A stretch of 64,000 nucleotides of DNA from positions 77,347,676 to 77,411,675 of the forward strand of contig CM049316.1 of NCBI GenBank assembly GCA_026874595.1. Reading direction: 5' to 3'. Below are positions 1-64,000 of this stretch, in pieces. The translations under genes and the position numbers were made by a program. The notes under the pieces are model-generated. The model did not search any database and was not told the DNA's origin. It worked only from the letters and a program-made list of their open reading frames with translations. The DNA comes from Sipunculus nudus (taxonomy: Eukaryota; Annelida; Sipuncula; Golfingiida; Sipunculidae). The stretch's first letter is position 1, and each line of letters starts with the position of its first letter.

Positions 1-380
1 AATAAAAGTTGTTTTTTTTGGGGGGGGGATTGTGTTTTGGCAGTAAAATTCAGGCTTCTCTTTGGATCCCGGCAGTGGGCCAGGGTACAATGGACACCAG
101 ACAATATTATAATGAACATTTTTTTCTGCTGTTATTGGGTGACCAAGTCTCTATGAAATTTTAAAAAAATATTTATTCTGTTACCAAGATGACAGTGAAG
201 ATTTGTTTTCAATCATTCACCACCTGGTTCGAGCGTTCACCGAATAAGCCCGTCCCATCGCATTTCCTGCGAGGGTTCGTTTCTTCGGGGTCCAAACTAT
301 GCTACCGGGGTCGGACTTAGTCCATCTCGTCTTAAATTTGTGTCCAGGGCACGACAAAGAACACGAAATTTCAAGATATG
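1..380. other. No gene seen; left flank
   Basis: This stretch has a G/T homopolymer run near position 10-28 and otherwise low-complexity AT-rich sequence. A short open frame at 299-484 has no recognisable domain and runs into the inverted-repeat element that follows, so I do not call it a gene. Confidence 0.5.
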
Positions 381-1356
381 TGGCAGTGTGTAAAACCCGG
401 ACCCCACGGACCCCGGATCCCGGACCCCAAGAAAAATCTATAATTCTTAAAACTCTCCTTATGGTTATTTGTCGAGATATTTAGCAGAATAGTATCTTAA
501 GACTTTTTTTACATTATGTGTGTTAACAAAACATAAAAATGGTCTGTTTTGCAACAAGAGTTGATAATTTACCCTACGGACCCTGGCGCACTGACCTCAC
601 GTGCGGATCCCACGTACCCCTTTTACTCGTTGTGCTACCATTTCTTTTGTACATAATTTTACACCCCGTTTAGGCATGACAACCATATGATTTAGTTATT
701 GTGTTTTTGTATCTTTATTATTTTCATTTTGTCTTATTTTTCCTTCATGTTCTTATATTTGTTATTTGTTTCATGTTTAGCGAAATAAAAAGTAATAGGA
801 ACATTTATAAAATCATTATGTTTGTACCTGTCGTTTCTTGAAATGCAAGTCATCAACAATTCCTTCGGGTAATTATATTGTTACCTAATGTAAATTGCAT
901 TATGTTCATGAATGGAACACAAAACCTGTGTTATGTGGAAGAGCTCTGATATCGATATATCAGTCTCAGGTCCGCATGCATTGACCGCTGGCGCACTTCA
1001 GTGTGCCTGCACTATAATTTTTTCACTTGATATTACAAATAATCGTATCTAATGTTTGACACGAGTGCTTTTTCTTTCTCAAGGAGTGATAAATGAAAAT
1101 ATGAGCGGCGTTTCCCAGGGTCCTTTAAAAATGGAATAGTCATCAAAGTCAAGCGGTTTGGGTCCATCTTCAGTAAAATATTTTGTATACTTAAAATTTT
1201 CATTGAAATGGTTATTTACAAAGCTTCATCTATGAGGGACTTTACTTTGTTCTTATATCAGCAACAGGGGTGTTTTTATCTGTATATATAATCGACAGTG
1301 TGGAAATTGTTTTTTGGGGTCCGGGATCCGTGGGGTCCGGGTTTTACACACTGCCA
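381..1356. mobile_element. Non-autonomous TIR element, about 0.98 kb
   Basis: The ends are inverted repeats. TGGCAGTGTGTAAAACCCGG starts at 381 and its reverse complement ends at 1356, with homology continuing inward through a GGACCCC/GGATCCC-rich tract (to about 427 on the left and 1316 on the right, with a roughly 7-bp length difference). AGATAT(G/T) lies just outside both ends in direct orientation, which fits a 7-8 bp target duplication. No transposase frame is visible inside. The terminal CAGTG and duplication size are hAT-like, but the family is not certain. Confidence 0.65.
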
Positions 1357-2706
1357 AGATATTTGTCGGCATGAATATCAGTCAATATCTAAACGCGGAG
1401 AATTCACGGAGAATTTCCGGAGAGTTTTTATATGCGATGATACTTTTAATTAGACGTTAAAATCACTTAAAATCTACACTTATATTACTCTTAAGACATT
1501 TATTCACTGTTAAATTACCGAAATAATAACCTGTTCAATGCAAACAATGTGGGCTTGCCCCTAACACCAATCTGGATCACCAGCTAACATTGACTACCGA
1601 TCTTACATAAGACGAAAACGCAAAACACTATATCATGTTTCAACAGTTTATGTGCAAACCGTAACAAAACCATGCAGGATATGAAATTTACAGGTTCTTA
1701 AGGAAATGAATTGTACTTTTGCTCACATTTAATGATATCATCATGATGAATTCTCCGCGAATTCTCCAGCCGTACGCGTTATAGATATATGTCTTTATTA
1801 ATGACAAAAATTGACATACCAATTTATGGATACCCGTATAATTGTGGTTTTCTTGACCGTCCCAGCCCACAGGTAGGATAATATGCATTCCCGACAATAT
1901 TCTAATGTCCGTTTCCTAAGCTGGAAAGGGCTAAGAAGGTCCCTGTCATTTTTTTAAATCGCACATTTCCCAGGTTTTTCGGACTAAAAATGGCCCCATC
2001 CTTCATTCCTCCTCAAGCCTCTTCTGGCGTTCCGGGTATTGAAAGGAGCTCGTCCCATGGCTATATAAGCTAGGACTGAAAACTTTGGGGTCAAAAGAAT
2101 TAAACTACGGCTTGGGATTACCACGTTTCCTCCTAAATTTCCATCACGTCCATCACATCTTTAAGTCCTAAGCCACCACGGAACTAGGGCCTCGGATTCT
2201 CTTATCTCATTACTTACCACTTCAGACTCCTTAAAAAAAACCCTGCTTTTCTTTTTTTACCGAAAATTCCAATTTTTAACATATATTAAATTTCACATTA
2301 CAGATAACTTACACGAAGGTGACATTACAGTTAATCCGTGATGGGCAGGACTTCTTGGAATTTTATAATTCCAGGACGCAGGCTGACTGGCCGCCTTGTT
2401 TCTTTAAGGACAGCCCTAATTTAAGCCATCATCAGACTTGATGGCCGACCTGTTTGTCAAGGAATGAAAGGTCACGTCTCCCTTACCCAGAGGTCGGGTC
2501 TCTGTCTAACACGAACGCGGCTTCGCTTGCATTTCGGCATTGTGGATGTTCAGCTCTTTTCAAGTTTCATTTTCTTTGCCTTTTCTTATTTCCAGCACTC
2601 AACATTAGAAGAACTGCCAAGGATTCAGTTGGACTTCCATTATTTTTATTTCTGTCAAAAAATGGATTGTCCTGTATAGGATAGCTACTAATAATAACAC
2701 TAATAA

Positions 2707-2752
2707 TGTCTGTCTGTCTGTCTGTCTCTCTGTCTGTCTGTCTGTCTGTCTG
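2707..2752. repeat. (TCTG)n microsatellite, unit 1
   Basis: This is a run of TCTG with one TCTC interruption. The matching tract in the second duplicated unit is shorter. Confidence 0.9.
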
Positions 2753-3988
2753 TATTATTTCCATTTCCGGCAAGCGCGTGACCTCTGGTCATCTTGTTTT
2801 TTCGATATTGGTTCAAAAGCTTATTATCATGAAACAATTTTTTATTAAAAAACTGACTACCGATCTTACATAAGACGAAAACGCAAAACACTATATCATG
2901 TTTCAACAGTTTATGTGCAAACCGTAACAAAACCATGCAGGATATGAAATTTACAGGTTCTTAAGGAAATGAATTGTACTTTTGCTCACATTTAATGATA
3001 TCATCATGATGAATTCTCCGCGAATTCTCCAGCCGTACGCGTTATAGATATATGTCTTTATTAATGACAAAAATTGACATACCAATTTATGGATACCCGT
3101 ATAATTGTGGTTTTCTTGACCGTCCCAGCCCACAGGTAGGATAATATGCATTCCCGACAATATTCTAATGACCGTTTCCTAAGCTGGAAAGGGCTAAGAA
3201 GGTCCCTGTCATTTTTTTAAATCGCACATTTCCCAGGTTTTTCGGACTAAAAATGGCCCCATCCTTCATTCCTCCTCAAGCCTCTTCTGGCGTTCCGGGT
3301 ATTGAAAGGAGCTCGTCCCATGGCTATATAAGCTAGGACTGAAAACTTTGGGGTCAAAAGAATTAAACTACGGCTTGGGATTACCACGTTTCCTCCTAAA
3401 TTTCCATCACGCCCGTGTAAAGTGTACCGTTTTATTCACATCTTTAAGTCCTAAGCCACCACGGAACTAGGGCCTCGGATTCTCTTATCTCATTACTTAC
3501 CACTTCAGACTCCTTAAAAAAACCCTGCTTTTCTTTTTTTACCGAAAATTCCAATTTTTAACATATATTAAATTTCACATTACAGATAACTTACACGAAG
3601 GTGACATTACAGTTAATCCGTGATGGGCAGGACTTCTTGGAATTTTATAATTCCAGGACGCAGGCTGACTGGCCGCCTTGTTTCTTTAAGGACAGCCCTA
3701 ATTTAAGCCATCATCAGACTTGATGGCCGACCTGTTTGTCCAGGAATGAAAGGTCACGTCTCCCTTACCCAGAGGTCGGGTCTCTGTCTAACACGAACGC
3801 GGCTTCGCTTGCATTTCGGCATTGTGGATGTTCAGCTCTTTTCAAGTTTCATTTTCTTTGCCTTTTCTTATTTCCAGCACTCAACATTAGAAGAACTGCC
3901 AAGGATTCAGTTGGACTTCCATTATTTTTATTTCTGTCAAAAAATGGATTGTCCTGTATAGGATAGCTACTAATAATAACACTAATAA

Positions 3989-4027
3989 TGTCTGTCTGTC
4001 TGTCTGTCTCTCTGTCTGTCTGTCTGT
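3989..4027. repeat. (TCTG)n microsatellite, unit 2
   Basis: This is the counterpart of the tract at 2707-2752 and is shorter by two or so repeats. It shows slippage since the 1.27-kb duplication. Confidence 0.9.
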
Positions 4028-4181
4028 ATTATTTCCATTTCCGGCAAGCGCGTGACCTCTGGTCATCTTGTTTTTTCGATATTGGTTCAAAAGCTTATTA
4101 TCATGAAACAATTTTTTATTAAAAAACTGACGCCGTGTTGAAGTTCCTGCCTGCCTTTGATAGCATCATTAGGGGAAATCC

Positions 4182-4590
4182 GTGTAATTTGGACCACCGT
4201 GTAATTTGAAACACCCAAAGTTTCCACATTTTGAAAAATAGTACCAGAACGAGGCAAGTTCGCACTGTAGCATCGACCATTTTGAAGCATCCAATGACGG
4301 TGCAGGAAAGCTAGGTCCAAGTTTTGGCGAATATTCAACTTGAAGATGTTAATTTCATAGTTAGTTCTTATTTTCCATGCATAAAAATTTCAAAGTATTC
4401 TGCCTGTTATTCAATGAAGATCCTATCATGTCCCAACATTACACATCTTTATAACATGGGTCTAGAACTGGCAATTTTGATTTTGGCTAATAATATGTAA
4501 ATAAGGTCAGGGTCAAAATCTGCATATCGACTTGTGTGTAATATGGACCAGGCCCTATAGTGTAATTTGGACCGGTGGTCCAAATTACAC
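4182..4590. mobile_element. Possible MITE with GTGTAATTTGGACC ends
   Basis: GTGTAATTTGGACCACC at 4182 recurs in inverted orientation at the right end. There, 4560-4590 forms a near-perfect hairpin with 14-bp arms (GTGTAATTTGGACC) around a GGT loop. Variant copies of the word lie at 4199 and near 4531. No coding capacity is seen. Target duplications were not found, so the exact ends are uncertain. Confidence 0.5.
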
Positions 4591-4676
4591 ACAGGTGGTT
4601 CATTTTACAAATCAAAGGAAAGTATCATTTGATTTACTTCCTTCTCCTAGATTACATTGCAATTGACTTAAGGGCC

Positions 4677-4971
4677 GGGTGTTTCATGTGCACGTGTATG
4701 CGCTTATGCTTTAAAAATCACCTGATTTTGTAACTAGGGTGTTTCCATGTATCCGTCAGCGTGTATGCGTGAAAATCGCCACAGGATTCGGGGTATAATG
4801 ACGTTTCTTCAGCATCATATTGTGGAAGGTCTGCTTGATCCATTGTACAAATATATAGGCCTATGTCTGCCAGTTCACGCATATACGCATATACGGGCAC
4901 ATGGAAACACACCTATTGTTTCACGCGAATATGTACGCTCGTACGCATATACGCGCACATGGAAACATACC
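4677..4971. mobile_element. Nested inverted-repeat (MITE-like) element
   Basis: Two concentric pairs of imperfect inverted repeats are visible. The inner pair starts with GGTGTTTCCATGT at 4738 and ends ACATGGAAACACACC at 4913. The outer pair runs from 4677 to ACATGGAAACATACC at 4971. Arms are about 35-45 bp and rich in CGTGTATGCG/CGCATATACG words. The short frames overlapping it read through these repeats and are not genes. Confidence 0.55.
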
Positions 4972-5037
4972 TTTACACAAACAAAGGCACATTTAAATAC
5001 ATGACTACGCGGGCAAAAGCAAAAGGCATCCGACGAC

Positions 5038-5110
5038 ATATATATATATATATATATATTAGGGCTGTATCAATATATCGATATATCGATACGAATCGAT
5101 ACACGGCGTC
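5038..5110. repeat. (TA)n tract plus TATCGATA cluster
   Basis: A TA dinucleotide run is followed by overlapping TATCGATA/ATCGAT palindromic words, with TCGTATCGATTG again near 5147. This could be the end of a small transposon. No partner end was identified. Confidence 0.5.
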
Positions 5111-5142
5111 GATACGATAACCGAAATGCGTTGCATGCTGTA

Positions 5143-8100
5143 TTGGTCGTATCGATTGATTGCTAATGAATAGGGATATAACTCTTACTTTAATATAACC
5201 ATGACGATTTATAAATCTAAATGCACTGTATATTTGTTGCTTTGGCTTTTAAGACCTATCAATAAATGTATATACGCATGCACGTCAATACTTCCATAAC
5301 AAACGGGCGCATGTGAGCGATAAAAAAAGAATGATAATAACGTTCCTCTTTATTGATTAAATTGATATTCACATCACATATTGTTATTAGGAATAAGGTA
5401 TATTCACGTTTATATCCTATCTGTATATTATATATATATATATATATTTCAATTCTGTGACCTGAGCAGGGAACTTATTCGCTTAATGATACGTCATTTT
5501 ATCTCTAACTTTTTTATTTACCCAGCCGGTCATAGGTTACTCGGAACTCCCGCGTTCGACAATAGATGTCAAATAAATGGTTAAAGCCTGGGGACAAATC
5601 CTGTACAAACATGAGAGTGACTAATGGGATTCAGATTCCAGAACAAAATAGTGTAATTACATGACATAAAAAATACAGCCTATGAACCTCCCCACCAAAT
5701 GCAATGAAACAGTGTTTGTGCTTATGGGGGGGGGGGGGGGGGAGGATGAAAAAGACTTTTTGTTAGTCTTGATTAGATAGAATTTGATAATTAAAATCAA
5801 CTGGTCTGTTTATTTATTTAACATCAAGCTTAAGCTGCTTAAGAGCATAGCATACTAAATACGTGGTATGTTAAAATAAAAAAAAAACATATAAAAACAA
5901 GAAACAGAACTTTTATATAGAAATGATATTTAAAGAAAAATAATAAACGGTGAATAATAAACGCAGTTGTGAATATAAGATCATTTATTTTTTTCTCAGC
6001 AAATAAACATCTAATGGGATATTTTGGGCTTTGGCAAAGGCAAAAATTTAATTTATGAATCATAGTCTAATTTTCTTACCATTTCTGTCTCACAAAACTG
6101 GACAATCTGTTTAGGCACACAGTGGGAAGTAGGACATCTGTTTCACAAAACTGTGTGCGAGTGTAAGAGGAAACGTTTCATATTTCCAGCATGGGCCTAT
6201 AGTCTGTAGGGGGAATGAGGTCTGGGAACATGTTTCACCTTTTTAAATTCCAGCCGGGGAATTTACGTTAAATTCTACAATTTCCTCACAACAGGTAATA
6301 AAAATAAAGCGTAGCACTGTAGATCATAAATCGTAAATAAGGCTTAAATATGAAGTGTCATTGTGAATGGTCTGTGGACATAGCAAAAATGCAAATAAAG
6401 GGAAATTACTTGTCCATACTCATTCAAGTAATAACAACCAGAAACCATAATTCTTTATACTTAGAAAAAAACGGAAATATTAAAATGATTATTTAAATTC
6501 AGTATCGATTTTTAAATTTCATTTATTATCTAGCTCGGTCAATATTTGCTTAATGTGCACAGAAAATTGATGCAATACTCAATATATATAAAAAATAATA
6601 ATTTGCCTCTTGTAAAGTATACTCTTTGAGCAAGTAGCAATAAACTGAAAGAATTAAAAATACTGGTGTATGAAAAAATAAAAAAAATAAAACTCCACTG
6701 GGTGCAAGGTGAAGGTCACTAAACTAACATTCAATTGAGGTCGGGCCATACCTATATTTACGTTGTCAGATTTAGCCGAGTGTTTGAAGAAGTGGGCAGG
6801 TCAAAGTTGACCAAGATAAATATACCAAGAGAGAGGACGGTCTCGCAGCACGGTGAGATCAAGCTGTCAAACTGATAGCTCAGAGTCAGAGTTATATAGT
6901 GAAACATTGCTTTGTAAGTATTGCAGAGGTTTTTGTTTATGTTTTAATGGTATTTGCAATTAAAGTTAAACCTTGTCAAGCTGTTGCATCCCCTTGAATT
7001 TTTGCTATGAAACCCGCGGCCACGGTTCTTTACTATGAATTAATATGATGATTGACTTGGCCTGGCGTATATACCAGGCCCACCAGTGTGACAGTGATCA
7101 CCGATTGTTACTGTTTACTACTGTGATTATCATAGAAGAGTTGTATGGTACTACTATAGAACGCAGATTCAGCCCAACAACCATAGGATATACATGAAGG
7201 CAAACTGCTGCTTGCATTTTAATTTTGCCCCTTATTTTTATCTGCCACCTACACTCCATTACATAAATCCTAAACATGATAACGTCCATCCGTATACACT
7301 CATGGTCAGAACCTCTTTGTGACAGTGCGTACGTGATCCCACAGTCGCCCTGAAGCCCGCGTTCTATAGTGTCTACTCATCTGGTAATAAGTCAGGATTA
7401 TGAATCTTTTTTTTTTTTGGTTGACATATTCAAATTCAAACAAATTTGATTATGGATCCAGTCATAGTTCTTTGGTGAAATCTGCTACGATAATGGTATA
7501 TTCTTGCATTGATGGAGAGTTTGTCATATTCTTGATGTAGCTCCATGCAGTCGATTTTTTCTTACTTTTTGAGCAACATCTTTCATTGTAGATTGATGAC
7601 AACATGACCAATATGTATATTAAAATAATTTGTTTGAATTTGTTTCAACTAATAATAAAGAGTGCATGACAAATTTTCCAGACTGTTCTGTTATTATGCG
7701 AGGAAAGGTTATTTAGTTTTGCCTGGGAAAGATTACAGTGTATGACAAAGTTTGCTGACTTGGTTTATCTATAAAGGAGCATCCCAGATAGCATGCATGC
7801 TTTGGCCTAACAAGGGTCTACTTAGGTACATTATCCTGACTAAAGTAGTCTTAATCCTGTTTTCTGGGAATGTTTTAAGGCTTTGTTTACATTTAGTGAA
7901 ACCCAGTTTATAAGAGAAAGCATTATAGTTCCAGTACGATTTTTTTTTATTTATATATTTCATAAAATGATAATAAAAATAAAATAGAAACCTTTGTAGT
8001 TTATGTTTTGATTGTTTTATAACTGTCCATGGAAAAATGTCTATTGACCTTATGTGGATGCAGAACTCAAACCAAAGAACCAGTCATTCTTTCCATCAAC

Positions 8101-11100
8101 CTTATGTCAACTATGTAAGATAGATTAACCCTTACTTTTAGATGATAAAATAAAACATGAAATCTAAGGAAATCAAACTGACAACATTTGAAATCCTCAG
8201 AGGTTGACACAATCAGTTTTCACCTGGTATATTTAATAATTTATAGGTATAATTAAAGGTACATAATAATTCATTAAGGACCTTTACCTGTGGATAGCTT
8301 GTCTCATGTGGACATAAGGACTTTATTATATTGATGCACCAATTTTCTAAGATTTTATTTAATTATAATCTTAATTGAACACATTAAACAGACATGCCAA
8401 GGATCACTTACGGATTATGAGATTTGTGCAGCTATAGATAGGTTAGTGGCCTTTGGTGGCGCTGTCTTATTAAATGAAGATTTGGGTATCCATACGATAA
8501 AAAAATATATGTTATTCCGGGGCTAAGGGTCAATATGCAGGAGGTAAGGAATAATTTAGATGTCTGTTGCTAAGGCATTAAAGTGTGTCTCTAAGGTTAT
8601 ATCCTGCATTATGCCATTGAGGCGATGCCTGGGTTAGAACATGTTAGGGACTTTAAGCTCCAAAGTCCCAACGCTTTAACCACAACCTTCCATGTGAAAG
8701 ATAAATTACATAACTTACAAACATAAGTTTACCCAAGGCAGACCAACAACTGACTTTTGAAAACAGTAATTTCAAGTTTCACATTTACAACACTGATGTT
8801 TTAGCAAATTGATACATTGCACACATGAATTCATGTTTCAGCACAAAAAAAACCTGAACAAAATGTTGATTTATATTTAAGCTTTAGTCAATTATATTTC
8901 AATATTCATTTATTTATTCATTAATTAAACATTATAACTCTGGAGGAAACTGGACTATCATGCTATCAGGCTCTATATACCTGGCATCTCTGTATTGTAT
9001 GGTGTGTGAAGTCGTAGTGAAGTCGCTCATGTAGCAAAATCCCAGTCCCGTAGGAATTGAATGCTCAGATTGAGATATAACTTGTTTTCACTTCCTTGAC
9101 CCCCCAAAAATCCAAGATTGCCACCATCATAATGAAAAACTTAGATATTGTATTTACATGTAACTACGGCATCAAAATGAATAATATTGGGTCGATTTGT
9201 TGTACTGGTAAGTTTACGAAGTTGAGTCTAATACCAAGCTTTGAATGTGTACTGGAAATACCATCTACTCCATTAGCTGTCCAAAGGTTAAGAAGGGTAT
9301 TCAAGGTCAAGGTCAAACTTATTTACCAACCTTCGATCTTAAGAAGACGTCTTGGGTACAACGCTGCCTTATATTATGTAAAATGGTTTTCAAATAGTCA
9401 AACAGTATCAATAATTTTCTTGGCAGAATAATATATCATAGGGACGATATTAAAATACATTACACTAAGATACTGTCATATGGTTTTCAAATGTACCTTA
9501 AAGATGCACATTCACCTATCTTTATTCACCTTACCTTTTTCGTAATTTTGAGAATTTGGCTTCTCTCTGTATATATTAATGATCTAAAGGGAATTCTGGT
9601 TTTGGAAAGTGCAAAGTGCTATTAAATCTTTCGTGAAGGATGTATATGAACTTGTTGATCAGTTGATCAACCACGTTTCTAAACACAAAAATGTTGACAA
9701 AGGGGAGGGGAGGGGAATTATGTAACCTAATATGGTATATTGCATATATACGCAGGCAGAAAGGTTATTTGTTGCAAAACGAGATTTGCAAAACTGTCGC
9801 AATTATTGAATTTGGCGGGCTACTACATATTATAAACACGTTGATATTAACAAAACAAGCAGCCTCGACGATTTCTGGCCTATTTAGTCTAAAATCTTCA
9901 AGGGAATACCTTTAGTTTATAAAGGTCAGATAGGTGTTAACGTAAATTTACTTTTTTTCCGAGGGGACAACTTTTTTACGACATACCACGACTCCAAGAT
10001 GGAGGACGCAGGAAATTTACAGGATGATGTCAACACTAAATAGGGTCGGTTAAAAGTAGTTTTATTCATTTTAAGCAAATAAAAAACAGCTGTATGGTCG
10101 CACTGAATCATTCTCTGTTAAATTAATCATTTGAATTACTCTTCCACATGTGTTTATATGCTTTTCCGGCCATTTTTCCGAGTTTTATTAATTTCCGAGT
10201 TTTTCCAAGAATTTCTGAGTTTTTCCGGGTTTTATTATATGCCCTCCGTAGCTAAATGATAATCGGGACCAAGCATCTCAAGATTTAGATTCCACTACCA
10301 CATATGTTAATATCAAGAATTACTGCATCGACCAGAAGATGCTCGTGCATAGTAAAACCAGAATGCGACAAAAGCTGTTTATATAAGATACGCTTAGAAC
10401 GTATTCGAGTATTATTGAGATTGGCAGTAGAATATAAAATATGAGGATAACTTTTTCAAATGACCATATATATGAATGTAGATACAACCAAACTGGATTT
10501 ATCATGAGCATGGTTGAAATTATGTATTATATACCAATCCTAAGGCACACCAATGCCTGGAAGACAGTCAGTGCATGAGAACATCAGAAATACTTATTTT
10601 TCTGTTACAGTCCTGTTATATAACTTATTTGTGAATCCGTTGACCATGAAACAACGAAGGCCGATGATGAGGTGTTAGAGTTTTAGTGTTAAATCGGGCA
10701 ATCTGTGCCGCTCTTCTTAAATTCAAGAACCAATGGAAGATCTCCAGTGAAGGTTCCCTCCTTAAATTGGAAACACTCTACTGCATGATCATACTCTTTA
10801 TTACATACCTGTTATATGTGTTGGTAATATCGTTGGTAATATAAGGGGATTTAAGACATTGAAATTCAAAAATATGTTAAAATCAATTTTTAATTTATGA
10901 ATCAAAACGCGGTAGTATGATCGCATGATAAAAGCCTCCAACGTTTTCTCCCCAATGTTTCTCTGTGCACACGAAATGAAAAACTTGAACAGGGAGAAAG
11001 TTTTAAATATGCAATTTAAAGAGGAATATTTTGAGGCATTATTCCAATAAGAAATAGGATTTTCTGCTCCATAACTATTAATCCTTCAAATGTATTTGGA

Positions 11101-12500
11101 TAATGTGGTTAAACCTTAGTGGGACTTAATTTTGATATTTATATTTTTTCAAGTTAAAACTTAGGTTATAAACTTCACGGGCCATACATTCAATTGTATG
11201 TTACATGTTGATTCACCGGTGAAAATGCGCATCCAGGTTAACCTTTAACAAATTATCAACACCTAAATTAATTTTTTCGTGGTAAATTAATTGATGTGGA
11301 AGTCTATGTTTAACTTTGCAGGGGAGGGGGCAGTTTTCACCACTGGTATCAGCTGATGGTTTATATTATTATGTCATTTGCATCCCCTGGCTGACACACA
11401 AAAGACAGTGATTCCATCCAGGCGTGATGGGAACGTAATGTACGTAAAGGTTGTGCCCAACGGCCGACTTTCACTGACAAACGAGTGCGCCTTTCGGGGG
11501 ATCATCGGATGTATGGCCTAGCAATGGGGTGATTACGCACCCAGGACCAGCAGGTGCAGTAGTCATTTGCGCCAGTATAAAAAAAGAGCGGAAGCGTGTG
11601 ATACTGCACCGTCACGATGTCAGAAACCCGAAAGACAATCTGCATATGCACATATATATAGTTAAGTTTGCATTAAGAATGGAGGCCGCTACCTCCAAAA
11701 TTAAAAAAAAAAAGAGATTCCATCCGTGGTGTTGGCCTTTATGCCCGGATCTACATGATCCGTTTTATCAAACAAGTATACTGTAGAGGTATTTGTGTTC
11801 CCGTAATGTGCACATTTTCCTTTAGGAATTATGCGTTCTCCACAGCCATTTTACACATGCAGATGTGCCTACTTTACTGCTGATCAGATATGGCTGATTA
11901 GTTTTTTTTTATGTGCATTATTTATCTTTTTTAGCTTTTCTATAACTGGTAACAAAAATACCTGTTTAAGCTCATATTCAGAAAAACTATATACAAATAT
12001 AAAATATCCAGACAACGGTTTAATTCTACCGATCCCCTGTTCTCCAAGGTACTTGGAACAGTTTAATATGGCATGAATTTTTCTGTGTCAAGACCACCCA
12101 CAAGGCTATTGGAATCTTCCATATAACCACACAAATTGATTCTAAATGTTTGCTTTGTTGTAATATGGTAGACACCTAGCCAGACAATGCTGTACTACTA
12201 TGAGAGATTCAGCAATATAAAAAAGAGATTACGAACATCATTTGCATAAGGTATATTGTTTTTTTATCACCATATCATATGATATATTTCAACACCATAA
12301 ATCCTTTTTATATCCTGGAAAGTATACCATGAGTAAGTATTGTTCGCCGTCTTTATCAAATGGTATATATAATGTATCCCTGCATCATACAATTTTATAT
12401 AAAAAAATTATCATTAACTTTGATGTGGGAATTTATCCATAATGATTGGTTTATATATTCATTTGTTGTTTCTGGTATATAAAAATTATATTTGCACCAT
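5143..12500. other. AT-rich DNA without recognisable genes
   Basis: I read both strands for known domains and found none. Open frames here are at most 111 codons (9096-9431, plus strand) and none resembles a family I know. No TIR pairs or long tandem arrays were spotted. Distant exons of a host gene cannot be excluded without transcript data. Confidence 0.5.
5726..5742. repeat. Poly-G run of 17
   Basis: This is an uninterrupted G homopolymer. It is prone to slippage and to sequencing length errors. Confidence 0.85.
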
Positions 12501-12549
12501 TTTTAGCTCAGCTGACTGAAAGTCATCTGAGCTATAGCGATCACTCTTT

Positions 12550-12610
12550 GTCCGTCGTCCGTCTGTCTGTCTGTCTGTCCGTCTGTCTGTCTGTCCGTCT
12601 GTCTGTCCGT
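12550..12610. repeat. GTCCGTCTGTCTGTCTGTC tract
   Basis: This is an imperfect (GTCY)n microsatellite that follows the hairpin head of family A. The same arrangement occurs at 38494-38535 and 42254-42292. Confidence 0.85.
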
Positions 12611-13236
12611 TAACCAGGCACAAATCGTAACCACTGGACCTGGAATCTTCTAACTTAACATCCAGGGAGTACCATGAAAAATCTCCTTGGAAACCTGAAA
12701 TTAGGTCTCTGTTACCCATAACCTCTGAGCTATGGGGCTCCGCAGTACCCCCCAGAAAAATGGAAAATTTGATACAAAAGCTCAAGTATCTGAACAACTA
12801 TTGCATTGATCACCATGATTCTGTGCATGGATATTGATCATGGAATGTTTCATCAGTTTCTGCAGTCTGGTGGCGCCACCCATATTTTTTTTATTTTTTA
12901 CGAATTTTTTTCTCTATTTTTGAGAGCTCATAAGATGTGGTCATCTGTTAACATGGCACAAATCGTAACAACTGGACCTAGAGTCTTCTCTCTTGACATG
13001 CTGAGAGGCCCGTGAAAAGTCTCCTTAAACACTTGAAATTAGGTCTCTGTTACCCATAACCTCTGAGCTATGGGGCTCCGAAGTACCCCCCGGAATAATG
13101 GAAAATTTGATACAAAAGCTCAAGTATCTGAACAATTATTATATTGATCACCATGATTCTTTGCATGGATATTGATCATGAAATGTTTCATCAGTTTCTG
13201 CATTCTAGTGGCACCACCTGTATTTTTTCCATTTTT

Positions 13237-16200
13237 AGCTCAGCTGACTGTAAGTCATCTGAGCTATAGGGATCACCTTTTGTCCGTCGTCCTTCCGGCC
13301 ATCCAGGCGTCTGTCTGTTAACAGGGCACAAATCGTAAACGCTAGACCTGGAATCTTCTTACTTGACATCCTGGGAGGTCTATGGAAATTCTCCTTGTAA
13401 ACCTGAAATTAGGTCACTGTGACCTATATTCTCTGAGCTATGGGGTTCTGAAGTACCCCCCAGAATAATGCAAATTTAATACAAAAGCTCAAGTATCTGA
13501 ACAACTAATGCATTAATCACCATGATTCTTTGCATGGATATTGATCATGGAGTGTTTCATCAATTTCTGGAGATTGGTGGCGCCAACTATATTTTTTTTA
13601 TTTTTTACGTTTTTTTAGCTCAGCTGACTGAAAGTCATCTGAGCTATAGGGATCACCTTTTGTCCGTCGTCCGTCCGGCCGTCCGGGCGTCTGTCCGTTA
13701 ACAGGGCACAAATCGTAACCGCTAGAACTGGAATCTTCTTACTTGACATCCTGGGAGGTCCATGAAAAATCTCCTTGGAAACCAGAAATTAGGTCTCTGT
13801 TACCCATATCCTTCGAGCTATGGGGCCCCAAACTACCCCCCAGAAAAGTAAAAAATTTCAAACAAAAACTTTAATATCTCATTAAATACTTGACTGATGG
13901 TCATGATTTTTGTCATACATATTGATCATGAGAGGTTCCATCACTTCCTGCAGACTGGTGGCGCCACCTGTATCGTTCAATTTTTTACGAATTTTTTTCT
14001 CTATTTTTGAGACCTTTCAAAATGTAAACATCTGTTAACAAGGCACAAATCGTAAAGACTGGACCTAGAATCTTCATTCTTTACACACTGAGAGACCTAT
14101 GAAAAGTCTCCATGGAAACCAGAAATTAGGTCTCTGTTACCCATATTCTTCGAGCTATGGAGCCCCAAAGTACCCCCAAGAAAAGTAAAAAATTTCATAC
14201 AAAACCTTCAATATCTCTTTAACTACTTGACTGATGGTCATGATTTGTGGCATAACTATTGATCATGAGATGTGTCATCACTTCCTGCAGACTGGTGGTG
14301 CCACCTTTATTGTTAGATTTTTTACGATTTTTTCCTCTATTTTTGAGACTTTTAAGGATGCTGTCATCTGTTAGCATGACACAAATCGTAACGACTGGAC
14401 CTAGAATCTTCATTCTTGACACACTGAGAGGTCCATGAAAAATATCCTTGGAAACCAGAAATTAGGTCTCTGTTAACCATATCCTTTGAGCTATGGGGCC
14501 CCAAAGTACCACCCCCCCCCCCCCCCAGAGTAGTCAAAAATTTCATACAAAAACTTCAATATCTCAATAACTACATCACTGATGGTCATGATTTTTGGCA
14601 TACATATTGATTATGAAATGTTCCATCAGTTCCTGCAGACTTGTGGCGCCACCTGTATTGTTTGATTTTTTACGATTTTTTCCTCTATTTTTGAGACCTT
14701 TAAGGATGCTGTCATCTGTTATCGTGGCACAAATCATAATGACTGGACCTAGAATCTTCATTCTCGACACACTGAGAGACCTATGAAAAGTCTCCATGGA
14801 AACCAGAAATTAGGTCTCTGTTACCCATATCCTTCCAGCTATGGGGCCCCAAACTACCCCCCAGAAAAGTAAAAAATTTCAAACAAAAACTTTAATATCT
14901 CATTAAATACTTGACTGATGGTCATGATTTTTGTCATACATATTGATCATGAGATGTTCCATCACTTCCTGCAGACTGGTGGCGCCACCTGTATCGTTCA
15001 ATTTTTTACGAATTTTTTTCTCTATTTTTGAGACCTTTCAAAATGTAAACATCTGTTAACAAGGCACAAATCGTAAAGACTGGACCTAGAATCTTCATTC
15101 TTTACACACTGAGAGACCTATGAAAAGTCTCCATGGAAACCAGAAATTAGGTCTCTGTTACCCATATTCTTCGAGCTATGGAGCCCCAAAGTACCCCCAA
15201 GAAAAGTAAAAAATTTCATACAAAACCTTCAATATCTCTTTAACAATTGACTGATGGTCATGATTTGTGGCATAATTATTGATCATGAGATGTGTCATCA
15301 CTTCCTGCAGACTGGTGGTGCCACCTTTATTGTTAGATTTTTTACGATTTCTTCCTCTATTTTTGAGACCTTTAAGGATGCTGTCATCTGTTAGCATGGC
15401 ACAAATAGTAACGACTGGACCTAGAATCTTCATTCTCAACACACTAGAAGACCTATGAAAAGTCTCCATGGAAACCAGAAATTAGGTCTCTGTTACCAAT
15501 ATCCTTCGAGCTATGAGGCCCCAAAGTACCCCCCCAGAGTAGTCAAAAATTTCATACAAAAACTTCAATATCTCAATAACTACATCACTGATGGTCATGA
15601 TTTTTGGCATACATATTGATTATGAGATGTTCCATCAGTTCCTGCAGACTGGTGGCGCCACCTATATTGTTTGATTTTTTTTTACGATTTCTTCCTCTAT
15701 TTTTGAGACCTTTAAGGATGCTGTCATCTTTTAGCATGGCACAAATCGTAACGACTGGACCTAGAATCTTCATTCTCAATACACTGAGAGACCTATGAAA
15801 AGTCTCCATGGAAACCAGAAATTAGGTCTCTGTTACCCATATCCTTCGAGCTATGGGGCCCCAAAGTACCCTTCAGAGTAGTCAAAAATTTCATACAAAA
15901 ACTTCAATATCTCAATAACTACATCACTGATGGTCATGATTTGTGGCATAACTATTGATCAAGAGGTGTTCCATCAGTTCCTGCAGACTGGTGGCACAAC
16001 CTGTATTTGTTCGGGGTTTTTTTACGAATGTTTTATCTATTTTTGAGACCTTTAAAGATATGAACATCTGTTAACAGGGCACAAATCATAAAAACTGGAC
16101 CTAGAATCTTCATTCTTGACACACAGGGAGACCCATGAAAATTCTCCATGGAAACCTGAAATTAGGTCTCTGTTACCCATATTCTTTAGGCTGTATGGCT

Positions 16201-17200
16201 CCAAAATACCCCCCAGAATAATGGAAAATTTGATACAAAAAGTGCAGTATCTCAATAACTACAACACTGATGGTCATGATTTTTGGCATACATATTGATC
16301 ATGAGCTGTTCCATCAGGTTCTGCAGAGAGGGTGCGCCACCTCTATTTTTTTCAAATTTTTACGAATTTTTTTTCTCTTTTTTCGAGACCTTTGAAGATG
16401 TGGTTATCTATCAAGAGGGTACAAATTGCAACAACTGGACCTAGAAACTTCATTCTTGTCATGCAAGGAGGCCCATGAAGAGTGCCTGTCGAAACTTGAA
16501 ATTAGGTCTCTGTTACCCATATCCTTCAAGCTATAGGACTCTGAAGTATCCCTCAGAATAATGGACAATTTGATACAAAAGCTGAAGTATCTGAACAACT
16601 AATACGGAGATCATCATGATTCTTTGCATGGATATTGACCATTAAGTGTTTTTAGCTCAGCTGACTGTAAGTCATCTGAAGTATCCCTCAGAATAATGGA
16701 CAATTTGATACAAAAGCTCAAGTATCTAAACAACTATTGCAGTGATCACCAAGATTCTTTGCATGGATATTGATCATGGAATGTGTCATCAGTTTCTGCA
16801 GTATGGTGGCGCCACCTGTATTTTTTTATTTTTACGAATTTTTTTCTCTATTTTTGAGACCTCATAAGATGCGGTCATCTGTTAACATGGCACAAATCGT
16901 AACAACTGGATCTAGAATCTTCTCTCTTGACATGCTGAGAGGCCCATGAAAAGTTTCCTTAAAAACTTGAAATTAGGTCTCTGTTACCCATAACCTCTGA
17001 GCTATGGGGCTCCGAAGTACCCCCCAGAATAATGGAAAATTTGATACAAAAGCTCAAGTATCTGAACAATTATTATTGATCACCATGATTCTTTGCATGG
17101 ATATTGATCATGAAATGTTTCATAAGTTTCTGCATTCTGGTGGCGCCACCTGTATTTTTTCAATTTTTAGCTCAGCTGACTGAAAGTCATCTGAGCTATA
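13237..17200 (+). repeat. Internal repeated heads within A1
   Basis: The head hairpin AGCTCAGCTGACT reappears at about 13237, 13617, 16654 and 17169 in addition to the outer head at 12505, but only one tail exists (18331-18364). The heads sit in the same orientation, each followed by module sequence. This fits tandem growth by unequal exchange or by rolling-circle read-through. Confidence 0.75.
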
Positions 17201-18364
17201 GGGATCACCTTTTGTCCGTCGTCCGTCCGGCCATCCAGGCGTCTGTCTGTTAACAGGGCACAAATCGTAACCACTAGACCGGGAATCTTCTTACTTGACA
17301 TCCTGGGAGGTCTATGGAAATTCTCCTTGTAAACCTGAAATTAGGTCACTGTGACCTATATTCTTCGAGCTATGGGGTTCTGAAGTACCCCCAGAATAAT
17401 GCAAAATTTAATACAAAAGCTCAAGTATCTGAACAACTAATGCATTAATCACCATGATTCTTTGCATGGATATTGATCATGGCGTGTTTCATCAATTTCT
17501 GGAGATTGGTGGCGCAACCTATATTTTTTTTATTTTTACGATTTTTTTTTTCTCTACTTTTGTGATCATTAAACATTTGGTCATCTGTAAACAGGGCACA
17601 AATCATAATGACTGGACCTAGAATCTTCTGTCCTCACCTCCAGGGAAGCCCATAAAAGGTCTACATGGAAACCCGAAATAAGGTCCCTGTTACCCATATT
17701 CTGTGAGCTATGGGGCTCTGAAGTACCCCCCAGAATTAAGATTTGGTCATATGTTAACAGGGCACAAATCATAATGACTGGACCTAGAATCTTCTGTCCT
17801 CACCTCCAGGGAAGCCCATAAAAGGTCTACATGGAAACCCGAAATAAGGTCCCTGTTACCCATATCCTTCATGCTCTGGGGCTCCGAAGTACTCCCCAGA
17901 ATAAAGATTTGGTCATCTGTTAACAGAGCACAATTTATAATGACTTGACCTAGAATCTCCTTTCTTGATATGCTGGGAGGCCCCTGAAAAGTCTCCTTGT
18001 GCACCTGAAATTACATCTCTGTTACCCATATCCTTCATCCTATGCAGCTTTGAAATACCCCCCAGAATAAACATTTGGATTTGTTAACAGGTCACAAATC
18101 ATAATAACTGGACCTAGAATTTTATTTTTTGACATGCTGGGAGACCCCTGAAAAGTAATCTTGTAAACCTTGAAAATAGGTGTCTGTTACCCATATCCTT
18201 CATGCTACAGAGCTCCATAGTACCCCAATGAATATTGGATGATTTTATACAAAAGGTCAAGTTTGGAAAAAGTATTTCATTCAAATTTGACATTCAGATG
18301 ATAAAATTACTTTTGTCAATGTCTTCCTGGTCAGCTGAGCGTCATGACCCCTGGGTCACTTGTT

Positions 18365-18797
18365 GTATTATTTCTTTCCAAAAGATGTTAAATTTCATGA
18401 ATAAATGTAACTGCTCTAGATCATCTGCTTTAATGTTTTATGTGAATAAATATTAAGTTATTCAGGCTGTGATTAATTAACTGTCTCCATCCTTCATTCA
18501 TATCAGAATTTAATAATCTATTCATCATTGATTTTTGTTGCTTGTAACTTTGATCGGATATCTATCATACCTAGTCCACCATTATCTTTAGGTGCTATTA
18601 GAGTTTCTCTTTTAATTTTATCTATCTTACCGTTCCATATAAAGTTGAACAGAGTTGTTTCAATATCCTTAATAATGGAGGCAAGTGGATTAGGCAAAAC
18701 AGACTATAAAAATGTTACTATGGTTAAAAGAATAACAAAGTACGTAAGATTCTATTAAAAATGACTCGAAAATACAGGCAATCACTAGACCTTCATG
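18365..18797. other. No gene seen
   Basis: This is AT-rich sequence between the A1 tail and the BEL fragment. A 76-codon frame at 18528-18758 has no recognisable domain. Confidence 0.45.
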
Positions 18798-18905
18798 GTC
18801 TTTACCTGGCGGCGCTAGGCACGCACCAGGGCCTATAATAGTATGCTATACTTGGACATTCAAGGCCTTTACCTGGCGGCGCTAGGTTCCCACCAGGGTC
18901 TTAAT
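18798..18905. repeat. Duplicated CCTGGCGGCGCTAGG motif
   Basis: Two copies, about 65 bp apart, of a motif of roughly 38 bp: TTTACCTGGCGGCGCTAGG followed by a CACCAGGG half. Inside each copy CCTGG...CCAGG can pair. It lies just downstream of the BEL pol on that element's strand and could be remains of its 3' end, but no LTR pair was found. Confidence 0.5.
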
Positions 18906-18919
18906 TAATGCAGTTTTAA

Positions 18920-21627
18920 GCACTATCCGCCTCCAATATAACACAAAGTTTATCAATGTGTCTATCTTATTTTCTAAACTTTGTTTTCACTCTCACTCTG
19001 CGCACGTGACCGTGTTTATCTGCGAAAGTCTCTGTGATCCGACCCGTAGGCTAAGTATTCAGCGGAACAGTATCATCAACCACTAAGACAACATCTCCTT
19101 GGCAGTAGTTTCTGCGGGGTGCTAACCACCTCTGTCTTTCTTGTAGTTGTGGGAGATACTTCCGAGTCCATCTTCTACAGAACACACTGGCCATATACTG
19201 GACTTGTCTCCATCTCCGTCTAGAATAAATATCCTCTTTCTCGAACGTTCCTGGAGGAAGGGATGTTTCACTCTTCAGTAATAACAGATGATAAGGCGTC
19301 AAGGCCTCAGCATCTTCTGGATCAGTAGAAACCCTCGTAATAGGTCTCGAATTCACTGTAGCTTCTACTTCACACATAAATGTATGCAGGCTCTCATCAT
19401 TGACGATCTGATTCCTGAGAAGCACATTCAGAACTTGTCGAATTGTCCTTATCTGGCGCTCCCATACACCTCCAAGTGGAGGACTGAAAATCCAATCAAT
19501 GTTTCTTTGTAGCAAAAAACTGTGAATCTTGTCTTGTTTCCATTTGTCTATTTCTTCTTTAAGTTCTCGCCTTGCGCTTATCAAGTTTGTACCGTTGTCC
19601 GAACGAATGACTTTAACTTGTCCTCTTCTGACAATAAAGCGTCTCAGAGCGTTGATGCAGGAATCGGTGTCTAATGAATGCGCAACTTCGATATATATGG
19701 CTCGCACTGTTAAACAGGTAAAAAACACACCATATCGCTTGACCATGGACCGATCTCGACGAACATCAAATGGTCCAAAATAATCAACGCCGACGTATGT
19801 AGAGGGGGATGGTTCGAAATCAAACGGTCTGTTGGTAGCTCGGCCATCTTCTATTCTCCTACCTTTCCTCTACGTTTACGACAATCAACACAATCGTACA
19901 CAATCTATCTTGCAGCTGAATACTCTTGTAAGGACCAACATATGATTTCTTCCACCGTGGTTGGGACGGTTAGGAAAACGAACCAAGTTCTCTTTGAGGG
20001 TTTTTGTTGGCTGATCTGCATAGGACCAACAGTAGCCATAGCTGCTTTGGTTCTCTGGGCCTTTTCTTGTAGGGCCTTACGTATCTTCAAGATGCAGGCA
20101 ATTTGAACTTTCAGCGTGAACCATGACGAATGGTACGAAATGAAACGTTCAATGATATCATCAGAAGAGCTGACAACGACTGACGACACTTTGACTTTGC
20201 AAACTTCTGGGTCATCGTCTTGAATGCAAATATCTGGTTTGAGGGTAGTACACTGGTCTGTGTCTGTTTTCCACAGGAAGTCCGGTCGCTATATCCATCT
20301 GTGGTACTGGCGAGTGTTTCTGCGTGGAGACCTCTAGAGGCATCGTCAGCTGGATGAGCGGCTGATTCAACGAATTTCCATTCACTTGATTGCGAACCAT
20401 CACGGATTACCGATACCCGATTTGCAACGAAGGTTTTAAACCTTGCAGTCTCACTTCTGATGTAGCAAAAAACAGACTGGCTATCCGTCCAGAAGTACGT
20501 CTCGTCGATATCAAACTCGAGTTCTTTTTTCAACATGTTATTAAAGCGAACCGAAACTGTGGCGGTGGTGAGCTCCATTCGAGGAAGGGTTATCCGTTTA
20601 AGAGGCGCCACTATTGACGGCCAGAAAGGCACAATGTACCTTCTCTGTATCGCTGATGAAACGAAGGTAGCTTACGGTCCCATAAGCTGATTCACTAGAA
20701 TCCGCAAAGTGATGCATCTGTACTGATCGAATAGTTCCGAAGTCTTCTGACGTATGCTGGACACATCTGTCTGCATTAAAATTTTGTAACAAGGGAAGCT
20801 CTGTGAGCCACCTGTGCCATATCTGAAGGTGACTTGAAGGGATTTCCAAGTCCCAAGCAAACTTGGACTTGCACAAGTCTTGAAGGATCCGTTTAGCCAA
20901 CAAAGTAAAAGGCGCAAGAAACCCAAGGGGTTCGTAGATTGAACTTACGACTGACCAGATTCCTCTTCTGGTGAATGGTCGATCACTAATCAAAATGCGA
21001 TATCTGAACTTGTCTGATTGCAGGCTCCACTGCACACCAAGGGCCCTTTTTATGTGCGGCGCATGTTCTAAGTCTAGATCCTCCGTTACACATTCTTCCT
21101 CAGATAAGGCTCTTAAAACCACCGGTTTGTTGCAAACCCATTTGGTTAGGACGAAACCTCTTTTGGCACAAATGTCCCCCAGGCTAATAATCAACTCTGC
21201 AGCTCGTTTCTCAGTTTTAACAGACTTCAAACAATCGTCCACGTAAAAATTATGCTTTATGGTGTTTGTCACATCAGGATCATGACACTTGTTATAGTCT
21301 GCCGTTTTCCTTAGAGTGAAGTTTGAGCAACATGGGGATGAGACTGCCCCAAAGAGGTGAACCTGTATGTGATAGTCTTTCGGAGGAAGATTCACATCTC
21401 CGTTCGGATACCAAAAATACCTCAAAATGTCACATTCTACTTGGTTCACTTTCACCTGATAAAACATGGAATGTATATCTGACATAAAGGCAACTGGTTC
21501 CTGTCGGACACAGAGAAGCACTCCTATTAGGCTGTTGGTAAGATCCGGCCCCTGTAAGAGGTTATCGTTGAGAGAAACTCCTTGAAACTTTGCTGCGCAG
21601 TTAAAGACGACTCGAATCTTCTTACTA
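18920..21627 (-). pseudogene. BEL/Pao retrotransposon pol, 5'-truncated and broken
   Basis: Reading the minus strand from 21627 down gives the BEL/Pao order. Reverse transcriptase comes first (about 21627-20600) with [21 protein letters not shown] and the catalytic YVDD. RNase H follows (about 20632-20111) with LPRMELT and WTDSQSVF, then the linker before integrase. Integrase (about 19870-19050) has GVDYFGPF, RSDNGTN and the E in the FMCEVEATVNSRP segment, the expected D,D,E. A C-terminal domain (SLQER-type, here LPQLQERQRW) is followed by VRRVRVKTK and ILEAD near 18925. Gag, protease and the start of RT are missing upstream of 21627. Homology is split over at least four frames with in-frame stops, including one near 19051 just before the PTGRI segment. 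It is a dead copy. No LTRs were recognised. Confidence 0.92.
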
Positions 21628-21649
21628 TGTTCTTACTATGTAGTTTACT

Positions 21650-21855
21650 ATGTAGGTTCTCACACTCGAAAGTCTCAAGAATCACGAAATAATAGAAAAA
21701 TGTCGTTTATTTACACTGAAAATATAGTTTGTCTACCTGGTTCCAAACTTTCGAAAAGTCTCGTGTCACTTATGTCGTATTGCCTAAGCAACATGTATAT
21801 AACTACCTCCAGTAATAAAGAGTTCCAACTGCCATGGCCGACCAGTCTTGTTACA
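21650..21855 (+). repeat. Putative Gypsy 5' LTR remnant
   Basis: AT-rich sequence with a possible polyadenylation signal (AATAAAG near 21814) ends in TTACA at 21855. It is directly followed by TGGTGTCAGAAAGCG, which looks like the primer-binding site found after the 5' LTR of many metazoan Gypsy elements. The left edge is a guess, near the TACTATGTAG repeats where the BEL fragment stops. I could not find a matching copy downstream of pol. Confidence 0.45.
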
Positions 21856-21872
21856 TGGTGTCAGAAAGCGAT
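21856..21872 (+). promoter_or_regulatory. Putative primer-binding site
   Basis: TGGTGTCAGAAAGCG follows the TTACA that I take as the LTR end. Its position ahead of a gag-pol in the same orientation supports the reading. The priming tRNA was not identified. Confidence 0.5.
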
Positions 21873-22289
21873 CTTATTTCCAGAATTATCGATGAACCCA
21901 TCGGTAGCAAATCCGACATCATTGATGATATAAACATGCAAGTAAGGCCCAGGCATGGTAGATAAAACATGACAAAGTGAGGAACCACTACAAAAAGCCG
22001 TTGAAGTGAGTCTCGTGTGAACGGAACTGAGCGACACGAACGGAGCACGTGATCAGCTGACTTTTGCACGGACGGAACACTTGACGGCAGCTGAATAAAG
22101 TGAACAGCTACACAGATAAGTGAAATTCGTCAGTAATAAGTGTCTTCAAGGAATATAAGGACCCTGTTAAGTGGCAAACCCGAAACAAAGTGCAGTAAAG
22201 TGAATGTACACAAACTGTGGTTGTAATATTATAAACGGCAGATATAGACCTAGTCATATAAAGCAAATATAGCAGAGTCAAGTGTAAAG

Positions 22290-25200
22290 AAGCCCTCCAT
22301 GAACTGGAAAGCGGAAAGTCTAAACAGAGAATGGGAACGGTTTGAAAAACATATTCACTATTATTGTATGGGTTCACTTGCTGGCAAAAATGATTCTGTT
22401 AAAATTGGATACTTGCTACTGTTTGTTGAGAAATACATGAAAGTGCGAACCTGAATGGGGGGACCAAAATAGACAAGACAGAAATCTCGAAATCTTCCAG
22501 AATTACACAGCACCAAGGAAAAGTGCGCTCTGAGCAGGATATAAATTTGATAGACGGAGACAAGGTGAAAATGAGCCATTTGATTACTTTTTAACAAACC
22601 TCAAAATTCTAGTAAGAGATTGTCAGTTTCAGGATGTAGATCGTTTGACTCAGAAATGCCATTGTGTATAACTGTTACCATGAAAAAGTACGTGAAAATT
22701 GCCTAGATGAAGGTGACGATCAGACCTTGGATAGAGCAGTACAAATTGGTCAGACTTTCAAAATTTCTCAAAAAGGTCTTAAAGAGCTCAGTAAAAGAGA
22801 AGAAGATGTAACTGTTAATGCCATGGGCAAGCAAAGAAGAAGAGGGTACTGAAAAACTGAAAAGAAAAGTTTCAGGAAGGAAGCACCAAAAAGAAACCAA
22901 TGTAAGATTCAAAGAAAAAATAATAAATGCTACAAATGTGGTTACCTAGGAGGAAGAGCGGAGTACCCAGCTGCGAAGAACCAATGTAAAATATGTTAAA
23001 GTATGGACACTATGAGAGAGTGTGCAGAAAAGAAGACAAACCTCGACTTACGCCAGTGAAACAGAAAGTGACGATTCGTCACAGGACGCGATTCAGTTTC
23101 ATGCTATATTGAGTAGTAATAGAAATTCAGATTTCTATGAAGACATCATTCTCAAAGAGGATAAGAAAGTTTACTTCCAGCTAGATACAGGGTCTCCAAT
23201 AAATATCTTGCCATATAAAAAGCTACAAGATCTTGGATTCAAACAGAAAAATCTAAAAGCCACAAACAAGATATTATGGGAGACGATAAAGGATGTCCTC
23301 AGTTACAGAAAACAACAGGTGTTATGCCAATTACATTAAAACTGGACATTGACTCAAATGCAGAACCAGTAGTTCATGGACCCAGACCTCAGCCGAAAGC
23401 ACTGTTGCCAGGAATCAAACAAAAATTGCGTGAAATGGAAAAATATAGATTCATAACCAAAGTCACGAAACCAACAGACTAGGTTAGTTCGATGGCAGTG
23501 TCACAGAGAAATGGTAAAATCAGGATCTGCCATATCCCAGTAATGTAAATAAATCAATCAAACGTGCAATCTTTCCAATGAAGACAGTGGAGCAGATTAT
23601 GAGCCAGTTGAACGGAGCCAAGTACTTCAGCTCTCTAGATGCGAAAGCAAGCTACTGTCAAGTTCCATTGGATGAAGAGTCGTCGTACCTAACTACATTT
23701 AATACCCCGCTGGGAAGATATCGGTGGCTAAGACTTCCGTTCGGGATTAAAAGTGCGCCAGAAATATATCAAAGAATAATGAACACTATGCCTGAAGACA
23801 TAGAAGGTGCAACTGCAATTATGGATGATATCCTTGTTGCAGGCCGAACAATGGAAGAGCATGACCAAATCTTGAAAAAAAGTACTCTATAGAGCTACAG
23901 AATGGAATGTGAAACTGAACCTTGAGAAATGTCGAATGCGCCAAACAAGCATAAAATATGTTGGCCATATTATCACAGATGAAGGGGCGAAACCCGACCC
24001 GGATAAAGTCCGAGCCATTGTGGAATGCCTGAACCGAAGTGCAAGGAAGATGTGAGCACGTTTCTTGGATTTGTTACATACCTGAGCAGGTTCATTCCTA
24101 AACTGAGTGAAATAGACAGTCCACTCAGAGATGTAAGCAAAGAATTCTTCTGGGACGCAGAGCGAGCAAGATCGTTCCAAAGGCTGAAATATATATTACA
24201 GAAGCCTATACATTAGCATATTATGATGTGTCAAAGGAAACCGTTATACAGTGTGATGCCTGTAGTTTTGGCCTGGGTGCAACGCTTATTCAGGAGGATA
24301 AAGTCATAGCGTATCCTTCGAGAGCACTCAATGAGACTGAACAAAACTACTCACAAATACAAAAGAACTGAAAGCAAAAGAACATGCCTGTGAGAAGTTT
24401 CATGTATATATATATACGCAAAACCAGTAACAGTAAAGGCAGACCATCAGCCACTTGAACTGATATTTGAAAAACCAATACACAAAGCGCCCAAGAGACT
24501 ACAGCCAATGCTACTGAGATTGGGCATATATGACTTGACTGTGCATTAAAGAAAGGCAAGATAATGCACTTAGCAGATACCCTTAGTAGAGTACATTTAC
24601 CTGAGACAGTTAAATCTGATGATGAAGTGATCATGGAACACAAAATAACAATAACTAAGAGAGGATGCAACAATTTAGGAGGCATACAACAGAGGAATTG
24701 AGCAGCTTAGTAATAGTCATACTAAGAGGCTGGCCAGAAGATAAAGGAAAGTATGGGACGAAGTGAAACCATATTGGACTTTCAGAGAAGAACTGGACTA
24801 CGTAGATGGTGTGGTTTATAAAGGTGAAAAACATGTCATACCACCAGCCATGAGACATTACGCACTAAAGTGCATACATTCTTCCCATATGGGAATAGAA
24901 AAGTGTAAATCTAGAGCAAGAGGGAGCTGTTTTTGGCCAGGAATAAATAAACAAATAGAACAACTGATAGAAAATTGCCAGGAATGCCAGGAAATCAACA
25001 AAAACAACAAGCACAACCAATGACATTGGGACAGATACCGGACAGACCCTGGTCCCACTGTGGGTCTGACTTAATTGAATTTGAGCACCAGCACTACATG
25101 ATTCTTGTGGACTTTTTTAGTAAGTGGATTGCCGTAGAAAAATTTGAAACAGTATCAACTGGATCCGAATTTGATGCTATGTACACAGTATTTAGCATGC

Positions 25201-25948
25201 ACGGATTTCCAGACAAGCTTACAACAGACAATGGCCCATAGTACTCGAGTGGTCAGTTCAAACAGTATTGCAGAGAAAACAACATATCACACGTAACAGC
25301 TAGCCCGCATTACCACCAATATAACGGCGAAGCTGAGAGAGCAGTGGGAACAATCAAGCGCCTATGGAAAAAGGCAGAAAGTGCAGAGAGCAGAAAAAAG
25401 CTGTTTTGGAATACAAAGTTACACCTTTCACTGGACTAGAGTTATCACCTGCGCAGATGTTAATGGGGAGAAGGCTTAAATCTAGTTTAATAATGGACAG
25501 TGAGTTACTGAAGCCGAAAACATACCCAGCTGAACTGATACGTCACAAGCTTGAGAAACTTCAACTGAATACGAAACATAATTATAACAGAAATGTAAGA
25601 AAAGAACATTATGACACACTTAAACCAGGTGATACAGTACTATTTCAAACACCATCAACACTGAAAACCAAAAAATGGGAACCAGCAAAAGTTGTGGAAA
25701 AACATGATACACCACAATCTTACATTATTGATACTGGTAACCGGAAACTGCGACGTAACAGAGTTGACCTTCGTAAGTGCCCTTGTCATTTTGAACTAGA
25801 GCTCGTTATGGATGATGATGACATAACTACCAAAGTAACCAATGAACCTGTGCTCGGAGCACCACCAACAACTACGTATACCCAGAGTGCAGCCATCAAT
25901 TTGTACACCAAGCCCACCAGAGAAACCACAAGAGACCGTAATAACTGA
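22290..25948 (+). pseudogene. Gypsy (Metaviridae-type) gag-pol, broken
   Basis: Gag remains begin near 22300 with a W..FEKHIHYY-like segment. A degenerate CCHC zinc-knuckle pair follows near 22925-23030 (CYKCGY, later CKIC before a stop). The protease motif LDTGSPINILP is near 23190. Reverse transcriptase spans about 23360-23890 with FSSLDAKASYCQVPL, LPFGIKSAPE and IMDDILVAG, where I replaces the usual Y before MDD. The RNase H region has VIQCDACSFGLGATL (near 24247). Integrase has the HHCC finger (H..H..C..C, 24850-25010), then D in CGSDLIEF, D in TTDNGP and E in NGEAERAV. A C-terminal segment ends at 25948. Homology jumps between all three plus frames and contains stops, for example after TTDNGP. 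The copy is not functional. Confidence 0.93.
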
Positions 25949-26178
25949 ACTTTCACAAAGAACGACACGGTTAGGAAGAAAATGAAAACCCCTGTACAGT
26001 TAAAAGACTATAAGCTCTAAAGATAATTGGGGTCATTCCTAGTCCCGTCGAGATTATTTTCCATTTTTTTATGGTTAGACAATTTATATATACACTCATT
26101 AATAAGTTAATATAACCAGTTCATCCGGTGGAGTAATAAACAGGTCGGTTGGGATCATTCTTAGTCCCGTTTGGGTAA
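25949..26178 (+). repeat. Gypsy 3' flank, possible 3' LTR part 1
   Basis: After pol there is a purine-rich stretch (GGTTAGGAAGAAAATGAAAA, about 25970-25988). Two copies of GGTCATTCCTAGTCCCGT-like sequence follow (about 26030 and 26154). The hAT element inserted at 26187, and the interrupted sequence resumes at 29124. I suggest a 3' LTR split by the hAT insertion, but it does not match the putative 5' LTR. Confidence 0.35.
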
Positions 26179-26186
26179 TTCATAGG
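26179..26186. repeat. Target-site duplication, hAT left
   Basis: TTCATAGG, identical to 29116-29123. Confidence 0.88.
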
Positions 26187-27789
26187 CAGCGGCATACCTA
26201 GCCTCATTGCCGCCCGAGGCGGTCTTAGAAATTGCCGCCCCTCTAACAAAACATTATACAAAACTGGATAACATATTGAAAAATATCATGTCAAATATCC
26301 TTGTTACAGGTTTGTGTTTGACAGCAACGCAATTATTTTAATGGATTCACTTGCAGGGAATTCTTCCTCCACATATTAAAGAACAAGCATCTCTTTGCTA
26401 ATGTAAATCAACAGATCGCTCGAAGTTCAAACAAGTATATTTCATTATGAAGTGCACAAAAAGGAAAAAAACGAATATATTGTAACCAAAACAGATTAAA
26501 CTGCAGGATACATATATAATATGATCTTTCATCATTCGTTTAAACACAATTCATGATTACTTTATACTCAACTTTGGGAAAAAAACTTCATTTGGTGTTA
26601 TTCCATTCTCAACGCATACAAATACCTTGTCACATCTATAATTCCACCTATTGTTATCGCATATGACAGCAGGTACACCTAACAGAGCTACTGAGATCTG
26701 CATGGTACTGCTGATTGCAAGGCACTTTAAAGTCTTCATTGAAAACGCGTAATTTCATGAGTTAGGCTTATATATATAGGTAGGGCATGTTTAATATTTT
26801 CACATAAAAAATCAAATGTTTAGGAAAACTGACTTGGTTTAATAAAATTTCCTCAAAGTTAAAATCATACCTTAATTCAAGGCTACATCAAAATCATTTT
26901 AGAATTATAGTGATTATGCACACTTTAACTCGAGGTTTTATTTATGAACTTATGACTATTTGTTATTCAATAGTATTTAAATAAATTTAAAGTAATTATA
27001 TCATTTAAATACATATTATATTTTAATTTAAAATAATTTGTCACAATATACGACAATTGTCTGAAGGTGGTGGATCATTAAACTGTTAATATAAGAATTA
27101 ACAGTACAGGTAAATATATCTTTAATTTAAGTTTTGAACTCTAAAAATAAACCTGATGCTTGATATGTATAATGAACATTTGGCTAAGCGGCCATGGGGA
27201 TTCATCCCGTCGGACAGTTATAATTATATATTAAAGTTAAAATAATTCCTACATAGGTCTGGGTGTTCATTGTGTTTATTCACGTTACATAAAAGATCAT
27301 GCAGGTCATGTTGGGTAATCAAAAGACACAGACATTAAGGTAGTATTCATTATATACATGATAGTGTAAACGTCTGTATTTTAACGAGACTGGTGTGAAA
27401 GTAGGGAGAATCATTGAAAACGGGCACTTCAGGTTGTTTCAGACCGTTTAAATATCTGGAATTTTGGAAATTCTACGGTTCAAGAATGGAAATTCTTTAT
27501 ACTTTCCAAGGAAAAAGCAACAAACTTCGTCAAAATATTGTTCGCACCATGTGGACGACAGACACCCCACCCCCACCACAGGGGGCCATTGGTCTTCTGG
27601 CAGTGTTTTTTCCCTGGTGATTGCCAGCTGCTGCTAGGGATTTCTGTAAACGACGACCGCCCTGAAATGCTGGCCTTTGCATGATTGGTCAGTTTATTGA
27701 TGGCGTTCTGACATTGCAAGACCACAGATCTAACAAAGAATAACTAGTACAGATATGTTCTTTTTTTGCCTATATCTTGCCTTCCACAA

Positions 27790-28555
27790 ATAATTTAGTT
27801 GGTTCCAGAGCCCAGTTTTTAATCCTGAAATTCTTGGAAATGGGACAAAAAGGCCAAATTTGTACTTATTGAGGAAATCCTTATGCCACTGACTAAATCC
27901 CATAAATGCCGCCCCCCAAAATGTGCAAATCGTTCGCTGATCATTTTGTAGATTCCACTACCCAGTTTATAATCCCTGGAATACTTGAAAATGGGACAAA
28001 AATGCCAAATTTAAACTTTTTTAAGAACTCCTTAAGCCACTGATTATAATAAATCCCAGAAATGCCATCCCCCCCCCCCCCCCCACACACACACACCAAA
28101 TGTACAAATCGTTTGCTGATCATTTTGTTGGTTCAACTCCCCAGTTTATAATCTCTAAAATACTTGAAATGGGACAAAAAGGCCAAATTTGTACTGTTTG
28201 AGGAACTCCTTATGCCACCGATTATGTAATAAATCCCAGAAATGCCGCCCCCTAAAATGTACAAATCGTTCGCTGCTCATTTTGTAGGTTCCACTGCCCA
28301 TTTTATAATCTCTAAAATACTTGAAATGGGACAAAAAAAGCCAAATTTGTATTTTTTGAGAAATTCCTTATGCCACTCATTATACTAATTCACCGAAATC
28401 TAATACTAATTCCCCCCCCCCCCCTATATATGTGTTAAATTGTTCACTAATCATTTGTTAGGTTCCACTGCCCAGTTTATAATTCCTGAAATACTTGAAA
28501 TTGGACAAAATTAGCCAAATTTGTACTTTTTGAGCAACTGCTTATGTCACTCATT
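27790..28555. repeat. Tandem repeat of about 160-175 bp inside hAT
   Basis: Five diverged units share GGTTCCACTGCCCAGTTTATAAT, ACTTGAAATGGGACAAAAAGGCC and AAATGCCGCCCCC. Two units carry long poly-C tracts (near 28070 and 28411). The last unit is interrupted by the MITE at 28556. Confidence 0.85.
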
Positions 28556-29039
28556 TAGACCCAGTTGTGGCTCTGTTGTAAACACAGAGCCACAGGTCCC
28601 AGCCTTCATTAATCTAGCGGAATAGGCTACACCTGATGTTGGGTGCCTATCCGAGTGCCCCGTGTGCTGATTGTTTCAAGAGGCATTGTGCATGCATGTA
28701 TTACATCATCACTGGTGCAAGGTGTGAGTGTCCTGTAACTGGACCACTCCATACACACGGACCATTGGCCATAGGCAGCATTGTTACCAAGGTAACACAC
28801 TTGATTGTTTCAGCTGGCCAGGCGCATGTATCACATTTCAGCTGGGTGCGCCAGTTAGTTTGCAGCGATGATGTAACACGTGCAGTGCACAGGGCTAGCC
28901 TGAAACAATCACCAGCCAATCACCCGGGGCTTATAACCACAGGCTGAATGTCCTTAAAATGGGTACATCGTAGTCACCTGCATGCGCTCCTGTCCGCTAG
29001 ATAAATGAGGGCAGGGACCTGTGGCCACACCTGGGTCTA
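28556..29039. mobile_element. MITE, 484 bp, with 10-bp target duplication
   Basis: The left end TAGACCCAG and right end CTGGGTCTA are inverted. Homology extends inward over about 50 bp (CCACAGGTCCC..GCC, TCATT.ATCTAGCGGA). An exact 10-bp direct repeat GTCACTCATT flanks it (28546-28555 and 29040-29049). A neighbouring tandem unit near 28370 preserves the same site without the insert. A 9-11 bp duplication is typical of Mutator-like elements. The 103-codon frame at 28636 reads through further internal inverted repeats and is not a gene. Confidence 0.85.
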
Positions 29040-29115
29040 GTCACTCATTATACTAATTCCCCGAAATGCCGCCCGGGGCGGACCGCCCCTGCCGCCCCCC
29101 TTAGGTACGCCACTG

Positions 29116-29123
29116 TTCATAGG
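29116..29123. repeat. Target-site duplication, hAT right
   Basis: TTCATAGG, identical to 26179-26186. The sequence continues as GTCTGTTGGGGTCCGT, similar to the left-flank GGTCGGTTGGGATCATT. Confidence 0.88.
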
Positions 29124-29598
29124 TCTGTTGGGGTCCGTTTGTGTATTTAGTCAGACCCGGGAGAGACCAACGGCCTCGGGGCCGAGTGTCGCTAGGTCCC
29201 CTTGCTTAAAAGCCGAGTGTCTCTTGGGCCGAGTGTCTCTTGTGCCGAGTGTCCCACGGGCCGAGTGTCCCACGGGCCGAGAGTCGCTAGGGCCGAGTTA
29301 GAGTTAGGCCAGCGATTAATACTGTGGAGTCCGAGTACGGGGTCCGAGTCAGGGTTTTATCAAGTACCGGACCGAGAGTTCCTGTATTCGCTGATGTAAG
29401 TTGTCTTTAATACATTATCACTGACTTCATATACAATTAGGTCATTTCCTAGACATTTCCCGTATCGCTAAGAACACAGATTATAATATAAATCATATAT
29501 CTAAATAGTAAAGAAAACGTGAAAAAAAGTGTCTCACGGTTGGTGGAACGGACTATAGATCTAGGCAAACTTCAATACCTGCACATAGCACATAGTGC
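29124..29598. repeat. Interrupted LTR-like flank with GCCGAGTGTC repeats
   Basis: From 29175 to 29300 a roughly 16-18 bp unit (GGGCCGAGTGTCCCAC and variants) repeats about seven times. AT-rich sequence with TTGTCTTTAATACATTATC (29400 onward) follows. It continues the sequence cut by the hAT insertion and may be the second part of a retrotransposon LTR. No gene is seen. Confidence 0.5.
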
Positions 29599-29617
29599 TA
29601 CAAGTACCTGCTCGCCT
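29599..29617. repeat. 19-bp direct repeat, left flank of giant element
   Basis: TACAAGTACCTGCTCGCCT, identical to 48876-48894. It abuts the outermost base of the left inverted repeat, so it behaves as a target-site duplication of unusual length. Confidence 0.85.
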
Positions 29618-29925
29618 ACGACTGTGAAGTTCGACGGACGTCCGACGTCCATTTTTCGTGAAAGTGCTCCGTGAATGCCTGCTATTCCTCCGCTTTTAGC
29701 CGGAAACATATTTCCCTGACCAGCCTTCTGTTCACCGCTTTGTAGTGTATTTCGCTGATCATCGCTGCCCTCAAGGCTTCGTCAAGATCATGTATATCAA
29801 ACGGTGCCAATACACGCTTTCTAATAGAAAAATTTTACTATTAATAATACTAATAATGCGACTATTATTCTTTTTTTTTTTAAATCTGCTTGATATAAAA
29901 AAATTTATAAAATTTTTTATCATTT
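29618..29925 (+). repeat. Left terminal inverted repeat, unique part
   Basis: About 305 bp matches the reverse complement of 48585-48875 with scattered mismatches and small indels. It includes a 26-bp satellite-like piece (CGACTATTATTC plus a T run, 29859-29883) followed by AAATCTGCTTGATATAAA. The arm then enters the tandem array. Confidence 0.9.
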
Positions 29926-32900
29926 TTTTTTAATTTAGCGTGAATTTTAAAGTGTTATTTATCTTTAAATACGCTAAACAACCCATCACGTTTGGTATAA
30001 ACGGAAAGAACTTTTTACTGGTAGTCACATGGTATGAATTTTAGAGTGGCACAAGTGACCGTTTTAGAGCAGTCAGGTACGACTATTATTCAATTTTATT
30101 TTAATTTAGCGTGAATTTTAAAGTGTTATTAATCTTTAAATACGCTAAACAACCCATCAAGTTTGGTATAAATGGAAAGAACTTTTTACTGGTAGTTACA
30201 TGGTATGAATTTTAGAGTGGCACAAGTGAGCGTTTTAGAGCAGTCAAGTACGACTTTTATTCAAATTTTTTAATTTAGCGTAAATTTTAGAGTATTATAC
30301 ATCTTTAACTACGCTAAACAACTGATCAAGTTTGGTATCAACGGAAAGAACTTTTCACTTGTAGTCTTATGGTATAAATTTTAGAGAGGCACAAGTGAGC
30401 GTTTTAGAGCAGTCAAGTACGACTTTTATTCAAATTTTTTAATTTAGCGTGAATTTTAGAGTATTATACATCTTTAAATACTCTAAACAACCCATCAAGT
30501 TTGGTATCAACGGAAAGGACATTTTACTGGTATTCACCTGGTATGAATTTTAGAGTGGCACAAGTGAGCGTTTTAGAGCAGTCAAATACGACTATTATTC
30601 AATTTTATTTTAATTTAGCGTGAATTTTAAAGTGTTATAAAATTTTAATTACGCTAAACAACCCATCAAGTTTGGTATCAACGGAAAGAACTTTTCACTG
30701 GTAGTCTTATGGTATGAATTTTAGAGTGGCACAAGTGAGCGTTTTAGAGCAGTCAAGTACGACTTTTATTCAAATTTTTTAATTTAGCGTGAATTTTAAA
30801 GTATTATACATCTTTAAATACGCTAAACAACCCATCAAGTTTGATATCAACGGAAAGGACTTTTTACTGGTATTCACATGGTATGAATTTTAGAGTGGCA
30901 CAAGTGTGCGTTTTAGAGCAGTCAGATACGACTATTATTCATTTTTTTAAAATTTAGCGTGAATTTTAAAGTGTTATTAATCTTTAAATACGCTAAACAA
31001 CCCATCACGTTTGGTATCAACGGAAAGAACTTTTTACTGGTAGTCACATGGTATGAATTTTAGAGTGGCACAAGTGACCGTTTTAGAGCAGTCAGGTACG
31101 ACTATTATTCAATTTTATTTTAATTTAGCGTGAATTTTAAAGTGATATAAAATTTTAATTACGCTAAACAACCCATCAAGTTTGGTATCAACGGAAAGAA
31201 CTTTTCACTGGTAGTCTTATGGTATGAATTTTAGAGTGGCACAAGTGAGCGTTTTAGAGCAGTCAAATACGACTATTATTCAATTTTATTTTAATTTAGC
31301 GTGAATTTTAAAGTGTTATAAAATTTTAATTACGCTAAACAACCCATCAAGTTTGGTATCAACGGAAAGGACTTTTTACTGATATTCACATGGTATGAAT
31401 TTTAGAGTGGCACAAGTGTGCGTTTTAGAGCAGTCAGATACGACTATTATTCATTTTTTTTAAAATTTAGCGTGAATTTTAAAGTGTTATTAGTCTTTAA
31501 ATACGCTAAACAACCCATCACGTTTGGTATAAACGGAAAGAACTTTTTACTGGTATTCACATTGTATGAATTTTAGAGTGGCACAAGTGTGCGTTTTAGA
31601 GCAGTCAGATACGACTATTATTCATTTTTTTTTAAATTGAGCGTGAATTTTAAAGTGTTATTAATCTTTAAATACGCTAAACAACCCATCACGTTTGGTA
31701 TAAACGGAAAGAACTTTTTACTGGTGGTCACATGGTATGAATTTTAGAGTGGCACAAGTGAGCGTTTTAGAGCAGTCAAATACGACTATTATTCAATTTT
31801 ATTTTAATTTAGCGTGAATTTTAAAGTGTTATAAAATTTTAATTACGCTATACAACCCATAAAGTTTGGTATCAACGGAGAGTACCTTTTACTGGTATTC
31901 ACATGGTATGAATTTTAGAGTGGCACAAGTGAGCGTTTTAGAGCAGTCAAGTACGACTGTTATTAATTTCTTTTTTAATTTAGCGTGAATTTTAAAGTAT
32001 TATACATCTTTAAATACGCTAAACAACCCATCAAGTTTGGTATCAACGGAAAGGACTTTTTACTGGTTTTCACATGGTATGAATTTTAGAGTGGCACAAG
32101 TGAGTGTTTTAGAGCAGTCAAATACGACTATTATTCAATTTTATTTTAATTTAGCGTGAATTTTAAAGTGATATAACATTTTAATTACGCTAAACAACCC
32201 ATCAAGTTTGGTATCAACGGAAAGAACTTTTCACTGGTAGTCTTATGGTATGAATTTTAGAGTGGCACAAGTGAGCGTTTTAGAGCAGTCAAGTACGACT
32301 TTTATTCAATTTTTTTTATTTAGCGTGAATTTTAAAGTATTATACATCTTTAAATACGCTAAACAACCCATCACGTTTGGTATAAACGGAAAGAAATTTT
32401 AACTGGTAGTCACATGGTATGAAAATAGAGTGGCACAAGTGAGCGTTTTAGAGCAGTCAAATACGACTATTATTCAATTTTATTTTAATTTAGCGTGAAT
32501 TTTAAAGTGTTATAAAATTTTAATTACGCTAAACAACCCATCAACTTTGGTATCAATGGAAAGTACCTTTTACTGGTATTCACATGGTATGAATTTTAGA
32601 GTGGCACAAGTGAGCGTTTTAGAGCAGTCAAGTACGACTGTTATTAATTTTTTTTTTAATTTAGCGTGAATTTTAAAGTATTATACATCTTTAAATACGC
32701 TAAACAACCCATCAAGTTTGGTATCAACGGAAAGGACTTTTTACTGGTTTTCACATGGTATGAATTTTAGAGTGGCACAAGTGAGTGTTTTAGAGCAGTC
32801 AAATACGACTATTATTCAATTTTATTTTAATTTAGCGTGAATTTTAAAGTGATATAACATTTTAGTTTCGCTAAACAACCCATCAAGTTTGGTATCAACG

Positions 32901-35900
32901 GAAAGAACTTTTCACTGGTAGTCTTATGGTATGAATTTTAGAGTGGCACAAGTGAGCGTTTTAGAGCAGTCAAGTACGACTTTTATTCAATTTTTTTTAT
33001 TTAGCGTGAATTTTAAAGAATTATACATCTTTAAATACGCTAAACAACCCATCACGTTTGGTATAAACGGAAAGAAATTTTAACTGGTAGTCACATGGTA
33101 TGAAAATAGAGTGGCACAAGTGAGCGTTTTAGAGCAGCTAAATACGACTATTATTCAATTTTATTTTAATTTAGCGTGAATTTTAAAGTGTTATAAAATT
33201 TTAATTACGCTAAACAACCCATCAACTTTGGTATCAATGGAAAGTACCTTTTACTGGTATTCACATGGTATGAATTTTAGAGTGGCACAAGTGAGCGTTT
33301 TAGAGCAGTCAAGTACGACTATTATTAATTTTTTTTTTAATTTAGCGTGAATTTTAAAGTATTATACATCTTTAAATACGCTAAACAACCCATCAAGTTT
33401 GGTATCAACGGAAAATACTTTTTACTGGTATTCACATGGTATGAATTTTAGAGTGGCACAAGTGAGTGTTTTAGAGCAGTCAAATACGACTATTATTCAA
33501 TTTTCTTTTAATTTAGCGTGAATTTTAAAGTGATAGAAAATTTTAAATACGCTAAACAACCCATCAAGTTTGGTATTAACGGAAAGGACTTTTTACTGGT
33601 ATTCATATGGTATGAATTTTAGAGTGGCACAAGTGAGCGTTTTAGAGCAGTCAGATACGACTATTATTCATTTTTTTAAATTTAGCGTGAATTTTAAAGT
33701 GTTATTAATCTTTAAATACGCTAAACAACCCATTACGTTTGGTATAAACGGAAAGAACTTTTTACTGGTGGTCACATGGTATGAATTTTAGAGTGGCACA
33801 AGTGAGCGTTTAAGAGCAGTCAAATACGACTATTATTCAATTTTATTTTAATTTAGCGTGAATTTTAAAGTGTTATAAAATTTTAATTACGCTAAACTAC
33901 CCATAAAGTTTGGTATCAACGGAAAGTACCTTTTACTGGTATTCACATGGTATGAATTTTAGAGTGGCACAAGTGAGCGTTTTAGAGCAGTCAAGTACGA
34001 CTCTTATTAATTTTTTTTTTAATTTAGCGTGAATTTTAAAGTATTATACATCTTTAAATACGCTAAACAACCCATCAAGTTTGGTATCAACGGAAAGGAC
34101 TTTTTACTGGTTTTCACATGGTATGAATTTTAGAGTAGCACAAGTGAGTGTTTTAGAGCAGTCAAATACGACTATTATTCAATTTTATTTTAATTTAGCG
34201 TGAATTTTAAAGTGTTATTAATCTTTAAATACGCTAAACAACCCATCACGTTTGGTATCAACGGAAAGAACTTTTTACTGGTAGTCACATGGTATGAATT
34301 TTAGAGTGGCACAAGTGACCGTTTTAGAGCAGTCAGGTACGACTATTATTCAATTTTATTTTAATTTAGCGTGAATTTTAAAGTGATATAAAATTTTAAT
34401 TACGCTAAACAACCCATCAAGTTTGGTATCAACGGAAAGAACTTTTCACTGGTAGTCTTATGGTATGAATTTTAGAGTGGCACAAGTGAGCGTTTTAGAG
34501 CAGTCAAATACGACTATTATTCAATTTTATTTTAATTTAGCGTGAATTTTAAAGTGTTATAAAATTTTAATTACGCTAAACAACCCATCAAGTTTGGTAT
34601 CAACGGAAAGGACTTTTTACTGATATTCACATGGTATGAATTTTAGAGTGGCACAAGTGTGCGTTTTAGAGCAGTCAGATACGACTATTATTCATTTTTT
34701 TTTAAATTTAGCGTGAATTTTAAAGTGTTATTAGTCTTTAAATACGCTAAACAACCCATCACGTTTGGTATAAACGGAAAGAACTTTTTACTGGTATTCA
34801 CATTGTATGAATTTTAGAGTGGCACAAGTGTGCGTTTTAGAGCAGTCAGATACGACTATTATTCATTTTTTTTTAAATTTAGCGTGAATTTTAAAGTGTT
34901 ATTAATCTTTAAATACGCTAAACAACCCATCACGTTTGGTATAAACGGAAAGAACTTTTTACTGGTGGTCACATGGTATGAATTTTAGAGTGGCACAAGT
35001 GAGCGTTTTAGAGCAGTCAAATACGACTATTATTCAATTTTATTTTAATTTAGCGTGAATTTTAAAGTGTTATAAAATTTTAATTACGCTAAACAACCCA
35101 TAAAGTTTGGTATCAACGGAGAGTACCTTTTACTGGTATTCACATGGTATGAATTTTAGAGTGGCACAAGTGAGCGTTTTAGAGCAGTCAAGTACGACTG
35201 TTATTAATTTCTTTTTTAATTTAGCGTGAATTTTAAAGTATTATACATCTTTAAATACGCTAAACAACCCATCAAGTTTGGTATCAACGGAAAGGACTTT
35301 TTACTGGTTTTCACATGGTATGAATTTTAGAGTGGCACAAGTGAGTGTTTTAGAGCAGTCAAATACGACTATTATTCAATTTTATTTTAATTTAGCGTGA
35401 ATTTTAAAGTGATATAACATTTTAATTACGCTAAACAACCCATCAAGTTTGGTATCAACGGAAAGAACTTTTCACTGGTAGTCTTATGGTATGAATTTTA
35501 GAGTGGCACAAGTGAGCGTTTTAGAGCAGTCAAGTACGACTTTTATTCAATTTTTTTTATTTAGCGTGAATTTTAAAGTATTATACATCTTTAAATACGC
35601 TAAACAACCCATCACGTTTGGTATAAACGGAAAGAAATTTTAACTGGTAGTCACATGGTATGAAAATAGAGTGGCACAAGTGAGCGTTTTAGAGCAGTCA
35701 AATACGACTATTATTCAATTTTATTTTAATTTAGCGTGAATTTTAAAGTGTTATAAAATTTTAATTACGCTAAACAACCCATCAACTTTGGTATCAATGG
35801 AAAGTACCTTTTACTGGTATTCACATGGTATGAATTTTAGAGTGGCACAAGTGAGCGTTTTAGAGCAGTCAAGTACGACTGTTATTAATTTTTTTTTTAA

Positions 35901-38445
35901 TTTAGCGTGAATTTTAAAGTATTATACATCTTTAAATACGCTAAACAACCCATCAAGTTTGGTATCAACGGAAAGGACTTTTTACTGGTTTTCACATGGT
36001 ATGAATTTTAGAGTGGCACAAGTGAGTGTTTTAGAGCAGTCAAATACGACTATTATTCAATTTTATTTTAATTTAGCGTGAATTTTAAAGTGATATAACA
36101 TTTTAGTTTCGCTAAACAACCCATCAAGTTTGGTATCAACGGAAAGAACTTTTCACTGGTAGTCTTATGGTATGAATTTTAGAGTGGCACAAGTGAGCGT
36201 TTTAGAGCAGTCAAGTACGACTTTTATTCAATTTTTTTTATTTAGCGTGAATTTTAAAGAATTATACATCTTTAAATACGCTAAACAACCCATCACGTTT
36301 GGTATAAACGGAAAGAAATTTTAACTGGTAGTCACATGGTATGAAAATAGAGTGGCACAAGTGAGCGTTTTAGAGCAGTCAAATACGACTATTATTCAAT
36401 TTTATTTTAATTTAGCGTGAATTTTAAAGTGTTATAAAATTTTAATTACGCTAAACAACCCATCAACTTTGGTATCAATGGAAAGTACCTTTTACTGGTA
36501 TTCACATGGTATGAATTTTAGAGTGGCACAAGTGAGCGTTTTAGAGCAGTCAAGTACGACTATTATTAATTTTTTTTTTAATTTAGCGTGAATTTTAAAG
36601 TATTATACATCTTTAAATACGCTAAACAACCCATCAAGTTTGGTATCAACGGAAAATACTTTTTACTGGTATTCACATGGTATGAATTTTAGAGTGGCAC
36701 AAGTGAGTGTTTTAGAGCAGTCAAATACGACTATTATTCAATTTTCTTTTAATTTAGCGTGAATTTTAAAGTGATAGAAAATTTTAAATACGCTAAACAA
36801 CCCATCAAGTTTGGTATCAACGGAAAGGACTTTTTACTGGTATTCATATGGTATGAATTTTAGAGTGGCACAAGTGAGCGTTTTAGAGCAGTCAGATACG
36901 ACTATTATTCATTTTTTTAAATTTAGCGTGAATTTTAAAGTGTTATTAATCTTTAAATACGCTAAACAACCCATCACGTTTGGTATAAACGGAAAGAACT
37001 TTTTACTGGTGGTCACATGGTATGAATTTTAGAGTGGCACAAGTGAGCGTTTAAGAGCAGTCAAATACGACTATTATTCAATTTTATTTTAATTTAGCGT
37101 GAATTTTAAAGTGTTATAAAATTTTAATTACGCTAAACTACCCATAAAGTTTGGTATCAACGGAAAGTACCTTTTACTGGTATTCACATGGTATGAATTT
37201 TAGAGTGGCACAAGTGAGCGTTTTAGAGCAGTCAAGTACGACTCTTATTAATTTTTTTTTTAATTTAGCGTGAATTTTAAAGTATTATACATCTTTAAAT
37301 ACGCTAAACAACCCATCAAGTTTGGTATCAACGGAAAGGACTTTTTACTGGTTTTCACATGGTATGAATTTTAGAGTGGCACAAGTGAGTGTTTTAGAGC
37401 AGTCAAATACGACTATTATTCAATTTTATTTTAATTTAGCGTGAATTTTAAAGTGATATAAAATTTTAATTACGCTAAACAACCCATCAAGTTTGGTATC
37501 AACGGAAAGAACTTTTCACTGGTAGTCTTATGGTATGAATTTTAGAGTGGCACAACTGAGCGTTTTAGAGCAGTCAAGTACGACTTTTATTAATTTTTTT
37601 TTATTTAGCGTGAATTTTAAAGTATTATACATCTTTAAATACGCTAAACAACCCATCAAGTTTGGTATCAACGGAAAGGACTTTTTACTGGTATTCACAT
37701 GGTTTGAATTTTAGAGTGGCACAAGTGTGCGTTTTAGAGCAGTCAGATACGACTATTATTCATTTTTTTTTTAAATTTAGCGTGAATTTTAAAGTGTCAT
37801 TAATCTTTAAATACGCTTAACAACCCATCACGTTTGGTATAAACGGAAAGAACTTTTTACTGGTAGTCACATGGTATGAATTTTAGAGTGGCACAAGTGA
37901 GCGTTTAAGAGCAGTCAAGTACGACTTTTATTCAAATTTTTTAATTTAGCGTAAATTTTAAAGTATTATACATCTTTACATACGCTAAACAACCCATCAA
38001 GTTTGGTATCAACGGACAGAACTTTCCACTGGTAGTCTTATGGTATGAATTTAAGAGTGGCACAAGAGAGCGTTTTAGAGCAGTCAAATACGACTATTAT
38101 TCAATTTTATTTTAATTTAGCGTGAATTTTAAAGTGTTATAAAATTTTAATTACGCTAAACAACCCATCAAGTTTGGTATCAACGGAAAGAACTTTTCAC
38201 TGGTAGTCTTATGGTATGAATTTTAGAGTGGCACAAGTGAGCGTTTAAGAGCAGTCAAGTACGACTTTTATTCAAATTTTTTAATTTAGCGTGAATTTTA
38301 AAGTATTATACATCTTTAAATACGCTAAACAACCCATCAAGTTTGGTATCAACGGAAAGGACTTTTTACTGGTATTCACATGGTATGAATTTTAGAGTGG
38401 CACAAGTGTGCGTTTTAGAGCAGTCAGATACGACTATTATTCATT
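29926..38445 (+). repeat. 168-bp satellite array, left arm block 1
   Basis: About 50 head-to-tail monomers of 165-171 bp. The consensus runs through TTTAGCGTGAATTTTAAAGT, ACGCTAAACAACCCATCA, GGTATCAACGGAAAG, ACATGGTATGAATTTTAGAG, TGGCACAAGTGAGCG and TTTTAGAGCAGTCAAATACG, closing with a T-rich tract. TTTAGCGT and ACGCTAAA near the start of each monomer can pair as a stem. Length and bivalve context recall the widespread 160-bp bivalve satellites, but I have not compared sequences. The 70-73-codon frames inside are monomer read-through. Confidence 0.93.
30955..37436 (+). repeat. 3.24-kb higher-order duplication of satellite
   Basis: Segment 30955-34195 is repeated almost exactly as 34196-37436. 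For example, the 73-codon frames at 33570 and 36811 are 3241 bp apart and nearly identical. Inside each copy a four-monomer block of about 664 bp is itself doubled (about 31970-32640 and 32640-33310). The array therefore has three nested periods: 168, about 664 and 3241 bp. Confidence 0.9.
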
Positions 38446-41400
38446 TTTTAGCTCAGCTGACTGAAAGTCATCTGAGCTATAGCGATCACTCTTTGTCCGT
38501 CGTCCGTCTGTCCGTCTGTCCGTCTGTCCGTCCGTTAACCAGGCACAAATCGTAACCGCTGGACCTAGAACCTTGGAACTTGGGATTCTGAGAGGTCCAT
38601 AAAAAATCTCCTTGGAAACCAGAAATTAGGTCTCTGTTACCCATATCCTTCGAGCTATGTGGCCCCAAAGTACCCCCCAGAAAAGTCAAAAATTTCATAC
38701 AAAAACTTCAATATCTCATTAACTACTTGACTGATGGTCATGATTTTTGGCATACATATTGATCATGAGATGTTACATCACTTCCTGCAGACTGGTGGCG
38801 CCACCTGTATTTTTCGATTTTTTACGAATTTTTTTCTCTGTTTTTGAGACCTTTAAAAATGTGAACATCTGTTAACAAGGCACAAATCATAAAGACTGGA
38901 CTTAGAATCTTAATTCTTGACACACTGAGAGACCTATGAAAAGTCTCCATGGAAACCAGAAATTAGGTCTCTGTTACCCATATCCTTCGAGCTATGGGGC
39001 CCAAAATTACCCCCCAGAATAGTCAAAAATTTCATACAAAAAATTTCAATATCTCATTAACTACATCACTGATGGTCATTATTTTCGACATACATTTTGA
39101 TCATGAGATGTTTCATCAGTTTGTGCAGACTGGTGGCGCCACCTGTATTTTTCAATGTTCACGAATTGTTTTCTCCATTTTTGAGACCTTTAAGGATGTA
39201 GTTATCTGTCAACAGGGTACAAATCGTAACGACTGGACCTAGAATCTTTGTTCTTCACACACAGGGAGACCCATGATAAGTCTCCATGGAAACCTGAAAT
39301 TTGGTCTCTGTTACCCATATCCTTTGAGCTATGGCACTCCAAAGTACAGCTCAGAATAATGGAAAATTTGATACAAAAGCTAAAGTATCTGAACAAATAA
39401 TGCAGAGATAACCATAATTGTTTGCATGGATATTGATCATGGAGTGTTTCATAAGTTTCTGCAGACTGGTGGCACCACCTGTATTTGTTCGTTTTTTTTT
39501 ACGAAATTTTTCTGTATTTTTGAGACCTTTAAAGATATGAACATCTGTTAACAGGGCACAAATCATAAAAACTGGACCAAGAATCTTCATTCTTGACACA
39601 CAGGGAGACCCATGAAAAGTCTCCATGGAAACTTGAAATTAGGTCTCTGTTACCCATATTCTTTAAGCTGTATGGGTCCAAAATACCCCCCCCCCCCCTC
39701 CAGAATAATGGAAAATTTGATACAAAAACTGCAGTATTTCAATAACTACAACACTGATGGTCATGATTTTCGGCATACATATTGATCATGAGCTGTTCCA
39801 TCAGTTTCTGCAGACTGGGTGTGCCACCTCTATTTTTTTTCAAATTTTTACGAATTTTTTTCTTTTTTTTTGAGACCTTTAAAGATGTGGTTATCTGTCA
39901 GCAGGGTACAAATCGCAACAACTGGACCTAGAATCTTCATTCTTGTCATGCAAGGCTGCCCATGAAAGGTGCCTGTGGAAACTTGAAATTAGGTCTCTGT
40001 TACCCATATCCTTCAAGCTATAGGACTCCGAAGTATCCCTCAGAATAATGGACAATTTGATACAAAAACTGAAGTATCTGAACAACTAATGCAGAGATCA
40101 CCATGATTTTTTGCATGGATATTGACCATTAAGTGTTTTTATTAGTTTCTGCAGACTGGTGGAGCCACCTGTATTTTTGTATCCGCCAAAACGAAGTTTT
40201 GCGGATACTATGTTTTTGACCGAGTTCCTCCGCCGCCATGGCGTTCGTTTCCAGAGAGCTCCTCGGAGACTAATGGACCGATTTTTCCCAAACTTACACC
40301 TATTATCGGGTCACATGTGAACTGGTGCCTAACCAATTTGCATTGACCTCTGACCTTTCCTCTCTATCCAGTGTCCATTTGTGGGTCTGTTTCCACTCAT
40401 AAACCCTCATATCTCGGGAACCGTTTGACCGATCAGGAAATGAAATTGATACAATTGTAGCCCTTGGATTGCTTTATAACATACACAAAAAATGGTGGCG
40501 CCACCTGTAACCATGTTTGCACAGTGTCCATCTGTTCATCTGCCTTGGGTTAAAATCACTCATATCTCTGCAGTGAATTGACTAATTCACCTGAAATTCA
40601 TCATGTGTATACATCCAGGATAGCTTTCTTGATTTTATGACAGGTGGCGCCACCTACGTTCACCCTGATGACATCCAAGCTTATATCTCGGGAACCGTTT
40701 GACCGATCAGGAAATAAAATTTATACAAATGTAGCCCTTTGATAGCTCTGTAACATACACAAAAAATGGTGGCGCCACCTGTAACAATGTTTGCACAGCG
40801 TCTGTCTGTTAGTCTGCCGTGGCCTAAAATTACTCATTTCTCTGTAGTGGTTCGACATAACTGCCTAAAATTTTGCAGGTTAATACATCGTGGACAGCTT
40901 TCTTGATTTTATGACAGGTGGCGCCACCTACATTCTAGTTAACGCTGGACACATCCAAGCTCATATCTCAGGAACCATTTGACCGATTGGGCCAAAATTG
41001 TGCATGTGTTTAGATCTCACATAGGTCTTTATCATACACAAAACTGGAGGGGTTACCTGCAACGATTTTTGCACAGTGTTTGTCTGTTTGTCTGCCATGG
41101 GCAAAAATCGCTCATATACATGTAGTGGTTTGACTTTTCTGCCTAAAATTTTGCAGGTGTATACAACTTGGACAGCTTTCTGGATTTGTGGTAGGTGGCA
41201 CAACCTACATACACATTTAGGCTGCAGACATCCATGCTAATATGCAACATACCTCACTCTATTTCCCCTTGCCACTCAATCCATGCCTCACTATCCGATT
41301 TTGGCAGATACATGTAGTCACTTGTCGGTTACCCGCATTCTAGTTTTAAAAGTTTACACATTTTTCTCTGTTTTTGAGATATATAAATACAGACTAAATC

Positions 41401-41527
41401 TTGGCCTGTTGGTTAATCTGTTTGATGCTTCAGTTGAATGGGTATATACTACCATTCTGATGATAAAATTTCCTTTTGCGAATCTCTTCCCAGTCAGCTG
41501 AGCGTCATGACCCATGGGTCACTTGTT
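38446..41527 (+). mobile_element. Family A Helentron-like element (A2)
   Basis: The head hairpin begins AGCTCAGCTGACT at 38450, followed by (GTCCGTCT)n. Modules carrying GGTGGCGCCACC follow, and the tail AGTCAGCTGAGC plus TGACCCATGGGTCA plus CTTG ends at about 41525. The 12-base head word GCTCAGCTGACT is the exact reverse complement of the tail word. It sits cleanly in the T-tract of a satellite monomer: left ATTCATTTTTT, right TTTTAAATTTAGCG, as in intact monomers such as 33660. A second kind of head (hairpin at 40179) opens a differently built 3' half. Confidence 0.75.
40179..40208 (+). repeat. Hairpin head GTATCCGCC..GCGGATAC
   Basis: GTATCCGCCAAAAC pairs with GTTTTGCGGATAC around GAA. 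The modules that follow (40370-41230) differ from the 5' half and contain paired GGTGGCGCCACCT words and 'TATCTCGGGAACCGTTTGACCG'-type sequence in two copies about 280 bp apart. It looks like the start of a sibling family captured within A2. Confidence 0.7.
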
Positions 41528-42204
41528 TTAAATTTAGCGTGAATTTTAAAGTGTTATTAATCTTTAAATACGCTAAATAACCCATCAAGTTTGGTATCAA
41601 CGGAAAGTATCTTTTACTGGTATTCACATGGTATGAATTTTTGAGTGGCACAAGTGAGCGTTTTAGAGCAGTCAAGTACGACTGTTATTATTTTTTTTTT
41701 AGTTTAGCGTGAATTTTAAATTATTATACATCTTTAAATATGCTAAACAACCCATCAAGTTTGGTATCAACGGAAAGAACTTTTCACTGGTAGTCACATG
41801 GTATAAAAATCAGAGTGGCACAAGTGAGTGTTTTAGAGCAGTCAAATACGACTATTATTCATTTTTTTTTTAATTTCGCGTGAATTTTAAAGTATTATAC
41901 ATCTTTAAATACGCTAAAGAACCCATCCAGTTTGGTATCAACGGAAAGATCGTTTCACAGGTAGTCACATAGTATGAATATTAGAGTGGCACAAGTGAGC
42001 GTTTTAGAGCAGTCAAATACGACTATTATTCATTTTTTAATTTCCCGTGGACTTAAAAGTGTTATATATATTTAAATACGCTAAACAACCCATCAAGTTT
42101 GGTATCAACGGAAAGTACTTTGCACTGGTAGTCCCATGGTATAAAAATCAGAGTGGCACAAGTGAGCGTTTTAGAGCAGCCTGATACGACTATTATTCAT
42201 TTTT
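41528..42204 (+). repeat. 168-bp satellite, left arm block 2
   Basis: About four monomers in forward orientation between two family A insertions. The last ones carry TTTCCCGTGG in place of TTTAGCGTGA and ATAAAAATCAGAGTGG in place of ATGAATTTTAGAGTGG, so they are more diverged than block 1. Confidence 0.9.
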
Positions 42205-44816
42205 AGCTCAGCTGACTATAAGTCATCTGAGCTATAGTCGTGGTCCATTGTCCGTCGTCCGTCCGTCTGTCCGTCCGTCCGTCCGTCCGTAGATGTGGCA
42301 CGTTTTGAAACCGTAAGACCTAGGAATCCAAAATTCAGCATAATGTTAGATGTCCCCAAGATCTCCTACCAAGCCAAAAACTGGGTCTTTGCGACTTCAT
42401 TCCTTTGAGAAATTAAGGAAAAACCTCAATTTTTTATTTAAAACCTATTTTCACACTTTAGGACTGCCTAATATCAAAACCACTCATCTGTTTTTCCTCA
42501 TATTTCCTATAAATAATCCTCTATATAATTCCTATGTACATGCCAGAAATTAGGTCTGTATTATTTAATTTAAAAAAGTTATGGGCCCAAACATAATGCA
42601 TTTTTTAAATAATCAGGAAAGAAATTTTATCACTTAACACAAAACTTGTTAAAGCTAAGCACTTTTTTTCCAGTAATATTACTTTTATTAATCAAAATTA
42701 AATTGTATACCCAAAATTAGATCAAAATCTTTTAAATTTTTAAAAATATTAGCAAAAATAAAAAATTGGTACCTTAAATTTTGCCCAACTTTGACCATGG
42801 CACGTTTTTTTTCTGTAACTGCTGTGGATTTAATTTTCACAGCATGTTTTTGTTAGCATTTCAACTGTTAACACCAAAAATTTGAAACCAGTTGATCAAA
42901 AACTGTATATTTTATTCAAGTTTTCAAGCACCATGTCACATATTGCTAGTGTTATGCAGTTTGCTAGAGCTCAGCTCCCGAGCTTCAGCTCTAAGTTCCT
43001 TAAATTAGGCATACAGTTAGATTTCTCCAAAATCCCCTACCATGCCAAGAATTTGGTCACTAGGACTTAATTCCTTCGAGATATCAATGAAAAACTTAAT
43101 TTTTCCATTAAAAACCCAATGTTACACTTTAAGACTGCCTAATATCAAAACCACTGATCTGACTTTGATCATATATAATATACATATTTTTCTATACATT
43201 CACTATGCACATGCCAGAAATGATGTCAGTATTGTGTATTTTTTTTAAGTTATGGGCCCAAACATAATGCACTTTGTAAAAAATCAAGAAATATATTTAC
43301 TCCCTTAACAAGGGCATTGCTGAAGCTAGAGATCTTTTTTGTCAGGGATGTAACATTATTTAATCAAGATTCAATTGAATACCCAAAATTAGTTCTGAAT
43401 TTTTCAAATTTTATAAGTTATTAGTATAAATATAAAATTAGTACCTTAAATTTTGCCCAACTGTGACCATGGCACATTTGTTTCCCGTGAGCACTGTTGA
43501 TATAATTTCATTTCATGCACACATAAGGATTTCAGCTTTTTAGTTTAGAAAGCTGAAAGAAATTTGCCAAATATTGTAGCTTTTATTAATGTTTTTTATG
43601 AGACCCTGTCAGACTTTGGCTCTCTCCAGCCCCTCTTGAGTCACCTGTAGGTTGACCTTGTTGACCTTTCATCAAATTATGCACGCTTGAGGGGAGAATC
43701 CAGGCAGCTGATGGCCAGCCACAGTTGATCCAGGTGTTCAGCCCAACTCATCTAGTAGTTTTAACCAACAACATAACAATAAACAATAAATTAATAAATT
43801 TTTATTGGTTTTTAATAACAAATTAAAGAAAAATAGAAAAGGAATTTGTTAGTTTATAATAACAGGAAATTAACTTGCAGTTACTGATGATATAAGAATC
43901 TTGTATTGATGGGTAGAATGTCACATATTCCAAATAACACCATGCAGTCACCTATGGCATTTTTCAGTTCATTTTTAATGATAAAGAAGTAAATCATATT
44001 ATTCATTACTAATCATTAAGGATTATATGAAGGAAATTAATGATAGACAAAGATGCAGTTGATAATATTAATCTAGATTCCTACTGTGTCTAGTGTGTAC
44101 ATTGATGTGAAATTAGTCCAAAATGAATTTTTTACAGTTATTTTTTAATATAAATAAAAGCCATAAAACCAGGTACTTATGATCATTATTTAAATGTGTG
44201 AATTTTGTATATTCTGGATTATCAACATCATTGTTTGGTGAAAACTGAATAAATACCAGACATGGTGCGAATACTTTGTAATTGTATTTAAATACGAATA
44301 TGATTATGTACTCCATTATAAAATTTCTTGCATAAAGAATGGGAACTAGGTAAAAATGAAAGTATATGAATACTCGTGCAAATACTTTCAAAATGTATTC
44401 ATGAATGCATTCATGAATATATTCTTTAATATTATTTTAATAATCATATCAATTATATTTCATTTTAAAAAATCATATGATTCTCTTATTATTTTTAATA
44501 AAAATTATATTTGGGACAATATTTGTAATTTTTTTAATAAATAGTTAAACTCTTATATTATATGTTCTGCTTATAAGTTATATGGCCAAGTCAAAATCTG
44601 TGTGACAGTAGTACTCCATTTGTTAATAAAATAAATGAAATCAATCCTCTTCCCTGTCTCCAAAGGTACTATCAAAATCATACATAAGCTAAACAACAAC
44701 AACTCATAATACAGCTTATATTTATTACCACACAAAACCAGCATGTGCCTCATTTCTAAATAATATTTTTTTATCATATATAACAGCTGAGCGTCGTGAC
44801 CCATAGGTCCCTTGTT
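42205..44816 (+). mobile_element. Family A Helentron-like element (A3)
   Basis: The head is AGCTCAGCTGACTATAAGTC with (CCGT)n. The tail is CAGCTGAGCGTCGTGACCC, then CCTTG, ending near 44815. Its body is a different module of about 670 bp, present twice (about 42300-42960 and 42970-43600), with ATTAGTCTGTATT-like and TATGGGCCCAAACATAATGCA words. It is inserted in the satellite at ATTCATTTTT / TTTTTTAATTTCCCG, the same monomer position as A2. No coding capacity is seen. Confidence 0.7.
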
Positions 44817-45303
44817 TTTTAATTTCCCGTGGATTTTAAAGAGTTATATATTTAAAAACGCTTAACAACCCATCAAGTTTGGTATCAACAGAAAGTACTT
44901 TGCAATGGTAGTCCCATGGTATATAAATTAGAGTGGCACAAGTGAGCGTTTTAGAGCAGGCGGATACGACTAATATTCAATTTTTTTTTTCAATTTCGCG
45001 TTGCTTTTAAAGTGTTATATATATTTAAATACGCTTAGCAACTCATCAAGTTTGGTACCAACGGAAAGTACTTTTCACTGGTAGTCACATGGTATAAACA
45101 TTAGAGTGGCATAAGTGAGCGTTTTAGAGCAGTCAGATACGACTATTATTCATTTTTTTAATTTCTCTTGGATTTTAAAGTGTTATATATTTTAAAATAC
45201 GCTAAACAACCCATCAAGTTTTAGAGCAGTCAAATACGACTATTATTCATTTTTTAATTTCCCGTGGATTTAAAAGTGTTATATATATTTAAATACGCTA
45301 AAC
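44817..45303 (+). repeat. 168-bp satellite, left arm block 3
   Basis: About three diverged monomers of the TTTCCCGTGG/TTTCTCTTGG type. One is shortened: at about 45217 CATCAAGTTT is joined straight to TAGAGCAG. Block 3 ends at the inversion point. Confidence 0.88.
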
Positions 45304-45310
45304 GCTCACT
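45295..45310. other. Inversion junction of satellite arms
   Basis: Forward sequence ACGCTAAA joins reverse-unit sequence CGCTCACTTGTG at a short shared TAAAC/AAACG stretch. The two arms therefore meet in different monomer phases with microhomology and no spacer. Confidence 0.8.
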
Positions 45311-48300
45311 TGTGCCACTCTAATATTCATACTATGTGACTACCTGTGAAACGATCTTTACGTTGATACCAAACTTGATGGGTTGTTTAGCGTATTTTAA
45401 AATATATAACACTTTAAAATCCAAGAGAAATTAAAAAAATGAATAATAGTCGTATCTGACTGCTCTAAAACGCTCACTTGTGCCACTCTAATTTTTATAC
45501 CATGTGACTACCAGTGAAAAGTACTTTCCGTTGATACCAAACTTGATGGGTTGTTTAGCGTATTTTACAATATATAACACTTTAATATCGAAGAGAAATT
45601 AAAAAAATGAATAATAGTCGTATCTGACTGCTCTAAAACGCTCACTTGTGCCACTCTAATTTTTATACCATGTGACTACCAGTGAAAAGTACTTTCCGTT
45701 GGTACCAAACTTGATGAGTTGCTAAGCGTATTTAAATATATATAACACTTTAAAATCAACGCGAAATTGAAAAAAAAATTGAATATTAGTCGTATCCGCC
45801 TGCTCTAAAACGCTCACTTGTGCCACTCTAATTTATATACCATGGGACTACCATTGCAAAGTACTTTCCGTTGATACCAAACTTGATGGGTTGTTAAGCG
45901 CTTTTTAAATATATATAACACTTTATAATCCAAGAGAAATTAAAAAAATGAATAATAGTCGTATCTGACTGCTCTAAAACGCTCACTTGTGCCACTCTAA
46001 TTTTTATACCATGTGACTACCAGTGCAAAGTAATTTCCGTTGATACCAAACGTGATGGGTTGTTTAGCGTATTTAAAGATTAATAGCACTTTAAAATTCA
46101 CGCTAAATTAAAAAAAATGAATAATAGTCGTATCTGACTGCTCTAAAACGCACACTTGTGCCACTCTAAAATTCATACCATGTGAATACCAGTAAAAAAA
46201 AGTCCTTTCCGATGATACCAAACTTGATGGGTTGTTTAGCGTATTTAAAGATGTATAATTCTTTAAAATTCACGCTAAATTAAAAAATTTGAATAAAAGT
46301 CGTACTTGACTGCTCTAAAACGCTCACTTGTGCCACTCTAAAATTCATACCATAAGACTACCAGTGAAAAGTTCTTTCCGTTGATACCAAACTTGATGGG
46401 TTGTTTAGCGTAATTAAAATTTTATAACACTTTAAAATTCACGCTAAATTAAAATAAAATTGAATAATAGTCGTATTTGACTGCTCTAAAACGCTCACTT
46501 GTGCCACTCTAAAATTCATACCATGTGACTACCAGTAAAAATTTCTTTCCGTTTATGCCAAACGTGATGGGTTGTTTAGCGTATTTAAAGATTAACAACA
46601 CTTTAAAATTCACGCTAAATTTAAAAAAAATGAATAATAGTCGTACTTGACTGCTCTAAAACGCTCAATTGTGCCACTCTAATTTATATACCATGGGACT
46701 ACCAGTAAAAAGTATTTAAAGATGTATAATACTCTAAAATTCATGCTAAATTAAAAAAAATTGAATAAAAGTCGCGTCTTGACTGCTCTAAAACGCTCAC
46801 TTGTGCCACTCTAATTTTTATACCATGTGACTACCAGTGCATAGATACCAAACTTGATGGGTTGTTAAGCGTATTTAAATATATATAACACTTTAAAATC
46901 CACGGGAAATTTAAAAAATTGAATATTAGTCGTATCTGCCTGCTCTAAAACGCTCACTTGTGCCACTCAAATTTATATACCATTGGACTACCAGTGCAAA
47001 GTACTTTCCGTTGATACCAAACTTGATGGGTTGTTTAGCGTATTTAAAGATATATAACACTTTAAAATCCACGGGAAATTAAAAAAATGAATAATAGTTG
47101 TATCCGGCTGCTCTAAAACGCTCACTTGTGCCACTCTAATTTTTATAGAATGTGACAACCAGTGCAAAGTACTTTCCGTTGATACCAAACGTGATGGGTT
47201 GTTTAGCGTATTTAAAGATTAATAGCACTTTAAAATTCACGCTAAATTAAAAAAAATGAATAATAGTCGTATCTGACTGCTCTAAAACGCACACTTGTGC
47301 CACTCTAAAATTCATACCATGTGAATACCAGTAAAAAAAAGTCCTTTCCGATGATACCAAACTTGATGGGTTGTTTAGCGTATTTAAAGATGTATAATTC
47401 TTTAAAATTCACGCTAAATTAAAAAAAATGAATAAAAGTCGTACTTGACTGCTCTAAAATGCTCACTTGTGCCACTCTAAAATTCATACCATAAGACTAC
47501 CAGTGAAAAGTTCTTTCCGTTGATACCAAACTTGATGGGTCGTTTAGCGTAATTAAAATTTTATAACACTTTAAAATTCACGCTAAATTAAAATAAAATT
47601 GAATAATAGTCGTATTTGACTGCTCTAAAAAGCTCACTTGTGCCACTCTAAAATTCATACCATGTGACTACCAGTAAAAAGTTCTTTCCGTTTATGCCAA
47701 ACGTGATGGGTTGTGTAGCGTATTTAAAGATTAATAACACTTTAAAATTCACGCTAAATTTAAAAAAAATGAATAATAGTCGTATCTGACTGCTCTAAAA
47801 CGCACACTTGTGCCACTCTAAAATTCATACCATGTGAATACCAGTGAAAAGTCCTTTCCGTTGATACCAAACTTGATGGGTTGTTTAGCGTATTTAAAGA
47901 TGTATAATACTTTAAAATTCACGCTAAATTAAAAGATTTGAATAAAAGTCGTACTTGACTGCTCTAAAACGCTCACTTGTGCCACTCTAAAATTCATACC
48001 ATGTGAATACCAGTAAAAAGTCCTTTCCGTTGATACCAAACTTGATGGGTTGTTTAGCGTATTTAAAGATGTATAATACTTTAAAATTCACGCTAAATTA
48101 AAAAAAAAAATTAATAACAGTCGTACTTGACTGCTCTAAAACGCTCACTTGTGCCACTCTAAAATTCATACCATGTGAATACCAGTAAAAGGTACTTTCC
48201 GTTGATACCAAACTTGATGGGTTGTTTAGCGTAATTAAAATTTTATATCACTTTAAAATTCACGCTAAATTAAAATAAAATTAAATAAAAGTCGTATTTG

Positions 48301-48585
48301 ACTGCTCTAAAACGCTCACTTGTGCCACTCTAAATTTCATACCATGTGACTACCAGTAAAAAGTACTTTCCGTTGATATCATACTTAATGGGTTGTTTAG
48401 CGTAATTAAAATTTTATAACACTTTAAAATTCACGCTAAATTAAAATAAAATTGAATAAAAGTCGTATTTGACTTCTCTAAAACGCTCACTTGTGCCACT
48501 CTAAAATTCATACCATGTGACTACCTGTGAAAAGTACTTTCCGTTGATACCAAACTTGATGGGTTGTTTAGCGTATTTAAAATTT
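45304..48585 (-). repeat. 168-bp satellite, inverted right arm
   Basis: About 20 monomers in reverse orientation (GCTCACTTGTGCCACTC, TTGATACCAAACTTGATGGG, TTTAGCGTATTTAAA). Units near the centre are the CCACGGGAAATT/CCAAGAGAAATT variant and outer units are the TTCACGCTAAATT variant, mirroring the left arm. A block of about 1.1 kb (46014-46620) recurs with few changes at 47160-47760. The short frame at 46988-47188 is monomer read-through. Confidence 0.93.
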
Positions 48586-48875
48586 TATAACATTTTTTAT
48601 ATCAAGCAGATTTAAAAAAAAAAGAATAATAGTAGCATTATTAGTATTATTAATAGTGAAATTTGTCTATTAGAAAGCGTGTATTGGCACCGTTTGATAT
48701 ACATGATCTTGACGAAGCCTTGAGGGCAGCGATGATCAGCGAAATACACTGCAAAGCTGTGAACAGAAGGTTGGTCAGGGAAATATGTTTCCGGCTAAAG
48801 CGGAGGAAGAGCAGGCATTCACGGAGCATTTTCACGAAAAATGGACCTCGGACGTCCGTCGAACTTCACAGTCGT
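48585..48875 (-). repeat. Right terminal inverted repeat, unique part
   Basis: Reverse complement of 29618-29925, from TTTATATCAAGCAGATTT out to CTTCACAGTCGT. A plus-strand frame starting at 48663 runs through it, but the left copy has a one-base length change (CTAAAAGC versus CTAAAGC near the CGGAGG) and an early stop in the equivalent frames, so coding function is doubtful. Confidence 0.9.
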
Positions 48876-48894
48876 TACAAGTACCTGCTCGCCT
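48876..48894. repeat. 19-bp direct repeat, right flank of giant element
   Basis: TACAAGTACCTGCTCGCCT, identical to 29599-29617. Confidence 0.85.
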
Positions 48895-50740
48895 CCGGTC
48901 GCCACCGGTCCGGACTGTGTGATAGATCTATACCATATATCCTCGAAATTAATGTTCAGGTGAGGACATCTATATATATTTTATATATGACCACTGAAAA
49001 ACATTACTGTTCTATTCTCAGCACTTTTTTTGGCACCAAGAAAATGAACATAATATAGTACACAGGCCTATTCTATAGCAATATACAGGACTAATGGGTA
49101 CGGACTAAAACCTGGATGCCACATTTCACATGGCACATGCCAAAGTGCATGGACTAAAACTCGGATGTTGGAAGCCGGATGCCAATATTCAGGGGCGTGT
49201 TTCAAATTAGAGGGGGCACAAAAGCGTGCGCCCACCTAAAATCTGTTAAAAAAATTTTTAAGGAGCACCCAATTTCGTTAATTGTCAGGACGTGTCTAAG
49301 CCTTTTGCAAAATAATCTCAGAAAGTTGGATATAATTTAAGTCCCAGGCCCTAATTAAAACTGTTCACAGGTGCTTGAATTGCTGTTAGTGTTAAATTTG
49401 TTAAATTTGGTCATGTCCTTATAACTATTACTTATATTTCATTTTCCTGGCATTTTTCTCACTATATGATCCATATCTCTGCATTATTTACTTAATATTT
49501 GAGATAGGCTGGCATGAATTAAGGCCCTGTTGTTAGACCCAACAGCCATGGCACATCGGTTTCAGGCTACAATTGAAGTACATGCAAGTTTGGCTGAACC
49601 ATTGTTCAGGGAAAATGACAGATAAGTAATAGTTATATGGAAATGAACCAGAAATGGAACAAATTTAACCGAAATCTATTTAAACTAATAGCAATTCAGG
49701 CGCCTGCGAACAGTTTCAATTTAGTAGGCCTAACAGTATAGGATGACACCCTATAGCTGTGATGGACCAAACAAAATTCTCATTGGAAGCTGCTGCTCAT
49801 GCATAGGTCATGTCATGTTATGCATGGGGCACGACAGTCCTATAAAGGGCGAAAGAAATGTGCATCCCAGCCATTTGTCATTTGAGAAGCATGTATACAG
49901 ATCTTGAGTTTTTAATTGAAATTGAGGGGCGAAATTAAAGGACCTGTACCAGCCAGGAATTTTCCATAGGGCCCAATAAAATGTTTGAAAATGTAGGTCT
50001 CACTTGATTTTATTTTAGCCTAGGAATTTTCAATAAGACACAAGAAAAAGCTCGAAAATGATTAAGTAACATGTTTTACGAAATGTAAATATAGAGTTTC
50101 TAATAGTGAGTGATCCAAAGGAAGACCTTAAAGCATTAAATACAATAAAAATCAACCAATAAAACTTCTAGACTCGATATAATGCCCAATAAATTCAAAG
50201 ATTTTTTTTGTATGATACAGACTAATATTGGTAATATTTTTCATAACACCAGCCCTATTGATAGAAGTCGGAACCTCCTCCACCCAAAGCCTTCCATTTT
50301 CGGTCTGTTTCAACAATTCAACAATTTTATCACAATTATTAAAAATAAGCCCTCGTATCTCTCACGAGGTAAGTCATTCTGAGTATGTCTGGTATTCTTC
50401 TAAAAATAGCCGCTCCTTTCATTTCACAAAGTTTTACGTATCTGTTTAATTGTTCTCTTCAAAGCAGGGTTGGGCGGGTAATACCAAGGCTGGTAAACCC
50501 GAGCGGGCAATAAGCCTTACAACCCACATGCGGGTTTTAATGGCCAATATGATTTTTGATTTTCTTGAAGCATTCTTTTTAATCTCAGAATTGATGCATA
50601 AAATGCATATAATCAAATAAAAAGGAAACTCTACAGTGATTGTCCATGAAATAAGTTTAATACCAATAGATGAGCATCATTACAGATATTAATGAAGAAG
50701 CACACAAGCAAGAAATTGTGTCATGCACCAATGCTGTTAT
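48895..50740. other. No gene seen
   Basis: Mixed AT-rich sequence. CGGACTAAAACCTGGATG at 49098 is echoed by GGACTAAAACTCGGATG at 49152, a short direct repeat. Overlapping frames near 50182-50449 have no recognisable domain. Confidence 0.45.
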
Positions 50741-50759
50741 GATAAATCATGCATTATGT

Positions 50760-51000
50760 TCAAACTGTTTGATACAAACTGCTACCAGTCCAGTTCAGAA
50801 TGTCCACAAACGGAACGATAACAGGTCACAAGCTTTGCAGCATGTTGTACTCCAAGTTGATTGCGAATCTTGTTTTGTATGTAGCCAAAGTTGGAGAAAA
50901 AACGTTCTGCAGCAGCATACTGCTGGCATACAGAGAAGATTGGATGCGTATGACACAAGCACTGAGGTGTCACTGTGGCTTCACCTGTATGGTATCATAT
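50760..51000 (-). pseudogene. hAT transposase C-terminal remnant
   Basis: The minus-strand frame 50973-50782, readable a little further upstream, contains AAAERFFSNFGYIQNKIRNQ followed by LGVQHAAKLVTC. This matches the shape of the hAT dimerisation domain (SSAAxERxFS..G.I..K.RNRL......LV) found in hAT transposases and ZBED-like proteins. Only this C-terminal piece is seen. The DDE catalytic part and BED finger are absent, and the frame ends shortly after. The longer plus-strand frame at 50670-51089 is antisense to it and is not supported. Confidence 0.65.
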
Positions 51001-51239
51001 ACATGTACTGCCAATCAGTTGACACTTGGCAGCCAGTAACCATCTTGTGTCAACCAGTTAGCCAGTTTTTGTACACACCCAATAAGTAATCCATCGATCC
51101 ACTTTCAATCTCTCATACAAACAAAATTATTTCAAAATCATTAAATAATATAAATGATAGATTCAGATAGAAATATGATTGAAATAATGGAAACTACAAA
51201 GTACAGTAGGTTTATACTCCATCTTAAAGACTCCTGATT

Positions 51240-53101
51240 TTTATCTCTGCTGACTATAAGTCATCTGAGCTATAGTCGTGGTCCTTTGTCTGTAGTCCGT
51301 CCGTCCGTCCGTTAACAGGGCACGTTTTAAAACTGTTGGACCTATTAATCCAAAATTCTGCATACCATTAGATGTCCCCAAAATCTTCTACCATACCGAA
51401 AATTGGGTCATTAGGACTTCGTTCCTTCAAATTATTAAGGAAAAACCTCTGTTTTCCATAAAAAAACCATTGTTACACTTCAGGGCTGCCTAATATAAAA
51501 ACCACTGATCTGTTTTTGATCATATTTAGTATTCATATTTTTCCATACATTTACTGTGCACATAGGTCAGTATTGGGTATTATTTTGAAGTTATGGGCCC
51601 AAATATAATGCAATTTTTTAAAAATCAGGAAATATATTTGCTCACTTAACATGAGAATTGCTGAACCTAGAGACTTTTTTCAGGAATATAACTTATTTAA
51701 TCAAGATTCAATTGTTTACCCAAAATTAGTTTTGAATTTTGCAAATTTTTCAAGTTATAAGCATAAATAAAAAATCAATATCTTAAATTTTGTCCAACTT
51801 TGGCAATGGCACATTTTTTCCCGGTAAGTACTGTTGATTTAATTTTGACAGCATATATACATAAGGATTTAATCTTTTAAAATCTGAAATTTCAAAGGAA
51901 TTGTTTGAAAAGAGTAGCTTTTATTCAAGTTTTCATACACCATGTCAAGTGTTGTTTACATCTAGCCCACCTAGTAGTACAGCCTTCACTTGCATTATGT
52001 AACCCATCCCAGGCAGCTTGCCTTGGGTGAGCTTGGCCACTACTTGCAGGCTTCCTCTCTGCCCTGCACTCCCTCCCCCCCCCCCCCCAGCTGGTGCATA
52101 AACTAGATGAATGTTATAATTTTCTGTATTTTATTTTATTCTTAGCTATGCTACATTTTAGATTTTGTATTGTACCACCAGGGTTACAATGATTAAAGTG
52201 CACATTTAATTGTGTCCACAAAGTGGTGTATTGCTATATGAAAGTGTGGATGTTCATCAGATAAGTAAAGCTTTACTTCAGAAGAGTAAAACTTCACCAG
52301 GTGTGAAATTGACTATTAATTCCAGTAATTAATTATAGCTGACATTGTAATTAGCATAATGATATTGTTTGTCCCTCATTCAACCAACAGTGTGTATACT
52401 TTATTTGAAAAGATGTTTTTATTTTATCAAATTTACTGAATCTTTTATTTTATTTCGGTGAATAATTTCAGCATGTACTGAAAACTCCAATGTGCAAAAC
52501 TTTTTAATAGGGATTCAAGGAATAATCTTGTAAATGCCATGTTGTGGCATTATTTTCTTTTAAATTCAGTTTAAACATTTTATTTTAAAATAATAAAATG
52601 ATGCATGTATGCATAATATGACCCAATATGAGCTACAATCTGGATATATAATGATTGCAACTTAGAATTCTATATTTTAACTTATATTTTCAGTTGTTTT
52701 ATTACAAATTTATAACACTTGTAAATAAAAAAAATGAATCAGATAAAAACTATTTATGGAAAAAGTGGATATGCTAAAAAATAGGCTTATATATAAACTT
52801 AAATGCATTATTCCCTTGAAAGTGAAATAAAGGTATTTGTCCATTCTGTCCACCTATAAATTTTTCATATGCATCACAGTATCTCAAAACTTTTACTGTT
52901 TTTCTTCATGACAGTCTTGTCAGAGTATTAGTTTGCAATCATATATTGAGAACTTTACTATAACCAAGAAGGAGGGCCCCTCCTCTTAGCTTCTCATATG
53001 CTTATATAAATGAAAAACATTACAATAGAATATTTTTCATATTTTGCATTTGCAAAAATTTCAAACTTAAGCTGGGTGCCGTGACCCATGGGTCCTTTGT
53101 T
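51240..53101 (+). mobile_element. Family A Helentron-like element (A4), degraded head
   Basis: The head is TCTCTGCTGACTATAAGTCATCTGAGC (about 51243), followed by (CCGT)n and one copy of the A3-type module (51350-51940). The tail GCTGGGTGCCGTGACCCATGGGTCCTTTG ends at 53101. A poly-C tract lies at 52075-52089. The rest is AT-rich without genes. Confidence 0.6.
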
Positions 53102-53475
53102 CATATTCTGGTTTCTCAACATTATTGTTTGGCTAAAACTGATAAAAAAATACCAGACATGGTGCAAATACTTTGCAAATGTATTTGAATATGAGTATGA
53201 ATATGTACTCCATTATAAAATTTCTTGCATAAGAATGGGAATTCAGGTAAAAATGAAAGTATTTGAATACCATGCAAATACTTTCAAAATGTATTCATGA
53301 ATGCATTCATGAATATATTCTATAATATTATTTTAATAATCATTTCAGTTATAATTTATTTAAATAAATCATATGATTCTCTTATTATTTTTAATAAAAA
53401 TTATGTTTGGCACAATATTTGTTATTAAATTTTAATAAATAGTTGAACTCTTATCTTATATGTGCTGCTTATCAG
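53102..53475. repeat. Sequence shared with A3 3' region
   Basis: 53108-53475 closely matches 44212-44580 (for example ACCAGACATGGTGCAAATAC and TGAATGCATTCATGAATATA). In A3 this lies just inside the tail, whereas here it lies outside the A4 tail. One of the two loci is therefore a composite of nested copies. Confidence 0.7.
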
Positions 53476-53539
53476 TTGCCGGGGCCGGGGCATATAGTTT
53501 TACCCATGTCCGTCATTCCGTCATTCTGAAATCAAACAG

Positions 53540-54094
53540 TTGTACGGACTTTTTTTCGCAATGCCTGCAGATATTGGCCTGATTTTTGGTGTGTGGGCAG
53601 ATAATGACCAGTTACAGATCGAGTTCGCGTTTCGTCCCAGTTGACCTACTTTTGAGCGTTTTACGGCTCCTAAACTTAGAAAATTTCATGAAAAATAGAA
53701 ATTTTCATGACAAATACACATGTACGGACTTTTTTTCGCATTGCCTGCAGATATTGGCCTGATTTTTGGTGTGTGGGCAGATAATGACCAGTTCCAGATC
53801 GAGTTCGCTTTTCGTCCCGATTGACCTATTTTTGGGCGTTTTACGGGTCCTAAACTTAGAAAATTTCATGAAAAATATAAATTTTCATGACAAATACACA
53901 TGTACGGACTTTTTTTCGCAATTCCTGCAGATATTGGCCTGATTTTTGGTGTGTGGGCAGATAATGACCAGTTACAGATCTAGTTCGCGTTTCGTCCCGG
54001 TTGACCTACTTTTGAGCGTTTTACGGCTCTTAAACTTAGAAAATTTCATGAAAAATAGAAATTTTCATGACAAATACACATGTACGGACTTTTT
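53540..54094 (+). repeat. 180-bp tandem repeat, three close copies
   Basis: Units begin ACATGTACGGACTTTTTTTC (53544, 53724, 53904) and carry CAGATATTGGCCTGATTTTT, TTCGCGTTTCGTCCC and AAATTTCATGAAAAATAGAA. Two more diverged units lie at about 54770-54945 and 54945-55095, beyond the nested insert. Confidence 0.92.
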
Positions 54095-54095
54095 T

Positions 54096-54730
54096 CGCCC
54101 TCAGCTCATAGGCTGATGGGCTATTGTCATCACCCAAGGTGTTCCTCTGTCCATCTGTCTGTCCGGTGTTTGTCTGTCCGTCCGTTCCGCGTTTGTTAAC
54201 TTTTACCTTGTGAGAGGGATATCTCTAAAAGGATTCACCGTTGGAATTTTATTTCATCAGTGAAGATGTATATCGATAAAATCTCGGTCAAGTTCGAAGA
54301 TGGGTGACCTTGACCCATTTTTCTACATTTTAGAGCTGATTATAGAAAAACACTCAGAAGTTTATATCTCAGGAACCATTGTGTGGATTGTCACAAAACT
54401 TACTATGATCATTGGGACTGATGGTCTATATGTGCTGCACAATTTTGGTGGCGCCACCTGCAATTTCTGATTTTTTAATGAAATTTTATCGGATTTTTTC
54501 AATTTTGGCCTTTTGTGCAGGATATCTCCAAAGGTATTCAACACAGGAACTTCATTTCTTCAGTGTTATTGCATTATATTTACAAAATCTTGGTCAAGTT
54601 CAAAGATGGGTGATCTTGACCTACTTTTCAAGCTCACAGAGCTTAGTATAGAAAAAACTTAGGAGCTTATTTCTCAGGAAGCATTTGGTGGATTGTTATG
54701 AAACATGGTATATACCTCTCCAATTTAAAT
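54096..54730 (+). mobile_element. Nested hairpin-headed repeat
   Basis: It starts within a 180-bp unit at the hairpin GCCCTCAGC..GCTGATGGGC (about 54098-54121) and a CTGTCCGTCCG tract. Two modules follow, with GGTGGCGCCACCTGCAA (54447) and a repeated 'ATTTATTTCATCAGTGAAGA'-like word. The right edge is unclear. Confidence 0.55.
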
Positions 54731-55194
54731 TTATAAATGATTATCAACTTTTGCTAATATTCTAGTTTCACAATGCAATGCTTACAGATACTGGCCTAAT
54801 GTTTGGTCTGTGGGCGCATAATGACCACTTACAGATCGAGTTCGCGTTTCATTCCAGTTAACCTATTTTTCACCATATGACAGATCCTGAACATAGGAAA
54901 TTTCATGAAAGACAGAAATTTTCATGAAAAATGCACATATATGGACTTTTTTTCACAATGCCTGCAGATACTGGCCTGATTTTTGGTGTGTTGCTTGATA
55001 ATGACCCGTTACAGATCAAGTTTGTATTTTGCCCTTGTTGACCTACTTTTGAACATACGACACCTCCTGAACTTTTACAAAATTTAACAAATGTTTCTAA
55101 TTTGCCCCAGGCGGGGGCATTCGTGTCGTTCCGACACATCTAGTCTGTAAAAAAATCAAAGTATTCTCAGATAAACAATTTGCTTATCTCTCAA

Positions 55195-57141
55195 ATTGAT
55201 CTGCGCCTCTTGCACTGCACACAGTAATAGATGAATGTTTAACAAACATGAACAATAATAAAATTACTGCAGCTTGCTTCATTGACATAAGAAAAGGATT
55301 TGACAGCCTAAATCATTCAATTTTACTAAGAACACTAAAACAATATGGCGTCATTGTTACTGAACTTATTTGCTTTAAAAATTATTTGTCTTACAGGAGA
55401 CCATAAGTATTTTTGAATATAGAGAACTCTCTAAAGAGTGTGTTTTGAATGATGGGACAACTCAAGGCACAATTCTAGGTCCGGTTTTATTCCTTGTGCT
55501 TTTTAATGACTTGCCTAAATATTTAAAAGAGAAATGTATGATATATGCTGATGACATCTCAATATATACTTCCTCAGATTCACCCACTGAGGCGACTAAC
55601 TGCCTTCAGAAACATATTGACATCGCTTTAAGTGGTAACATAATCACCGACTTTGTATAAAACCTGTAAAATCCACAGTAATTTTATTCGGCCAAAATCT
55701 GAAAACCCAATCTCATGATTTAGAGATCATTACAAAGTTGGGTCCAAATGCAAAAAATGCATTTGCATTTAGATGTTGCACATTTGCATTTGCATTTAAA
55801 TGCAAAAATTTTGAAAAGCCCGCATTTGCATTTGCATTTAAATGTCAGACTGATGTAATTCATTTGCATTTGGATTTGAAAAAATGCTAGGCATTTGCAT
55901 TTGCATTTGAAATGTGAATCAAATGTCAAATGCAAATTCTTAATATTTTGTCATTTTGCATGCAGCAAAAATATGTAGTTGGATACAATTCTTGTTGGAT
56001 GCTGGACAGTTGAGCTTACCACATGGGTAGCTATATTTGATTTGCTCAAGGTAATGAATTTGAATGCATGGAAGGGTAGCTAGGGGAAACAACATAACAT
56101 TTGCATTTGCATTTAAATGCGCCAAGTTGCATTTGAACTCAACCCTGGATCATTATAAATGATATCACATTACATCCTATCCAGAGTACAAAATTATTAG
56201 GTATAATCATTGACTCTAATCTGACCTGGAGAGAGCATATTCAGCTTCTATGCGAAAAATTAAAATCTAAATTAGGAATACTCTTTCGCATGCCTGAATT
56301 ACATATATTTTGCCCTTTTTTTTAAGTCACATAGATTACTTCATATCTGTTTGGGGCAGTTGTTTTAAATCTTATTTAAATAGAGACCAAAAGCTTCAGA
56401 ACAAAGCCGCACGCGTTGTTACAAAAAATTCTGACAATAACACTTTGTCTGCATCATTAATTAAATATCTAGGTGGGATGACTGTGGAAGAAAGGTATCA
56501 ATGTTTTATGTGTTCAATTGTATACAAATGTTTGTCGGAAGACATACCTGAATATTTCAAAAATGTTCTCAGGTTGCAAAGGATGCCATATAAAACACAG
56601 ACTTCTGACAGCCGTAATTTAATTTTACTCAGGCCCAGGCGTGAACGTTTTAAATCTAGTTTGAGCTATGCAGGTCCATAGGTCTATATGTCTATGGAAT
56701 CAGCTGCCTTTTTCCTTAAATTATGCCTAAGATCACGACCATTTTAAGCGTTTATATAGATGTGTGATGCGACGATAGCAGAATTTTATATTATTCTAAC
56801 TTGTATATTACCATAAATCTACCTTTCATCAATTTCATGAGATTGATATGTATTTTATTTTATTTTGTTTTCAGTGTCTTCTATCTAACGACTATGTTCC
56901 ATTACTGCATAACAGCTTTTAATCGTTCATGTTTTATATTGAACAATGTATTTAATATATATATATATATTGACATATATAGCTAATCTATAAACTATGT
57001 CATGTTTAATCTGTATCTGTATGATGTATATTTTATTCATTTTATATGTTCTAACTTTCTCCAGGACCCTGTTGAAATCCAGCAAATGAGCTGAATATAG
57101 GCCTTGTAAGAGTTGTTTGAAATAAAATAAAATAAAAATAA
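55195..57141 (+). pseudogene. LINE reverse transcriptase fragment, 5'-truncated
   Basis: RT motifs appear in order from about 55200: IDIRKGFDSLNHSILL, then a stop near 55403, then TTQGTILGPVLFLVLFNDL and the catalytic YADD (about 55540-55555). After a MITE insertion, the frame resumes with LLGIIIDSNLTW. The post-RT region of Jockey/CR1-like LINEs follows (SVWGSCF, NKAARVVTK, 56310-56681), ending near SSLSYAGP. The element closes with an (AAATA)n tail at about 57118-57141. Missing N-terminus, frameshifts and stops make it dead. Confidence 0.88.
55733..56147. mobile_element. hAT-type MITE, 415 bp, rich in ATTTGCAT
   Basis: The left end is CAAAGTTGGGTCCAAATGCA. The right end, read inverted, is CAGGGTTGAGTTCAAATGCA. 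An exact 8-bp duplication GATCATTA flanks it (55725-55732 and 56148-56155), and it cuts the LINE frame. Near both ends the sequence is almost entirely overlapping ATTTGCATTTGCATTT words in both orientations. The frames here are read-through of that low-complexity sequence. Confidence 0.88.
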
Positions 57142-57345
57142 AGGGGCCCGTCAAGAGTTTCCTATGTGAAGAACACCAGAAAGTACTTTAAAATGAAACA
57201 ATCTCTTCTAGCTTTGAAGTTAATTTTAACTTGCAACTTATGTATAGTTGTCATCAGGATGACTCAAAGGGGCTGGGTTTGGGCTTTGTCTCCTATAGGG
57301 CCCAGTTGAATGGTTGTTAGGCCTTATGCAGAACTTTGTTTTTTA
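57142..57345. other. No gene seen; spacer
   Basis: This is a short stretch between the LINE tail and the next hairpin-headed repeats. No motif was recognised. Confidence 0.4.
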
Positions 57346-59779
57346 GGGAACCTGTGAGCTTATGTGATGGTGTGGCTTTGTCCGTCATCTGTTGTCCGTC
57401 ATCTGTACATTAACCCATACTATCTTGAAAAAGGCATGAGTTAGCAATACGAAATTATATGCAAAATATTAGTCATAAAAAAAAACTCTATCGGAATTTG
57501 CTTATTTTTTTGGCTAACTGCATTTTTTTAGATTTTATAAGGAAAAAGCAAAAAAAGCTTTAAAAATTTTCTTCTCTGAAACTGTTGAGCCAAATTGTCC
57601 AATATTTCACAGAAATGATTCCTGGAACAATCTTTCCCAAGTTTGTTTGAATGGTTTAAGTTCAGTGATTTTTGGCCGAGTTACAGGAAGTTGAACTTAG
57701 TCATCTGTCCAAAAAACATACTAAAATTGCAATATCAGAAACGGCTGGGGTTATCATCACCAAATTTTATGCGAATATTGGTCACATGAGTCATATCTGA
57801 AATTGAGGTATAGGTGGCGCCACCTGCATCGGCCTTTATTGTAGGGGGGTCATCAATGCCCGTATCATACTGACGGCTACAAAATCTTCTTCTCTGAAAC
57901 CATATGGCCAAATTGTTTAATATTGCACAGAAATGATCCTAGGGTAGTGCTTGTTCAAATGGTCACAGTTCAGTGACTTTTGGTTCAGTTATGGGAACCT
58001 GAATTTATAGTCATAGGCTGTAACAGGCCATTTTAGCTCAGTGGCTACAAAGATCTTCTTCTCAAAAACCACTGGGCCAAATTCTTAAATCTTACACATT
58101 AATTATCCTTAGATGTTGAAAATTCAGGTTTGTTCAAATGGTTTTGGTTCAGTGATTTTTGGCTGGGGAGCTTAACTTAGCCATTTTGCTGTATTTTCCC
58201 ATATGAGTTATAAACCTGTAAAAAGTTTTTTGACTGATGCCACTGAGGCCAATTTGTTTAATATTTTGTAAGAATAATCCTCTGAATAATTCTTGTAATA
58301 ATTGTCTTTTATGGTTCCAAAGAATGAATTTTGGTTGAATTAAAAGATTGAATTGAGTCATTTCACCATATATGTTAGCTGTGTGAAGCAGATACATCTA
58401 GCCTGGCACCAGTTTATTAGCATCTGTTGCATCATGCCTCTATAGACATTTAGACTTCAGGTTATCTATGGTTAATATTTACAAGAATGTTTTTTGAAAG
58501 CTTTTAAAAAATGTAGATTTATGATTTTAGATATTCCTCATGCCAGGCAATGTTTACAATCACAGGTATATAGCTATCTGTGGGTATATAAAGACGGCTG
58601 TACATGGATTATATTTAATAATTGGTATCCATACTCAACTTAATTCAAGATTTTGCCATCAGTGAGATGTATCTGTATTATAATTTTGCATTCAATATGC
58701 ATCTATAGTAATTTTTAGCAAACCTGTGTGCAAATGTGATGGTATGGCAGCCTCCGTTGTCTGTATATTAACTCATACTATTTCGAAAACAACTGGAGCT
58801 AGCATCATGAAACTTTATGCAAAAAATTAGCCATCTGAAAAATTCTGCATTTTCTTAGATTTTATGGAAAAAAAGCTAAAAAACCTTTAAAAATCTTCTC
58901 CTTCGAAACAGTTAAGCCAAATTGTTCAATATTTCACAGAAATAATCTTTTATACCATCTCTCTCAAGTTTGTTTGAATGGTTTAAGTTCGGTGAATTTT
59001 GGCTGAGTTACAGGTAGTTGAACTTAGTCTTCTGTCCAAAAAAGCACACTAAAATGACAGTCTCAGAAACTGCCAGAGCTATCATCACCAAATTTTATGC
59101 CAGTGTTGGTCACATGAGTCATATATGAAATTCAGGTATTGGTAGGGCCACCTGCATTGACCTTTTTAGCTCAGCTGACTGTAAGTCAACTGCGGTATAG
59201 GAATGGGGCTTTGTCCGTCGTCTGTATGGTCATCCAGCCGTCCGTTAGCAGGGCACAAATCGTAACCGCTGACCCTAGAAACTTCTAAGTGGACTTCCAA
59301 AGAGGTCAATAAAAAATCTCCCTGGAAATTTGAAATTAGGTCACTGTGACCTATATCCTCAGAGCTATGGGGCTTGAAAGTACCCCCCAGAATAATAAAA
59401 AATATATTACCCAACCTCCAATATCTTTATAATTAATGCATGGATTGTCATGAATCTTGCCTCAAATATTGACCATGACTAGTTTTGTCAGTTCCCGAAA
59501 AGTGGTGGCGCCACTTTTTTTTTTTACTATTAAATGACAACAATCATGTCAGTTTCTTAGCTGTAATTGCATCTAGTGTCCACAAAACCTGGTATGTGTA
59601 TTGATCACAAGTGGATGCCATATAGTATTCACCCTGTCTGTCTGTCTGTCCGTCTGTCTGTCCATCCGTCCATCAACGCAAATTTATTTCCAGATGGTAA
59701 CTCGAGGGTGTATTGACACATGGATTTCAAACTTGACTTACCTATAGCCCACCACAAAAGCAAGAACCTATATGATTTT

Positions 59780-61430
59780 TGGCTCACGAGGTCAAAGGTC
59801 TAGGTCACAGGACTCATTTAAAATGATTATGGCTGTGTTTTAAGCCAAGCTTTTCATCTCAAACTTTCCATTTTGCGCATTTAGCTGACTTACCTGTATG
59901 GGGAGAGCATAAATGAATTTGGGGTCACATGGTCAAAGGTCAAGGTAGCCATGACAACATGACATTCAGGCCTTCTGAAATAAACTGATAGGGCCTGGAG
60001 TCATGATGGCAGTCACAACAGAACGCCCATTCTAAGGGTCGGATCAAAATATTTACTGTCTGGTATTATTTGGCATCACAGGCTTATATAGTCGTATTAT
60101 ATGTGCTTAATATCGAAGAAAAAATGTTATTACACAAAAATAATTACATTTATTACCTTCTTTCATCACTGTGGCACCTAGCGACAGCTTGTCACCCCAA
60201 ACGTCGATTTTAGATGAACTGGAGACGATGCCATCGTCTCCAGTTCATCTAAAATCGACGTTTGGGGTGACAAGCTGTCGCTAAGGTCAAGGTCACAGGG
60301 GCCATCTGTCCACAAATTAGTTTCCAGATGATAACTCCAGTTTAGTTTGACATATTGGTTTCAAACTTAAATTATGTATGACTCACCACTAAAGTAAGAA
60401 CTGTGTCAATTTTTGGGTCCAGTGGTCAAAGGTCAAGGTCACTGGACTCATTTCTTTAAAAAAAATGCATATGCATTTGAAGCCAAGCTTTCCATCGCAA
60501 ACCTTCCATTTTCAAGATATTGCTAACCTGCCAATTGGGGAAGATTCTGTTCAGTTTTTGGGTCATGAGGTCAAAGGTCAAGGTCACAGTACCCACTTAA
60601 TTAGAAAGATTGTAGATGCATTTTAAGCCAAACTTTTCATCCAAAACATATAGCTGAACTGCATATATTGGAAGTAAATTATGGAATTTTTTGGTCACAA
60701 GGTCAAAGGTCAAGGTCATGAGGGCCATCTGTCCACATATTAGTTTCTGGATGATAACTCCAGTTTGGATTGACATATTGGTTTCAATTTTGACTTGTAT
60801 ATAACCCATCAATAATGTAAGAACCCTTTTGATTTTTGGTTCATAAGGCCAAAGGTCAAGCTCACAGTACCCACTTCTTTAAAAAGATTGTTGGTGTATC
60901 TTAAGCCAAACTTTCTGTCCCAAACCTTCTATCTTCCAGGTGTTGCTCACCTGCCAATATTGGAAGTAACTTTTGGATTTTTGGGTCACAAGGTCAAAGG
61001 TCAAGGTCACAGGACCCACTTCTTTAAAAAGATTGTTGATGTATTTTTAGCCAAAGTTTTCTGTCCCAAACCTTCTATCTTCCAGGTGTTGCTCACCTGC
61101 CAATATTGGAAGTAACTTTTGGATTTTTAGGTCAAAGGTCAAGGTCACATATGTCCACATATTAGTTTCCAGATGATAACCCTGTTTTTTTGTGGAATAT
61201 TGGTTTCAAACTTGATTTATATATGGCCAACCACTAAAATAAGAACTGTTAATTCTGGGGTCATGAGATCAAAGGTCAAGGTCACAGGACCCACTACTTA
61301 AGAAAGGTTGTGGATGCATTATAAGCCAAACTTTTCATCTTAATCCTTCCATCATCGACATGGGGTGCATCTGCCAATAGGGGAAGTTTCCTTTTGATTT
61401 TGGGGTCACTAGGTCAAAGGTTAAGGTCAC
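59780..61430. promoter_or_regulatory. Array of AGGTCA direct repeats (DR1 type)
   Basis: About ten occurrences of AGGTCAAAGGTCAAGGTCA or near variants (about 59790, 59931, 60424, 60568, 60700, 60846, 60990, 61132, 61268, 61411). AGGTCA-A-AGGTCA is the DR1 binding site of RXR/HNF4/COUP-type nuclear receptors, and the third half-site follows with no gap. The sites recur because they are part of the repeat unit. Binding is inferred. Confidence 0.6.
60179..60283. repeat. Perfect 105-bp palindrome
   Basis: 52-bp arms (TAGCGACAGCTTGTCACCCC ... GGAGACGATG) around a single C at 60231, with no mismatches. The left flank (about 60000-60178) does not resemble the surrounding module, while the right flank AAGGTCAAGGTCACAGG does. 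Confidence 0.95.
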
Positions 61431-63648
61431 AGGGCCCATCCATTCACAAATTATTTTATGGATGATAAATCCAGTTTGGGAAGACAGGTTGGCTTCAAAC
61501 TGATCACAGGACCAATATTTTGGAAAACCTCATAAACATATATCCTTATAGACAAATGCAGCTGAGTGTCAAGACCCATGGGCCCCTTGTTTTGTATGAG
61601 GGTCATTGGTCATCTGTACATTAACCCATAATTTTTCAGGAATAGCAGGAGCTACCATCCCCAGATTTTATGCAATAATCTGTCACATATCAAACGTGTG
61701 GGATTCATATTATTTTTTTGCTATCTGCAGTTACATAGATTTTATAGGGAAAAAGCTGAAAAACTTTTAAAAGTCTTCTTCTTGTAAACAGTCCAGCCAA
61801 ATTGTTCAGTATTTTACAGGAATGATCCCAGAGGCAAGCCCTCTCAAGTTCGTTTAAATGGTTTGCATTTGATGAATTTTAGCGGAGTTACACAAATTTG
61901 AACTTAGTTATTTGGCCAAGTAAGCATACTGACATAGTAATCTCAGAAATGACAGAAGCTAGCATTACCAGCTATTGTGCAAATGTTGGTCACATGACTG
62001 GAAGTTGCAGATTTTGTGGTGCCACCTATATTGATCTGTTTTTTTATGGGCAAAACCTCACAATTTTAGCCTCTTTCAGCTTAAAATGTTTATGATGAAA
62101 CTGTCAAGTTGAAACGTTCAATTTTTCAAAAGAATTATCCTAGGACATGGTTCTTTCAATCATATCAGAAAAGCTTAAGTTGGTCTTATGCCCATTATTA
62201 TGTCTATTTCAAACTGAGGACTGCAAAACTGTTCTTCAAAAAAATTATTGTTTCAATTATAACTTCTGTAACATTGCACAAAAATTATTCTTAGGTGGCC
62301 TTTGTTCAAGTTTACTTGAATGATTTTTTGCAGAATCATTGAACCTTTAACAATAAAAGGACTACATCTTTTATCATTCTAGATATTTTGATAACAAGTT
62401 AATGAATATCTCAGCTTGAAAAAAAAGCATTTTAGCAAAAGTCTTTCAGACTGTGTAAACAGATTTATCAATAGGCCAAGATTGTGTTTGTTTCTGTAAA
62501 AAGGTTGAGAAACTGCCAGATTTGGAAACAGATCAAGAGTTCATTCAGTGCAGCCAGATATAGGTCAAGAGTTCAGTCAGTGCAGCTAAGCACAAGGCAT
62601 ATGATCACCTCATGGGTGACAAGTGAACACCTCATGAGAACCATGTGATCACTTCATGGGTGTCATGCCCCCCAGGGCAAGGCCCCTGCATGAGCTTATG
62701 CAATGGTGTGGCTACTATTTCAGATTTGGCAACAGGCTAGAGGTCAGTCTGGATCTATTTATAGCTCTGACAGACTGCCAACTGTATCAGATTGGGCAAC
62801 AGGTCAAGAGTTCAATCAGTGCAGCCAGGTATGGGTCAGGAGTTCACTCGGTGCAGTAGTTACATTCTATTTATAGCATTGGCAGACTGCATACTGCATC
62901 AGATTTGGCACAAAAGTTCAGCCTGAATCTATTTATAGGTTTGGCTGAGTGCCAACTGTGTCAGATTATACAACAGGTCAAGAGTTCACTCAATGCAGCC
63001 AGATACAGGTCAAAAGTTCACTCAATCTAGCCAGGTGCTGGTCATGAGTTCACTCAGTGCAGTAGCCTGAGCCAACAAATTTGTCACAGTTCACTCGGGG
63101 CAACTGCCTTTCCCACCTAAGCTAGTTTAGCCCCATGCATCAGACTCAAGGTAAGTTTCATGTATGGGCCTGATATTTTGACCTGTCTATGTGTCTTTGA
63201 TGGCTTTCACGTTCACAAGACAGGTGTCGCCACCTACAATGACTTTTGCACAGTGTATGTGCCTGCTTATTTCTACAGAGGAATTTGATATATCAGCCTG
63301 AAATTGGGCATATTAATACATATCAGACAGCCTTATTATTAACAAGACTGGTGGTGTCATCTACAGTCATTTACCACAGTGTATGCCCCTGCTCGTTTCG
63401 CAGGAGGGGTTTGACATATCAGTCAGATATTGGGTATATGTATACATTTCTGATAGATTCATCTTATATAAAACTGGTGGTGCCAGCTACAATCATTTCT
63501 GTGTTGAGCGCACCATGCCAGAATTTCAGCAGTGATGCTTGATACTTGCATTGTTCTTTAACTTACCTTGTGCATAACCTCTTGCACAATTTCCCATTAG
63601 GTGTGTAGGCCTTTTTTTGTTATTATTTTAGAGTTTTCATAAAAAAAA

Positions 63649-63683
63649 TCAGCTGAGCACCATGACCAATGGGTCCCCTTTTT
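63649..63683 (+). repeat. Family A tail at right edge
   Basis: AATCAGCTGAGCACCATGACC with AATGGGTCCCCTTTTT matches the 3' tail of A1-A5. It closes the composite repeat that precedes it. Confidence 0.65.
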
Positions 63684-64000
63684 AATGAAGTATTATGGTA
63701 TACCCACAGTCTGTCTGTCTGTCCTCAGTCCATTAACTTTTAATGTCATCACGCTAACTTGCTGGGCCATCGATAGATTTTCATGAAACTCACCATAATT
63801 ACATACCAATAGATTATCTTGCCTTACTGTGATTATTTGCAAAATCCAGACATAATAAATAAAATTGCAGGTCACAAGATTTCTTTGTTTGTACCACTAC
63901 TCTTGTGGTAACACATAAAGAATATGATATATTTTGATAAAACTCAACAGAAATATTAATCAATACAATATCTCACCTAAGTATCCACACATATTTAATG
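63684..64000. other. Start of another module, no gene seen
   Basis: A CTGTCTGTCTGTCC tract at about 63710 and TTTTCATGAAACTCACCATA resemble the 5' parts of the hairpin-headed repeats. It runs off the window. Confidence 0.4.

Follow-up and report, generated by a model that had tools for sequence, protein, structure and literature searches.

The foldback architecture, with long inverted ends built of tandem repeats, is already known from described transposons. In Tetris of Drosophila virilis, a unique flanking domain is combined with AT-rich tandem repeats of about 220 bp in the inverted arms, the duplications measure 8–10 bp, and the repeats expand into satellite-like arrays with as many as 66 copies; its authors found no autonomous copy and put the element in the Mutator group on the basis of the length of the target-site duplication (TSD) and of foldback precedent (PMC4079207). 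Rehavkus elements make 9-bp duplications (PMC6446971), a length also reported for Mutator and foldback elements. For Rehavkus-1_TC of Tribolium, the literature gives a size of 9.5 kb, ends of up to 400 bp and a satellite of about 164 bp in the inverted termini, mostly as five and eight monomers, and lists Rehavkus, with its PHD-finger transposase, from arthropods and annelids (PMC10218199, PMC6446971). Tm1, a Mutator/foldback family of root-knot nematodes, is described as having composite inverted ends with internal repeats of about 14 bp, duplications of 8–10 bp in 45 of 53 elements (9 bp being commonest), and MITE-like, histone-hairpin-motif and transposase-encoding groups (PMC3169594). Dispersal of satellite-like tandem arrays by a mobile element is also reported for the Helentrons of Crassostrea gigas (PMC7492417).

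The locus described here lies in a stretch of 64,000 nucleotides of Sipunculus nudus (GCA_026874595.1, contig CM049316.1, positions 77,347,676 to 77,411,675), which we call the window. With a probability of about 0.87, the element at 29599–48894 (Table 1) is a non-autonomous DNA transposon of the foldback type, with a body made up wholly of satellite, and belongs to a family that moves this satellite by cut-and-paste with a transposase acting in trans. Likened by description, Tetris shares with this family the unique end domain, the inverted arms of tandem repeats and the satellite-like expansion, Rehavkus the 9-bp duplications, the long ends and a similar satellite period in the inverted termini, and Tm1 the composite inverted ends and the 9-bp mode. 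In contrast, a middle domain and a further domain in the inner part of the arms are present in Tetris, of which only three structurally complete copies were found, and Rehavkus elements carry a PHD-finger transposase, whereas the eleven copies that were read whole here have no core; the repeat unit is about 171 bp rather than the roughly 14 bp of Tm1; and, compared with Tetris, single elements reach 40 kb and exact 9-bp duplications flank 14 of the 18 other pairs of ends. By the descriptions of Tetris and Rehavkus, it is the coreless, satellite-only body that sets the family apart, and among the literature matches listed no title or abstract opening describes giant coreless satellite foldbacks.

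Table 1 Features of the foldback element in the window (positions within the 64,000-nucleotide stretch)
Feature	Position	Strand	Remarks
Left copy of 19-bp direct repeat	29599..29617	+	Target duplication of outlier length; exact match with right copy
Left terminal inverted repeat	29618..29855	+	238-bp unique part (ACGACTGTGAAGTTCGACGG...)
Degenerate first monomer	29856..29922	+	Links terminal repeat to array
Left satellite arm	29923..38448	+	50 monomers of about 171 bp
Block duplication in left arm	31113–34353 / 34354–37594	+	3,241 bp (19 monomers), 99.3% identical
Nested Helitron-like insertion	38449..41525	+	Putative class; (GTCC)n and tandem repeats of about 337 bp; approximate boundaries
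Left satellite arm, continued	41526..42204	+	4 monomers
Second nested Helitron-like insertion	about 42205..44812	+	Putative class
Innermost left arm	44813..45303	+	Monomers partly rearranged
Central junction	45303..45304	.	Satellite orientation switches
Right satellite arm	45304..48622	-	About 20 monomers
Right terminal inverted repeat	48638..48875	-	238-bp unique part
Right copy of 19-bp direct repeat	48876..48894	+	

The element had first been noticed in a sequence-only reading as a giant foldback-like structure bounded by an exact 19-bp direct repeat. This repeat is confirmed: the 19-mer TACAAGTACCTGCTCGCCT stands at both junctions and abuts the terminal bases (ACGACTG... and ...CAGTCGT), and since identity of 19 bases at both places has, by simple arithmetic, a probability in the order of 4^-19, it is not due to chance. 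The inverted ends were put at about 300 bp, and segments 29618–29916 and 48875–48579 indeed show 95.7% identity over 299 bp; however, the unique part of the end covers only some 238 bp, and a degenerate first monomer makes up the rest. The claim that the ends continue as one satellite in opposite orientations (period about 168–171 bp) holds as well. The giant foldback-like anatomy is real, but there is no separate core and the arms, which meet at about position 45303, are very unequal in length. Two monomers just left of the centre have their best matches just right of it, as expected of a palindrome, the monomer at 44983 matching the one that ends at 45777 by 98.2% and the pair 44812/45950 matching by 95.3%; monomers closest to the centre are rearranged and match more weakly. 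Its two ends are 3.4% apart, which puts the window copy with the more diverged members of the family.

We take the two nested insertions in the plus-strand arm to be Helitron-like; insertions similar to that at 42205–44812 also sit within two other family copies (loci L045 and L051). Helitrons and Helentrons are not known to make target duplications or to have long inverted ends, whereas the foldback has 238-bp inverted ends and its family 9-bp duplications. The satellite arrays of the Crassostrea Helentrons are said to share a single orientation and to lack both inverted ends and a target duplication. In the window, such elements look like nested passengers rather than the carrier of the satellite.

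Several candidate functions or origins of the ends and the satellite were considered and rejected. In its majority version, the terminal repeat (29618–29855) contains on the minus strand an outward-directed open frame some 69 codons long; this frame has no Pfam match and a single, meaningless PDB match (E 1.4), and the repeat was treated as non-coding. Derivation of the satellite from the 238-bp end was dismissed, the similarity for positions 1–235 being no better than that of shuffled sequences. A ribozyme or structured RNA in the satellite was likewise discarded: Rfam at the gathering score gave nothing over the whole window, and at a lax threshold the region 29560–48920 yielded two sub-threshold matches only, each with E above 4 and located within the second nested insertion. 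For tRNA-derived ends, a tRNA scan with bacterial settings found no tRNA.

That other copies should exist at different flanks was to be checked by a genome search with the end, and this search, using the left end (29618–29922) as query against 1.43 Gb, gave 79 candidate ends. Of these, 40 were scored, so that the copy number of the family is a lower bound. The 40 ends, which include both ends in the window, lie on many contigs and form 16 plus/minus pairs, with 8 unpaired ends (4 on each strand). For three of the 4 unpaired plus-strand ends, reading onward revealed the partner, bringing the other copies with paired ends to 18 (15 from the scored pairs and 3 completed in this way). The fourth, a solo end at locus L052, passes from satellite into non-satellite DNA and has no second end within 9 kb; this DNA was examined as a candidate autonomous core and rejected, as it contains no convincing gene, the longest frame being a repetitive one of 179 residues. 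The ends of one copy differ by 0–5% (mean 1.9%, 16 pairs), ends of different copies by 1.8% on average, and many ends at different loci are only 0–0.4% apart. The last figure indicates that the family was active recently, in a burst, and since the ends within copies are no closer than those between copies, the two ends are not copied from one template at each insertion.

Exact 9-bp target duplications were found in 14 of the 18 other pairs, with 14 different words: 12 of 15 in the scored pairs and 2 of 3 in those completed by reading on (GAAGTAAGA and GCTAGTACT). Among the remaining four, the flanks agree at 7 of 9 positions in one pair, two are without a match, and one has a truncated end. 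The latter is the copy at C6:58332450, whose right end (L054 1568) adjoins a short tandem repeat and lacks the final 9 bases, and which cannot therefore be scored; the other three may have recombined or mispaired ends. The window copy is the exception to the family length. Only 3 of 9 positions agree between its adjoining 9-mers, as against 19 of 19 in the 19-bp register, and thus the 19 bp is a genuine exception rather than a 9-bp duplication extended by chance. Dispersed copies that bear satellite arms between different flanks bear out the suggestions that the element is a mobile foldback-like carrier and that it spreads the satellite. It had also been said that copies lacking any duplication, or a 19-mer fixed in every copy, would refute this reading; the former applies to only two of the 18 pairs, 14 having exactly 9 bp, and the latter does not hold as the flanks differ between copies. 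Of the first reading, 19 bp as the characteristic length is given up, and an undescribed or target-primed route of integration is not supported, the duplications in most pairs being exactly 9 bp and the ends fixed to the base.

The target-primed alternative can be made concrete as bilateral or twin priming by an RNA with the 238-bp sequence at its end, which would give an inverted pair with a variable duplication. A length of 19 bp lies within the range of duplications made by target-primed insertions, and both ends of the element are indeed the same sequence facing outward. Target-primed retroelements are, however, asymmetric and produce duplications of variable length, whereas here the duplication keeps to 9 bp in 14 of 18 other pairs, the element is symmetric with a precise end on either side, and a central junction has been inherited between loci (see below). 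Moreover, the window copy does not fully contain any open frame of at least 110 codons, and the other copies that were read consist of satellite apart from nested pieces. This explanation is thus largely refuted and we consider it very improbable.

A similarly slight probability is given to an assembly inversion or false join as the source of the inverted arms. Near-identical satellite blocks as long as those in the left arm (3.24 kb at 99.3%) are difficult to assemble, but many independent palindromic copies make such an error unlikely: this anatomy and matched 9-bp duplications recur together at many loci on different contigs, and short copies of 4.6–6.7 kb have the anatomy too.

An empty site was recognised for the copy at C2:27128610, which interrupts a histone H1 reading frame. 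When its flanks are joined with a single CCTCCCTGG, their alignment to a paralogous H1 gene at locus L025 is free of gaps for 407 positions, with a score of 386 from which 7 mismatches are derived; if the two 9-mers are both left in place, the score is only 378. Judged from this alignment, the gene at L025 is the paralogous empty site of this copy. Locus L025 itself stands beside another family end, located in the 5' part of its H1 gene. The two family members in H1 genes on contig C2 (L034 1201–7881 and L025) are at most about 45 kb apart.

Eleven copies of 4.6 to 40 kb, that of the window included, were read end to end in overlapping or adjoining stretches, and further copies in part only (for example 10 kb of C5a, C6c and C2c) or at their ends. 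All eleven have the order end, satellite, junction, inverted satellite, end. None of them contains a core of its own, unmatched stretches at the junction being about 50 bp at most, and their extra DNA consists of nested insertions, which in the window copy and the copy at C11:50586228 are Helitron-like (putative class). As far as these whole-read copies go the family is coreless; the partly read copies may hold a core.

Central junctions were sampled in 12 copies. One junction is common to three loci (C6b, C8b and C15) and the other nine look different. The C6b and C8b junctions have 42 22-mers in common, the rarest of which are confined to these two places, and the C15 junction, compared by eye from its reverse complement, differs by a few bases. 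Three loci with one central junction imply that satellite palindromes have moved as units. The arms evidently turn over inside: in six comparisons of arms between loci, chosen as the best matches, two were colinear at about 99% over the outer 1.5 kb or so, with identity dropping to 86–95% further in until the shorter arm ended; over that outer part the remaining four reached lower values (77–99% by window). The window copy and the C15 copy contain recent block duplications, 3.2 and 3.5 kb long respectively, which show one way in which this may happen; no such block was found in 8 of 10 other arms tested.

These observations bear on the form in which the element moves. It is somewhat more likely than not that only small palindromes transpose and that giant arms grow after insertion, the 20–40 kb forms never having been mobile. 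In colinear arms only the outermost part is about 99% alike while the inner arrays differ, the block duplications within arms are young, and two of the three copies with the shared junction measure just 4.6 and 6.0 kb. Against this, though not decisively, stands a 40-kb copy on C4 with arms of about 25 and 15 kb and an exact 9-bp duplication, whose ends are only 0.8% apart, so that there was little time for growth; copies with an exact 9-bp duplication span 4.6 to 40 kb. A bolder scheme, to which we give little credence, is that giant coreless hairpins of tens of kb, with nothing but recognised ends and monomers that are perhaps bound by the transposase, are pasted whole, the enzyme occasionally cutting one turn wider (9 + 10 = 19 bp).

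Regarding the source of the transposase, the Mutator/Rehavkus group appears most likely because of the 9-bp scar and the foldback anatomy, the same ground on which Tetris was assigned. The lengths known for this group (8–11 bp; 9 bp for Rehavkus) include that found in 14 of 18 other pairs, though not the 19 bp of the window copy, and the family shows what is expected of foldback-type elements, with long inverted ends built of tandem repeats and dispersed copies that have different flanks and a duplication of fixed length (again except for the 19 bp in the window). That another transposase, such as that of Merlin, drives the family seems rather unlikely. Merlin duplications are 8–9 bp long, and inside the C15 copy there is a 3,110-bp element (L055 2389–5498) with an IS1595-type transposase domain (PF12762, E 1.3e-22), presumably Merlin-type. 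This frame was considered as the enzyme of the family and rejected, since the element is a nested insertion near the satellite/end boundary that has 28-bp ends of its own and is flanked by the 8-bp duplication CATTTTTT. In this one element compared, the likeness of its ends to the foldback ends is a short match, CGACT-T-GAA, which was equalled by 185 and 64 of 500 shuffles and is not significant.

As a non-autonomous foldback transposon, the element would be mobilised by a putative transposase supplied in trans, which would bind the ends, make a staggered cut of 9 bp and paste the palindrome into new sites. The arms would then lengthen or shorten in place through unequal exchange of monomer blocks, the hairpin centre would be revised repeatedly by deletion, and the satellite would spread as the arms of a transposon. 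Points that speak against this account are the three pairs lacking an exact duplication, the 19 bp of the window copy, the solo end at L052 and the fact that a transposase was not found. The 19 bp left by insertion of the window copy may stem from a one-off cut that was wider by one helical turn (9 + 10), or alternatively from a 9-bp duplication followed by a templated repair patch of 10 nt copied from the left flank. The literature searched contained no report joining a 19-bp or 20-bp TSD with Mutator.

How satellites move between chromosomes is an old open question. In this recently active family the carrier, its exact ends, the insertion scar, an empty site and arm growth are all legible in one genome, and because they can be read together, the family offers a testable system for the step from transposon to dispersed satellite. 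It also bears on the cellular tolerance of near-palindromes of 5–40 kb, and the 19-bp scar against the 9-bp rule of the family poses a small separate puzzle on transposase geometry or repair.

Elsewhere in the window, a second tandem-repeat family, with units of about 337–380 bp and half-units of 166, occurs at 12487–18300, 38449–40178 (the copy nested in the foldback) and 59163–59526; it is introduced by a TGTC/GTCC microsatellite and we assume that it represents Helitron-like non-autonomous elements. At 19051–21632 (minus strand) and 23518–25948 (plus strand) lie a BEL/Pao-like retrotransposon remnant (Peptidase_A17, DUF5641 and a weak rve match) and, next to it in opposite orientation, a second reverse transcriptase fragment (23518–23892). 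Positions 1591–4131 hold a 1.29-kb tandem duplication (1591–2857 and 2854–4131, 97.4% identical); towards the end of each unit there is a (TGTC)n run. A separate tandem repeat of about 180 bp is present in about 3 copies at 94% (53541–54095), with related copies at 54775–55085, and at 60179–60283 there is a near-perfect palindrome of 105 bp (99% self-inverse).
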